64,000 bases of DNA from NCBI GenBank assembly GCA_910589415.1, contig OU342638.1, positions 14,238,014-14,302,013 on the forward strand, written 5' to 3'. Under the pieces are notes generated by a model. The model saw nothing but the letters and a program-made list of their open reading frames with translations, made no database searches and was not told where the DNA came from. Position numbers and translations under genes: made by a program. Positions 1 through 64,000 of the stretch are shown in pieces; the stretch's first letter is position 1, and every line of letters starts with the position of its first letter. Origin of the DNA: Malachius bipustulatus (lineage: Eukaryota; Arthropoda; Insecta; Coleoptera; Melyridae).

Positions 1-3000
1 TCGATGCTAGTTCTTTGCGCTAACTTTATAACCTTCCGTTCCACCCCGAGCAATTTTCGGGGAGGTTAGGAATGCTATTTAGCAGCCAGCTAGCTCAAAA
101 TGAAAAATTTAACTATTGTTATGGCAATGCACACAAATGAACAACGTCACAGGCAGAAGAAAATTCACAAGCAAATTTTAACAGTTTTTATTAAAGTAAT
201 AAATGTAAATAGACAGTAAAATAGATAATAATTAACAGATCAAATATCACAAAAATACATCAATTAAATGGAATGAATTTAAATATCACAAAAAAGAACA
301 ATTGCAATTATTGGTGAACTACAAACGGTATCACAGGTAGGTACATAGTTAACAATAAAATATAATATCAAATTCACAGAAATTACGAAATGATTATGAA
401 AATGAAATAGGTGATAATTAAATGAGAAGGATAAAATAGCAACGCACCAAAAAGATTATATTGAAACCCACACGATGACGTGTGGGGGCGATATTAATAA
501 TAGAAAAAAAAAATTGCTTTATTAAATAAGATCGAGAAATTACAAACTGCAAAAATTATGACATAATGAGGCACTAGAGCCCTGGAGGTGAAATTAAAAA
601 GCAATGAATTGAAAAATGAAAACAGCAACCAGGCTAGGTATACCAGTGAAGAACTGAACCACTTATCTTTGTAAAGCAGGTGGTGATGGTGCCTGCCTCA
701 AAAGTGTTCAACACGACTTCCCGGGGATTTGCCATGGGTAGTGAAAGTGCTGGTGGTAGTGCTAGTCATGCCGTGGGTACATGGCACCGTGCTGCCCGGA
801 AATCCTTCTGGTGTTGGTGCTGGTACTGATGCTGGTGCTGATGCCGTTGCTAGCTAGCCGGTCATGTTGATGCTGCTATCATTATTGGTCCTGATGGGTC
901 TTCTTGGCGTTTTAAAAGGCAGCCATGGAGAAAGGGGCGAACTCCCTACAGCAGATCAGAAGATTTCAGACTCAGCATAATAATGATCGGCGCGAATCCT
1001 CGAGAGTAATTAGAACGTGTTGAACTTAAATAGTTCAACCCTTCACGTGATAAAAATTGAGGTTAATACAAAGTAACCTCCAAAACTCTCGAGAACTCAC
1101 CGTCAATAATAAAATATAAAGCAATATAAAATAATAGCAACAACGATAATATTAAAAGTAATAAATAATTAATGGAATTAAGAAAAAGGAATGAGATTAG
1201 CCATCTTGAACTACTTGACCTTCATCACGGTATTGCAAGATAAAAAGCAGTATTACAGAGAATGCTCCACACTTACCTGCCGAGTGGGTGAGGGTTGCTT
1301 TTTAGCTGTGAGACATTATGTTTGAAAAACAATTAAATTGAACAGGTGTTTGTTCTAAAATATTTAACAGGAATCAACCACTCATTACTGTGCTGTACCT
1401 TATATTAATTATTCCCCTCCCTGCAGGTACCACGAAATAAAGCGAAGCGCGACTCGGGAAGTACGAAGGGTAGTGTCGCCACTGAGCGGTGTTAAACGCA
1501 ACCTATGAAGGCAATGTATAGTGTGCTCCAGAAATATACAGTTCTTCCTACAGGGAAAATGAATAAAATTTTTATTTATTTAATAATTAATGTAACGGTA
1601 TCAAAAGAACCGTAACAACTTCAGGCGTAAAATCCGCTATACCTACCTATTTGAAGGACTTATATTATTATTCTTGTATTGGTTTTTAGGTTCTCAGGCT
1701 TACTTTTGTAGTTATTAATAAATAGTTGACGTTTCGGGATTGATTAATCCCTTGATCACATATTTAATTGATAAAATAGATACAAATAAAAATTATTTTA
1801 GTAAAATTAAAATATAAAAGTATGACAATATTATTAATTAATTATTAATAATATTAATTTTTATTTGTATCTATTTTATTAATTAAATATGTGATCAAGG
1901 GATTAATCAATCACGAAACGTCAACTATTTATTAATAACTATCAAAGTAAGCCTGAGAACCTAAAAACCAATACAAGAATAATAATATAATTCATCTATA
2001 CGACAATTGGTTCAATATTTACAATTTTCTAATATTTGAAGGACTCCATTGTTATATCCTAAAATTAATCAATAGTTTTGCTGTTACAATGAAGTATAAC
2101 ATTGCAAGAAGTGAAGTACGAAAACACAATATTACGGCAAAATAATTACATAAAACCAAATCTGAAAAAAATTTTTTTTTTTTTTTTTTAAAGAAAAAGC
2201 TTTAAACTGCCTAATTCATGAGGCGCGCTTGTTATTTACTACCTATAATCATAAGTTTCCTCGGAAAATTTCACTGGCATGTAAATTGGCACTTGGGCAT
2301 CGCGTAACTACCTGCACATTATTTCCAAACAATCAACTACCTAATACGGATACGTATTCTTTGAGAACCTCCCTTCTTCATTTTATGCCGTGTGGGTAGA
2401 AGACTGACTGACGAGTGACGAGGAGAAATAGGAAATAGACTTGCGCGTCAATAGCAATAGCGTGTTCAGAATTCAGAGTGCATCAAACGGAACAGAATCG
2501 AGAGAGACTTGAAAAGAGATAAACTATTTAAAATTCACGGCCTCTTGTTGCTTAGTGGCTATTCGGCTATTGGCCTCTCTCTCACTCGCGAGCTTTATAT
2601 TACCTATTTTAACTAAGTATTGAGTAATATTGACTTAACTTCATAGTAATAATTTCCAAATATGTCGACGAATTTACGTAATATCTACTCTCACTTTGGT
2701 CTTCGTTACGTAAATTAGAGGTAAATTTTACGTAATTTAGGTTAGGTGAATTAGATTAGTATACCTAAATTACGTCGAATCGACGTAAATTTAACCTAAA
2801 ATGCTGCTTGGATACATTTAAATCGATTCAAAGTTTCTGTAGATTTTCGAAAATGTATAACAGATAATAATTATTGTCCGAATTTATAAAGATTCAGCAG
2901 GTACACCCAGTAATGGCTAAAAATAATTCAATAAATAGAACCGGGATATTAAACAGTTTATATTAATTAGAATTAGAATGAGTTTTTGAATTCAGACAAG

Positions 3001-3171
3001 AATTAGGCTATTAATAATATAGGTACACTTATAATATGAAGATTAATAGCCTTCATTTCAAGCTTGTTGCAAAATTAATATTATGGTACAGTATCATGTA
3101 AAGAGAATCAAGTTTCTTTGATAATGCGTTAAAATCATAATTAATAAGGTAGGTAATCATTAATATTTCAG
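1..3171. other. Non-coding region upstream of or inside the first odorant-receptor intron
   Basis: I find no convincing coding sequence here. The region is AT-rich. It contains a G/T-rich stretch with imperfect GGTGNTG-type triplets at about 680-860, a foldback element at 1661-1989, a T/A homopolymer tract near 2166-2190, and short palindromes around ACGTAAATT at about 2675-2800. A short first exon of the odorant-receptor gene with the start codon, ending in phase 0, should lie here or further upstream. One candidate is ATG at 2662 with a phase-0 donor TAC|gtaaat about 48 nt later, but this is weak. Confidence 0.5.
1661..1989. repeat. Foldback MITE-like element
   Basis: About 137 bp at 1661-1797 recurs as its reverse complement at 1853-1989, separated by an AT-rich loop of about 55 bp. 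The outer ends read TATATTATTATTCTTG and its complement. There is no coding capacity, and I could not identify a clear target duplication. Confidence 0.75.
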
Positions 3172-3370
3172 GAGGACTTATCTGATGAACTAGTCTATGG
3201 GAAGAACTTCGTTCATCTTGTGCGTGATTTAAAATTTTTCTCTTACTGGCCAAAGAAAACTAGGGTAGAGGAGGTAACATGGAGATTATATGTTAAGGCA
3301 TTGTTGATTACTTGGTTATTACTTCCTCCAGCAATTACAAGTATTATGCATACAGTGAATTTCTTTGCAG
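3172..3370 (+). CDS. Insect odorant receptor, exon with N-terminus and TM1
   Basis: This is the first recognisable coding exon of a 7tm_6 odorant receptor. It follows the acceptor TAATATTTCAG at 3161-3171 in phase 0 and ends in phase 1 at donor CAG|gtaata. It encodes 66 residues: a charged N-terminal segment, the motif FFSYWP, and a hydrophobic stretch from ALLITWLLLPP onward that fits the first membrane span. No in-frame ATG lies between the acceptor and the exon, and an upstream in-frame stop at 3154 shows the exon cannot extend 5'. The start codon must therefore be on a separate upstream exon. The assignment rests on perfect phase with the downstream exons and on their diagnostic C-terminus. 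Confidence 0.8.
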
Positions 3371-4193
3371 GTAATATAATTACAATTAAATTAATATTAT
3401 TAATAATAATTGATCAAATGATAAAGTCTATGGCAATTGGTTAATTCAGAATTTAATGAAAGTTCTTCGAAATATTTAATATTTCTTGAATATCTACAAA
3501 CTGGCTGACCAGAATAACTCATCGAAATTTTGGACAGTTGTTAGTTGTACTAATTGAATTACATGATTTGATACTCCCACCAAAAATTATATCTAGTGGC
3601 GGAGATCTGAGTATGTCATTACCTACCTTTTTTAAAATAATTTATACGCCACTGACTTTAAAGGAAATGTGACATTTTCGATAGATACTTCGTGTTTTTT
3701 AGAAGAGAAAAGTCACTTTACTTTTTTGCCACATTGTTTCCGAGATACTTCACAATGTACGCACAAAGCCGTTGTAACGGTTCTTTCAACAGTTTCAATA
3801 ACCGTTCCATTCGTTACCGTTTTCATCAATGTAATATTTCCGCAACGCAGGGACTTTTCTCTTCTAAACAACACAAGGTATCTCTCAAAAAGGCTACATT
3901 TCCATTCAAGTCAGTTGCGAATAAATTATTTAAAAAAAGTCTCATAGCAATCAAGAAAAAAAACCTGTCATACATAAATTAAACTGAAATATTTCATAAT
4001 TTAACTTAGTAGGTACATAAAAGTAACTACCCTGTTGGCTGAAATATGCTAGGCAATTGATTCGTTAATAATTTGGCAGGAATAAAAAATTAAAGCATAC
4101 GTAAACGCAAAAGAGCAGGTAATAGACATCCCAGACGAACTAATTGCCAGCGATGTTGTCTAACCTGTCGATGTTTAATTAATTTGTCGGGAG

Positions 4194-4354
4194 TAATTAC
4201 ACGAGAGCTTATTTTTTATCCGGATAAAGATGCAGTTTTAACGAAAATTTGTTTTTTATTGACAATTTGACGAGTTGAATTACCAAAGAAAAAACAAATT
4301 TGAGTTTAAAAGTGCATCTTTATCCGGATAAAAAATATAAGCTCGTGTGTAATT
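4194..4354. repeat. Short palindromic MITE
   Basis: TTATCCGGATAAAGATGCA near 4216 is mirrored by its complement near 4310. The outer ends AATTACACGAG and CTCGTGTGTAATT form terminal inverted repeats of about 45 bp around a loop of about 75 bp. There is no coding capacity. Confidence 0.7.
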
Positions 4355-4746
4355 TAGGGAGATAATTTAACGAATAACAAAATTTATTTATTTATTGGAA
4401 AAAGTACAGTTATTAAATACACAATTGGAGTAAATGATTTTATTTTACTTACTTGATTTTGCGTCTAAAAAGCTAGCTTACATTTTATCCAGATGCAAAG
4501 TTAGGGCTAACTTTATCCGATGTCAAAGTGACAAAAACACTATTCCTTATGTCATTTTTAATACATGAGTTAAATTATCGTGACACAAGTTGCAAATTGT
4601 TTTCACTTCGAATTTTTCTCTATTTTCTCTATCGACATGACAACATGCAGATTCCTAATCCTCTCTTAATACGCATCACTTCGATATAGCTATTTTTCTC
4701 CTTTGTATTTCCACATGCCTAAAATAATGCAGCCAACACGGTACCT

Positions 4747-5602
4747 ATATAGGGTAAGTCATTGATATGGGAAAGCTCGATTGCACATACACCATTGAAG
4801 ATATCGAAATGAACCAAAAAGTGCTTTAAATGGGAGGGTAAAGTGCAGTTTGTAAAATTATTTTCAGATACACAGGATGGCCCAATATCGCTGTACGCCA
4901 TACAACTTTGTTATTTTAAATGGGACACCCTCTATATTATTACATCTTCAGATTATTTGAGAAAAGTAAAAAAGAATGGTTTGTAAAGTTCAAGTTTGTA
5001 ATGAGCGATTTATGAGTTACAAACAAATGAAAATCGCGATTTTCCATTTTCAAAGCAGCTTATATTGAAAACGGCTCGAGATATGAAAAAACGGTTTACA
5101 TGTTCCTATCTTAACTTTTCAAGCGGTATCCTATTGGATGGATGAAATTTTTATACAGAGTGGTAAAAAATTTGATTATTTTCATCACTCGGTATAAAAA
5201 TTTCAGCTACATGATAGGATACCAAATTAAAAATTAAGATAGGGACATGTAAACCGTTTTTCCATATCTCGAGCCGTTTTCAATATAAGCTGCTTTGAAA
5301 ATAAAAAATCGCGATTTTCATTTGTTTATAACTCATAAATTGCTCATTACAAACTTCGACTTTACAAACCATTCTTTTTAACTTTTCTCAAACAATCTGA
5401 AGATGTAATAATATAGAGGGTGTCCCATTTAAAAAAACAAAGTTGTATGGCGTACAGCGATATTGGGCCATCCTGTGTATCTGAAAATAATTTTACAAAC
5501 TGCACTTTACCCTCCCATTTACAGCACTTTTTGGTTCATTTCGATATCTTTAATGGTGTAGGTGCAATCGAGCTTTCCCATATCAATGACTTACCCTGTA
5601 TA
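4747..5602. repeat. Long palindromic MITE (about 856 bp)
   Basis: Two arms of about 415 bp are near-complementary around a centre at about 5175. The ends read TATATAGGGTAAGTCATTGA and TCAATGACTTACCCTGTATA, which suggests TA-flanked ends of the Tc1/mariner type. The open frames on each arm (4719-4901 minus and 5420-5656 plus) are mirror copies of each other and are explained by the palindrome. Confidence 0.8.
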
Positions 5603-5703
5603 TGGATTGTCTTTGGAATAGGTTTGAAACTTTTTTTACTTTATCCTCAGAAATAAAATGTGTATTTGCTTTAATAATTCTAGCTTTGATTTTTTATTTA
5701 TAG

Positions 5704-6256
5704 AATTAAATACAAGCATGACATTGGATTTGGTGGTCTTTGTTGGGATTGTTAGCGTTATCACTTTATATATATTGTTCATGAGAGGTTTAAGAAGAAC
5801 AGTTGGAGCTATTCAAGCAGTTACTATCGAAAAAGGTGGTCATCATCATAGAATCAATTATCATGCCTTAATGAATCTGGTCAGATTTGGTTTAATTATA
5901 TGCGTATTGACTTCAACTTTATTCAGAATCTGGGATGAAAAAGCCTGCAGACAAAGACGTATACATAATAAGTCTCTTGAGTCCTGCGGTTATCTCCTTC
6001 CAGTTTATTTACCTTATAATTATGATCAATTTCCAACGAAGCAGCTAATATTGATATATCAGTGCGTATCATCATATATCTATTTTTTGGTTTTCGTAAA
6101 TTTGGCAATTCTGTTGCTATATTTTTTGGAAATAATATCGAACGGAACAACATTGGTGACGACAGATATTCGAAAGATTGATGACTTCTTGGACGATCAA
6201 AAAAAAGTGGAAAATATTTTATTAGGCTGTGTGAAACAATATATAAATATTACACA
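5704..6256 (+). CDS. Insect odorant receptor, large central exon (TM2-TM4)
   Basis: This is the largest exon of the odorant receptor, a seven-transmembrane ligand-gated cation-channel subunit that works with the Orco co-receptor in sensory neurons. The exon starts with AA, completing the codon opened by G at 3370, and ends in phase 2 at ACA|gtaagtat. It encodes about 184 residues. One membrane span lies near the start (LDLVVFVGIVSVITLYILF), another at LVRFGLIICVLTSTLF, a loop with two cysteines follows, and a third span contains YIYFLVFVNLAILLLYFLEI. Together the six exons give about 382 residues, typical for the family. The neighbouring intron is abnormally long at 44 kb. Identification as an odorant receptor is firm from exon 53861-54016; the ligand cannot be inferred. 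Confidence 0.85.
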
Positions 6257-9200
6257 GTAAGTATAGGTATTATTAACTATTGAACTATTGAAATATACAA
6301 GGTAGCTAGAAAGGTCTGGCAAACAGTCCAATAAAGCTTTCAGTTTTTATTTTTGAAAAAAAATTAAAACAGGTAAATTTTGATATTTAATTTACTTTCT
6401 GTTGATGTAATTTTTTTATATAGGATGTTCCTTAACTCTGTAATGACGACATTTTATATTTTTTAAATAGAACACCCTTTTTCCTACATTTTCCGATTGT
6501 CTGAGAATACCTAAGAACATCCAATAAGAATGATTTTTACAGTGGCGGTTTATACCCAAGTAGCATTTTTAGTGGAGACAACGTGAGGGCCACTGCAGAA
6601 GATACATTAAAAGTTCCCGCCACGAGTGGTGGCCACATGAAAGCAACGGTTCTATTACGTGGTTACCACTAAAATGGGGAACAATTTTTAAGTGGTTATC
6701 TAGTTCCGGCGACGTGATTAGATCTGACCGTGCCACGGTTTGGCCACATCACGGTCACGTGGCCACACCGTGGATGTATGGTGGCGGGCTTTATCCCTTG
6801 TATCTTCGCGCAGTCCGCACCCGCACACATACTAGTTGTTGTTGGCTTTTCGATCTCTGTCTTACAGCCGCAATGTCCATACTTTTACCTTCCTATTCCT
6901 ATCGTATTTCTAGTCTTGCTAAACAAAACAAGATCGGGACTGCATGGAAAATGAAGAACTCAACTCATCCTTGAATCTACATAGGTATACAAAAATTATT
7001 ACGGAGGAGCGTGCGTCTGCACTCGCCCAACAAATTACAAACGAACGCAACATTATTGTGAAACATTTATGTAAAAAATCGAAATCTTACTAAGCGCCGT
7101 CATAAAAACGACATTTAAAAAAAAAAACTTGAAACGTAATTTCACGTACGGTTAGTGTGTGATAAGCTGTCTGCGGCAAGAAGTTATTTTTAATCGATAA
7201 ATATTACTTACAAGAAACGCAAAAGCAATTTTTTTTAAATTCTGTGCCATGTTGATCAAAATTTACTATTTATCAGATCGTTTATATAATCTTTGCGGTA
7301 ATGGCGGCAAGAAGTTTATCCGTAAATATGGCCACCTCAGGAGAATATAACTTATAAGTGGCTTTTGTCACATTTTACGACTATAAAGGGTTCATCACTC
7401 AAACCGTAGTGGCAAAACTGAAACTATTTCACTACTAGGTGGCTTTCGAATAACAATAAGTTGCCAAGGGAACTATATGAACTAAAGAACAAGCCAATCG
7501 ATTTCTTCGTCACATGAAAGTGATTTCAAACAGTTATTTAAACCATTCTGTCACTATAGGAAGCCACCTTGATTTCCAATTTATTTGCAATAGTACCTAC
7601 CTACAATAATTACTGTCGTTGATAATAATGGAACTTGAAAAATGAATGAAAAGAATTTACGTAGGTATAGGTAAGTTAGGTTCTCCGTGTTCTACTTTAA
7701 ATAAACGAAATGAATGGTCGAAGTACTACATGATGGTTGAAATTGTTTAGGTGATCGTGGTTTGTTTACAAGATCACCATTTTAACCGATGTATTTTCCA
7801 ACTGTTGTTTTTATTTTCTATAAAACGTTGTTGAATGTCGAAAACTCCTTTTCTTGCGTGAGATTTTATTATCCATTATTATAATAATGTTGAAAAGGAT
7901 TTTGAAACCAACACTGACACTTTTCTACAATATACCTACCTAACCCTACTTAGTCTGATTCTAACCCTAAACAGTCACCAGTAGGTTATTTTTTCTTAAA
8001 AGTTATTTTCGCAAGTTCTTGCCACATTTTGGTGGCTCAAATCTTATTCAAATTATCAAAGTTACTTTTCTTGGTGGCAGAATTGTGACGATCGGTGCTG
8101 CATGCCACTAGAGTGTGATGAATCTTCAAAGATATTAACAGAAGTTTTGAGAACGATGCGGCCACTTAACATATCACTTCAAAGCTGTCGCCACTTTTAA
8201 GTGATATTTTAGTGCTCTTTGTTGATGACTGCAGCTTTCACTTTTCACTTCATAGTTGTAGAACTTTCAAGTGGTTATTAGGAGGAAAAATAACGTTTTG
8301 AGCACCTAAAGTAGCACCAAGATGTTATGAAACTTTAAATTAATAACAACCCCTATTTTTACGAATTCGTCATTCGGCGACAAAAAAAAACGTAAGATTC
8401 ATCTGACAAATTGTTTGCTCATTTTTTAATCATAGATGATGCTGATTTGTTTTATTAAAAATGCACATGCACTACATGGTAATCCTTACGACTCTTTGAG
8501 AACGGTGCATGAGTGAAGATATCGATTCATGCTGAATTTTAATCGTTGCTGGTTGTATTCGTCAAGTAATTTTGAATTTCCCTTTTGCAAAGTGATGTAG
8601 TTCTATATATGAAAGAAATCAGAAATAAGGTATAAACACTCCTATACCTATTTTTATCAGTTTTCCAGGAATTAAATAATTTGGTTACTTTTTAGTAAAA
8701 AAAAAACCTTACTACATATTTTGAAGAACGTGTTACATCATTTGAAACATTTGAAGGGAATTCTAACTGTCTCTTAGAATATTTGATAATATACAGAGCC
8801 CTCCATTTAAAAAACCGCACTTTTCATAATTTTCGTATGCAGCGGTAAGAGCACAATTTTTGAACGAAAATCGTATACAGCAGAACGAATTTCTTTGCGT
8901 AGAACCAATAGAGAGGACATTGGCGAATTATATCCAAAATTTCGGCTTTCTAAAATTATTTAATTATTTAATTCCTCGAAAACTGCTAAAACTGCTATAA
9001 AACACGAGATGCCTTTCATTGCTTAGGAAAATTGGACGACTGCATTATAGAGTTATGTAACAGATATGTAACAGTGGATATATGTATAAGATATGTAACA
9101 GTGGTACTAACAATACCGACAAACAGTCTTTTATGAAAAAAAAAAAACAGGAATATTGTCATGTCCAGTGGAAAGAGACGATTTTAGCTCTTTAACGGCT

Positions 9201-9767
9201 TGAAATAAGTCAGCCTCCTCGAACTATTTAGGAACGAAGAAGTTAAACAGTATTGAAAAATTGTTCAGAAGATTCATCGTGTAGAGGAGATGTAGACAGT
9301 CGGCGAAACTGTCGACCACTTGCTGTTGTGACATTGTCAAATTTACATTAGAGAGAACATGTGGTGGAATAGTGGAGCACCTTCTGCGACAGTCCAATTT
9401 ACAGCAGATATGTGTTTATCTCGTCAGACCTCTGCAACAAGACATCTCGCACCTGTACAAGAATAGAAGGATGATGAGAGTATCCTCAGATACTGGAAAG
9501 TCCAATGACAGTTCAACAAAACCAGGTTTCCAAGAAAGAACCAAATCAGTTGAGTTGAGTACACCATTAGGTACTTTGTATTAATTCAAGTGCGCTGCAG
9601 AAGTTGTTAAAATCAGAAATACGGGAGGTCGGTTCAACCCTCAAGCACCTTAGGTATTCAGGAGACTTGAAATCTCAAACTATGCAGAGGTCAGTATCGA
9701 GAGAGGCACAAACGACTTAAAAACCTTCATAGACAGAATAGATCTCATTTTGTATCGCGAAAGGCGG
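6257..9767 (+). other. Start of the 44-kb intron 2, no genes seen
   Basis: From donor gtaagtata at 6257 up to the outer MITE I see no supportable gene. Between about 6540 and 8300 short words such as AGTGGCC, GTGGTTAC and GCCACTT recur on both strands, suggesting an old degenerate repeat with many GTGGC/GCCAC motifs. The small open frames at 6714-6974 and 9372-9584 have no recognisable features. Confidence 0.5.
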
Positions 9768-10127
9768 TATACAGGGTGATCAGTAACTCGTGCACTCAGA
9801 GCATGTTGCGGTAAACTTCACTTTTTAAGAGTGGTAAATTTTCTTACTGCAGTGTTGTAAGTTCTTTTCTTCCAAAGATATTACCATTTTTGTAAAAAAA
9901 AGGTGGCACCACTGCAGCATTGAACATGTGAATAAGCTCGTATTAGATGGTATTGTTATTATTTTTATTTCCATAGCAACGAAGGCATTTGAATATTTTA
10001 TATTTTAAGTTGAGTGTAGGCGGTTGCCAAACTTCAAATTTCGTTCAGATTTAGGTATGGTATCAATTTACAACATTCTCAATTATTCCTCTGTAAGGAG
10101 GTTTTGTGAAAAAAAAAATTGATGAAT
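9768..10127. repeat. Left part of a MITE split by the Polinton
   Basis: The end TATACAGGGTGATCAGTAAC at 9768 is the inverted partner of the end at 47164-47183. Removing everything between the two Polinton target duplications rejoins an element of about 575 bp with matching inverted ends and TA flanks. This is therefore the outer host of the Polinton insertion. Confidence 0.7.
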
Positions 10128-11080
10128 AGTAGATAGAGTTGGGGGGTTCTGGCCCAAGGTCATGGCCTTGGGCTAGAATCCGCACATGTAAATCTTCAAG
10201 GTCGACTCATTTCAAGGCCGAACTATATGATCTAACCTAGCGTTAATATATTATTTCAAGGTGAAATTTTCAAGGCCGAACTGTCCCAGAACTGTCCACA
10301 TGTAAATGGTACATATGCTTCAAGGTCGTTCTAGAATCCGCACGTGTAAATCTTCAAGGCCGAGTTATATGAATTTTTTCAAGGCCGAGCTGTCCCAGAA
10401 CTCTCCACATGTAAATCTTCAAGGTCAACAAGGCAAAACAATACGATTTAATTTATTTAAAAAATCTATTTTTGAAGGCCAACCGTCCTGACAAAAATCA
10501 TCAAGTAATTATTTTAAGATTATTGAATGAATTAAAAATCAGTTGTCGGGTACCTATTAGGTAAACTTGGAGACATTATGAATATGAAAACAACGCTAGC
10601 TAGGTGGTATCATGTTACCCAGCTCGTCGCGCTGGTGACATCGTTATTATTATATGAATGAGAAAATTAAGCTCCGGCTAGATCATGTAGGTATTTTGTA
10701 TTGTTATTTGAAGCAAAATAAAGCCTCGGCTAGATCCTGTAGGTAATGAAATTCAAGGTAATAATTTATTGTAGGTTTACATAAGTCGTCAAAAGCTTTT
10801 CATTTCACATTACAGAAATTATCTAAGCCGACTAGATTTACGGCCGCCAAATCGGTTATTTTTCAAGGTTGGAAAGGTGTGAACTGCATGTAATTTTGGA
10901 GGTCGAATTATTTCAAGGTTATCTAAAATATTTCAAAGTCCCAGCACATGTAATTTTGAAGACCAAGATCAAACATTTTGATATGACGTAAATTTCAAGG
11001 TTAAAAAATCACTAAATCCATTATTTCAACCGAAGATTTTTATAAATATTTAAAATGGTGGGGGTAGCCGCGGTCACCAT
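10128..11080. repeat. Polinton left terminal inverted repeat
   Basis: This 953-bp repeat matches, in reverse, 46794-46962 followed by 31769-32543. It contains many copies of TTCAAGG, often as ATGTAAATCTTCAAGG(T/C)CGA, and ends internally in GGTGGGGGTAGCCGCGGTC. It keeps the uninterrupted version of the site that in the right TIR is broken by the foldback element. Its inner edge carries the promoter of the first gene. Confidence 0.92.
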
Positions 11081-11087
11081 ATAAATA
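11057..11087 (+). promoter_or_regulatory. TIR-edge promoter: GGTGGGGG box plus TATA
   Basis: GGTGGGGG at 11057-11064 is followed by TATAAAT at 11080-11086, about 40 bp before the ATG at 11124. The same box upstream of a TATA element recurs at 22312, 23188 and, on the minus strand, 31782, all ahead of genes in this element. A shared core promoter module is inferred. Confidence 0.55.
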
Positions 11088-11123
11088 TTATAATGTGAGG
11101 CTAGTCACTCATAAGAAAAGAAA

Positions 11124-11486
11124 ATGTGGTTGATGTATGCAACACAAACGTGGGGTGACGTAACAGATTTGAAAAGCGGTGTGAAAAGAATAAGAGCAGA
11201 GTTTAGAGATTTACGAAGAGATGCAGAGCATGCAGGAATATACGACTTCAAAGTTATTTTCGATGAAAATGAAGTGAGTTATGCATCGCAACTCGCCAAA
11301 GATTATGAGGAAGGCGTGATTATTTGTGAAGAATATTTAAATGCTGAGATAAATGTTGAGTGCCTCTGTTACGAATTTATAAAATTAAACTTCGGGAGTT
11401 ACCTTAGTATATTGAGTGAATTTTTACCTGAGGATATAAAGTTTTGTGAGACTAGCTGTGAAGAAAGTGAACAAGAAAATAAGTGA
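11124..11486 (+). CDS. Hypothetical acidic protein, TIR-proximal Polinton gene
   Basis: This 120-residue protein begins 44 bp inside the left TIR. I do not recognise it. It has a basic N-terminal third (KSGVKRIRAEFRDLRRD) and a strongly acidic remainder, with the sequence VECLCYEF near residue 80 and an acidic tail SCEESEQENK. It lies downstream of a clear TATA element and its stop overlaps the start of the next gene as TGATG, so the two are probably co-transcribed. Small early or regulatory proteins are often encoded next to the ends of adintovirus-like elements, so an early role is possible but unproven. The CLCYE sequence is near, but does not match, the LxCxE retinoblastoma-binding motif. 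Confidence 0.7.
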   Translation: MWLMYATQTWGDVTDLKSGVKRIRAEFRDLRRDAEHAGIYDFKVIFDENEVSYASQLAKDYEEGVIICEEYLNAEINVECLCYEFIKLNFGSYLSILSEFLPEDIKFCETSCEESEQENK

Positions 11487-11857
11487 TGGAGAGTAAATGT
11501 TTGTATTGCAACTTAGAAGTTCATAAACCATCAGCATATTGTAAAATCCACACGGAAAAAAATATTAAGAAGCCAGAGATTTGTTTCTTCTGCAACTATA
11601 TAGGGGGGAAACATTATCAGAATTGTCCGGTAGTGGATATTCCACCAGATGAGATCTTCCAGGAAGATCGTCGCTGGCTTATTCCCGATTGTGGCCAAAT
11701 AGCTATTTGTTGGTCAAGAGGACATTTTTGTACAAGCCACAGCTGTAAAATGTATTTTTGTAACGAGCCACGTAAACATGTAGATTTATGTATTATCGAT
11801 AACATGTATATAGAAAACACTATAAAATCAATTACTGAAAAATTGTCACTGTTGTAA
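11486..11857 (+). CDS. Hypothetical cysteine-rich zinc-binding-like protein
   Basis: The ATG at 11486 overlaps the previous stop by one base. The 123-residue product is rich in Cys and His: CLYC near the N-terminus, AYCKIH, CFFC, then CWSRGHFCTSHSC and a C-terminal FC...H...C cluster. The spacing suggests two or three zinc-binding knuckles, but I cannot assign a named domain. It has no signal peptide and no membrane span. Poly-A-like AATAAA sequences follow at about 11875. It probably shares the TIR-edge promoter with its upstream neighbour. Interaction with host or viral proteins is plausible for such a small zinc protein but is inference. Confidence 0.7.
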   Translation: MESKCLYCNLEVHKPSAYCKIHTEKNIKKPEICFFCNYIGGKHYQNCPVVDIPPDEIFQEDRRWLIPDCGQIAICWSRGHFCTSHSCKMYFCNEPRKHVDLCIIDNMYIENTIKSITEKLSLL

Positions 11858-11875
11858 GTTTATAATGTGAATAAA

Positions 11876-14246
11876 ATAAATTTAAAAAAACTTTAGTGTT
11901 CTTATAAGTCCTGCTACTCCAAACGGAAAAATAAAAAAAAATATGCTATAAAGTTGTTAGTGGGTGTGAATAAAATAATTTATAAGTGTATAATCGTTAG
12001 GTAGGTACCTATACTTTAATTAAAAATTATTTAAATAATAATGGAGTCAATGTCGCAAAAAACTATTGGGTAATTTATAAAAACAGAATCCCTAATTAAG
12101 GGAGCTAAGCATGAATTACAAGAGAAAAACTATAATGAAAATAAATAGAGTTTGATAGGTATGTAGGTACCTACTTACATCCAGATGTAATGTTTATTGT
12201 TGAAATTACGGTAACCTGACCGAAGTGTAACATTACATACTTTATTAAACGCTCTAGCTTATGAAGTGATGAACGTCCTTGCTGTTTCTATACTCCTGCT
12301 ACCTTATTATAAAATAACACCCGAAAATAACGTCTAAGCCTCTAATTATTATTGAACAAACATGAAATAATATTCTAAGCTTGATCATCAAGTGTTTGAT
12401 TTGTGTTATCGTATTGTTATTATTTATTTGGAAAATGGATTTTCATAATAAATTAAATCATATTATTGTTTGGCCTTGGTTTCAAGGCGTTCCAGAACTC
12501 TCACATGTAAAATCGTTATATAATTTGACCTCGAGAATCTTCAACATAATTTAAAGCATAGGCTAGATACGCAAGTTCAACCTTGGTTTCATGGTGTTCC
12601 AGAACATCTTCAAGCCCAACTAACAATTTTGCTGTATAAAATATTCATAAAAGAACTGATTTGTTTTATAATTATTATATTGCGGCTTCAAGAATATAAT
12701 TTTGTTGTATTTAAGCTGTGAGGGAAATCATTTTGCTCTTGGGAACAAAATTGTTTTCTTAGACAACGTTTAGAACGTTCTTAGTGCTAAATTATAAAAC
12801 ACCTTATAAAATAAAATATAAAACTGTTTTATAAACGTTTATGCGACTATCGTTATAGGATATAAATTATTATAAAACGAAACTGATTTATAGGAGTTAT
12901 TTAGCAGTGTTTAAAACATAATATGAAAGCTCTGTTACATAATTGCTTTATACAATTGACGTTGTGTTCTTATGAAACTGTTATATAAGTGATCTTACAA
13001 TGCAATTTGGTTATCGCAGCAAATTTGTCATAATAGAAGCCGAAATATAACTGTTATATACCAACTAAAGAACCTGCAAAAAGGAAATAATAATAAAACT
13101 GTTATGAAATAAAATAACCCTGTAAAGGATAACTACTTATAAAAAAATAAGAAATAAATAAAAGTCTAATATATGTGTGCCTGTTCAAACGATCAAGGGT
13201 GCTTATTCTTACAAAAATCAAATAAAATGTCGGATATTTTAGTCGCTGGAAAAAATAAAACGCAGTGGCGAAAGGGTTCCTGCTGTCTCTGATGATCATT
13301 CAGGCTTACAGACAAACAAAATTGTTGGAAAAATCAATGAAATTGTTGTAAGCGAAGGACATTTTGTACTCAATAACAACTGGTCTAGTCTCAGGACAGA
13401 AAACGAAACAGAAGCGAGTAGTTTAGCAAATAATGACTGGCTTGTAAAGTTAGAATGCACCGAAGAATTAGATATTCAACTACCTATCAGATTCAGAAGC
13501 GAATAAAATTGTTCTCTAAAGATATACTTTCACATTATAATAAAACAAATCTGTTTTATAACTGCTGAAACATTACAGTTATAAAACTAAAATCAATTTT
13601 GCAAATATCATAATTCTTTAATGGTCACCAAGAACAGGCTTATAAAACAAATTTGTTCTGTAATTGTCACGCAGTTCAGTGTTATAAAACAGATTTCTTC
13701 TGTATATTACTTAACTGGTAACCTGTTTGCCTTATATTTTCTAATGGTCACCGAGAACAGGATTATAAAACAAATGTATTCTGTACTTGTCTCCAGTTCA
13801 GTGTTATAAAACAGATTTGTTCTGTAACTGTCATACAAGCCAATGTTATACAACAAATTTGTTCGGTAAGACTTGCATACCAACTGTATTATGCACAACA
13901 ACGTATTTTGAACACAGCATCTTATGGAGAGGGCAATTGCAGAACCGTATTATTATTTTTCTATGGTGGGATATTTAAATACGCGATTTTACTCATATTT
14001 TGCAATTCAAAGTTGCCGTTCTTCCCTAGTGTCGCTTAATATCGCGTGAGCAAATAGAAATGAAATTTACACAGTTAATAATAATCGAATAATTTTTTAT
14101 AAATTCTTTAACGGCATTTAATTATTATAATATTATATTTAAAGTAATATTATAATTTTAATGATAAACATTTTACTGCAATGGCACTTCAAGTAGTATG
14201 AACGCCGGTACTTCCCAAGTACCACCTATTCATCAACAACCTGATA
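11876..14246. other. Non-coding Polinton region with TTATAAAAC palindromes
   Basis: There are no substantial genes apart from a doubtful open stretch at 13243-13506. TTCAAGG/CCTTGG motifs like those in the TIR recur at about 12470-12620. From about 12640 to 13870 the sequence is full of imperfect palindromes of the form TTATAAAAC(A)...(T)GTTTTATAA. Clear examples lie at 13532-13553, 13640, 13680, 13764, 13803 and 13843, and 13621-13700 is directly repeated at 13743-13825. The same motif continues beyond the mariner at 16630-17560. Confidence 0.65.
13243..13506 (+). CDS. Possible captured exon, faintly like a lipoyl/glycine-cleavage H protein
   Basis: An open frame of 87 codons with no ATG starts directly after the acceptor-like GATATTTTAG at 13233-13242 and ends at a TAA. 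In this AT-rich DNA an 87-codon frame is unlikely by chance. The predicted peptide has LEKIK near its start, GKINEIVV in the middle and NDWLVKLE near the end. The order and spacing resemble the lipoyl-lysine region and the C-terminal part of glycine cleavage H proteins, but the match is distant and there appears to be an insertion. It could be a remnant of a captured host gene, an unrecognised Polinton exon or chance. No upstream partner exon was found. Confidence 0.3.
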   Translation, partial: SLEKIKRSGERVPAVSDDHSGLQTNKIVGKINEIVVSEGHFVLNNNWSSLRTENETEASSLANNDWLVKLECTEELDIQLPIRFRSE

Positions 14247-14689
14247 TACAAGGTGATTCAGTAATGAGTACCATAAATGATACGGGGTGGACCTACTGTC
14301 AAAATAATACGAAAACCAAGAATAACTTTTTTTCCAAAAGTGCTTCCCTAACAAGATACAGAGTGTGAAAGGGTCGATTTGGAAAACACTTATTTGATCG
14401 TATCTTCTAACTGGGTTGAACTATTTAATTCATTTTTGGTAGACATCTACTACATAATAAGGACCGTAAACGGACAAAATTTTGTCGCATTTGAACAATC
14501 CAGTGGCGTAGAATTGGGGGTCATGTGAAACTTTTTCCCCCCAAAAAAAAGTTGCTGTTGGGTTTTTTCCCATTTTTATTTGGTTTTTAGTATTATTGGT
14601 TCAAATACCACAAAAAAGGTACACTTGTTTCATTTGCCCAGAAGCGTCCGTTTCCGAGATATTCTGCCTTGCGTGTAACTATGTGAAAT
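14247..14689. repeat. Mariner left terminal inverted repeat
   Basis: This repeat is complementary to 15986-16427 with only scattered mismatches and one small indel in a run of A near 14545. The inner end reads TTGCGTGTAACTATGTGAAAT. Confidence 0.9.
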
Positions 14690-14805
14690 ACCAAGTTGCA
14701 AAATTATCACAGAAAAAGTTTTATTAACAATCAAATAAAATACTTAAAGTCGAATACATCTACCTACGTAAGTTTATAATTAACTGAAAAATAATAAAAA
14801 TAAAA

Positions 14806-15885
14806 TTAAAGTAAGTTTTCAAAGTGTCCTCCATTGGCACGAATGCATTGATGTAAACGATTTTCCAAATTAAAAATTATTCTACCAATACTTGGATTGT
14901 TTGTTAACTCTGCAAAGGCATTCACAACTCTGAGCCTGAGATCCTCTAAAGAATTTACCGGTGTTGCGTAGACTTTGGTTTTTAATTGCCCCCACACACT
15001 AAAATCCAACGGGTTCAAGTCCGGTGATCGAGCAGGCCAGTGAATGGGAGCATCAACTCCACGACCAATCCATCTATTTGGGAAGTTTTCATTAAGCCAT
15101 TGCCTTGGCTGCCTGCCATAATGAGGCGGAGCACCATCGTGCATAAACCAGAGACTGCGCCTGGTTAACAGAGGAATGTCATCAAAAAAAGAAAAAAAAA
15201 CTTCTTCCAAAAATTCCTGGTAATTGTTCGCGTTTAAATTTCCGGGGAAAAAATGAAATCCAATAATTGTATTTCCACGTGTAGCAGCCCAAACATTTAA
15301 TTTAAATGTGTGTTGGTAATGGGTAACTTTGGTGGCTCTTGGGTTTTCTTCTGCCCAAACATGTGAATTTCTCATATTAAAAATGCCATTTCTTGTGAAA
15401 GTGGATTCATCCGTAAAAATTATGTTGGAAATAAAATTGCGGTCTTGGTTATGCATATTCAATAACCATCCACAAAACTCCACACGTGCAGCATAATCTT
15501 CAGGCAAAAGGTCTTGAACTTGCCTCAGATGGTAGGGATATAGCTGGTGTTCCCTTGCAATGCGCCAGGCAGTGGCTTGCGAAATGTTTGTTTGGAGTGC
15601 CAAACGTCTTGTACTTACTGTTGGATCGTTTTCTAACAATTCCAAAACTTGTTCCTCGTTTCCAGCTGTGCGTGTGGTTCGTTGCTTACCGTTGTTTAAA
15701 AGTTTTGGTTTTACATTACCAGTTTCGCGACAACGCCGTTCCACTGACAAAAAAGTCCGCCGATTTGGCACTATTCTGTTGGGATACTTTTCGGAATATC
15801 GTCTAACTGCCGCATTCGAATTTCCAAAACATTCTCCTAATGTTAAGAGCATATCTGTGTACTCGCCATTAGAAAACCTTTCCAT
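14806..15885 (-). CDS. Mariner-superfamily DDD transposase
   Basis: This is an intact 359-residue transposase, starting at the first ATG inside the element. The N-terminal 120 residues form a helix-turn-helix DNA-binding region of the type found in insect mariner relatives. The catalytic triad is visible as FTDES (D159), MHDGAPPH (D250) and RSPDLNPLDF (D289). Thirty-eight residues separate the second and third aspartates, more than the 34 of classical mariner. The enzyme would bind the TIRs and carry out cut-and-paste transposition into TA. No stop or frameshift is visible. Open frames on the opposite strand at 15486-15925 are shadows of this gene. Confidence 0.93.
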   Translation of the reverse strand: MERFSNGEYTDMLLTLGECFGNSNAAVRRYSEKYPNRIVPNRRTFLSVERRCRETGNVKPKLLNNGKQRTTRTAGNEEQVLELLENDPTVSTRRLALQTNISQATAWRIAREHQLYPYHLRQVQDLLPEDYAARVEFCGWLLNMHNQDRNFISNIIFTDESTFTRNGIFNMRNSHVWAEENPRATKVTHYQHTFKLNVWAATRGNTIIGFHFFPGNLNANNYQEFLEEVFFSFFDDIPLLTRRSLWFMHDGAPPHYGRQPRQWLNENFPNRWIGRGVDAPIHWPARSPDLNPLDFSVWGQLKTKVYATPVNSLEDLRLRVVNAFAELTNNPSIGRIIFNLENRLHQCIRANGGHFENLL

Positions 15886-15985
15886 GTCTTTAGCTTTTTT
15901 GATAATTTACTTTTTGACAAGTTAGTTTTTTAATTGTGAATTATTGATAAATAAGGCGCCTTGATAATTTTATTTGCAGTTTAAT

Positions 15986-16427
15986 ATTTCACATAGTTAC
16001 ACGCAAGTCAGAATATCTCGGAAACGGACGCTTCTGGTCAAATGAAACAAGTGTACCTTTTTTGTGGTATTTGAACCAATAATACTAAAAACCAAATAAA
16101 AATGGGAAAAAACCCAACAGCAACTTTTTTTTGGGGGAAAAAGTGTCACATGACCCCCAATTCTACGCCACTGGATTGTTCAAATGCGACAAAATTTTGT
16201 CCGTTTACGGTCCTTATTATGTAGTAGATGTCTACCAAAAATGAATTAAATAGTTCAACCCAGTTAGAAGATACGATCAAATAAGTGTTTTCCAAATCGA
16301 CCCTTTCACACCCTGTATCTTGTTAGGGAAGCACTTTTGGAAAAAAAGTTATTCTTGGTTTTCGTATTATTTTGACAGTAGGTACACCCCGTATCATTTA
16401 TGGTACTCATTACTGAATCACCTTGTA
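15986..16427. repeat. Mariner right terminal inverted repeat
   Basis: This is the inverted partner of 14247-14689. The outer end CTGAATCACCTTGTA is followed by TA. Confidence 0.9.
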
Positions 16428-17600
16428 TAATATAATACTGTTTTTGTGTATTGTGCTATTTATTTGGATTTCAATTGTACTTTAACTGGTCGCTGTAACT
16501 GGAAATTGAATGTTTCTGTTGGGTAATTTAAAAATAATAATAATAACATACATAATAGGTATCATTATTATTGTTTGATAAACATCGAATACGGTCCTGT
16601 ATTTTGGATATGTTGAATGTCGTAACTATAATGTTTTATAAAAGTCACTAATTCTGCTTGATTGCCATATAAGGTCGACTTTAGATACAAAATTGTTTTA
16701 TTAGGTACCAGCCATATTGGATACAGAATTAAGCACCTATGAACAGGCGCCATTGTTGAATTATGTGTAATTTTGAGTCAGTAGTTACCACCTTTTAACA
16801 ATAAAAAACATATCAGTTGAAGTATATTCTTAAAAAAAAAGTTTACACGTACCTATTATTATATTATCATGAATTTTTTTTTTTTTTAATTTTTTTATAA
16901 ATTTTTAATATTTCTAATATCAATTTTAACTGTGGCGCGTTGAAATATTACCACATATATACTATATATTTCACAATAAAATTTACTTCGCAAGTAAAAT
17001 TGACTTTTAGGAGATCTTAGGAGCCACGATAATTTGACTTGTAAGTACGAAAGTGAGTAGCTATCAACATCCCGTTTTCATTAAAATACCCAGTCGTAGC
17101 ATTTTAGTTTCACTCTACACACTCTACCTCCTAGTAAAGGAATTGTTTAGCACCTATGAAACAAATATATTTTATGCTTGCAGTGATCCATCACACTAAT
17201 AAAACAAATATGTAACTTGGAAGTAAGTTATAAAACTGTTGCGTGAAAATGTTCTCTTTATTTTATAACCATTGCATAGTGGTAATAGGTATAACCTTTA
17301 TAAAACAGTTTTATAATGATGTTTGACTTTGTTTCTTACGGCTTGAGTAGACGTTTACATAACTATCCGATATTAGTGCTACGCTGACCTTATAGAACAA
17401 GTTAAAAAGCCAATATGTTTTATAAACCTGCGCCCAATTTGCGTTTATAACTGCTGTATAGACGTTTTAGAAATGTTCTCAGGAATAAAGCTGTTTTATA
17501 AATTTTGTTTTATTAACATTCTTACAGCATTTATAAAATATAAAATTGTTAGTTGGGAAGGTTAGGTCATATCAACGTCCTTGAAGATCACCATTAGAAG
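16428..17600. other. Second half of the TTATAAAAC palindrome region
   Basis: I see no gene. Palindromic words such as TTTATAAAACAGTTTTATAA (17296-17315), GTTTTATAAATTTTGTTTTAT (about 17490) and TTATAAAACTGTT (17229) continue the array that precedes the mariner. Low-complexity runs of A and T occur at about 16830-16920. Confidence 0.55.
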
Positions 17601-17610
17601 GTCGCTCAAA

Positions 17611-17705
17611 TGGTATATAAGCGGATGCATTACCCGCATCATTCAGACGTGTCTGACAGTTTACTACAGTGCAATTCTCTAGTGCAGTTCTCTAGTGCAG
17701 TTGAC
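17611..17705 (+). promoter_or_regulatory. Candidate distal polymerase promoter and short tandem repeat
   Basis: GGTATATAAG at about 17611-17620 is a TATA element followed by ATTCAGACG about 25 bp downstream, an initiator-like spacing. A 13-bp unit close to AGTGCAGTTCTCT is repeated three times at about 17668-17705. A strong donor-like TTTTAT|gtaagtat at about 17741 suggests a spliced 5' leader reaching the polymerase, with a possible acceptor near 18495. This is inferred from sequence only. Confidence 0.4.
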
Positions 17706-17819
17706 CTACCGAGTGTTCCCCAATTGTCTTCAAAGTTTTATGTAAGTATAACTATCATATTTATCTCATTTATTTCTTGTGTTTTATAATGAAGTGAATT
17801 ATCGAGTAAAATTAAATTT

Positions 17820-18370
17820 AAAGAATAAATATACAGAATGAAAGACTTTTTCAGGATTCTCTAAATTTTAAGTCTTTCAATACTAAGTTGAAAATTAATT
17901 AAAATAAAAAATAAAAAATATAATTTATCACAATTTTTTATTGTGCTAATAAATGAAAATTATGAAAACGCTTATATACAGTGAAGAGCTATTTCTTCAG
18001 GATTTTATAAATTCTAACCTAGGTATAGAGCAGTGAAAAGAAGAAGAAAATTCCTTTAATCCGTAGTAAAATAAAAAAAAAAAAAATATATTCAGAGTGA
18101 ATCTTTAGGATTTTGTAAATTCCATATGCTTTGATACCATGTTAGAATAATAAGTAATAAAAACAAATAAATAATTGAATTTTTTCTTACAATTTTTTCT
18201 TACAATTTTAATAATGCTTATCGAAGAAAATTTTAAAAATACTTTTAAATATGAGTGAATGACTTTTTTAGAAATTTTAGAAATGTCTATGTACTCAAAG
18301 TTGGAAATAAAAAAATTTAACTTTATTAAATTTTAATAATATGACACTTGGGATCTTTTAAAAATTATTC
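17820..18370. repeat. Degenerate tandem repeats upstream of the polymerase
   Basis: Phrases of the form TTCAGGATTTTATAAATTCTAA recur at about 17850, 17996, 18103, 18268 and 18350, embedded in longer similar AT-rich blocks with a period of roughly 105-165 bp. The copies are strongly diverged. There is no coding capacity. Confidence 0.5.
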
Positions 18371-18499
18371 TAAGGATGCGCGAATCATTTCAAATTTTAT
18401 GATAGTAAAAATCAGCCTTATAATAATAACTATTATTTTCAAATCTTTCAACACCCCACTCTTATCACATTCTAATATTACCCTTCCTTCATCTAGCGC

Positions 18500-18509
18500 C
18501 TATAAATAC
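18500..18509 (+). promoter_or_regulatory. Proximal TATA element of the polymerase gene
   Basis: CTATAAATAC at about 18500-18509 lies about 30 bp before the ATG at 18538, so a transcript from it would have a very short leader. Confidence 0.5.
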
Positions 18510-18537
18510 CCGTGCAAGGACAGAGAGTGCGTAAACA

Positions 18538-21500
18538 ATGGCGAACAAATGTCCTAGATGTTTGACCGTGTATGGGAACCAAGCGGCATTGTTCAACCAC
18601 CTCGAGCAGGGATGCAAAAGACCGCTCGCAACTCGAGCATCAGGTAATGTGATAAATATTTTAAAATAATGGTGAATTATAATAATTATTTAGCAGCTTC
18701 AACAAGTCGCACTACGGACGATGTGGCCGCACCTGCAAAGAGACAAAAACTCGCAACCAACTCTGCTCGTAAGTTTCGCAAATGTGCACTGGATTTTCAA
18801 ATTCATACCTGAACATTTTATTTTAGCAAATTTGCTGTACTGCAATGCTTGCCAGGTGGAAGTTCCAGGCAACGCATACGCTGCACATATTCGGACCAAT
18901 AAACATAAGAGTCATTTTTGGAGGGCCGAAAGTGGACGTGTGGAAGTGAGTAGTACAGCGTACGGAGGCAGGTTAGCGAGCTACAGAGTAAGTAGTGACG
19001 AAAAGCGTATTAGTGTTGACGAATTCATGAGTGATGTGCGAGCAGACATTATAGCGTTACTTGAAAATGAACTTGTGAAAAACGGACCTTTTAAAGTAAA
19101 TTTAGAGCTGTTTGGTATTTATTATCTACCAAGTAAGGACATTAGAGAAGTAAAGTCATTTATTTTTAGTAATAGAGTAGTGTGCGCCTCGACTAGCTTA
19201 GAGAATTTGTATATAGATATAGTTAGCGTGTTTGACCAAAAAACATCTGAATTCCTAGAGCGGGATTCAGGATGGATTTTGGAACAATTTATACATGTAG
19301 AAGTCAATGTTAATAAATTTAATCCGCTTAAAGGCAGTTCGTATATACCGCTACCACCAAGCATACAAAAGAAAAAAGCTGTGATAAATATCCAAAATAA
19401 TGTGTTTCGCATGGAGCATGGTATCAGCTATATGTGAACCGACAGGTAAAGTAGATCGGGTGTTGTCATATCCACATTTTTCAACAGTACTCGACTTCAC
19501 AGGTATAAGTTTTCCTGTCGCGTTGAAAGATGTACCGAAATTCGAAACTCAAAATAATATTTTAGTTAACGTTTATGGTCTGGAAAAAATTTATATTGAC
19601 GGTTTCGAGAGGTATCAAATAGTAGGCCCATTGCACTATTCGGAACGCAAACGAGCCCGACATGTAAATTTGCTACTAATAGATAACTCTGAAGGCATGC
19701 AACATTATTGTTACATTAAGAATTTGTCACGCCTAATTTCAAACCAAATTTCAAAACATCGGTGTAAAATATATTTTTGTGATTCCTGTTTACAATATTT
19801 CAGTTCGGCAGAGATACTTGCCAGTCACAAAGAGCACGACTGCAGTCATGTAGCCGTCATACTTCCTACCATTGGTGAGAGGAAGGATAAACTCGGCCGT
19901 CAAGTGCCTACTAATTTTTTAAAATTTGAAAATTATCAAAAGCAGTTGAGAGTGCCTTTTGTCGTCTTTGGTGATTTTGAATGCCTGTTGAAAAATGTGG
20001 AGCAAGCAGATAACCCTACTACAGACACATACACAGTTAAAAAGTATGAACATATCCCTTTTTCATTCGCGTACTATATAAAATGTTCTTTCGATGACTC
20101 ATTGTCAAAATTTGAAATTTATACCGGCCTAGATGCACCTCAAATGTTTGTGACTAAATTAGAAAACGATTTACAACGCATCTACCACGATTTTTTGAAA
20201 CCCGTTGTCCCTATGAAGGCATTAACACCTCAGCAAGAGGATTCTTATAGAAATGCCACAGCGTGTCATATCTGTGAGGAGAGTTTCACATTATCAGATG
20301 TTAAAGTTCGCGATCACTGCCACCTCACTGGCCTATATCGTGGACCGTCACATGCCACCTGCAACATCAACTATAAAGTTCCAAAATTTGTTCCGATACT
20401 ATTCCACAACCTAAAAAACTATGATGCTCACATCTTGATTAAACATTTAGCACCCAATGGTGAGCGAATCGATATTATCCCTTGCAACTTTGAAAAATAT
20501 GTTTCATTCACTCCATATTCATATCTTGACGATATTTCCAAGCTGCAAGAGACTAGACTACCATGTCGTGGTCGATTTTATGATGAACTGAACCAGGAGC
20601 GCGTTAGTGATGAGGACTTTCAACGCGCTCGATCAGTCTGGGATGCTTTTCACTGTCAAACCTTAGGCGATTATTGTGATTTGTATCTCAAATCAGACGT
20701 TCTTCTTCTAGCTGATGTTTTCGAAAATTATCGAGATCTTTGCTTGTCCACATATCATTTAGATCCCGCCCATTACTACACGGCTCCTGGTTTGAGTTGG
20801 GACGCCATGTTGAGGTTTACAAAAGTGAAGCTAGAACTCCTCACGGATATCGACATGCTGCATTTTTTTAAGAAGGGTATTCGCGGTGGATGCAGCACCT
20901 GTGTGAAGAGAAAGGCCGAAGCTAACAATCCCTTCAGTCAAAATTATAATCCAGCTAATGAGACCGATTATATCATGTACTTAGACATGTCGAATATGTA
21001 CGGTGCCAGCATGCAACGAGTCCTACCAAGGGAGGACTTCGCATGGTTGACTAGACAGGAGATTGATGAAATAGACTTAGACGTGCTCTCTGCAGATTCA
21101 TCCGTCGGTTATGTTTTCGAAGTCGATCTCGAATATCCTGAATCGCTTCACGATGAACACAATGATTTCCCTTTCTGTCCGGAAAACATGATACCTCCCG
21201 GGGGGAAGCATTCCAAACTTATTCAAAATTTACAAAATAAAAATAAGTATATCATACATTATTCAAATTTGAAACAATGCTTATCCCACGGATTGAAATT
21301 GAAGCAGATTCATAGAGCCATTAAATTTCGTCAATCAGCCTGGCTGAAGCCGTATATCGACCTAAACACAACTCTCAAGAATTCGGCTAAAAATTCTTTT
21401 GAAAGGGATATGTTCAAACTTATGATTAACAGCATCTATGGCAAAACGATGGAAAATGTGGAAAATCGGGTTAACATCAAGTTGGTTACCCAATATGCCG

Positions 21501-22309
21501 CCACCGGTCATAAGCTGGGGGTGGAAAATTATGTTTCGAGACCGAGTTTCAAATCTTTGAAAATATTTCAAGATAATTTGGTAGCCGTCGAGCTAAAAAA
21601 GCTTTATGTGCACTATAATAAGCCCATATATGTCGGGTTTTCCATATTAGATATATCTAAAACCCTCATCTACGACTTCTTTTACGGATACCTTAAGAAC
21701 TTGTACGGTAAAAATGTATCGCTGCTGTATACTGATACGGATAGTTTAATCATTTCCGTAAAAACACTAAATTTTTATGATGACATGAAAGAAAATATCG
21801 ACAAATTTGACACGTCAAATTATCCTGTTGATAATGTTCACAATATACCTCGAAACAAGTCAGTCATTGGTCGCATGAAGGATGAGTTTTCCGGACGTGC
21901 AATAGATACATTTTACGGTACAGGTTCCAAAGCCTATTACGTTAAAGCGGGCGATGATGAGGTAAAAAAGGCCAAGGGAATTAAGAAGAGTTCCGTTAAG
22001 CAACAGTTGACGATGGCACATTATAGAGATGTGTTAGAGCGAGGTGCCAGTGTATATTGCACAATGCATACTTTTCGATCTATAAATCATACAATTTTTA
22101 CAAATTATCAACGCATAGTGGCACTATCGCATTTCGATGACAAGCGTTTTTTGATTCAGGGCTCCTTCCAAAGTTTAGCTTGGGGCCACAAAGATATATC
22201 TAATAATGGAGAAGGGGCCGCCCCGCCCGACGACGAGACTGACGAATTTCCACATAATCTGTCCGGCCTTATAGATCTTATGAAATTGGCATTGGAGAAT
22301 AAATTATAA
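18538..22309 (+). CDS. Protein-primed family B DNA polymerase (frameshifted, spliced 5' end)
   Basis: This is the replicative polymerase of the Polinton. The ATG at 18538 opens a zinc-finger exon (CPRC..H..C) to 18643. Introns of 50 nt (18644-18693) and 58 nt (18769-18826), both phase 1 with GT-AG ends, connect to exons 18694-18768 and 18827 onward, which has a second C2H2 finger. A frameshift near 19400 joins the first frame (ending 19437) to the main 969-residue frame. In that frame: exonuclease motif GDFE at about residue 192, a CxxC...DHCH...C zinc cluster at 288-325, NLKNYDAH at about 339, motif A (YLDMSNMYG) at about 527, motif B (KLMINSIYGKT) at about 672 and motif C (YTDTDSL) at about 776. 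The exonuclease region looks shorter than in related polymerases. All core polymerase motifs are present. Confidence 0.92.
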
Positions 22310-22311
22310 GT

Positions 22312-22335
22312 GGTGGGAGTAGGTGATATATATAA
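22312..22335 (+). promoter_or_regulatory. GGTGGGAG box plus TATA
   Basis: GGTGGGAG at 22312-22319 precedes TATATATAA at 22327-22335. A start site about 30 bp downstream would fall after the ATG at 22338, favouring the ATG at 22371 for the following gene. Confidence 0.5.
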
Positions 22336-22370
22336 CAATGTTTCAACTTCATGCTCTTCAGTATGCTACC

Positions 22371-23089
22371 ATGAGCGGGTTAGATTTATCAGTGTTGTTT
22401 GATTACATTACTTCTACTTATGATTTGTATAAAAATCAGTTGAAAGATGAAATTTGGAATAATATTAGTGATAGCAATTTTTTATTCAATTTACTTTTAT
22501 CAAAGATTGTTGTACCAGATGAAGCTTTTAAGTGGATTGTAAATAGAGCAGAATCGAATTTAACTATTATAAATTCCGTCTTAGAAAATAGAATTAAGTT
22601 TGATAAGAAATATGATCAGATTGTTAGTATTTTAAGTGATAGTGAATTTGAAAACCTAAGTTGTAAACTGGCATACGGTTTGTTACTTCGTAACGGTTTA
22701 AGACTATCATTGTATGAAAAGCACTTCTTTTTCACTTTATTAACCAATAAGAAATCATATGACTGGGAAGAAGAATACGAGTTGAAGAATATTTTCACCA
22801 GATATAAGCACGTGCATCACTTTATTGATCAATTAATTTGTGAAGCTATCCAGTATGCCGATAGCCGCCTACTCAAAAATGTGATCAAAGCAGCGGTCGA
22901 CAATGATATAAAATATGTTAGTCACATGCAAATTTGCTGTCCTGGTTGAAACGAAATATTGTAAAAGGTTGCTCCGGAGAAGAAAATAAATTGGGATGGG
23001 TGTGTGGACCCGATTCAGGGAGATGGCCCTCGACGCATCTCAAAGACTATATCGATACACTTGCTTGCTTGTATACAATTATGTCTTGA
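22371..23089 (+). CDS. Hypothetical Polinton protein, frameshifted near the C-terminus
   Basis: I do not recognise this protein. The open frame runs to 22949, about 192 residues from ATG 22371 (ATG 22338 is also in frame). It is rich in Asn, Leu, Lys and Ile and looks helical, with no signal peptide and no membrane span. Near 22925 the coding signal shifts frame. A second frame continues without a stop to the TGA at 23087-23089 and encodes a coherent segment containing WLKRNIVKGCSGEENKLG and WVCGPDSGRWPSTHLKDY. I therefore infer one gene of about 240 residues with a one-base indel. It lies directly downstream of the polymerase behind its own box-plus-TATA promoter. Confidence 0.6.
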
Positions 23090-23187
23090 ATTCGTTGCGA
23101 AAAATATTTAATCCGTGTCTATAATTTTCTAATGTAAAAAGTCATTGTAATCATCCAAACTTGTTTTAACCTTGAAATTGTATATAT

Positions 23188-23235
23188 GGTGGGGGAAACC
23201 TCTATATAAGTGTAAGTCTAAGTTGGAAAAAACAG
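23188..23235 (+). promoter_or_regulatory. GGTGGGGG box plus TATA plus initiator
   Basis: GGTGGGGG at 23188-23195 and TATATAAG at 23203-23210 are followed by ACAGTAG at about 23229, at the usual TATA-initiator distance. CCTTGAAATTG lies just upstream at 23170. The element precedes the gene starting at 23288. Confidence 0.6.
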
Positions 23236-23287
23236 TAGCTGTGAAGCAGTCGTAAAGTGTCTACGTTTGAGCAATAGTGAGTTAATC

Positions 23288-23899
23288 ATGGCATGTTCCA
23301 AGCAACAGTTGATCTTAGTGAATCAGAAAAGATACCATTTGAATAAATCCAGTGCAAAATACGTGTCAATTGGATTATCATATGAAGATGGATTCCAGCC
23401 CTGCATAACATTAAATGGCTGCAAAGCTCCACCCGTTGTGTTTTGCGAACATGGTTGGAGAGAATTTCTAAAACATCGTGATGAAATGGAGAATTATTTT
23501 TATTGTTCAACATACTTCGATCCCATCTGCACGCCTGGTTTTAAAATATCGTTTGAACAGTTTAACGATGTTAAATGTGTCAGAGTGGAAGATAAGCGAG
23601 GTTACTACATATGGTTGGCCATGGACTCCGTAAATCAGCTGATCAAGTTACTCCCTCTCCTCGACTACAGAATCGACATTTTGAAGAGGCAAGATTTTCT
23701 GAAATATTATCAATCGCAACTGGCGGTTGCAAGAAGTGAACGTGCTGGCGACATTGCCAGGTTGATTTTTATGAAGCTTTCGCCGCCGACGAATCCTAAT
23801 TCAGAAAACGTTAGTACTATGATGGAAATTCTCCTGCAGTATCCAAGTTTACCAGATTTTGAGAGCAAGTATTACGACAACTATGCAGCAAACTACTAA
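23288..23899 (+). CDS. Hypothetical Polinton protein (about 203 aa)
   Basis: ATG at 23288 is preferred because the open frame upstream of it has no other ATG. The product has mixed composition: an N-terminal half with several aromatics and cysteines (VVFCEHGWREF, CSTYFDPICTPGF), a predicted beta-rich centre (VKCVRVEDKRGYYIWLAMD) and a helical C-terminal half. I do not recognise a domain. Its stop is followed after one base by the ATG of the next gene, suggesting co-expression. Its position between polymerase and integrase matches accessory genes in other Polintons, but no function is assigned. Confidence 0.7.
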   Translation: MACSKQQLILVNQKRYHLNKSSAKYVSIGLSYEDGFQPCITLNGCKAPPVVFCEHGWREFLKHRDEMENYFYCSTYFDPICTPGFKISFEQFNDVKCVRVEDKRGYYIWLAMDSVNQLIKLLPLLDYRIDILKRQDFLKYYQSQLAVARSERAGDIARLIFMKLSPPTNPNSENVSTMMEILLQYPSLPDFESKYYDNYAANY

Positions 23900-23900
23900 G

Positions 23901-24113
23901 ATGAGTGTCACCTTCAAAGAAGAAAACAATCGAGTACACAATATGATTGTTTGGCAGTTTGCCCACCGTCAAGCCAGGGTTTCGGATTGGATGACCGTAG
24001 CAGCTGATAGGTTACGATTCAAGAGACGCATAGATCAGTCAGCTCGTGTACTTGACGTTGTATTAAATCCTAATTATAGACATAAAATATATCTTGAACG
24101 ATTTATGAAATAA
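23901..24113 (+). CDS. Small hypothetical basic Polinton protein
   Basis: This 70-residue frame starts at ATG 23901, one base after the upstream stop; an earlier in-frame ATG at 23883 would overlap the previous gene. The product is basic (RLRFKRRIDQSARVLDVVL) and probably helical. It ends beside AATAAA at 24110, and the next gene converges from the other strand. I do not recognise it. Confidence 0.6.
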   Translation: MSVTFKEENNRVHNMIVWQFAHRQARVSDWMTVAADRLRFKRRIDQSARVLDVVLNPNYRHKIYLERFMK

Positions 24114-24176
24114 AAATACTTAGTAAATATTATTTGTTTTATTTTTCTTAAAAACAGATTACATCATAGAATATAA

Positions 24177-25106
24177 TTAAACGATGTCAGATTTCGCTAT
24201 CCAAGAGTTGTGCGAACTGTCATAGCCTAACCATTTGACGTACACTTTATTCTTTTGTTTTTTGATAATCTTCTCTACCAGAAAGACGTCCGGATACTTT
24301 ACTTTTTGTAGCTCAGACTCGTAGAAACCACTCTCTATATTATTACCATATTCGTCCTTCAGCAAATACGTTCTCGGGTTGGTGAATAACAACTTTCTTA
24401 GCTCTAAAACTTCATGAGACCAGTTCGGAATGTATCCTTTCTTGAACGCTTCTCTAAATTTGCTAATTCTAACTTTGTCACCGACCTTGAGTTTCGCATT
24501 CTTAGGATCCACCGTTTTCAAGTGACTGAATGCAGACATAAGTATCTGCTTTTCGTTGCGCTTGTTGACATCAACGGGTTTAAAGCCGGTCGTGCTGTGT
24601 GTTGTATGACTGTAATCTAACACTATCTTATCCAGAAGAGACAACCATCGGTAGTTACCCTGGTAGCTGAATTCCTTCCACATTTTATTTTTTATTGTGC
24701 GGTTTGATCTCTCGACGATACCCGCTTTCAAATTGGAAAAAGTCGAGTAGTGGTTTATTTTATTTTTATCCATTAATTCTTTGAAATATTTATTATAGAA
24801 TTCTTTCCCATGATCGGTCTGCACATTTTTCGGTTTATATTTTGCTTCCGTCAGTATCTGCTTCATAGCTTTTGTTACCTCTTCACCAGTTTTTGTTTTC
24901 AGAGGTTTGGCCCAAAGCATTTTACTAAAAACGTTTATAGCCATCAGAATGTATTTATAACCTTTGTTGACAGAGGCAAACGGAATCATTTCCACAAGAT
25001 CCAGCTGCATCAAATCAGATAATCCCTTTATTATCACATGACGACGTTTGAAATTTTTCTTGGCCGGTTTGTGTAGCTCTTCGACAATGCTCCTTTTAAT
25101 GTCCAT
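24177..25106 (-). CDS. Polinton retrovirus-like integrase with chromodomain
   Basis: The integrase would insert the linear element into host DNA, producing the 6-bp duplication seen here. The 309-residue frame is intact. The catalytic core shows QLDLVEM (D36), QTDHGKEF (D98) and AGIVERSNRT (E132), with 33 residues between D98 and E132. A C-terminal chromodomain is visible at about 262-309 (EKIIKKQKNKVYVKWLGYD, then NSWIA), which in related integrases can bind histone marks and guide insertion. No HHCC zinc finger is visible ahead of the core. It heads a block of minus-strand genes and converges on the 23901-24113 gene across a short bidirectional 3' region. Confidence 0.95.
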   Translation of the reverse strand: MDIKRSIVEELHKPAKKNFKRRHVIIKGLSDLMQLDLVEMIPFASVNKGYKYILMAINVFSKMLWAKPLKTKTGEEVTKAMKQILTEAKYKPKNVQTDHGKEFYNKYFKELMDKNKINHYSTFSNLKAGIVERSNRTIKNKMWKEFSYQGNYRWLSLLDKIVLDYSHTTHSTTGFKPVDVNKRNEKQILMSAFSHLKTVDPKNAKLKVGDKVRISKFREAFKKGYIPNWSHEVLELRKLLFTNPRTYLLKDEYGNNIESGFYESELQKVKYPDVFLVEKIIKKQKNKVYVKWLGYDSSHNSWIAKSDIV

Positions 25107-25158
25107 CTTTATTTTGATGTTATTATTTATGCACTCTCATTTATCGGACACCTTACGA

Positions 25159-25737
25159 TTAAATTTGCTTCAAAAAACAGTATATTGTGAAAAATTCTAT
25201 TATATCCCCATTTTCCAACTTTACATTTTCTAATGTTTGCACAGAGTGATTGTTAAGTACTATCGTTGAGGGAGACACTTCAGCTTTGATTACACTTCCT
25301 GATTGCAATGGGAATTTAAATATTGTCCTGTAGGAATCCATCTTCTTTAGACTTGCGTCTTCAGATCTGTTTCTTTCAACCTTAAAGTCGTTCACATTTA
25401 CATTATATTTGCTTTCTTTATTATCGGTATGATAGATTGTAATAACGTCGTTATTCTTGATATTTTTTGATACTAATCTATTTAAATCTATAATTGGCCC
25501 ATTATTGACAGAAACGATATCGCCCATGGTAAATTGAACATCTTCTATCTTTCCGTCTACCCCCGTATAGATATAATCTGTAAAATTGTCTTGGCTACCA
25601 CCGTTTATATTTATCAAATAATCCACAACTTGCTCCCGCTTCGGTGACCCTGCAGATTTCGACACACTGTCCGACGTTGTCCCTCGTGAGAAATATGGAT
25701 GCACGTATGCACCGAATTTATTAATCGACATGTTCAA
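25159..25737 (-). CDS. Hypothetical Polinton protein (192 aa)
   Basis: This intact frame starts with an ATG that overlaps the stop of the upstream minus-strand gene in an ATGA arrangement. The product has an N-terminal segment with FGAYVHPYFSRG, a Ser-rich linker and several predicted beta segments, with no membrane span. A virion or fibre-like role is conceivable from its position among structural genes, but I do not recognise a domain. Confidence 0.65.
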   Translation of the reverse strand: MNMSINKFGAYVHPYFSRGTTSDSVSKSAGSPKREQVVDYLININGGSQDNFTDYIYTGVDGKIEDVQFTMGDIVSVNNGPIIDLNRLVSKNIKNNDVITIYHTDNKESKYNVNVNDFKVERNRSEDASLKKMDSYRTIFKFPLQSGSVIKAEVSPSTIVLNNHSVQTLENVKLENGDIIEFFTIYCFLKQI

Positions 25738-26890
25738 CGTATAATGTTTATCCTTCGAAGCTCTTCTATTATGTACACGATCTCGTTCTCGAGTCCGGTA
25801 TGTCCGATCATCTGGGAAGCTGTCAGCACTCTTAAGCGATCTACCAGATGATTAGTAGCGTTTTTATATGGAACATACTGTATTTTCTTGTCGTGATACT
25901 GTAATATTCCTTTACCAGTTTTCAGATAATTGGGTATACTACCCGATCTTAATCTCGTCATGGGTTTATTAACATCTTTTAATTTCGACGACAATAGCGG
26001 TTTGATGTAGTCTAGATATTTTCGACCGGTATTACCTTTTACTTGTTTACTCGGATCATAATCCACTCGATGGACATTCGTTTTGTTCAATATATCTTTA
26101 TAATCTCTAGCGGCTTGTACATCGTCATCTATTAGCCCTTTACTTGCACGGCTTTAAAAATCCACTCGTATAGCGCCACAGATCCTTTGTATGCGGTTTT
26201 TATACCATCAGGTGTTGTAATGTAAATCATATTTCCATCTTCACTAAAATCTATTAAGGATGAGCCTAACACAAATCTGCCAGTATCATATTCTCTGCCA
26301 TTTTCATCAGTTTTTATGTCTCGTTTTGGACCGTAAACATAATCGAATTCCTTTTTTATGTCAACCATAAAATCACCAATATACGCTTTCGCATTTCCTC
26401 CAAACGACGATAGGTAATCTTGGAACGACTTACTCGTTAGTATATCTTGGCGTATATCATTTGAACTAATTTGAGAATAGTACTCATCTTCTTCGCGTGA
26501 TTCATCACTTTCGGAACTTTCAACAGTTTGAGATGATATCGGGGTTGCGTTGCTTTCAATTGTTCGATATGGTATTGCAGTAACATCGGGAGTATTGGGA
26601 TAACTCTTTATCGGGGACTTTTTAAAAGGGGTAGATGCATGTACCGAGGTGTGACTTTTGATAGTTTCGGGCTCATTCTTGACTTCGGCGGGTTCAAATT
26701 TGATATTCTTCAATAGCTGATGAAGGGGTTCAGATATAGGTTTGAATTTCCTCTCTACGTCATATTCGCTTCTCGAAATATCGTTCTGTAGGTCTTGAAA
26801 CTTTTTTCTAACGGCGTTTCGCGCATTGATCAAATTTTGCATAACCTTTTTATCCATCTTGCTGATGAATACTGACCGAGACTTATTCAT
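25734..26890 (-). CDS. Hypothetical Polinton protein split by a frameshift near 26135
   Basis: Two minus-strand frames, 26132-26890 (252 aa) and 25734-26090 (118 aa), appear to be one gene. The reading frame of the second part stays open upstream to about 26137, where it abuts the end of the first, so a one-base indel there explains the split. The N-terminal part has a basic helical region, a Ser/Thr/Pro-rich middle and an acidic stretch (SSESDESREEDEYY). The C-terminal part contains TNVHRVDYDP and a Lys/Arg-rich region. Similar two-part architecture recurs in other insect Polintons between ATPase and integrase, but I know no function. Its start overlaps the ATPase gene end by 8 bases. Confidence 0.65.
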
Positions 26891-27588
26891 CCGATCCTTT
26901 TATACTTATTAGATTATCGAAGCCTTCTCTATATCTACCTCCATTTACATCGCAATCTTTGTTTATTACGAGGAATCCGTGAGGATTTCTCCAGCAGTAT
27001 GAACAAATTTCCTTGAATTTATCGATCGACATATCGATATTTACGTGATCATCGTAAACATGCTTGAGGTTAGTGTAGTCCTGTTTGAACAAAACCAAAA
27101 AGTTTGAATTATCCCTTACAAGTTGTTTAGGTATTGATGAATAAGTTTGACAGAGGTAGAAACAATCTATATTTCTATGTCGACCAAATGAGAAGTACTC
27201 TCGGATGATGCTTTGACTATCACATACCACGTCGTCAAAAAATTATTACTGAGTTTTCGGCTGCTTCTTTCGGGGGTATAATGTCATCTCCCGCACTGTA
27301 TTCATGATATCCGATTTCTGTCAAAGGTGTTAACAGTTTTCTTAGATATTCATATTTCTCCTGATGTAGCGTTTTTGAGTATAAGTACACATCACCGAAT
27401 CGCAATCCGTTCGGGTGTTCCAACAACGATATCATTGCGTTTGTTTTACCGCAGCCTGAGCTACCCACAATCAGTGCCCGCTTGCATCCGCCACTCAAGA
27501 GATCGCTATGTTTTTGAAACTTCTTGCCAGACGAGCAGCCGTCATGATTCTTTACAGGTAGTTTCTGACTATGAGCTTTGATCTTCAT
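26883..27588 (-). CDS. FtsK/HerA-type genome-packaging ATPase, frameshifted in Walker B
   Basis: This is the packaging ATPase of Polintons and related dsDNA viruses, which pumps DNA into the capsid. The first frame (27235-27588) contains Walker A as VGSSGCGKT at residues 41-49. It ends exactly where Walker B should be completed (SVIIF), in a run of six A on the + strand at 27237-27242. The second frame, to 26883, continues with the expected downstream segment. A one-base homopolymer change splits the gene into 117- and 115-codon frames. The summed length, about 235 residues, is normal for the family. This copy could not make a full ATPase unless the indel is a sequencing error. Confidence 0.88.
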
Positions 27589-27685
27589 CGCTTACTACCA
27601 ACTAATGTTCTTCTCACTCTGAGTTTATATTTATATATATATAGGGGACGCACAATTATACTAAGTCATATTGTCTCGATCCTCG
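27589..27685. promoter_or_regulatory. Bidirectional promoter between ATPase and phospholipase genes
   Basis: About 97 bp separate the divergent start codons (ATPase ATG at 27588 on minus, phospholipase ATG at 27686 on plus). The interval contains TTTATATTTATATATATATAG at about 27625-27645, able to provide TATA elements on both strands. Confidence 0.5.
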
Positions 27686-28384
27686 ATGAAGAAGAGAGGT
27701 GCCGGCTTACTTAACACTCTAATTAACAAGTTACCATTTGAACTGCGCATACCATCATATAATTTTTGCGGACCGGGTACTAAACTGGAAGAACGGTTAG
27801 CTAGAGGCGATACGGGCATAAATCCACTCGACGAAGCTTGCAAGCAACACGATATCAGCTACTCGAGCTATCCCGATCTCGAACATCGTCATCAGGCCGA
27901 TCTAATTCTACAGAAAAAAGCTGTTGAGCGGCTGACTGCTAAAGACTCTAGTTGGAAAGAAAAAGCCGCAGCGTTGCTTGTAGCCGGTGCGATGAAAGGT
28001 AAACGGATTATGGGTTCCGGAACGAAGAAGAAGAAACCGAGCAAGAAAGGTTCCGGCATGCGTCGTAAACGTAGGATTATTAAGCCGCCCGAGAAAATTG
28101 GTGGATTCATTTTCTCTATCCCTTTGCTTATGGGGGCCCTGGGGGCTTTGGGTAGCTTAGGAGGCGCTGCAGCCGGCATAGCCAAGTCAGTGAACGATGC
28201 CAAGGCGGCTAGTCAAAGTTTGGAGGAAACAAAACGTCATAATGCCGCCATGGAACGATTGAAGACGGGTAAAGGTGTCTACTTACCATTCAAAAAACAA
28301 GTTAAGGGTAGCGGATTATACCTGAAACCGTACAAGAAAGGTTTGGGATTGTATTTTTATCGCCCTCCAAAAAACTACCAATAA
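27686..28384 (+). CDS. Capsid component with phospholipase A2 domain and hydrophobic segment
   Basis: The 232-residue frame from ATG 27686 contains the secretory-type phospholipase A2 signature: a calcium-loop sequence NFCGPGT at about residues 26-32 and the catalytic segment DEACKQHDISY at about 49-59. In the family the His-Asp pair activates water to cleave phospholipid. A Lys/Arg-rich region (about 103-135) follows, then a Gly/Ala/Leu-rich hydrophobic segment at about 139-165, then a basic tail. PLA2 domains in parvovirus capsids help breach membranes during entry, and adintovirus-like elements carry a comparable protein. The pairing with a hydrophobic segment suggests a membrane-active virion protein (inference). 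The frame is intact and the gene heads a + strand block of virion genes. Confidence 0.9.
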   Translation: MKKRGAGLLNTLINKLPFELRIPSYNFCGPGTKLEERLARGDTGINPLDEACKQHDISYSSYPDLEHRHQADLILQKKAVERLTAKDSSWKEKAAALLVAGAMKGKRIMGSGTKKKKPSKKGSGMRRKRRIIKPPEKIGGFIFSIPLLMGALGALGSLGGAAAGIAKSVNDAKAASQSLEETKRHNAAMERLKTGKGVYLPFKKQVKGSGLYLKPYKKGLGLYFYRPPKNYQ

Positions 28385-28401
28385 AGCTACCTCGCCGTGC
28401 A

Positions 28402-28773
28402 TTGTCAAACATCGATCTATTACATTACGTCAAAGTATTGCACTTGCCTTATTTTCGAGGAATTTTTATGAGAGATGCTCTACCGAAGACTATTAAATCA
28501 AGGGAATGTGGAATTGTCAACCTCGACGATGAATCCGGCGATGGAACACACTGGGTCGCTTATGTAAAGTGCAATTTTCAAGTTGAATATTTCAATAGCT
28601 TAGGGGACCTGAGACCGCCGACCGAATTGATAACCTATTTCCACAGCGATGGTAACCAAAATAAAATAATATACAACAGCACTAGATTTCAATCTCCTAA
28701 TTCATATAACTGCGGACACTTATGTCTACAATTCTTATATAGCAACACTTTCTTCTTAAATCGTCAGTGTTGA
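28402..28773 (+). CDS. Adenain-type cysteine protease (start codon unclear)
   Basis: This is a maturation protease of the adenovirus-protease/C5 fold. The catalytic residues are visible: His in GTHWVAY (about residue 50), an acidic or Asn position in VEYFNSLG, Gln in RFQSPN and Cys in YNCGHLCLQF (about 104). It would cleave capsid precursors. The length of about 123 residues fits the Polinton form. The start is odd: the coding similarity extends to TTG at 28402, and the open frame continues upstream into the phospholipase gene without an ATG. The first in-frame ATG (28468) would remove the conserved N-terminus. Either a non-ATG start is used or the ATG was lost. Confidence 0.85.
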   Translation: MSNIDLLHYVKVLHLPYFRGIFMRDALPKTIKSRECGIVNLDDESGDGTHWVAYVKCNFQVEYFNSLGDLRPPTELITYFHSDGNQNKIIYNSTRFQSPNSYNCGHLCLQFLYSNTFFLNRQC

Positions 28774-28786
28774 TTCACATGTCGAG

Positions 28787-29458
28787 ATGTCCATCATTTT
28801 CAAGCTCACCGGTAACACATCAGATTTTACACCACCCATTGTTCTAGAGGATAATGTGAGCTATAACTTGGGCTTAACGGTGTTTGAAACTTACCATTCG
28901 ATACCTAATATCGTAGAAGGGGAAAATAATCTATTATACTACGGTGATGATAAAGTGATTGCTCTGCCCACCGGATCTTACGAATTGAGTACTATCGAAT
29001 CATATATTCGTTCTCGTATGGAACCAAATGATGGTTTTTTACTCACACCGGATCCCACAACACTCAAGTGTCATCTTAAATGCACTCAGCCAGTGGATTT
29101 CACAAAGGATAATACATTAGGACCAGTTCTAGGTTTCAAGCAGCGAATTCTCATCCCTGCACATCATCACACTTCCGATGAGACGGTTAAAATCACATCT
29201 GTAAATTCGATATGTATTTATTGCAACATAGCAACTGGTTCGTATGACAATGGTCAACCCAGTCATTTGATTCATCATTTTTTCCCCGAAGTACCACCTG
29301 GGGCGAAAATTGTGGAAGCACCAGATCATGTTATATATCTACCGATAAACGTTAAAACAATATCAAACATAACCGTCAGCGTAGCCGACCAAAATAATAA
29401 ACTTCTAAACTTACGAGGAGAGACTTTAACAGTGGGGTTACATTTAAAACCCGTCTAG
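28787..29458 (+). CDS. Polinton minor capsid (penton-type) protein
   Basis: The frame is intact, 223 residues, starting 11 bases after the protease stop. Predicted beta-strand-rich sequence throughout fits a single jelly-roll vertex protein, which in Polintons lies beside protease and major capsid genes. Examples are ILEDNV-like strands at the N-terminus, LLYYGDDKVIALPTGSYELS, and a C-terminal VSVADQNNKLLNLRGETLTV. There is no membrane span. The assignment rests on length, predicted fold and gene order. A different capsid-associated role is possible. Confidence 0.75.
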   Translation: MSIIFKLTGNTSDFTPPIVLEDNVSYNLGLTVFETYHSIPNIVEGENNLLYYGDDKVIALPTGSYELSTIESYIRSRMEPNDGFLLTPDPTTLKCHLKCTQPVDFTKDNTLGPVLGFKQRILIPAHHHTSDETVKITSVNSICIYCNIATGSYDNGQPSHLIHHFFPEVPPGAKIVEAPDHVIYLPINVKTISNITVSVADQNNKLLNLRGETLTVGLHLKPV

Positions 29459-29519
29459 TATATAATCAACCGATAAACCTACATTTGATCAATCTGTGTT
29501 ATGCTGCACTAGTGGTGAC

Positions 29520-29693
29520 ATGGTAACCATATTCCAATCCAGACATCCGCAATTCGTGCAAACAAACGTGAAATCACGTAACATCAAGCGTGGTAAAGGG
29601 ATATCGAAAACCTGCAAAGTTCGTTCTCACAATCGTCTCACTGTAGAAAACATACGTTTTCTTAAGGCTTTAGGCTTTAAGGTGAAAAAATGA
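29520..29693 (+). CDS. Small basic virion-type protein (57 aa)
   Basis: ATG 29520 is chosen because the open frame upstream has only a GTG. The product is strongly basic (KSRNIKRGKG, RSHNRL) and ends in RFLKALGFKVKK. Its TGA overlaps the ATG of the major capsid gene as ATGA, implying coupled expression. Small basic peptides at this place resemble the core or DNA-condensing peptides of related viruses, but that role is inferred. Confidence 0.65.
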   Translation: MVTIFQSRHPQFVQTNVKSRNIKRGKGISKTCKVRSHNRLTVENIRFLKALGFKVKK

Positions 29694-30904
29694 GTATATT
29701 CGATGTATCAGCCAAACCGTTAGTCGATAATAGTATTGTTGACTCTCAGTACCACACACATCAACCTGCCACGACTGTTTTCAACTATAATGACGAGATT
29801 CGAATAGCCATAGAAGGTGATAGACCAACATTACCCAGTGAGAGTTTCATTTTCATAGCAGGACGACTGCTTAAAGATGATGGTAAACCCTCTAGCACGG
29901 CCGCAATCGTTAACAACGGCTTGGCCCATATTTTTAGTGAAATACGCTACGAAATTAATGGAATCACTGTAGACAGCGTATCGAAAGTGGGCATTACATC
30001 AACTATCAAAGGGTTGCTATCATACACACCCAATCAAATTCGAAGACTTGTAAATGCCGGTTGGAAACCTGACGATGAAACATCCAAATTACCACGAAAC
30101 GCCAATGGATCCTTCACAGTTTATATTCCGCTTGGTATGATTCTCGGCTTTGGTGAAGACTACAAGAAAGTAATATTGAACATTCGACAAGAACTTATTT
30201 TAATACGCAGCAGCAATGATAAGAATGCAATTTACAACAGCAGCTCAACGGAATCTTGTGTGATTCACATCGATAAGATACATTGGAAAATACCTCATAT
30301 CATCGGAAGTCTGCAAACCGAACTCGCGTTGGCGAAATACATGGAGAAAAATATCGACACTGTTCTGAAATTTCGTAGCTGGGAACTGCACACCAAGTCC
30401 GGACTGTCTACAACTAATATTCACTCATGGAATATAAAATCTGTTAAGAAAAGTCAATCTCCTTTGTACGTGATATTAGCTTTCCAGTCAAACCGAGATG
30501 GAAAGAGTGAAAAAGACACCAGCAAATTTGATCACTGCAAAATTAAAAATGCAAATGTTTACTTGAACAGCACCAAGTATCCCTACGATAATTTAAATGT
30601 TGATTTTGAAAATCATCAGTACTGCAATCTATATGAGTATTATGCAAACTTCCAACGCAGCTACTACAATTCTGAACCTGAACCGCTGTTAAGTGTTGAG
30701 AAATTCAGATCTTCAAACCCGATGGTGGTATTAGACTGTTCCAAGCAACCGGAAAATATAGCGTTTCAAAACCAAACCATTAATATTCTTTTGGAATTTG
30801 AAACTATCAGCGCCCTCCCTGAAAATATTGTGGCTTATTGTCTGCTCATATATGAACGCTCAGTTGCTTACAACGCGTTAACCAAATACGTCAAACATCT
30901 TTAA
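29690..30904 (+). CDS. Polinton major capsid protein (double jelly-roll type)
   Basis: The frame is intact at 404 residues and overlaps the upstream gene by four bases. Dense predicted beta strands in two halves, no membrane span, an N-terminal FDVSAKPLVDNSIVDSQYHT and a C-terminal strand segment ending VAYNALTKYVKHL match the major capsid proteins of insect Polintons. Those form hexon-like double jelly-roll trimers. Its place last in the + strand structural block supports this. A poly-A signal AATAAA follows at about 30976. This copy shows no disabling mutation. Confidence 0.88.
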   Translation: MSIFDVSAKPLVDNSIVDSQYHTHQPATTVFNYNDEIRIAIEGDRPTLPSESFIFIAGRLLKDDGKPSSTAAIVNNGLAHIFSEIRYEINGITVDSVSKVGITSTIKGLLSYTPNQIRRLVNAGWKPDDETSKLPRNANGSFTVYIPLGMILGFGEDYKKVILNIRQELILIRSSNDKNAIYNSSSTESCVIHIDKIHWKIPHIIGSLQTELALAKYMEKNIDTVLKFRSWELHTKSGLSTTNIHSWNIKSVKKSQSPLYVILAFQSNRDGKSEKDTSKFDHCKIKNANVYLNSTKYPYDNLNVDFENHQYCNLYEYYANFQRSYYNSEPEPLLSVEKFRSSNPMVVLDCSKQPENIAFQNQTINILLEFETISALPENIVAYCLLIYERSVAYNALTKYVKHL

Positions 30905-30999
30905 TATTGAATTGATTCGATTATTCAAGTCATTGTTTTTTTTAATATTGTAAAATGTTATTGGGTATACAGTAAAATAAATACATTATCTATATGAAA

Positions 31000-31215
31000 T
31001 CAGTTTTTTAATAAATACCTCTCTTTAAAAATTAACAGGTACATGGAATACGATATGAACATAAAAAATGCTATTAAATAATAGAATAGACAACAGTGAT
31101 CATCATTCTTCCACTTTGTAGATAGGTCATCTGATAGATTCATTAATTCAAACTCTTCAGATTCTTTCAATGTTTCTTCAATATAATTCATTTCTAAAAC
31201 TAAACTGGTCGCCAT
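31000..31215 (-). CDS. Small tail-anchored membrane protein, hypothetical
   Basis: The 71-residue frame starts at an ATG. An acidic N-terminal half (EETLKESEEFELMNLSDDLS) is followed by one hydrophobic segment of about 21 residues (FYYLIAFFMFISYSMYLLIF) close to the C-terminus, then a short basic tail. That topology suggests a tail-anchored or type II membrane protein. It is convergent with the major capsid gene. No family is recognised. Confidence 0.6.
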   Translation of the reverse strand: MATSLVLEMNYIEETLKESEEFELMNLSDDLSTKWKNDDHCCLFYYLIAFFMFISYSMYLLIFKERYLLKN

Positions 31216-31253
31216 TGTAAGTAAAAAAAATATATTTTAAACACTTTGAATAA

Positions 31254-31703
31254 TTACTCAATCGTGGCATATTCATAGTACAAGTCGTACACGTTAGAAA
31301 GAGCACACATACACACTTCCTTGCTGTGATAAAAACATTTAGCTTCTTTAATTTTCATTGCTGGTGTTTCCGGGAGCTCCAGCACTGGAATCGTCACGTA
31401 CTGCTGAATAAACTTCACCTTTTCCTTCCCCTTGATCAAAAATTTATCGCATCTTTGTGATAACTGCCTCAATATTCCGGGCAGATGATGAACTGGAGTA
31501 AATCCTTGCCCCCATTCAATTGCGTGATGATTTCGGATTACCCACTTTGCTTGCTGCTGATATGTGTCGGCTAGCCGTTGGAACGGATATGGCGGCTTGA
31601 AAACGTAATGTATCACTCTATCTCCGTCATATGCCGCAAACTCCTTTACGAGGAATTTATTATTTTCAACTTTGAAGCACTGTATATCCACTACAACCGG
31701 CAT
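31254..31703 (-). CDS. Hypothetical protein, possibly an inactive RNase H-fold exonuclease relative
   Basis: This intact 149-residue frame begins just inside the right TIR. The N-terminal VVVDIQCF, followed by predicted strands (KFLVKEFAAYDGD), could be the first motif of a DEDD-type 3'-5' exonuclease, but the usual second acidic residue is Gln here. A central FIKGKEKVKFIQQY-like segment (LIKGKEKV) and a C-terminal CALSNVYDLYYEY add to that impression. I regard the exonuclease idea as tentative. The gene lies behind a TATA element at 31735-31742 and a TIR-edge CCCCCACC box, mirroring the arrangement at the left end. Confidence 0.65.
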   Translation of the reverse strand: MPVVVDIQCFKVENNKFLVKEFAAYDGDRVIHYVFKPPYPFQRLADTYQQQAKWVIRNHHAIEWGQGFTPVHHLPGILRQLSQRCDKFLIKGKEKVKFIQQYVTIPVLELPETPAMKIKEAKCFYHSKEVCMCALSNVYDLYYEYATIE

Positions 31704-31734
31704 TATAGCTTTATCTGCTACCTGGAGTCTCGAT

Positions 31735-31789
31735 TATTTATATTTTAACGTTGGCCTTGAAATTCAAATGGCGACCGGCTACCCCCACC
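31735..31789 (-). promoter_or_regulatory. Right TIR-edge promoter (minus strand)
   Basis: On the minus strand GGTGGGGG (31782-31789) is followed by TATAAATA (31735-31742), about 32 bp before the ATG at 31703. It mirrors the left TIR-edge promoter. Confidence 0.5.
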
Positions 31790-32543
31790 ATTTTAAATAT
31801 TTATAAAAATCTCCGGTTGAAATAATGGATTTAGACGATTTACCTTGAAATTTACGTCATATCAAAATGTTTGATCTTGGTCTTCAAAATTACATGTGTT
31901 GGGACTTTGAAATATTTCAGATAACCTTGAAATAATTTATCCTTCATCATTACATGCAGTTCACACCTTTCCAACCTTGAAAAATAACCGAGCCGTAAAT
32001 CTAGTCGGCTTAGATAATTTCTGTAATGTGAAATGAAAAGCTTTTGACGACTTATGTAAACCTACAATAAATTATTACCTTGAATTTCATTACCTACAGG
32101 ATCTAGCCGAGGCTTTATTTTGCTTCAAATAACAATACAAAATACCTACATGATCTAGCCGGAGCTTAATTTTCTCATTCATATAATAATAACGATGTCA
32201 CCAGCGCGACGAGCTGGGTAACATGATACCACCTGCTAGCGTTGTTTTCATATTCATAATGTCTCCAAGTTTACCTAATAGGTACCCGACAACTGATTTT
32301 TAATTTATTCAATAATCTTAAAATAATTACTTGATGATTTTTGTCAGGACGGTTGGCCTTCAAAAATAGATTTTTTAAATAAATTAAATCGTATTGTTTT
32401 GCCTTGTTGACCTTGAAGATTTACATGTGGAGAGTTCTGGGACAGCTCGGCCTTGAAAATTTCACCTTCATATAACTCGGCCTTGAAGATTTACACGTGC
32501 GGATTCTAGAACGACCTTGAAGCATATGTACCATTTACATGTG
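31769..32543. repeat. Polinton right TIR, inner portion
   Basis: This is the reverse complement of the inner part of 10128-11080. It stops abruptly at the foldback insertion, after the target TTACATGTG. The outer portion resumes at 46785. Confidence 0.92.
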
Positions 32544-32808
32544 ATGTCCCTGAAGATAGATTCGGATTCGGATTCGTTTTTACACTAAAGGTCAAAAGTA
32601 TTGACCTCAAATAAACTTATTATTTTAAAAATAAATTATAGGCAAAATTAACTTTAAAAGTAAAGTTTAATAGCTTCAAATAAATCAGACGAGTATCTAT
32701 CAAAAGGTCATTAGGTTGGTACCCTAAAAAAATCATCTCTTGCGAAACATTCGTTAATCATCCGTGGATAGAATAAATCCCGCTTTCGTTTCGTTTTTTT
32801 AGCTCAAA

Positions 32809-33509
32809 ATGTTGCCGTGTCCAGAACTCGGAAAACTAAAAACTGCGCCCCCACACCCAAGTCTGAAGCATCATACACACCCCATTAAAAAATCATCTCT
32901 TGCAAATCAAGACTTCGGCCTAAAACTACCCCTAAAACTTTACAAACCGACAGATGATAGCGTAGAGTTAGTAGCAACATTAATCGCCTGCAGCGTCTTC
33001 CAGGAAATCGAAGGGATGCAATCTTCTACGCAAAATGACACCCAGGTATGTGGACTACTACCCTGTAAAAAATCTTCTCTTGCAAACAGTAAGTTTTCCT
33101 AAAATCATCCCTTGATCGAATAAGTCCCGCTTTCGTTTCGTTTTCTTAGTTCGAAATTTTGCCGTCTCCAGAAATCGGAAAACTAAAAACCGCGCACCCA
33201 CACCAAAGCCTGAAGCATCATACACACCCCATTAAAAAATCATCCCTTGCAAATCAAGACTTCGGCCTAAAACTACCCCTAAAACTTTACAAACCGACAG
33301 ATGATAGCGTAGAGTTAGTAGCAACATTAATCGCCTGCAACGTCTTCCAGGAAATCGAAGGGATGCAATCTTCTACGCAAAATGACACCCAGGTATGTGG
33401 ACTGTTACCCTCTAAAAAATCTTCTCTTGCAAACTGTAAGTTTTCCTAAAATCATCCCTTATTTAATAAGTCCGCTATTTTATTTTTTTATGTACAGTTT
33501 GCCAGCTAA
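32809..33509 (+). CDS. Exon-array gene, left foldback arm, copy 1 (predicted)
   Basis: This is a predicted spliced gene. The first exon begins after acceptor GTTTTTTTAG and contains ATG 32809; it ends at CAG|gtatgt (33045). Exon 2 (33150-33392) starts after GTTTTCTTAG and ends at CAG|gtatgt. Both acceptor-to-donor segments are 243 nt in phase 0, so joining keeps frame. A last exon (33498-33509), after TTTTTTTATGTACAG, adds three residues and a stop. The product is about 163 residues made of two 81-residue units with motifs IGKLKTAHPHQS, KKSSLANQDF and DDSVELVATLIAC. I recognise no domain. Reading on past the donors would give the 96-97-codon open frames, but splicing explains the conserved boundaries better. 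Expression is unproven. Confidence 0.5.
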
Positions 33510-33647
33510 TCATCCGTCGGTTTACAGCTCCTAAAGCAATGAGGTTAGGAATTGACCTGATCATCGTTCATATGTCAATTACTATATATATCTAATTATT
33601 AATTACTATATATGTCTAATACTATTTGTTATAGACTAACAGCCGAT

Positions 33648-33852
33648 ATTATAAAGGCTCATTAAGTTAACGGGCAGATTTCTGTGGCCATTTCTGAAGA
33701 AGGTATCGAGTCCAAGTGGAAATTTTTTAAATTTATGTATTTTTGACATGAAATTTATTACAAAAATGTTAATAAATGTCATTTGAAGTCGATATTAGCT
33801 TCAAAAACGAGCACAGAAATCTGCCCGTTAGCCTAATGAGCCTTTATAATAT
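33648..33852. repeat. MITE in foldback arm (also 37106-37310 and 42700-42904)
   Basis: TATTATAAAGGCTCATTAAG and its complement, each leading into GGGCAGATTTCTGTG or its complement, form terminal inverted repeats of about 40 bp around a loop of about 125 bp. A copy is present in each arm and in the tandem duplicate, so it was there before the arms formed. Confidence 0.7.
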
Positions 33853-34260
33853 TTGCTGTAAGATCACTTGACTTACAGACCGTCGTTATTTTATAAAAGC
33901 TGAATGTTTCTGTGCCCATGTCCCGTACGAAAATTAATAGGAACGATGCAACTAGACTATGAAGTTTGGATCATCGTGGCTTTGGCGAGTAACAGCTAAA
34001 GAGGGTGTATAAAATCACTCATTGACATTATAAAGGGTATTTTTTTAAACTTAAAGGGCATGAAGGGAATGAAAAAATGGGCGAAAAATTCCCTGTCGAC
34101 ATGGGTCTTTGGAGCTTTGGTTTTCGAGATTAAGTTCTTCGAATTTTTTTTTCAATATCTACTAACTGGCTTATCAGAATAACTTAAAATTTCTGACAAT
34201 AATTGTTATACTAATTGGAGTGCATGATTTAATAAAAAAAATTAATAAATTTAATAAATT

Positions 34261-34647
34261 GAAAACGTAGAATCTTTAAAATTATTAGGTTTCAATTTAG
34301 ATAGAAATCTTAATTGGAAATTACATATTATTAATACAATATCAAAAAAACTGTGCAAAGTTTACTTCCAACTTCGATTTTTAAAGAATAAAGGATTACA
34401 AGTAGGAATTTTAAAAACAGTGTATGATTCAAATTTTTATTCTATTTTAAAATATGGAATAATACATTGAGGAAATTCTTTTGATTGGTTGATTATTTTC
34501 AAAATTAATAAAATTGCATAAGAATACTTACTAGGCAATGTTAATCGCATGACATTTTGTAAAAAATTATTTAAAAATTTTAAAATTTTATCATTTCCAA
34601 GTCTTTTCACGAATGTACGAAAGCGTCTAGGGGTCACAAAATTATAA
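34261..34647 (+). pseudogene. LINE reverse-transcriptase C-terminal fragment in foldback arm
   Basis: Reading from GAA at 34261, the + strand encodes a recognisable end of a jockey/CR1-like reverse transcriptase: LKLLGFNLDRNLNWKLHI, then KVYFQLRFLKNKGL and LKYGIIH. It is interrupted by TGA and TAA codons. The same fragment occurs at 37719-38105 and, inverted, at 41905-42291. The 66-codon minus-strand frame at 34437-34637 is its shadow. Confidence 0.7.
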
Positions 34648-35189
34648 TAAAATTTTTATTTTCAATATATTGGAAATATTTTGAATATATTGAAAAAAAA
34701 TCCAATATATTGCTAGCCGCGGAAGCTTATGATGGAAATGTGTCCTCTGTTGTCATGTTTCTCTGTTTCATCTTAGGTTTCATCTAAGTGAAACTAAAAG
34801 TTTACATTCGAGGATTTAACCCCTGATAAGGATTATTATAATTACCGCCATCCCATTCACTGTATTGATGACAAACAACTTATGAATGTTTAAAAAATTT
34901 AATTCAGTAACCAATTAATAATTTTGTAAACTGTGATATTATTAGTGATTTTTTCCAATGCTTTTGGGAGCAGTACATACATAATATTTTTTTCATGATA
35001 ATAATAATTCTCTTATGAATATAAATGCAATATTAAAGCTGCATATCAGCCGTACGTTACTGAAGGGTATTGGTTAATATCACAAAATTCTATTGTGTTA
35101 TAGAATAGGTAAAGCTTATAAAAAAATAGTGTATTTTTTTGTTAAAAAATACACTAATAATTGATTTCATGTAATTTTACTACATATAC

Positions 35190-35370
35190 CACGATACACA
35201 TATACACGGTATGCCGATAGACGATGACGCGCAGGCTGCGTTCCGGTCTTGTGACGTCACGTGGTTCAAAGACTACACCATGAGATTGCTCATATCTTTT
35301 TTATTGTCAAGAATAAAAAAATAATTCTTTGTAGGCTTGCATAGGTCGGCAACGGCTATCCATAATGTTT
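35190..35370. repeat. Truncated copy of the 552-bp MITE
   Basis: The element seen complete at 38648-39199 is cut at 35370 by the end of the tandem-duplication copy, just before the (AT)n tract. Confidence 0.75.
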
Positions 35371-35390
35371 ATATATATATATATATATAA

Positions 35391-38300
35391 TAATTTATCC
35401 TTCATCATTACATGCAGTTCACACCTTTCCAACCTTGAAAAATAACCGAGCCGTAAATCTAGTCGGCTTAGATAATTTCTGTAATGTGAAATGAAAAGCT
35501 TTTGACGACTTATGTAAACCTACAATAAATTATTACCTTGAATTTCATTACCTACAGGATCTAGCCGAGGCTTTATTTTGCTTCAAATAACAATACAAAA
35601 TACCTACATGATCTAGCCGGAGCTTAATTTTCTCATTCATATAATAATAACGATGTCACCAGCGCGACGAGCTGGGTAACATGATACCACCTGCTAGCGT
35701 TGTTTTCATATTCATAATGTCTCCAAGTTTACCTAATAGGTACCCGACAACTGATTTTTAATTTATTCAATAATCTTAAAATAATTACTTGATGATTTTT
35801 GTCAGGACGGTTGGCCTTCAAAAATAGATTTTTTAAATAAATTAAATCGTATTGTTTTGCCTTGTTGACCTTGAAGATTTACATGTGGAGAGTTCTGGGA
35901 CAGCTCGGCCTTGAAAATTTCACCTTCATATAACTCGGCCTTGAAGATTTACACGTGCGGATTCTAGAACGACCTTGAAGCATATGTACCATTTACATGT
36001 GATGTCCCTGAAGATAGATTCGGATTCGGATTCGTTTTTACACTAAAGGTCAAAAGTATTGACCTCAAATAAACTTATTATTTTAAAAATAAATTATAGG
36101 CAAAATTAACTTTAAAAGTAAAGTTTAATAGCTTCAAATAAATCAGACGAGTATCTATCAAAAGGTCATTAGGTTGGTACCCTAAAAAAATCATCTCTTG
36201 CGAAACATTCGTTAATCATCCGTGGATAGAATAAATCCCGCTTTCGTTTCGTTTTTTTAGCTCAAAATGTTGCCGTGTCCAGAACTCGGAAAACTAAAAA
36301 CTGCGCCCCCACACCCAAGTCTGAAGCATCATACACACCCCATTAAAAAATCATCTCTTGCAAATCAAGACTTCGGCCTAAAACTACCCCTAAAACTTTA
36401 CAAACCGACAGATGATAGCGTAGAGTTAGTAGCAACATTAATCGCCTGCAGCGTCTTCCAGGAAATCGAAGGGATGCAATCTTCTACGCAAAATGACACC
36501 CAGGTATGTGGACTACTACCCTGTAAAAAATCTTCTCTTGCAAACAGTAAGTTTTCCTAAAATCATCCCTTGATCGAATAAGTCCCGCTTTCGTTTCGTT
36601 TTCTTAGTTCGAAATTTTGCCGTCTCCAGAAATCGGAAAACTAAAAACCGCGCACCCACACCAAAGCCTGAAGCATCATACACACCCCATTAAAAAATCA
36701 TCCCTTGCAAATCAAGACTTCGGCCTAAAACTACCCCTAAAACTTTACAAACCGACAGATGATAGCGTAGAGTTAGTAGCAACATTAATCGCCTGCAACG
36801 TCTTCCAGGAAATCGAAGGGATGCAATCTTCTACGCAAAATGACACCCAGGTATGTGGACTGTTACCCTCTAAAAAATCTTCTCTTGCAAACTGTAAGTT
36901 TTCCTAAAATCATCCCTTATTTAATAAGTCCGCTATTTTATTTTTTTATGTACAGTTTGCCAGCTAATCATCCGTCGGTTTACAGCTCCTAAAGCAATGA
37001 GGTTAGGAATTGACCTGATCATCGTTCATATGTCAATTACTATATATATCTAATTATTAATTACTATATATGTCTAATACTATTTGTTATAGACTAACAG
37101 CCGATATTATAAAGGCTCATTAAGTTAACGGGCAGATTTCTGTGGCCATTTCTGAAGAAGGTATCGAGTCCAAGTGGAAATTTTTTAAATTTATGTATTT
37201 TTGACATGAAATTTATTACAAAAATGTTAATAAATGTCATTTGAAGTCGATATTAGCTTCAAAAACGAGCACAGAAATCTGCCCGTTAGCCTAATGAGCC
37301 TTTATAATATTTGCTGTAAGATCACTTGACTTACAGACCGTCGTTATTTTATAAAAGCTGAATGTTTCTGTGCCCATGTCCCGTACGAAAATTAATAGGA
37401 ACGATGCAACTAGACTATGAAGTTTGGATCATCGTGGCTTTGGCGAGTAACAGCTAAAGAGGGTGTATAAAATCACTCATTGACATTATAAAGGGTATTT
37501 TTTTAAACTTAAAGGGCATGAAGGGAATGAAAAAATGGGCGAAAAATTCCCTGTCGACATGGGTCTTTGGAGCTTTGGTTTTCGAGATTAAGTTCTTCGA
37601 ATTTTTTTTTCAATATCTACTAACTGGCTTATCAGAATAACTTAAAATTTCTGACAATAATTGTTATACTAATTGGAGTGCATGATTTAATAAAAAAAAT
37701 TAATAAATTTAATAAATTGAAAACGTAGAATCTTTAAAATTATTAGGTTTCAATTTAGATAGAAATCTTAATTGGAAATTACATATTATTAATACAATAT
37801 CAAAAAAACTGTGCAAAGTTTACTTCCAACTTCGATTTTTAAAGAATAAAGGATTACAAGTAGGAATTTTAAAAACAGTGTATGATTCAAATTTTTATTC
37901 TATTTTAAAATATGGAATAATACATTGAGGAAATTCTTTTGATTGGTTGATTATTTTCAAAATTAATAAAATTGCATAAGAATACTTACTAGGCAATGTT
38001 AATCGCATGACATTTTGTAAAAAATTATTTAAAAATTTTAAAATTTTATCATTTCCAAGTCTTTTCACGAATGTACGAAAGCGTCTAGGGGTCACAAAAT
38101 TATAATAAAATTTTTATTTTCAATATATTGGAAATATTTTGAATATATTGAAAAAAAATCCAATATATTGCTAGCCGCGGAAGCTTATGATGGAAATGTG
38201 TCCTCTGTTGTCATGTTTCTCTGTTTCATCTTAGGTTTCATCTAAGTGAAACTAAAAGTTTACATTCGAGGATTTAACCCCTGATAAGGATTATTATAAT

Positions 38301-38828
38301 TACCGCCATCCCATTCACTGTATTGATGACAAACAACTTATGAATGTTTAAAAAATTTAATTCAGTAACCAATTAATAATTTTGTAAACTGTGATATTAT
38401 TAGTGATTTTTTCCAATGCTTTTGGGAGCAGTACATACATAATATTTTTTTCATGATAATAATAATTCTCTTATGAATATAAATGCAATATTAAAGCTGC
38501 ATATCAGCCGTACGTTACTGAAGGGTATTGGTTAATATCACAAAATTCTATTGTGTTATAGAATAGGTAAAGCTTATAAAAAAATAGTGTATTTTTTTGT
38601 TAAAAAATACACTAATAATTGATTTCATGTAATTTTACTACATATACCACGATACACATATACACGGTATGCCGATAGACGATGACGCGCAGGCTGCGTT
38701 CCGGTCTTGTGACGTCACGTGGTTCAAAGACTACACCATGAGATTGCTCATATCTTTTTTATTGTCAAGAATAAAAAAATAATTCTTTGTAGGCTTGCAT
38801 AGGTCGGCAACGGCTATCCATAATGTTT
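35391..38828. repeat. 3438-bp tandem duplication, second copy
   Basis: This is the second copy of 31933-35370. It contains a duplicated piece of the Polinton TIR (35391-36001), then the foldback left end again at 36002. Confidence 0.92.
36267..36967 (+). CDS. Exon-array gene, left foldback arm, copy 2 (predicted)
   Basis: This duplicate has the same structure as the gene at 32809-33509: coding segment from ATG 36267 to 36503, exon 36608-36850, terminal exon 36956-36967. No differences from copy 1 were seen. In the palindromic sense this copy is the one directly continuous with the loop and right arm. Confidence 0.5.
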
Positions 38829-39199
38829 AAAAAATTTTCACGGCCAACTAAATCCCAGAGTTTACATTGTCAACTTTTGTTTTTCTTATAGCCGCCATTG
38901 TTTTTTTATGTCGTTTGGTACAAAAAAATCATGAAAATCAAAATTCAATAACATTAAAAAAAATTGTAAAAATTTCATTTTATTTTTTTCGAAAAAAAAT
39001 TAAAGATTTTTCCATAATAGATCTAGCACAAAGAAAAACACAAGCAAAAAGGATGGAAGCAATATAATTTGACATTTATTTTATAAACAACCTCGCCGCA
39101 ATTAATACTTTAAGTAAAAATAAAACCACATGACGTCATTGCGCAGTAGTTGACCAAAATAGAAAACGCAATCGGCATACCGTGTATATGTGTATCGAT
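38648..39199. repeat. 552-bp MITE inserted in foldback left arm
   Basis: The ends CGATACACATATACACGG and CCGTGTATATGTGTATCG are inverted repeats, flanked by CATATAC on both sides (38641-38647 and 39200-39206). The right arm at about 41310-41330 holds the uninterrupted site, showing this insertion came after the palindrome formed. It contains two TGACGTCA-like sites near its inner arms. The 66-codon frame at 38867 has no recognisable features. Confidence 0.75.
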
Positions 39200-39200
39200 C

Positions 39201-41330
39201 ATATACAACCAATATAGACAATTACTACCAAGAATGACGTTTGCCCTGCGAGCGTCAACGTGAATTTGGTTGAAATCATTCGAGTGAGTAATTGCTGATT
39301 AATTGCTTTATTGCAGGTAGAATACTACACTTTTTCTACGACCAATAATTAAACCTTCATTAGGAGTTAAATTACTTGAAGCACTTAGCACTGAGCCGTA
39401 ATCCCAAGACAATTATGATTTCTGAGAGTTCATAAAAACAAGCCATTTATGCTATTTATTGAATCCATGTGTTTATATAACAATCTATCCAAGTAATTTT
39501 TGAAAAGAAAACGCGTTTTTTTGTTGACCTAGTCTCTATTCCTAACATTTTTTACTGCAAAATAGTAACTGTATGTTACCAAATTATAAGTAAATTTTTT
39601 TCTTGATGAATTAATTGATGGAGGAAATAGCACTTTATTAAATCTTCCAAACTCAAACTACAGCTTGACATGTCTTGCAAAATTTGATTTGCATTCATGA
39701 TGGTTGTATAAATCGGTTGCTACTGGCATGTATCTTTGTAATTATTATGATATATTTGCATAAAACAGCACAGTGAGCACACTACTATTAAACTATGTAT
39801 ATGAATTAGGTGCGTAAGTTATGTCCTCGAAACTAAAAAATCACTACACTGCCTTTTAACAGAAACATAATTGAAAGCACCTACTTCCATTGGGAACGGA
39901 TCTATTTCATTTGGGCACCAAGTATTATAGAAAATCTAGAAGTTCGACATTTTATTTTTCAATATATTAAATTTTTTTCCAATATATTCGATTTTTTTTT
40001 CAATATATTCAAAATATTTCCAATATATTGGATTTTTTTTCCAATATAAATATTCAAAATATTTCCAATATATTGAAAATAAAAATTTTATTATAGTTGT
40101 GTGACACCTAGGCGCTTTCGTACAAATGATTATAAATTCTGAATATGTATTCAGAAGATAATTCATAATGAGTGATGGTATTATGTTTATTTAAAATACT
40201 TGTATTAGAATTCCTGGTATTAGAATTGAAAAAAGTAAATAAATTTTTATTTTTATGTGCAAAACAGAGACATTCGTACGAAAGCGCCTAGGTGTCACAC
40301 AACTATAATAAAAATTTTATTGTCAATATATTGGAAAAAAAATCCAATATAGGTATTGGAAATATTTTGAATATATTGAAAAAAAAATCCAATATATTGG
40401 AAATATTTTGAATATATTGAAAAAAAAAATCCAATATATTGGAAATATTTTGAATATATTGAAAAAAAAATCCAATATATTGGAAATATTTTGAATATAT
40501 TGAAAAAAAATCCAATATATTGGAAAAAAATTCAATATATTGAAAAATAAAATGTCGAACTTCTAGATTTTTCTATAATACTTGGTGCCCAAATGAAATA
40601 GATCCGTTCCCAATGGAAGTAGGTGCTTTCAATTATGTTTCTGTTAAATGGCAGTGTAGTGATTTTTTAGTTTAGAGGACATAACTTACGCACCTAATTC
40701 ATATAGTTTAATAGTAGTGTGCTCACTGTGCTGTTTTATGCAAATATATCATAATAATTACAAAGATACATGCCAGTAGCAACCGATTTATACAACCATC
40801 ATGAATACAAATCAAATTTTGCAAGACATGTCAAGCTGTAGTTTGAGTTTGGAAGATTTAATAAAGTGCTATTTCCTCCATCAATTAATTCATCAAGAAA
40901 AAAATTTACTTATAATTTGGTAACATACATACAGTTACTATTTTGCAGTAAAACATGTTAGGAATAGAGACTAGGTCAACAAAAAAACGCGTTTTCTTTT
41001 CAAAAATTACTTGGATAGATTGTTATATAAACACATGGATTGAATAAATAGCATAAATGGCTTGTTTTTATGAACTCTCAGAAATCATAATTGTCTTGGG
41101 CTTACGGCTCAGTGCTAAGAAGCACTCCTTAAGTAATTTAACTCCTAATGAAGGTTTAATTATTTGTCGTTGATAAAGTGTAGTATTCTACCTGCAATAA
41201 AGCAATTAATCAGCAATTACTTACTCGAATGATTTCAACAAAATTCACGTTGACGCTCGCAGGGCAAACTTCATTCTTGTTAGTAATAATTGTCTATATT
41301 GGTTGTATATGTAGTAAAATTACATGAAAC
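39201..41330. repeat. Central palindrome and AATATATT minisatellite of the foldback element
   Basis: Sequence from 39201 to about 40122 is mirrored from about 40274 to 41330, leaving a loop of about 150 bp. Inside are arrays of about 40-bp units of the form TCCAATATATTGGAAATATTTTGAATATATTGAAAAAAA at 39950-40080 and 40320-40545, with smaller copies at 34660, 38120 and 41800. The small Ile/Phe/Tyr-rich open frames here are low-complexity artefacts. Confidence 0.8.
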
Positions 41331-41904
41331 AATTATTTTTTTATAAGCTTTACCTATTCTATAACACAATAGAATTTTGTGATATTAACCAATACCCTTC
41401 AGTAACGTACGGCTGATATGCAGCTTTAATATTGCATTTATATTCATAAGAGAATTATTATTATCATGAAAAAAATATTATGTATGTACTGCTCCCAAAA
41501 GCATTGGAAAAAATCACTAATAATATCACAGTTTACAAAATTATTGGTTACTGAATTAAATTTTTTAAACATTCATAAGTTGTTTGTCATCAATACAGTG
41601 AATGGGATGGCGATAATTATAATAATCCTTATCAGGGGTTAAATCCTCGAATGAAAACTTTTAGTTTCACTTAGATGAAACCGAGGATGAAACAGAGAAA
41701 CATGACAACAGAGGACACATTTCCATCATAAGCTTCCGCGGCTAGCTTGAGGATTAGTGAGAATGTTAAACAAAACAAACACAAAATCACTAGTTTTTCA
41801 ATATATTGGATTTTTTTTTCAATATATTCAAAATATTTCCAATATATTGGATTTTTTTTCAATATATTCAAAATATTTCCAATATATTGAAAATAAAAAT
41901 TTTA

Positions 41905-42291
41905 TTATAATTTTGTGACCCCTAGACGCTTTCGTACATTCGTGAAAAGACTTGGAAATGATAAAATTTTAAAATTTTTAAATAATTTTTTACAAAATGT
42001 CATGCGATTAACATTGCCTAGTAAGTATTCTTATGCAATTTTATTAATTTTGAAAATAATCAACCAATCAAAAGAATTTCCTCAATGTATTATTCCATAT
42101 TTTAAAATAGAATAAAAATTTGAATCATACACTGTTTTTAAAATTCCTACTTGTAATCCTTTATTCTTTAAAAATCGAAGTTGGAAGTAAACTTTGCACA
42201 GTTTTTTTGATATTGTATTAATAATATGTAATTTCCAATTAAGATTTCTATCTAAATTGAAACCTAATAATTTTAAAGATTCTACGTTTTC
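41905..42291 (-). pseudogene. LINE reverse-transcriptase fragment, right foldback arm
   Basis: This is the inverted copy of 34261-34647, with the same in-frame stops, adjoining the same AATATATT minisatellite at 41800-41890. Confidence 0.7.
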
Positions 42292-43042
42292 AATTTATTA
42301 AATTTATTAATTTTTTTTATTAAATCATGCACTCCAATTAGTATAACAATTATTGTCAGAAATTTTAAGTTATTCTGATAAGCCAGTTAGTAGATATTGA
42401 AAAAAAAATTCGAAGAACTTAATCTCGAAAACCAAAGCTCCAAAGACCCATGTCGACAGGGAATTTTTCGCCCATTTTTTCATTCCCTTCATGCCCTTTA
42501 AGTTTAAAAAAATACCCTTTATAATGTCAATGAGTGATTTTATACACCCTCTTTAGCTGTTACTCGCCAAAGCCACGATGATCCAAACTTCATAGTCTAG
42601 TTGCATCGTTCCTATTAATTTTCGTACGGGACATGGGCACAGAAACATTCAGCTTTTATAAAATAACGACGGTCTGTAAGTCAAGTGATCTTACAGCAAA
42701 TATTATAAAGGCTCATTAGGCTAACGGGCAGATTTCTGTGCTCGTTTTTGAAGCTAATATCGACTTCAAATGACATTTATTAACATTTTTGTAATAAATT
42801 TCATGTCAAAAATACATAAATTTAAAAAATTTCCACTTGGACTCGATACCTTCTTCAGAAATGGCCACAGAAATCTGCCCGTTAACTTAATGAGCCTTTA
42901 TAATATCGGCTGTTAGTCTATAACAAATAGTATTAGACATATATAGTAATTAATAATTAGATATATATAGTAATTGACATATGAACGATGATCAGGTCAA
43001 TTCCTAACCTCATTGCTTTAGGAGCTGTAAACCGACGGATGA

Positions 43043-46000
43043 TTAGCTGGCAAACTGTACATAAAAAAATAAAATAGCGGACTTATTAAATAAGGGATGA
43101 TTTTAGGAAAACTTACAGTTTGCAAGAGAAGATTTTTTAGAGGGTAACAGTCCACATACCTGGGTGTCATTTTGCGTAGAAGATTGCATCCCTTCGATTT
43201 CCTGGAAGACGTTGCAGGCGATTAATTTTGCTACTAACTCTACGCTATCATCTGTCGGTTTGTAAAGTTTTAGGGGTAGTTTTAGGCCGAAGTCTTGATT
43301 TGCAAGGGATGATTTTTTAATGGGGTGTGTATGATGCTTCAGGCTTTGGTGTGGGTGCGCAGTTTTTAGTTTTCCGATTTCTGGACACGGCAAAATTTTG
43401 AACTAAGAAAACGAAACGAAAGCGGGACTTATTCGATCAAGGGATGATTTTAGGAAAACTTACAGTTTGCAAGAGAAGATTTTTTACAGGGTAACAGTCC
43501 ACATACCTGGGTGTCATTTTGCGTAGAAGATTGCATCCCTTCGATTTCCTGGAAGACGTTGCAGGCGATTAATGTTGCTACTAACTCTACGCTATCATCT
43601 GTCGGTTTGTAAAGTTTTAGGGGTAGTTTTAGGCCGAAGTCTTGATTTGCAAGGGATGATTTTTTAATGGGGTGTGTATGATGCTTCAGGCTTTGGTGTG
43701 GGTGCGCGGTTTTTAGTTTTCCGATTTCTGGAGACGGCAAAATTTCGAACTAAGAAAACGAAACGAAAGCGGGACTTATTCGATCAAGGGATGATTTTAG
43801 GAAAACTTACGGTTTGCAAGAGAAGATTTTTTACAGGGTAACAGTCAACGTACCTGGGTGTCATTTTGCGTAGAAGATTGCATCCCTTCGATTTCCTGGA
43901 AGACGCTGCAGGCGATTAATGTTGCTACTAACTCTACGCTATCATCTGTCGGTTTGTAAAATTTTAGGGGTAGTTTTAGGCCGAAGTCTTGATTTGCAAG
44001 GGATGATTTTTTAATGGGGTGTGTATGATGCTTCAGGCTTTGGTGTGGGTGCGCAGTTTTTAGTTTTCCGATTTCTGGACACGGCAAAATTTTGAACTAA
44101 GAAAACGAAACGAAAGCGGGACTTATTCGATCAAGGGATGATTTTAGGAAAACTTACAGTTTGCAAGAGAAGATTTTTTACAGGGTAACAGTCCACATAC
44201 CTGGGTGTCATTTTGCGTAGAAGATTGCATCCCTTCGATTTCCTGGAAGACGTTGCAGGCGATTAATGTTGCTACTAACTCTACGCTATCATCTGTCGGT
44301 TTGTAAAGTTTTAGGGGTAGTTTTAGGCCGAAGTCTTGATTTGCAAGGGATGATTTTTTAATGGGGTGTGTATGATGCTTCAGGCTTTGGTGTGGGTGCG
44401 CGGTTTTTAGTTTTCCGATTTCTGGAGACGGCAAAATTTCGAACTAAGAAAACGAAACGAAAGCGGGACTTATTCGATCAAGGGATGATTTTTGGAAAAC
44501 TTACGGTTTGCAAGAGAAGATTTTTTCCAGGGTAACAGTCAACGTACCTGGGTGTCATTTTGCGTAGAAGATTGCATCCCTTCGATTTCCTGGAAGACGC
44601 TGCAGGCGATTAATGTTGCTACTAACTCTACGCTATCATCTGTTGGTTTGTAAAGTTTTAGGGGTAGTTTTAGGCCGAAGTCTTGATTTGCAAGGGATGA
44701 TTTTTTAATGGGGTGTGTATGATGCTTCAGGCTTTGGTGTGGGTGCGCGGTTTTTAGTTTTCCGATTTCTGGAGACGGCAAAATTTCGAACTAAGAAAAC
44801 GAAACGAAAGCGGGACTTATTCGATCAAGGGATGATTTTAGGAAAACTTACGGTTTGCAAGAGAAGATTTTTTACAGGGTAACAGTCCACATACCTGGGT
44901 GTCATGTTGCGTAGAAGATTGCATCCCTTCGATTTCCTGGAAGACGTTGCAGGCGATTAATGTTGCTACTAACTCTACGCTATCATCTGTCGATTTATAA
45001 AGTTTTAGGGGTAGTTTTAGGCCGAAGTCTTGATTTGCAAGGGATGATTTTTTAATGGGGTGTGTATGATGCTTCAGGCTTTGGTGTGGGTGCGCAGTTT
45101 TTAGTTTTCCGATTTCTGGACACGGCAAAATTTTGAACTAAGAAAACGAAACGAAAGCGGGACTTATTCGATCAAGGGATGATTTTAGGAAAACTTACGG
45201 TTTGCAAGAGAAGATTTTTTACAGGGTAACAGTCCACATACCTGGGTGTCATGTTGCGTAGAAGATTGCATCCCTTCGATTTCCTGGAAGACGTTGCAGG
45301 CGATTAATGTTGCTACTAACTCTACGCTATCATCTGTCGATTTATAAAGTTTTAGGGGTAGTTTTAGGCCGAAGTCTTGATTTGCAAGGAATGATTTTTT
45401 AATGGGGTGTGTATGATGCTTCAGGCTTTGGTGTGGGTGCGCAGTTTTTAGTTTTCCGATTTCTGGACACGGCAAAATTTTGAACTAAGAAAACGAAACG
45501 AAAGCGGGACTTATTCGATCAAGGGATGATTTTAGGAAAACTTACAGTTTGCAAGAGAAGATTTTTTACAGGGTAACAGTCCACATACCTGGGTGTCATT
45601 TTGCGTAGAAGATTGCATCCCTTCGATTTCCTGGAAGACGTTGCAGGCGATTAATGTTGCTACTAACTCTACGCTATCATCTGTCGGTTTGTAAAGTTTT
45701 AGGGGTAGTTTTAGGCCGAAGTCTTGATTTGCAAGGGATGATTTTTTAATGGGGTGTGTATGATGCTTCAGGCTTTGGTGTGGGTGCGCGGTTTTTAGTT
45801 TTCCGATTTCTGGAGACGGCAAAATTTCGAACTAAGAAAACGAAACGAAAGCGGGACTTATTCGATCAAGGGATGATTTTAGGAAAACTTACGGTTTGCA
45901 AGAGAAGATTTTTTACAGGGTAACAGTCAACGTACCTGGGTGTCAATTTGCGTAGAAGATTGCATCCCTTCGATTTCCTGGAAGACGCTGCAGGCGATTA

Positions 46001-46519
46001 ATGTTGCTACTAACTCTACGCTATCATCTGTCGGTTTGTAAAGTTTTAGGGGTAGTTTTAGGCCGAAGTCTTGATTTGCAAGGGTTGATTTTTTAATGGG
46101 GTGTGTATGATGCTTCAGGCTTTGGTGTGGGTGCGCGGTTTTTAGTTTTCCGATTTCTGGAGACGGCAAAATTTCGAACTAAGAAAACGAAACGAAAGCG
46201 GGACTTATTCGATCAAGGGATGATTTTAGGAAAACTTACGGTTTGCAAGAGAAGATTTTTTACAGGGTAGTAGTCCACATACCTGGGTGTCATTTTGCGT
46301 AGAAGATTGCATCCCTTCGATTTCCTGGAAGACGCTGCAGGCGATTAATGTTGCTACTAACTCTACGCTATCATCTGTCGGTTTGTAAAGTTTTAGGGGT
46401 AGTTTTAGGCCGAAGTCTTGATTTGCAAGAGATGATTTTTTAATGGGGTGTGTATGATGCTTCAGACTTGGGTGTGGGGGCGCAGTTTTTAGTTTTCCGA
46501 GTTCTGGACACGGCAACAT
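43043..46519 (-). CDS. Exon-array gene, right foldback arm, ten units (predicted)
   Basis: On the minus strand the outermost unit has ATG 46519. Ten acceptor-to-donor segments of 243 nt follow at exact 347-bp spacing: 46283-46525, 45936-46178, 45589-45831, 45242-45484, 44895-45137, 44548-44790, 44201-44443, 43854-44096, 43507-43749 and 43160-43402. A terminal exon 43043-43054 supplies the stop. All units are open in the same frame and phase 0, so any number can be joined; the predicted product is about 811 residues. Donors are CAG|gtatgt in seven units and CAG|gtacgt in three (43854, 44548, 45936). In those three units, readthrough would stop after two codons, yet the donor stays good. Most differences among units change amino acids, so selection is not demonstrated. 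The function is unknown. Confidence 0.5.
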
Positions 46520-46560
46520 TTTGAGCTAAAAAAACGAAACGAAAGCGGGATTTATTCTAT
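43103..46560. repeat. 347-bp tandem array, ten units, with dimeric higher order
   Basis: Ten units of exactly 347 bp occur with no indels visible. Units with gtatgt and gtacgt donors alternate in part of the array (43507/43854, 44201/44548, 45589/45936), suggesting amplification of 694-bp dimers. The left arm has only two units (about 32800-33450). Confidence 0.92.
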
Positions 46561-46784
46561 CCACGGATGATTAACGAATGTTTCGCAAGAGATGATTTTT
46601 TTAGGGTACCAACCTAATGACCTTTTGATAGATACTCGTCTGATTTATTTGAAGCTATTAAACTTTACTTTTAAAGTTAATTTTGCCTATAATTTATTTT
46701 TAAAATAATAAGTTTATTTGAGGTCAATACTTTTGACCTTTAGTGTAAAAACGAATCCGAATCCGAATCTATCTTCAGGGACAT

Positions 46785-46962
46785 TTACATGTGGACAGTT
46801 CTGGGACAGTTCGGCCTTGAAAATTTCACCTTGAAATAATATATTAACGCTAGGTTAGATCATATAGTTCGGCCTTGAAATGAGTCGACCTTGAAGATTT
46901 ACATGTGCGGATTCTAGCCCAAGGCCATGACCTAAGGCCAGAACCCCCCAACTCTATCTACT
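46785..46962. repeat. Polinton right TIR, outer portion
   Basis: After the second TTACATGTG the sequence resumes exactly where the TIR stopped at 32543 and ends CTCTATCTACT, followed by the ATGAAT duplication. It matches 10128-10306 in reverse. Confidence 0.92.
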
Positions 46963-47183
46963 ATGAATTATATGGTATCGGTTCCAGACATTACAGTAAC
47001 CTGAATTTTTCAATAATTTTTATCACGGTTATTGAAAAAATTACCTTTAAACTCGGATGAGGGAAACTCTGTAACTTGAAAATCAACCGTTGGATTCAAT
47101 TTTTTTTGCAGAATATCCTTGATTTTAATGGACTCTATATCGCCCTGCATTCGGAGTGCGCGAGTTACTGATCAGCCTGTATA
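46963..47183. repeat. Right part of the MITE split by the Polinton
   Basis: This is the inverted partner of the 9768 end; it finishes CTGATCAGCCTGTATA and has TA at the edge. Confidence 0.7.
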
Positions 47184-48009
47184 CATCGATGCTAATAGTA
47201 GGGAAAATTGATGATTCAAAAAAAGTTCAACGCAAACAATATCAATTATTGTCAGAAAGATCCCACAGATATTAGACAGCATCATAGTTGCTGGGATCTG
47301 ATATCCTCTCTGCCAGTATCATTGGATCTCGATCATTTCTAAAACAGAGTACTGTGACGGGAATAATTGAACGGCTAAGTGCAGAAAGGGAAGTACTTCA
47401 AAATATTAGTTCTGAGAAAATCAATATAAACTGGGTAGGCACTGCTCTTAATCTGCATCGACGCATTTTTTTTATTAATTAATTGTGCCATGTAAATAAA
47501 TAATTATTATGAAGAAGAGCGAGTTTCACTTTGTGTGTTACCTTATCTGTGCCATTATTATTTTTAAAATCTCGCAAATTTAAAACTATTAAGAGCAGAA
47601 AGTAAAGTATTGTTGTAGTACTTCCCTTTCTGCATCAAACGGGATTTTCTGCGTAGCCTATAAGAACAACTAAATCGCATCGCATGACTTTCTTTTCTGC
47701 GCCAAACGATCGGGCTAGGTCGAAACTATATGAAAGCATGTGTAACTCATTTTTCGTTAAAATGTTAGTACTTCCCTTTCTGCACTTAGCCATTCAATTA
47801 TCTATCTATTACCGAAGTTACTCAGCCATATTTCGGCGATATCGTAGGCCAGAAAACAATTTCAAGAGATAAAGTTACGAAGTTCAGTAGTTTTTGTATT
47901 GAGACCCTTACATTTTGGTAAGATATTGTGAAATCGAACTTGTCAGACAATTTTGAGTTTGATTGCTATTTGGAGAGCACACCCAAGATGTCTTACAGAG
48001 ATTGCAGCT
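47184..48009. other. Intronic DNA with a small inverted repeat
   Basis: No gene is seen. ATTGAACGGCTAAGTGCAGAAAGGGAAGTACTT at about 47363-47399 recurs inverted at about 47768-47802, with related CTTCCCTTTCTGCATC copies between, so the segment is probably another MITE. Confidence 0.5.
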
Positions 48010-49233
48010 TCCTCAAAAATACAGCACAGTTACGGTCCCAGACAGCATGTGCCACGTTTGTGTCAGGAAAATTTTCCTAATGCCACAACAATTATTAACA
48101 CATTCTAAGGTCAAAGATTTGCAGTCTCGCAACGTATAGCTAGGAATAGACGAAGCGATTTGTTGGCCGATTTGATCGCCACGAGCAAACCCGGAAGCTA
48201 AATCTCTTCGTCTGTGGTAACTCAGCGCGCCATGCCAAGAGCCATGCCAGAACCGTAGACGCCTCTGGCATGGTTTGATAGTATTTTCTGCCATAAACGA
48301 ACAGACTTTTCTGCCAGACTGGCGCGATACGCGATACACTCACAGCAGCTCGTTTTCTTTTTTTGTTATACTTTGACATTATTATCAAATATTAATTAGC
48401 TTAAAAATGCCACGTAAAAATAATTTTCACTAACTACAACTAGGTATAAGCGTTAAAAAAGTATTTTAGGCATGGCTCGCGACCTCTTGAAATTTTCTAC
48501 AGATCGAGCCACGCAAATCCGACCGATAAATCGTGTAGTTTCCCCATAAACGTACACATTTGTATGTGATGAGCCACTCCGACGGATAATTCGTACGATT
48601 AGCGTGGACGTTTATGGTGTGACTTGAAAAATCTGTCGACGCTGCTGGCCACGAGCAAATCCGCTGAATTTGCTCGTGGCGATAAAATCGGCAAGCAAGT
48701 CGCTTCGTCTATTCCTAGCTTATGTTCTTCAGCACATCTAGGACATACTATTTTGTTCTTACACTTACCGGAGGTATGGTGAAAACTGTTACAGTTATTG
48801 CATCGCGTAACCTCAAGTGCATCGAATACCAAACATCTATCATAGTCTAATAAAACCCTGCCGTGATCCAGCACGCGATTGTAAGATGCTGCATTGACCT
48901 GTAGGATGGCCTGAAACATATTGATCGATTTTTACCAGCGCTTACCGATACCATACGCAATTCAGAGTCTGCAAAAACGGCACCATTTTGGGTCTGTAGG
49001 AACCTGACAATGTCTTCGGCACTAAGCTTTTCAGTTATACGTATACCCACAATTTTGATGCGAGGATGCAGCTTGGAAAATTCTTTGATGTCATATTTTT
49101 TAGACAATTTATTTCCAGCTATTTCTTTGAATTTGTTCGCATCCACATCGGATGAGCAGTTCAATACAATGCCACCGCCAGCAATATGTTTTCCTCCTAT
49201 TATGTCGACCTTGGATGCTACAAGCGGAGAAAA
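48010..49233 (-). pseudogene. LINE ORF1 (gag-like) remnant interrupted by a MITE
   Basis: Minus-strand reading from about 49233 gives a jockey/I-type ORF1: KIVGIRITEKLSAEDIVRFL, then after a frameshift near 48915 the zinc-knuckle sequence CNNCNSFHHTSGKC and CPRCAEEH. The coding match stops at 48720, where a MITE with inverted ends begins, and may resume at 48136-48010 with a further Cys-containing stretch (LECVNNCCGIRK). It is a dead retrotransposon copy. Confidence 0.65.
48137..48720. repeat. MITE inserted in the LINE ORF1
   Basis: TAGCTAGGAATAGACGAAGC at 48137 is mirrored by GCTTCGTCTATTCCTAGCTTA at 48720, and the inverted similarity extends about 52 bp to GCCACGAGCAAA. It interrupts the coding similarity of the LINE. 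Confidence 0.65.
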
Positions 49234-49391
49234 TAATAATAATATTATTAAGGAGACGAAATCGAATAATAATTGTAGTCTCTTGGCAAATAATTTTAGG
49301 TCATCTGAATTTTGATGGATAAAAGTTGAGTGAAAACCAATTCTAAAATAAATGTTTACAATGTCATTTTGTTTCTCCGTGGGTTAAGCAG

Positions 49392-49688
49392 ATGGACCAG
49401 CATGTCCAGAATGAACCGGAAAGAACTCAGACTACTAGTCGGGGTTCTCACCGGTCAGTGAGCAGTCTGAACAGACACCTACAAGTGATGGGGATCACTC
49501 GGGATCCGGTCTGCTCTAAATGCGGAATGGATGACGAGGATTCCTACCATTATATAGGCGTATGCGAGGTATATAGTAGCCTCAGGCTCAACATTTTTGG
49601 ATCTGAGGAGCTACAAGAGGAAGAAATGAAACTCCTCTCATACAACAACCTTCTGGCCTTTATTAAAAGGTCGGGGAGATTCGAGTAG
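49392..49688 (+). pseudogene. LINE 3' end with C-terminal zinc-finger region
   Basis: The + strand encodes LNRHLQVMGITRDPVCSKCG and a CxxC...H...C cluster typical of the C-terminus of R1/jockey-type non-LTR retrotransposon ORF2. It is followed by a stop and a GC-rich 3' tail ending in ACTACTACTACT. A frameshift occurs near 49457, and the 5' portion is absent. Confidence 0.65.
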
Positions 49689-50253
49689 GAGTTTCATCAT
49701 GGTTCGGGTACGGCGAAAAGGGCCCTCGGTGGCCTAGTCGCTTGGGGTGCCACCCCAACCCACCATACCACTACTACTACTTCTCCGTGGGTTATAAATG
49801 GCAGAAATTACTGAAATCAAATCTCCTCGATTACAGCGTATTCTATGACCAATCGCAAAAAATATTTCAGAGAGTCTTGACTATTATTATTATTTTTTTT
49901 TTTGCTAAATACTAATTCTCGATATAAAAAAGGTTTATTATTTAAAATGCCAAAGTTGGCTAATGAACAATGTTCGAGGCCAACCCAACCTGTCACACAC
50001 ACATAAAATGTCAAAGTTCAAAGATCCCCGACTCCCTTGCAAGAGGTGAGGGGTGCAAGGTGGTTATTGTCTTGAATCGATGTCCCCCAGCCAATAACAC
50101 CACTTTTGTAGAAAACATTTTTCAGCAGAATGCTCACTTTTCGTAATATTTGTATATTTCCGATTATCAGAATCACCTGTATACACTTTTACTTTTGATT
50201 TAAATTGTTAATAATGAGCTTCTTGTAACGCTAATGGATCTTTTTGATTTCAG
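49689..50253. other. 3' end of intron 2
   Basis: LINE tail and AT-rich DNA lead to the acceptor TTTTTGATTTCAG at 50241-50253. No gene is seen. Confidence 0.5.
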
Positions 50254-50353
50254 ATGTTGCAAGAAACTGAATTCTTGGTCAAATTATATATTATACACCC
50301 ACTACATAACGAATCAAATTTTAATGGCTATTTTGATTTTTGATATCATCGTG
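50254..50353 (+). CDS. Insect odorant receptor, exon with TM5
   Basis: The exon begins with A, completing the CA codon left at 6256 (Gln), and ends in phase 0 at GTG|gtgagt. It encodes 33 residues, including a hydrophobic stretch (ILMAILIFDIIV) fitting the fifth membrane span. The phase match across a 44-kb intron is exact. Confidence 0.82.
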
Positions 50354-53300
50354 GTGAGTGATTAATTTAAATTCCATGAAAAATTTGGTTAATACAAATT
50401 AAAAAAAAAAACAACACAGATCTAGCCAAGGCTTAAATAGACAGGGAGCTGCCAGAAAATTTACTTCATATACGACGGTACAAAATTGTCGACTCCAAGG
50501 TTTGATTTACAATTAAAGAGGTCTGTCCACGAAACACTCTCAGTTGACTTTTTTCATGTAGCATAGTTATTTCGTAAATTTTCCTCTTTCTTTTTCTTAA
50601 TATGTTTTCTCTGAAGATTGTCTTACCATCAGATTTTTATCTATTGAGAAAGATTTTCCTTCAGTAATTGTTAGCGAAGAGGTTAAAAATCCATAAAAAT
50701 CAGTTCTGGAGGTGCAGCGGGTCCTAACTTAAACTCTAGGTGAGCTCTTAGTTTTGATTGATCATATTGCGGTAATATTTTATGTCTTCGAGATCGGAGT
50801 TTTGCGTCGAAATCGGAAAATGTATCCCTCGTTGGAGACCGTATCCCGTTCATCGAGATCGGAATTTGGCAACGAAATGGATGGTCCAGATTTCGTCAAC
50901 GTTCCGCGGTAACCGCTCGGCAGTGGCTTTATTCCCCAGCCAACGTACCCCAATACGCGACTCCAGAATAAATATACAACCAACCGGTACGATGGATGAT
51001 GATACAGTCTAGCATATAATATCCTGCCCGTGGGCATAGGGCTTATATATGCAAGGAAGTCCTATTGTGAGCACAGGTGAGAAAAGCGTAGTTTTCCAGT
51101 GATAATTTCTGCATGGCAATTTCCAGAAAGTTGGCAGGAGTGGTGTTTCGGGATTTTAGATTGCCCGAACGTTGGCAGGAAGCTGGTTTTGGGCTTTTCC
51201 AGTTCTGAAAGTAGACAAGATGTTCGTTTTGGGTTTTTAGGAAAGAGTTTCAACTTCAGATGGGGCGGAGGTCGCTCTAGCAGAAAACCTGGATGCCCGC
51301 GGGAAAGGCGGACACCGATTTTCTCGATGTCGGAGAGAGTCACCAAACTACGAAAAAATTGCTCTGAAGGTTTTATGAATTTGAGAGTACCAAGCCTGTT
51401 TGCGAAATCTGTTTACTGTCCGTTCACCACGACAGGTCTCGTGCTCCGGGCTGTTGTCATTGCGGTCGACTCGCAATCTCCGTCGGCAGGCCCTCGGTGA
51501 AGTGATCATGGTAGGGCCGTGTAGGTGGTAGATAAGTACCTACCTCACTGGACACTAGATTTTTCACAGCTTTTTACACGTGATTATTGATGTAACAACC
51601 TGATATCTTCTACCCCGAACACGAATTTATTTTTTCATTTTTTTCCCTACGGTAAAGAATTTGAAGACAGAGGGCTGCGTTTTTTTGTTATGTCGGAAAT
51701 AGTGAGTTCACCATGCTCGGGGACTCCTGTAGCCACTCCACGAAGGCAGCACTGAAGGAAAGTGAAGTTATTACCAGATCCAGCCACCACCGAATGCAAG
51801 AGAACCATGCATCACTCCGCGACGACGACGTAGAGAAAGAGTGTCCGAACGCTCTTTTCCCGAACTTGGAGATAAGGAAAATTCAGGTTCTCCCACAGGT
51901 CAGATCTACTTTAATCTTTAGTAGCAATTGCGACATAGTTTCTACATTTTCCTGTAAGGAGTTTCAGATCATTCTCAATTTTATCTGATTACAAAATTTA
52001 TTTAAATAACATTTTATTTAAGTCATTTTATTGGTACTGTAAAAAGTACTTACATTATAAAAAAATTTAAATTTTGATGAGAAACGAAAAATTCACAAGA
52101 AATTTAAATTACAAAGGAACTTAAATTACAAACTAGCTAACTAAATAGTTTAAATTATTAATCAAATGATTATTAAACGACACTAATTGTCACTGCGGTA
52201 CTCGAAATGTCTTTGATTCTCACCGAGATCCTCGAATCGCATGAACGGGCGTTTTTCTGCGTCCCAGTTCCATTCACGGTTGCGACCGTGATCACGATTA
52301 ATACCGTCAGCCTCCGCCGCCACGTTTGAAGTATCGGTCGCCTCTCAAGAATCCTTTGCTCCCCACTGGGAAGCTGGGCCTTCCGCTTCCGTTTCTGTCA
52401 CTCCACGAACCGGACGGTCTTGTATTAATTTGTCGCCCTTTGATGGCTAGGCTGTCCACGTGTCACTGCGGTGTTCAGATGGAAACGATCTTAGGAGCCC
52501 TTGTCTTGTTGTCAGCTAGTATTCGCCCCTCCACACTGGCTGAAATTAGTTTTTCTGCCGCTGACGAGGAGCTTCCCGTTCCCAGTCTCCGCTTTCGCTT
52601 CTATCCCTGCATGGTGTTCGTTCCAGAAGTCCGCCACGTCTCTGAGTCTCATCAACCCTACAGTTCCGTATAAAATGAAAACTGGAACCGCAACGGTTCC
52701 TGTTTCCTGGTTTCATCCCTCCTTTGAGTCCAACAGGTCATAACTTATCCACCATCATCTTACTCATATTTTTCAATATGTCAATCACATTCGCTTCTTT
52801 TTCCTCATAAATAGTTACTGCTCACACACTTGAAAGTTTCGAGCGCCCTAACTAACGCTTCGCTGGACGTCCTCAAATGTGACATGCGTAGGATCTTCTA
52901 TATTCTATAGTGTCTCGTATTCATTCCACTGACAAAGGTTTGCGAGGCTCGTTGTTCTTTGAAATTCTGCAGCGAGTCCAGGTAAGCTACATGGACAATC
53001 CTGTTAAAATTGGCTTCAAACTCCTGTACCGATTCATCCGCCTTCTGCAATCTGCTCAATAACTGATGTGGAAAAACCTGCTCCATATGACGATTGTCGA
53101 ATCAAAGTTCTAATGCTGCACCTAATTGGTCGTAGTTTGAGTGCAGCTCCACTGGCAGTGTTTGCAGCATGTCCACAGCTTGCCCCCGACGAGCAAGAAC
53201 CAGTGCCGTTGCCTTCTCTGCATGGTTCCACCCCTCCTTGGCCATGCAGGCTGCCTGAAATTGCATCTTGTATGCAATTGTATGCAATTTATTGTTATTA

Positions 53301-53682
53301 CTTTCAATTTTTTATAAAATGTTTTATGTTTAATTTTATTGATAGTGATTGTTCTTAAAGTTTCTCCGAAAATTCCTTTAATGATTGTCATTTTCGTGTT
53401 CGTGTTTGATATAAATTTGATGATATCTGAATGTTAATACAGCTATAATACCTATGCGTCCTTATCGGGGAAAAAGTACCTATGTACTTACTTTTTTCCC
53501 TGCTAATTTACTTTCTTCCCCGATAAAAAGCTGTTTTTTTCACCAAAGTGGCATTTTTATACCCGCCAAAGGGAAAAAATGTCAAACATTTTTTTCCGTC
53601 GCAGCAAAGATATTTAGGTAATTTTTCTATATAGCTAAATTTTCCAGAAGTATATCGTAATGCTTATAAAGTTATTTTTCAG
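50354..53682 (+). other. Odorant-receptor intron 3, mostly unassigned
   Basis: This is a 3.3-kb intron. A moderately GC-rich part (50.7-52.7 kb) has a TATA-like TTATATATGC at about 51042 and could be LTR or other retroelement remnant. A gypsy-like gag fragment lies at 52898-53291. A small hairpin with TATCGGGGAAAAAGTA and its complement lies at about 53466-53527. Other open frames here (51099-51500, 52326-52673) have no recognisable domain. Confidence 0.5.
52898..53291 (-). pseudogene. Gypsy-type retrotransposon gag remnant
   Basis: Two adjoining minus-strand frames together resemble the capsid-like gag domain of LTR retrotransposons. The first part (about 53287-53102) has WNHAEKATALVLARRGQA and LQTLPVELHSNYDQLGAALE. 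The second (53086-52898) has RLQKADESVQEFEANFNRIV and SGMNTRHYRI. A frameshift lies near 53095. No zinc knuckle, pol or clear LTR pair was found. Confidence 0.6.
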
Positions 53683-53772
53683 TCCCATAACTATGTGTCG
53701 ATTCTAATGTTCTTCATTTGGGGTTCATCTATCTCAATTATTCATCTGATTGGACAAGTGTTAATTGATAAG
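53683..53772 (+). CDS. Insect odorant receptor, exon with TM6
   Basis: This is a 90-nt phase-0 exon between TTATTTTTCAG and AAG|gtaaat. The 30 residues SHNYVSILMFFIWGSSISII and following fit the sixth membrane span and match the short penultimate exons of odorant-receptor genes. Confidence 0.85.
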
Positions 53773-53860
53773 GTAAATGTTTTTTACTTATTATTATTTT
53801 TTTTTGAACCACGTGATTGTTGATAAACTATTATTGTATGTTTTTATATTATATTTTTAG

Positions 53861-54016
53861 ACTATAAAATTTCACGATACTTTATATGATATAAAGTGGT
53901 ATGATATGAATTTGAAAAACCAACGTTTGATTTATATGCTGCTGATAATGAGCCATAAGCCTCTATATTTACGAGCAGGTCCATCTATAACGTATTCTAG
54001 ATTCTACTTATTAGAG
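53861..54016 (+). CDS. Insect odorant receptor, conserved C-terminal exon (TM7)
   Basis: This is a 156-nt phase-0 exon between ATATTTTTAG and GAG|gtatgt. It encodes the family signature: YDIKWYDMNLKNQRLIYMLL, then MSHKPLYLRAGPSITYSRFY. The aromatic-rich loop, KPL and AG residues and the start of the last membrane span are diagnostic of insect 7tm_6 odorant receptors. This exon is the main basis for naming the gene. Confidence 0.93.
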
Positions 54017-57000
54017 GTATGTACATATTATTTTGTTTAAATAATAGAGTAATGGGCACCTAAATGAACGGTTTTATCTCGTTCACTATAAGAATTGCAG
54101 TCATACCATTTTCTGAAAATAATTAACGACTGAGCGACATTGATTCGGAATTTTTGAGTGCAGTGGGATTCTTCGTTGTTGCAGAACAATTAATGTCTAA
54201 AGTTCTAAAGCAACAAAATATTCGGAATGAACAATTCTTTGAAATTGTGTTTCAATGTAACGAAGCCACCCCGGGCCTCCTCGTCTGTCGCAAAAAGCAA
54301 CTATGATCGTCTATTTACCCCTATAATAGGACCGCTGTGATTTCTTTCGTTGTGTATATCGTAGTCACCCTTGCTCATTGATAGAGGTATGCCAGGATTA
54401 GTATGGCCGAAACGGATGCGCGAAAGAACCTACTGTGGCTCATTGGAAACTGGATTTTCATTTTTCGTGGCTGATTTGAATTTCTTTCGGAAAAGCGGGG
54501 AAATTAACTGAGACTTGTTGTCAACTGTGGACTTCCTGTCAGATGTCTAAAAGCGAACGATGAGCGAGAGAATTCGTTTGCAGAGAGCGTAAAATGGTGA
54601 AGGGCGAGAGGGGCTGTGATTTTGCATGGAGAGTATAAAACAATGTGTAATGTACATTTTGTACTTACTGGCTAAATGCCAGCGACCCGGGGACAACGCG
54701 TTGCGCGCGTCGCATGAGTGAGTGATGATGGTGGCTTTTAGTTCGGTCGGTCGACGGCGGTGCAAGCTGCTGGCTGGAGGTCTCGAGTTCGCCGACCTCG
54801 ACTGTCGACTTTCAATCCGGTACGCCGATACCTGAGATTTCATTCCCCTTTTCTCTCCTGGAGTTCGCTGAAAGAAGATCGTTTCCGCAAAACACCTGCA
54901 ATTTTTACCGAAATGGCGTCGTGAATAATTCACGTAAAATACCTCAGACATCCTACACGTTTTTGGTTTGGTGAGTGATCTAAAATGGTTCCTTTATTTC
55001 TACTTAAATTATGCAGATCATATTTCCTTTAATGCAATATGCTACTTTAATTTTTAATCCGATCGAGTTTCGCTCAATGGCTACCCGCATGTAAAAATTG
55101 TTGATCACCTGTTTGATCTTAATTCTCTTGAGGATGGGACGTAATTTTATGTACCCTTTGTAGGCCAGACTCGATCGGACCGTGAATATAATTTAGAGTG
55201 TGTCTGATACGGACTGAACTTTCAGGTTTTCTCCTACGGAGCATTTTTCCCTACGGAAGCACTTTTTCCCTACGGAAGCACTTTTTCCCTACGGGGCACA
55301 TTTTTTACGAACAGCCAGGATCATCCCTCCGACTAGCCAGGATCTTTATTCGAACAACCAGGATCATTCTTCCGACCAGCCAGGATCATTCCTACAGAAG
55401 CTGACTTGACTCCAGCCCTCGTCAGAATCACCCAGATAAGTGCCTCGTTGACCATATTTATCAGACCGCTTCATTCTGCGCAACTTAACACTCTTGTTTA
55501 TAATGAATTGTTAACCACGCTCAAGAGCTTCACTGGATAATAATTGTGATTTTTTTAATAAAGAGTACCTGTTGTTCTGCTGACCTGCGTGTTATTGTTG
55601 ACCTTCTTAGACTAGCGACTCAACCCACGACCCTTGTTGTCTTTTATTTGTCTCATGCTCTCAACGGTTATTTTTCCCCTCTAGGGTAAAATAATTCGTT
55701 TCAAATGGAAAGCGAATGATGGATCCCTTTCATACATCTTTCACACTCCAATCCATTTCGGATTCCACTCTTTTGCATCCCTGTGCTTTCTTATTATTTC
55801 GTTTTGCTTTTGTTTCATTTCTTTGATTTCATTTCAAACATCTGCTCGAATTAATTAAAGAATACAACCACTTTGGTTACAGACTACCCGGGATATGGCG
55901 GGAATGTCTGTCTGTTTACCTACTCAATGATTTTCTTTACCTTATTTCCTTTACCTAGTTTCTTTGATTTCATTTCAAGCAACAGCTCGAATTAATTAAA
56001 GAAGACAACCGTTTTGGTTACAGACTACCCGGGATGTGGCGGGAATGTCTGTGTGTTTACCTATTCAATAATTATTGAATTCTCATTTTGTTTTAATGAG
56101 CTTTACTCGTTGACTCGGCTCCTCCTTTCGTTTGGGAATTTTTATGAGCGTTTATTGTTGTGGGCTTTACCCTGATACACAGGCATTCCACCCTGCATTT
56201 ATGACCACTTGTTTGTTGGTCGAGTTTCTAGCTTGACTTGGATGTCGAGAGCAATGTTGCCATGTTTGTTTTGATTACTACCTCCTCTTTGAACGTGATA
56301 TGAATGTCTTTCCAATTGCTTTTTCAATTGTGAAAGCGTGGTTTTCCTGAATTAACGTCATACTCATGATAGTTGTTTTAACTCATTTCGTGTATTTGTT
56401 GTGTCGTTGTTTTGCCTCATGGGCTACCTTTATTTGGCCTCTTTTGGACCGTCAATACCTAATTGCCCTGCGGCTACCTTTTTGTTCTACCTGTCCTAGC
56501 GAGGCGATGAGTTAATATACCTGATCATTTCGAATATGACGTTTTTTTGGCAATTCGCAGTTTCTTGTGGTTTTTGCTATTTTAAATGCGATGACCAACT
56601 GACCAAATTAGACCGCTATTCTATAATTATTCCTCAGGGTTCCCGTGGGCTTGCCTGGGTAATAATTGAATGCTGGAATTTTTATGAATAGGTACCTATA
56701 TTGGAGCCGGTGGGTTTTATAATCGAGACCAACCATCGATTTCACCGTGGTCCAAGGTTTTTACCCCTAACACCTGTTTAGAATGCAGATAACTCAGTCC
56801 AGACTGGCAATAACATTTTATAGCAATTTTCTGCGGAGTTTGTTTTTAAATTTTGAATGGAGTTGACATTCGTATGATGTGCTAAAGGAGTTTTGTTTTG
56901 ATTGATTTTGATTGGCTTTTCACATACTCGAGACTACTTTGAGTTGCTTTGAATTCCTATTTGCTGAATAGCAATTGATAATCCGATATTTAGTTCGGTT

Positions 57001-58099
57001 GTTGTATTTCCTGATATTTGATGAACAGGTATTACACCTGATAGCCCTACCTTGGTTTGTGCTACTCTATCCTACAACTGCGGGTGCTTTATTGCCCCGT
57101 TGCTTGCTCCGATTTCCATTTTGAAGAGTCATGCTCTTTTACCGGTTACCCGAGGTCTTCATCTGGACTTCGAGATGAATCCCTCCCCCAACGTGTGGTA
57201 ATCGAGTACCTATTATAAATCCTAATCGTGTGTTGTATTGGAACTGGTATTTCCTGGTATGTGGTGAGCTGGTGCTACACCCGACAACCCTGTCTTGGTT
57301 TCTCTGTTCTATCCTACTCTATATCTGAGGGTGCTATGCTCTGGCGGCAACTATGATCTTCATTCATGGTGCTATACAATGGTAGGAATTGCTAACTTTC
57401 ACTTTCTTGAAGTCGTATAATTTAAAGGGACAGATTCTTGTCTTTTATTTGTTTGATTCTTCATCTGCACTAAATAAACTCGGACTCTTTGAGAAATCTG
57501 ATGATTGTTTTATTAATTTCGTTGTCAATTCCTAACTTGGATTATTTCTGATAATGGGCCGTTTTATTTATTCACAGCTTATTAATTCCTGACCTGGGTT
57601 TGATTTTCCTCCTAGCTCTATCTCGATTTCCTATACCGTGATGAAGTAGGTACTTAATATTATTGGTGCTGCCGTCTGTTTCTTTACTAATTGTTTTGCC
57701 TGATTTAAAATGGGACTTGCATACGTGACTGTTGCGAATCGGTTTCATTGTTTTTCGTTGTTGGAAATGTTGTTGAAATGAGAACTGCCCTAACTATTTT
57801 CTCAATGGATTTTCCCTATTTGTGAAGGAAATTCCCTCAGAATATGCGCTTTGACGTCTACTAGTGAATTGGTTCGAAGAGAATTTGCCAACTGCGAGTA
57901 TTATTGAGTTGTTTCGAGATGCGCTGCAAATTAATTGGATTTCCACGGAAGTTTTTCTAGGGTAGATGGAGGAAATTTAACCGGAGTCCGCTTATCGCCA
58001 TCTCTAGCTAAATTATATGAAGGGAGTTAGAATTGTGGTGTATAATTTGCGTAAATTGGTGTTGAACCTTATTGGGTCTCAACTGGAATTTTTCTAAGG
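54017..58099 (+). other. Odorant-receptor intron 5, 5' part, with tandem repeats
   Basis: No gene is supported. Visible repeats are ACTTTTTCCCTACGGAAGC units at 55240-55300, CCAGGATC-containing units of about 29 bp (four copies) at 55308-55396, a direct repeat of about 112 bp at 55819-55930 and 55960-56072, and a diverged pair around 57000-57110 and 57235-57350. AATAAA at about 55557 after a T-rich stretch could be an old LTR poly-A site. The 134-codon minus frame at 54547 has no recognisable features. Confidence 0.5.
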
Positions 58100-59470
58100 T
58101 AGATAAATGCCCCTATAATTTTTGCATGCTTTTTTATCGCCCCTTTTGTAAATGGAACTTATGCTATATTCCAGTCTTCTGGGATATTATCGCCGTTAAC
58201 CAAGCATCTATTGAATAGGTGTGCCGTAGCTTCTAATAGCGTGACCGGAGTCCATGTTTGATTAGCTCAAAGTGGATGTTTCCAGGCCGGCAGTCTTACC
58301 GTTTTTTTTTCAGAGCTTTCTTTCTTTCTTTTATCGTTATTTGGACCACTTCTTGATTTCCCACTCTTTGATGTCTATGGTCATAACTTTGAATGTTTCT
58401 CTATTTTCCGTTAGAAGTGTTTTATAGTAGTCTACCCACTGTCTCACGCCTATCATGTTCAACCTACTATGTCGTTTCCCTTCCTTTCTTAAATTTCTTA
58501 TAGTTTTCCAGGCTTAGGCCACTCTTGTTCCTCTCATGTATCTGCCTACCTCTTCAAACCTCCGTTCCCACATTTTGTTCTCACTCTTCTTACTTCCTTT
58601 TTAACCTCTCTATTCCATCTGGCATACGTTCTTCGATCCTCTCCTCTACCTGTACTTAGCCAGGTGTTATAAGCTTTCTTTTTCTCTTCGATAAGGTCAT
58701 CTGTCTTTTGCGAATACCACCCAGGATTTTCCTTATTCTGGTCCTCTTTATAGCCCAGAGCTTCTTTCGCCGCTTCATGAATGTATTCTTTAATCTGCCC
58801 ATATATTTGTTCCACACCTACGTTTGTACATTGTATCCTTTGTAGTTTGTTAGCTAGTCTTATTTTGTATAGAAACTGAACTGACTCTTGTTTAAGACTT
58901 TCAAAGTTATATTTGTATTCTTTCGCATTGTTCTTATGTTGTTATTGATTATTCTCTACAGTGGTAATTTTCTTTCTGTAGTTCACTATTATGTTGGCCA
59001 CGACTATGCGATGATCCGACCCACATTCTGGTCCACGGTGTACCCTCACGTCTGTTGTTTTTAGCTTCGAATGCTGATGGCTTTGGATTACATAATCAAT
59101 TATTGACCGCAACCCTCTGGTCGTTTGTACCCAGGTAAATTTATGGATGTCTTTATGAGGAAAATATCCATTCATTATTTTTAGAGACGTGGTCTCACAG
59201 AACTCCCTAAAACGTTCCCCATTATCGTTTTTTGCAGCTTCTCCATACCTTCCTACTACGTCACTATTTTCCTCTATTTCAGTTCGCCTGTTTAAGTGTA
59301 CTCCTAATATGAGTATTTCTTTATTATCCCTGATGCTTGTCACCACAGTCAAAAGTTTTTCATAAAATGTATCTTTAATAGTTGCGTCTGCATCGTCTCT
59401 AGGTGCATACACATCTACTATTACCATCTGATTACTATCTTTATTTAATTCCACCGTTATTATCTATTCA
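58100..59470 (-). pseudogene. Non-LTR retrotransposon endonuclease and early RT region
   Basis: Minus-strand frame 58942-59454 encodes an APE-type endonuclease. It shows VDVYAPRDDADA, LILGVHLNRRTEI (catalytic Asp/Asn region altered to H), then RSIIDYVIQ and CGSDHRIVVANI. A linker region continues at 58546-58815 (GWYSQKTDDLIEEKKKAYNT), and scraps resembling the start of the reverse transcriptase (LLEATAHLFNRCLVNGDNIP, YRG) extend to about 58100 with frameshifts. It looks like an RTE/jockey-like element related to the common insect craniofacial-development-protein-2-like sequences. It is degenerate. Confidence 0.7.
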
Positions 59471-60247
59471 TCCACTTCTTCCCGCATCCTTACCTGACCT
59501 GACCTGACCTAGCTACTGCATCCTTCGGTACACCACTATAAAAATGTATGCATTCCCCGATGGTATCATTTCCTTTTCCCTTTTTTTCTTGGTTTCAGTG
59601 AAGACGCATACATCTATTTTCATGTTGTTTAGTTCTTGGAAGACCCCTCTACTAGTTTCGTTCCCAAACCTTGTATGTTCCATGTTCCAAATTTCATAGT
59701 TCTTTTCCTTAGCTTTTGTCGTATCCTAGAGCCATCCTTATTCCGAGGCGATTTATCGAAATTTTTAGCACTTCATGTTTTTTTTCTGAATGGCGAGTCG
59801 CTAGCACGCCGATTCAACCTCCAGACTGTAGGGCCAGGATTTTCTATCGGGGTTTTCTCCCTTAGCTGATTTTCTCCCTTAGCTGATATGTTCCAGTTAT
59901 TTGTAATGTACCAGAAACTCGCCCTTCGCCCTCTCTCGTTCGCTACATAACATACACCCATAGTATGCCATGGACCCAGCAGTTACGCGAGATATTAGTA
60001 TCTCTTCGGGGACGTGAGAGTAGGATTTGTTGGCAGAGCTGGGGATACAAATAGATGAACAGCAGGCAAACAACTCTGTTGTTTTCCGACGTCAAGGTAA
60101 TCATAGCATGTGAGGAATACGATGCGGACTATATGTTTTAGGAAATTAGAGGAAGAGTTATGAGAAATGTGTAGCATCTCAATTTAGACGTTCCCCGCTT
60201 AACAGGAATACTGATAAATGGTATCTTATAAATGGTAAATCAAATTT

Positions 60248-60911
60248 CTTCCAAAGGTTCCGACGTCTAAATATAAACATCGATAAAACGGAATATATGA
60301 AGATAGGAGACACACAAAAAGAAGACCCCGCAGACTTACAACTACATAGACTTAAGAAATGTAACAAGTTTAAATACCTGGGAAGTATTATTTCAGAGGA
60401 CGGAACAACAAGAAGTGATATTAAAGATAGGGCACAGCAAGGGAGGAAGTTTATTCGTTTACTAAACTCAGTACTCTGGTCAAACAAGATGAGGCTCCAA
60501 ACTAAAATGACGATCTACACAACCATTGTAGAGCCTATTTTAACTTACGGATGCGAATGCTGGCAACTTCCAGAAAAAGAGAAGAAGATGATAGAGACTA
60601 TAGAGATGGACTTCTTAAGGAGATCGTGTAATATTTTTAGAATGCAGCACGTTAGAAACGAAGATATAAGAAGGAAAACTGGGCGTATATTTACAACAGC
60701 AGAAAGAGTAGAATCCAGACAACTTATATGGTATATTCACGTAATGAGGATGAACGAGACGAGATGGTCAAAAAAGGCCTTGGTGTGCAAACCACAAAAG
60801 AGAAGAAGAAGAGGAAGACCGACAACACAATGGAGAGAAGGGTTCGAAAAATGTATGAGAGATCGAGCTGTTAAGGACGATGACTGGAAGGATAGGGTAT
60901 TGGTATTTTAA
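60248..60911 (+). pseudogene. Non-LTR retrotransposon RT C-terminal fragment
   Basis: The + strand encodes NIDKTEYMKIGDTQ, then FKYLGSIISEDGTTRSDIK, RLQTKMTIYTTIVEPILTYG and a basic RRRRGRPTTQWREGFEK tail ending at a stop. This is the palm-to-thumb end of an RTE-like reverse transcriptase. It is uninterrupted for 204 codons but has no 5' part and lies opposite in orientation to the endonuclease fragment at 58.9-59.5 kb. Confidence 0.75.
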
Positions 60912-60994
60912 CTAAATGTGAGAGATGGTCTATGTGGTCCCAAACACTGAAACCAGCGGGCTTATTGTATTTCTCACAGTTAGATTTCCCTTGA

Positions 60995-61270
60995 TTAGAA
61001 GAGCTCCGTTCCTTTGACGAGGTTCAGCATTCCGCTAACCAAGGTCTTTTCCGCTAGCAGGCTCCCGGGGCTGAGTGGTCCCAGGACCGCATAGCGTGCT
61101 CGTACGAGTGCTGGACACTTGAATATCTGAGAAGCTGTCTCATCTTCTTCATTGCAGAGTCTACAAACTGGTTCTTCTGTGTATATTCCAAGCTTATGTA
61201 GGTGCACTCTTAGGTGGCAGTGTCCGGTGATTGTGCAGCTGTCGTACTCGCTGGTCTTGTAGCACTGGTA
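60995..61270 (-). pseudogene. LINE C-terminal RNase H/zinc-finger fragment
   Basis: The minus strand encodes YDSCTITGHCHLRVHLHKLG, then PVCRLCNEEDETASQIFKCP and a tail to the TGA region at 60995. This is the CxxC...C end of an R1/jockey-type ORF2, continuing upstream of the first ATG. No full element is present. Confidence 0.65.
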
Positions 61271-61730
61271 CTTCCCTGCGAGTCCGCACAGCTGTGTGAT
61301 TCTACTTGCATAGGTTCCAGGGTGGTATGGCTTTGGGGGCCTGCCACATCCTGTGAATCCATGTTAAGTACTGAGGTTTCTCCTTGTGGAAGTCCCTCAG
61401 TTGTTTGTTTGGTTTCTTCTTTGGTTTCCATTCTGGTCCCACGAGAATTTTGGAAACACCATGTTATGGCATATTTGAATGTTGTTATCAGTTCTGATCA
61501 ACTTTTTTAAGTAACAGATTTGATATTGATTGACATAAAGGTACTTTACTCTTTGGAAAAATTTATTTTCGTAATGTGTTGTCAATATTGTAGGTGTAGT
61601 CCTCAATATTGTATTTTCTTATTGAAAATTTTTATGAAAAATACACAATAAAATGTCTCAAATATCATAAAACTGACGTGTCACTTGACATCCGTATTTT
61701 AATTATTCTAATGATGTCTTTTTGTTTTAG

Positions 61731-61784
61731 ACATGGAAACAAACGTACTCCTATATCACAATATTATTGAAATTTTTGAAATGA
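61731..61784 (+). CDS. Insect odorant receptor, terminal exon
   Basis: After the strong acceptor TCTTTTTGTTTTAG at 61717-61730, 17 codons (TWKQTYSYITILLKFLK) and a TGA follow. A short last exon encoding a (T/S)YSY(F/I)T-type end is characteristic of insect odorant-receptor genes, and phase 0 matches the preceding exon. This closes the gene. Confidence 0.88.
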   Translation, partial: TWKQTYSYITILLKFLK

Positions 61785-63585
61785 GTTCAGCGTTCTAATC
61801 TATGCAAAAAATGTATGGAGTCAAGGTTTACTATACATAGTAAAATCATGTGTAATTATTACCATATACAGGCTGAACCCGAAATGGGCGGACACGGTAT
61901 ACAGGAGTGTTGTAGAGGATGTTTAGAAAGATTATAGGCACAATAGAGGCAGACATCTGGTTCATTAACAGGTGTCTACATGAAGATCTCACACCTACCT
62001 TTGCGAGAGTTAAAATATTCAAGTCAAGAACATTTTGCAAGTATTGAATAAGAAAATTTCACGCCATCAATTTTAAGCCAATAAGGTACGAGCATTGCTT
62101 ACCGTTGCCATGGTTATTTGTGTATTATATCGGAAATTTTCTCCTGCTGGGGTAAGCTGGAGAGTATTATAGTGGAAATTTTTTGACGTTTAAAAGTGAC
62201 AACCTGGAACCTTATGAACGTCAACTGTTGACTGTTGCGGTTATTAATATTAATCAACCAATGCGTTTTGTTAAAGTTTCTATTGTAATTTAATATTAAA
62301 GTGATGTTTTCGCGTATTACCACGTATATGAAATCATGGATTTACTATCGAAAAAATGATCTGAAGAAACATTTACCTAATTTAGTAATTCTACTTGAAA
62401 TAGATAGGGGTACTTACATAATTTTTCGGATTAACTCACGGCGAATTCATGGGGGTTCGGCCACTTTATCTTTATAATTATTAATTGTATGGCACTTTTT
62501 ATTGGTAGAATCCATCTGCTGAGCAAATCCTTGCGCTTTGGAAAGAATGGCATCTAATCAACACTAATCATAATTACTATTATACCGCAATTGTCGACTT
62601 ATCATTATCAAAAACCACACTCGGCTGGTGAAGTTTAGAAACTAAAATTTGTGTTTGACAGCGCTAATAATGGCGGCGCGCAGTTATTAAACGTCAGTTT
62701 GGCGTTGTCACGTGATTATGTTACGCCTCTATGTCATTTTTATTTAACAATTAAATTGTAATTTTTCTATTCAAAACTAATTTTGTTGTGAAATTTTCTT
62801 TCCAAATACCACTCGAAATCAAATTATACCAGGAAATTTTGTTCTCGCTTACGAATATTTTAAGAAAATTATCCCTCGCCTTCGGCTCGCGATAATTTTC
62901 AAAATATTCGTGAGCTCGAAAAAATTTCCGGAAATAATTTGACCTCTAGTGGTATTACATGTGAAAATTTCAAGGGAATTAATTTCAGGTCAATTCAGGA
63001 GGCACTACAGTAATCTCAATTTCTTCAATTGCAAATTTAAGACCTTCTGGATTCTTGGAAGGGCAGAACAAGTCCGCTGCACTCAGGAATCAGGTGGCCC
63101 ATTGTGCTTCCTGTTTTCCCTAGTGGCCCCGCTCCCTAGCTTGATACCTTATACAACCCCTTTCAGCCGTAAGCAGACAAATCACAGTTTTCGCATTAGA
63201 ACAAAAAACCTTACCGGTGTCAATTTAACATCTAATTCATTTCACTTAATAAATAAATATCTTAATCAGGGAGTGTTTATTTGCAATAAAAAGATGTACA
63301 GGGTGACTTAATTTTGATGGTTTAATAGGGAATCTTCATAACTTAGTAGATACAGGAAAATTTAAAACTTTTTTTTCGAGAAAACGTCAATGGTGAAAAC
63401 TAAAATACTCTACCGTCTTCGATCTGTATTTTTGCATAAAGGGTGATTGGCTAAAGGACTGGCACCTAGGCCTCCATTCGACCCTTTGTATCTCCTCTCG
63501 AGTCGAGTAAGTCCTACCAGTCTCCCTTCATTATCCCATAAGTCCCATAACCCTCCTTGTTATAATCTGTGTGCCGGTCCCATTG
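61785..63585. other. Downstream non-coding DNA with a hairpin
   Basis: No gene is supported. A long imperfect hairpin at about 62805-62955 pairs CCAAATACCACTCGAAATC... with its complement around CTCGCCTTCGGCTCGCGA and looks like a MITE. The rest is AT-rich. Confidence 0.5.
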
Positions 63586-63830
63586 TCATTTTGCCATTTC
63601 CTCTAGATGTAAGTGTAGAGGAGGCAGGTTCAGTGCAGCCTCTAATAGGCTAGTTGGGGTGGTATTCATAACACCTGCTATGGATAGGTATGTCATTTTT
63701 CGGACACGTTCCAGTTGTACTTTAGCTGTGACTTGTCTCGTTTTGGGCCACCAGACAAGTGAGGCATAGCATAACTGCATTGGTCTTACTATTGCAGTGC
63801 ATATCCACAGAGATTTTTGGTGACAGACCT
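63586..63830 (-). pseudogene. LINE ORF2 RNase H-proximal fragment
   Basis: The minus strand encodes LCYASLVWWPKTRQVTAK, then RVRKMTYLSIAGVMNTTPTS and LNLPPLHLHLEEMAK, the region joining reverse transcriptase and RNase H in R1/jockey-type elements. The open frame probably extends upstream to about 63830. It is cut on both sides. Confidence 0.7.
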
Positions 63831-64000
63831 CATGTTTTTCCTATCACATAATCATTATACCGTGTTTGTCGACTCTCGTAAGTTGTTCTCCCGCGGCAAC
63901 GACTTAGGCAGAGTGGATGATGTGATAAATATTCCTGGTATCAACGTTTCAAATGTAACGAGTGCAGTTGGTAAATTACGGGTGTGTGAATAATATACGG

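Follow-up and report, generated by a model that had tools for sequence, protein, structure and literature searches.

Foldback elements of the Drosophila FB/NOF kind have arms built of tandem repeats, some copies carrying a central gene, and are bordered by 9-bp target duplications. The target duplications of the IS256/MULE superfamily measure 8–11 bp. For MULEs, 9 bp is given as the usual size (PMC3169594). The Rehavkus MULEs from arthropods and annelids combine, in the cited part of their description, 9-bp target duplications with terminal inverted repeats of 26–400 bp, a PHD finger and a minisatellite (PMC6446971). In Tetris, the flanking domain and the repeated unit have a similar 37-bp stretch (PMC4079207), and a transposase-binding role of the arm repeats in Foldback and Phantom is called untested in the cited part of the Galileo literature (PMC3688188).

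The window, i.e. the whole 64,000-nucleotide stretch of Malachius bipustulatus DNA analysed here, holds what is very probably a non-autonomous member of a MULE/Rehavkus-like foldback family, its arm units acting as DNA and the open segment within them being a by-product. The features are listed in Table 1. The hallmarks of the foldback class are all present—inverted arms of tandem repeats (the longest pairs 99% complementary), a varying number of repeats, and dispersed copies on other contigs with target duplications—which bears out the original prediction as to the element type. Counted per arm, the units number 3 and 11 (C3b), 7 and 7 (C1), and 9 and 6 (C17). The ends of the element, ATGTCCCTGAAG...CTTCAGGGACAT, are common to ten elements (with one mismatch in C6b), nine of them flanked by 9-bp target duplications and one, C6a, by 4 bp. 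The 217-bp left-end query (32544–32760) has a full-length match of 97–100% in the nine other elements with both ends, with the exception of one C6c end (96% over 80 bp). These ten elements split into subfamily A, with five members including that of the window, and subfamily B, with five including the transposase-bearing ones. It should be pointed out that the second left array is not independent evidence, since it lies inside an exact tandem duplication of the first (positions 31931–35371 equal 35389–38829, 3441 bp with zero mismatches). In the interior, no open frame of at least 110 codons was found.

Table 1. Features of the foldback element, in positions of the window
Feature	Position	Strand	Remark
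Whole foldback element, subfamily A, non-autonomous	32544..46784	.	14,241 bp including internal 3.4-kb duplication
Left 9-bp target-site duplication	32535..32543	+	TTACATGTG
Right 9-bp target-site duplication	46785..46793	+	TTACATGTG
Left terminal (non-array) domain	32544..32755	+	
Right terminal domain	46573..46784	-	inverted copy of left
Left array	32756..33473	+	2 x 347-bp units (243-nt open segment + 104 bp each)
Second left array	36214..36931	+	exact duplicate of first
Right array	43079..46572	-	10 x 347-bp units
Exact tandem duplication, first copy	31931..35371	+	left arm plus adjoining host sequence and some of the interior
Example of exon-like open segment	33150..33392	+	243 nt, 81 codons, phase 0
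Motif in exon-like segment	33238..33249	+	AATCATCCCTTG, unit position 89
Putative last acceptor plus stop-containing 12-nt tail	33483..33509	+	acceptor TTTTTTTATGTACAG, tail TTTGCCAGCTAA
Interior of element	38830..43078	.	
AT-rich minisatellites in interior	39949-40075, 40318-40553, 41795-41889		about 41 bp

Concerning the transposase-bearing relatives, C17 has a frame open from stop to stop over 1452 codons and C2 one over 1450, and C6a and C6b contain DNA 99% identical to these frames, with the frame interrupted. The C17 protein, the only frame scanned, carries an Ulp1-type domain (Peptidase_C48, E=4e-14). The C48 domain is found also in some of its relatives, P0006 having in addition a PHD match above the cut-off; PHD is sub-threshold in P0004 and has no Pfam match in the C-terminal part of the C17 protein. 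A ZSWIM1-3 RNaseH-like domain was matched below threshold in P0002 (E=0.0093) and P0005 (E=0.14). The predicted model of P0005 (pLDDT 65.8), used with caution, has as its best PDB match ISCth4, presumably an enzyme of the IS256 family, with E=8.4e-5, although the TM-scores are only 0.21/0.36 and the rmsd is 17.8; Hermes follows with E=1.6e-3. The model of P0001 (pLDDT 42) was too poor for a fold search. Target duplications measure about 9 bp in nine of the ten elements, and the element may be said to work like those of the IS256/MULE superfamily; this wording is preferred to membership, which is not proven, because neither the C17 protein nor its relatives P0001–P0008 match the MULE family profile. 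In the young B transposase copies, 12 nonsynonymous and 9 synonymous changes and 1 stop stand against 14.4, 6.7 and 0.9 expected, in a test of little power.

As the original prediction stated, the phase-0 open segment of each 347-bp unit is framed by a good acceptor and a donor (CAG/GTATGT or CAG/GTACGT), and the final acceptor with its short tail is there as well. The claim that an ATG occurs in the outermost units only holds for the ATG near the segment start, at codon 3 (32809, 36267 and 46519), and fails for the segment as a whole, the internal unit checked having an in-frame ATG at codon 72, a position that is Met in almost every A unit listed. The 81-residue unit, described as lacking any recognisable domain, indeed belongs to no Pfam family, and a short-word search among 5.8 billion predicted proteins—weak evidence—gave no homologue of one unit; a conserved protein domain was thus discarded. 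An offset query running into the intron-like part yielded two sub-threshold Pfam matches, the better being Vanin_C (E=0.0048). A structured RNA family was likewise rejected; at gathering thresholds, the window gave no match to any Rfam family.

How easily such a segment arises by chance was assessed with 5000 dinucleotide shuffles of an internal unit, the criteria having been chosen after the sequence was seen. A long open frame in a 347-bp tandem unit is by itself unremarkable (P=0.15 for at least 99 aa, P=0.39 for at least 81 aa). What is rare is an open frame in phase 0 combined with an acceptor and a donor: with a strict donor such an exon appeared in 3/5000 shuffles for at least 120 nt and in 0/5000 for at least 240 nt, and with a loose donor in 79/5000 and 4/5000, respectively. 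This rarity (0–79 of 5000, by stringency and length) counts against the by-product reading, as does the intactness of all 69 scorable A units. Ten intact units are not ten pieces of evidence, because one accident is copied into every unit, and a homogenised repeat easily mimics a tidy array of exons.

The arms of subfamily A might nevertheless be a young expressed gene with tandem phase-0 exons, the protein length tracking the number of units; on the sequence comparisons this is very unlikely, even though the rare splice-framed exon speaks for it. The frame, kept in 69 of the 70 A units (the sole change of 'exon' length seen being an in-frame +6 nt in C3b), is broken in 42 of the 58 units of the transposase-holding subfamily B, only 16 keeping it, and the codon-3 ATG of the outermost units is present in 11/11 cases in A and in 0/9 in B. 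The stops and indels that the prediction itself had named as decisive against coding are therefore present in the 243-nt segment of other copies, i.e. in B and in two outgroup arrays. Both of these, C6d (four units) and C14b (three partial units), lack in the alignment the 5 nt that set the phase, and mostly also the GT donor, which is missing in two of the three C14b units and in C6d, where three units read CTATATGT at the site and the fourth breaks off; the C6d frame is open in all four units, yet without a donor. By parsimony on these two arrays, the splice-framed open state is shown to be derived. The 'exon' variants in A comprise 28 nonsynonymous, 9 synonymous and 0 stops (25.5, 9.9 and 1.5 expected; the deficit of stops is not significant, P=0.19), are spread 12/13/12 over the codon positions and amount to 0.148 per site against 0.163 in the 'intron'. 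The proposed dN/dS check thus gave an omega of 1.2 (CI 0.55–2.91), the upper bound being compatible with diversifying selection and the lower one revealing no purifying constraint on the A coding segment in this substitution test; the variation in A looks neutral. Together, the loss of frame in B, the polarity given by the outgroups and the neutral-looking substitutions rule out a tandem-exon gene as the main reading, and the negative short-word and Pfam searches with the unit also speak against it. That the 5-nt insertion, the donor and the terminal ATG, none of them seen in C6d, gave rise in A to a newborn gene of near-identical phase-0 exons, with its product length set by unequal exchange, is very improbable. 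Comparison with C6d gives 87–88% identity in the 'exon' and 94–95% in the 'intron' of the two inner units, with no such difference in the outermost one (0.872 vs 0.856); the changes are fewest at codon position 1 (3–4), with 10–11 at position 2 and 11–13 at position 3, and both this low first-position change and the outermost unit count against the by-product reading.

Splicing or transcription of the units as non-coding exons, e.g. as an untranslated transposase leader or a structured RNA, is very unlikely too: left-arm units and transposase frame run in the same direction in C17 and C2, and the CTTAG acceptor persists in most listed B units and in the inner C6d units, but C6d has no donor, four B units (C17-3, C6a-5, -6 and -7) have TTGG in place of TTAG, and the Rfam result is negative. 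A satellite-like array amplified by recombination alone, with no role in transposition, is unlikely; unequal exchange suits the identity of the units and their copy number, and foldback repeats are known from Tetris to seed satellite DNA (PMC4079207), yet the inverted arrays lie within defined ends with 9-bp duplications at 9/10 loci, and therefore travel with the element. Also against it, what can still be aligned in the most diverged relatives is the stretch that starts at the 'intron' motif and runs just past the beginning of the 'exon'. In the more diverged arrays, the 'exon' from codon 16 onward retains 0.62–0.73 and the 'intron' segments 0.67–0.82, which favours the by-product reading; against that reading, the 'exon' is preserved over its initial 45 nt about as well as the 'intron' in the majority of diverged arrays (0.53–0.89).

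For the preferred reading, a foldback element with arm units acting as DNA, the arms would lengthen and shorten as 347-bp units undergo unequal exchange and are copied onto one another, and mobilisation would probably take place in trans, by the large IS256/MULE-type transposase of the longer relatives with the same ends. A 5-nt insertion in an ancestor shared by A and some of B may have produced the open, splice-framed segment, which would have become universal in A as this young subfamily spread, presumably with no protein made from the arms. In every internal unit AATCWTCYCTTR occurs three times, once within the 'exon' and twice within the 'intron', the AATCATCCCTTG motif recurring in the intron-like part at unit positions 269 and 301; the motif is counted 43 times in the element and not once in the window at 1–31900 and 46801–64000. 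These copies are putative docking sites for the transposase, or a host factor, multiplying along the arm.

The analysis thus adds a foldback family with both non-autonomous and transposase-bearing members, the latter with an Ulp1-type protease domain in the one frame scanned, and names a repeated motif with a candidate role in end recognition; were the arms transcribed and spliced, this would be gene birth within transposon ends. Compared by description, not by sequence, FB/NOF differ in their short repeat units. Tetris from Drosophila virilis is similarly non-autonomous, with long inverted repeats that combine an outer flanking domain with tandem units in varying number, these units being, again by description, of another size (~220 bp); no transposase source is reported for it in the cited part of its description, whereas relatives with long frames exist here (PMC4079207). 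The Mutator/foldback Tm1 of root-knot nematodes shares composite arms with tandem repeats that vary, target duplications of 9 bp in most cases and the coexistence of non-autonomous and transposase-bearing forms, but its repeats measure 13–15 bp and its transposase is of the Phantom type with 496 aa, the word Ulp1 being absent from the main text of that paper (PMC3169594). With Rehavkus, compared by described features rather than sequence, the 9-bp target duplication is shared, and C48 occurs in some relatives, with PHD besides in P0006; the arms here are longer and arrayed (PMC6446971). As for the Rehavkus minisatellite before the 3' end, the window element has its arrays of about 41 bp inside, and the C17 pieces have only two-copy repeats besides the 336-bp arrays. 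Galileo, of the P superfamily, has a P-type transposase with a THAP domain instead of a putative IS256/MULE-like core with an Ulp1-type domain, and shares foldback-like arms in which internal tandem repeats provide extra transposase binding sites, the very mechanism proposed here (PMC3688188).

The window element is a real, well-bounded foldback transposon, as had been proposed, having inverted arms—the longest pairs are 99% complementary—ends in common with related copies, and a flanking 9-bp target duplication, TTACATGTG. The 347-bp period at all three array positions agrees with the original prediction, as do the ATGs, the splice-like sites and the final tail. Concerning the ATG said to be confined to the outermost unit, this holds for an ATG near the start, but the internal unit checked has one in frame at codon 72. 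Both left arrays do exist, but one was copied by an exact tandem duplication that spans host flank, left arm and interior, is joined at a (TA)n run, and is either very recent or an assembly artefact. The interior also harbours AT-rich minisatellites and a stretch that by eye, like the interiors of the further loci L031 and L033 (the latter being copy C2), resembles a decayed non-LTR retrotransposon fragment; it carries an ORF (EYLLGNVNR...) in copies C6b and C2. Just left of the transposon there is probably a Polinton/Maverick-like, virus-like element, a label of our own based on the domain matches listed.

Features of the foldback transposon and its left neighbourhood
Feature	Window position	Strand	E-value
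Foldback transposon	32544-46784		
347-bp-period array	32756-33473		
347-bp-period array	36214-36931		
347-bp-period array	43079-46572		
Exact 3441-bp tandem duplication	31931-35371 and 35389-38829		
AT-rich minisatellite, ~41 bp	39949-40075		
AT-rich minisatellite, ~41 bp	40318-40553		
AT-rich minisatellite, ~41 bp	41795-41889		
Non-LTR-like interior stretch	34230-34640		
Double jelly-roll capsid-like domain (PF21738)	29681-30904	+	3.4e-95
Adenoviral-type protease, sub-threshold	28312-28770	+	0.0073

A DNA search of the genome (544 Mb, 52 contigs), the counts from which are lower bounds, revealed the ends ATGTCCCTGAAG...CTTCAGGGACAT in at least 10 elements, with one mismatch in C6b; target duplications of 9 bp flank nine of the 10 elements with both ends, that of C6a being 4 bp. 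The eleventh array, C6d, has one end only, and the twelfth, C14b, is ~70% alike, no end with the exact 13-base pattern having been found for it. By sequence, subfamily A comprises the window copy, C3a, C1, C14a and C3b, and subfamily B comprises C17, C2, C6a, C6b and the 2-kb derivative C6c (L037; 1,986 bp, both ends, a single five-unit array and the 9-bp target duplication AAATTATTG). C17 and C2 each have a frame without interruption from stop to stop, of 1452 and 1450 codons, respectively; C6a and C6b have DNA 99% identical to that region, with the frame interrupted, and the interior of A elements contains no frame of at least 110 codons besides the array units. Two of the 10 insertions, those of the window element (flank 32500-32543) and C2 (left flank), lie at nearly the same place in seemingly one other repeat and have CCTTGAAGCATATGTA in common, perhaps reflecting a target preference.

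The arms had been read as complete genes of phase-0 exons, able to gain or lose units without breaking frame. The best argument for this is the rarity of a splice-framed open exon in shuffles, in a test designed after the fact: with a strict donor, at least 120 nt was reached in 3/5000 and at least 240 nt in 0/5000, and with a loose donor in 79/5000 and 4/5000. This rarity leaves a slim chance that the arms are a newborn gene. Open frames as such are unremarkable, 99 codons arising in 15% and 81 codons in 39% of shuffles of a same-composition tandem unit. As the main reading, the exon-array gene is not supported by copies, polarity, substitutions or the comparison of 'exon' (the 243-nt segment) with 'intron' (the remaining 104 bp). 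Among 132 units from 11 arrays—three partial C14b units being left out—69 of the 70 in A are open, the remaining one lacking a donor through truncation, whereas 42 of the 58 in B are broken (16 open) and all four in C6d lack a donor. The broken B units mostly measure 232 or 238 nt and have stops past the shift, in many cases also one ahead of it. Since the 5 nt separating the 243-nt from the 238-nt form are missing from both outgroups in the alignment, C6d (four units) and C14b (three partial units), the out-of-phase form is ancestral by parsimony, although C14b is distant enough for gap placement to be uncertain, a second alignment putting one gap elsewhere. The GT donor is missing in three C6d units, the fourth ending ahead of its position, and in two of three C14b units. 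The outermost unit has ATG as its third codon in 11/11 A arms and ATT in 9/9 B arms.

Substitutions across copies gave no signal of constraint in A: once two 249-nt units and one lacking a donor are excluded, the 67 units of 243 nt contain 37 distinct variants, of which 28 are nonsynonymous, 9 synonymous and 0 stop (expected 25.5, 9.9 and 1.5), distributed 12/13/12 over codon positions, with omega 1.21 (95% CI 0.55-2.91). For variants in at least three elements (14 and 5 by our count) omega is 1.09 (0.37-3.86), and in B, from 16 units 243 nt in length (15 and 7), it is 0.89 (0.34-2.57). Strong constraint on the A segment is excluded, the intervals being only a guide as units share ancestry. 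The same test on four young transposase copies (12, 9, 1 vs 14.4, 6.7, 0.9 expected) has little power. A conserved coding gene would be expected to preserve its exon better than any other part. Over 53 A units, the density of variants per site is 0.148 in the 'exon' and 0.163 in the 'intron'; in the comparison with C6d, two inner units match at 0.868 and 0.877 ('exon') and 0.947 and 0.941 ('intron'), and the outer unit at 0.872 and 0.856. The changes relative to C6d by codon position (3/11/13, 4/10/11, 3/10/13), positions 2 and 3 being alike, do not look coding-like; for the low position 1 no explanation is offered. Local alignments to C14b and to four arrays of greater divergence (L044-L047), biased to the best-aligning parts, give 0.53-0.89 for the first 45 nt of the 'exon', 0.62-0.73 from codon 16 where alignable, and 0.67-0.82 for 'intron' segments. 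Titles and abstracts of the literature searched contain no foldback element whose arms hold a tandem-exon gene, which is not proof of absence.

A role of the repeats as DNA is suggested by AATCWTCYCTTR, since it flanks the putative splice donor, with one copy in the 'exon' (unit position 89) and two in the 'intron' (269 and 301) of an internal unit, and its 'intron' copies fall within the stretch persisting in diverged relatives. Around the first two copies 19/21 positions match, as good a result appearing in 1/2000 shuffles; the element has 43 matches, with both copies of the duplicated left array included in the count, and none lie at window positions 1-31900 and 46801-64000. Transposase may bind these sites, B-type elements would supply, or once have supplied, the enzyme, and A-type elements would be moved in trans. 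The closest model is Galileo, the transposase domain of which binds sites within arm repeats (PMC3688188), the same source describing such a role as untested for Foldback and Phantom.

The C17 protein contains an Ulp1-type Peptidase_C48 domain (E=4e-14) and has relatives P0001-P0008, P0001 being 67% identical across 74% of the region used as query. FDATGSVV, VxDWSFAL and CCAHFxKMI stand out as consensus blocks of the alignments. No MULE domain emerged from profile searches of these proteins, which gave ZSWIM1-3 RNaseH-like matches below threshold (0.0093 and 0.14) and PHD above cut-off in P0006 only, a distant relative of 1450 aa with YqaJ-like recombinase, PHD and Ulp1 domains. The predicted P0005 model (mean pLDDT 65.8) best matches the ISCth4 transposase of the IS256 family (E=8.4e-5, modest TM-scores of 0.21/0.36), followed by Hermes, a hAT enzyme. 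IS256 and MULE are reported as related (PMC3169594), and the C17 protein is taken as IS256/MULE-type, a placement not proven, probably near Rehavkus.

The family could not be matched to a named one, but its kind is already known. Tetris, as described in PMC4079207, has arm units of ~220 bp, a flanking domain with 37 bp in common with the unit, and an apparently non-coding middle domain. TIRs reach 1193 bp in an arthropod MULE survey (PMC13359780), the main text of which uses neither the word foldback nor the word tandem. For Tm1, a Mutator/foldback family, the reported target duplications are mostly 9 bp long (PMC3169594). Rehavkus is described as having duplications of 9 bp together with a PHD finger and a minisatellite (PMC6446971), of which the minisatellites in the window element interior are reminiscent.
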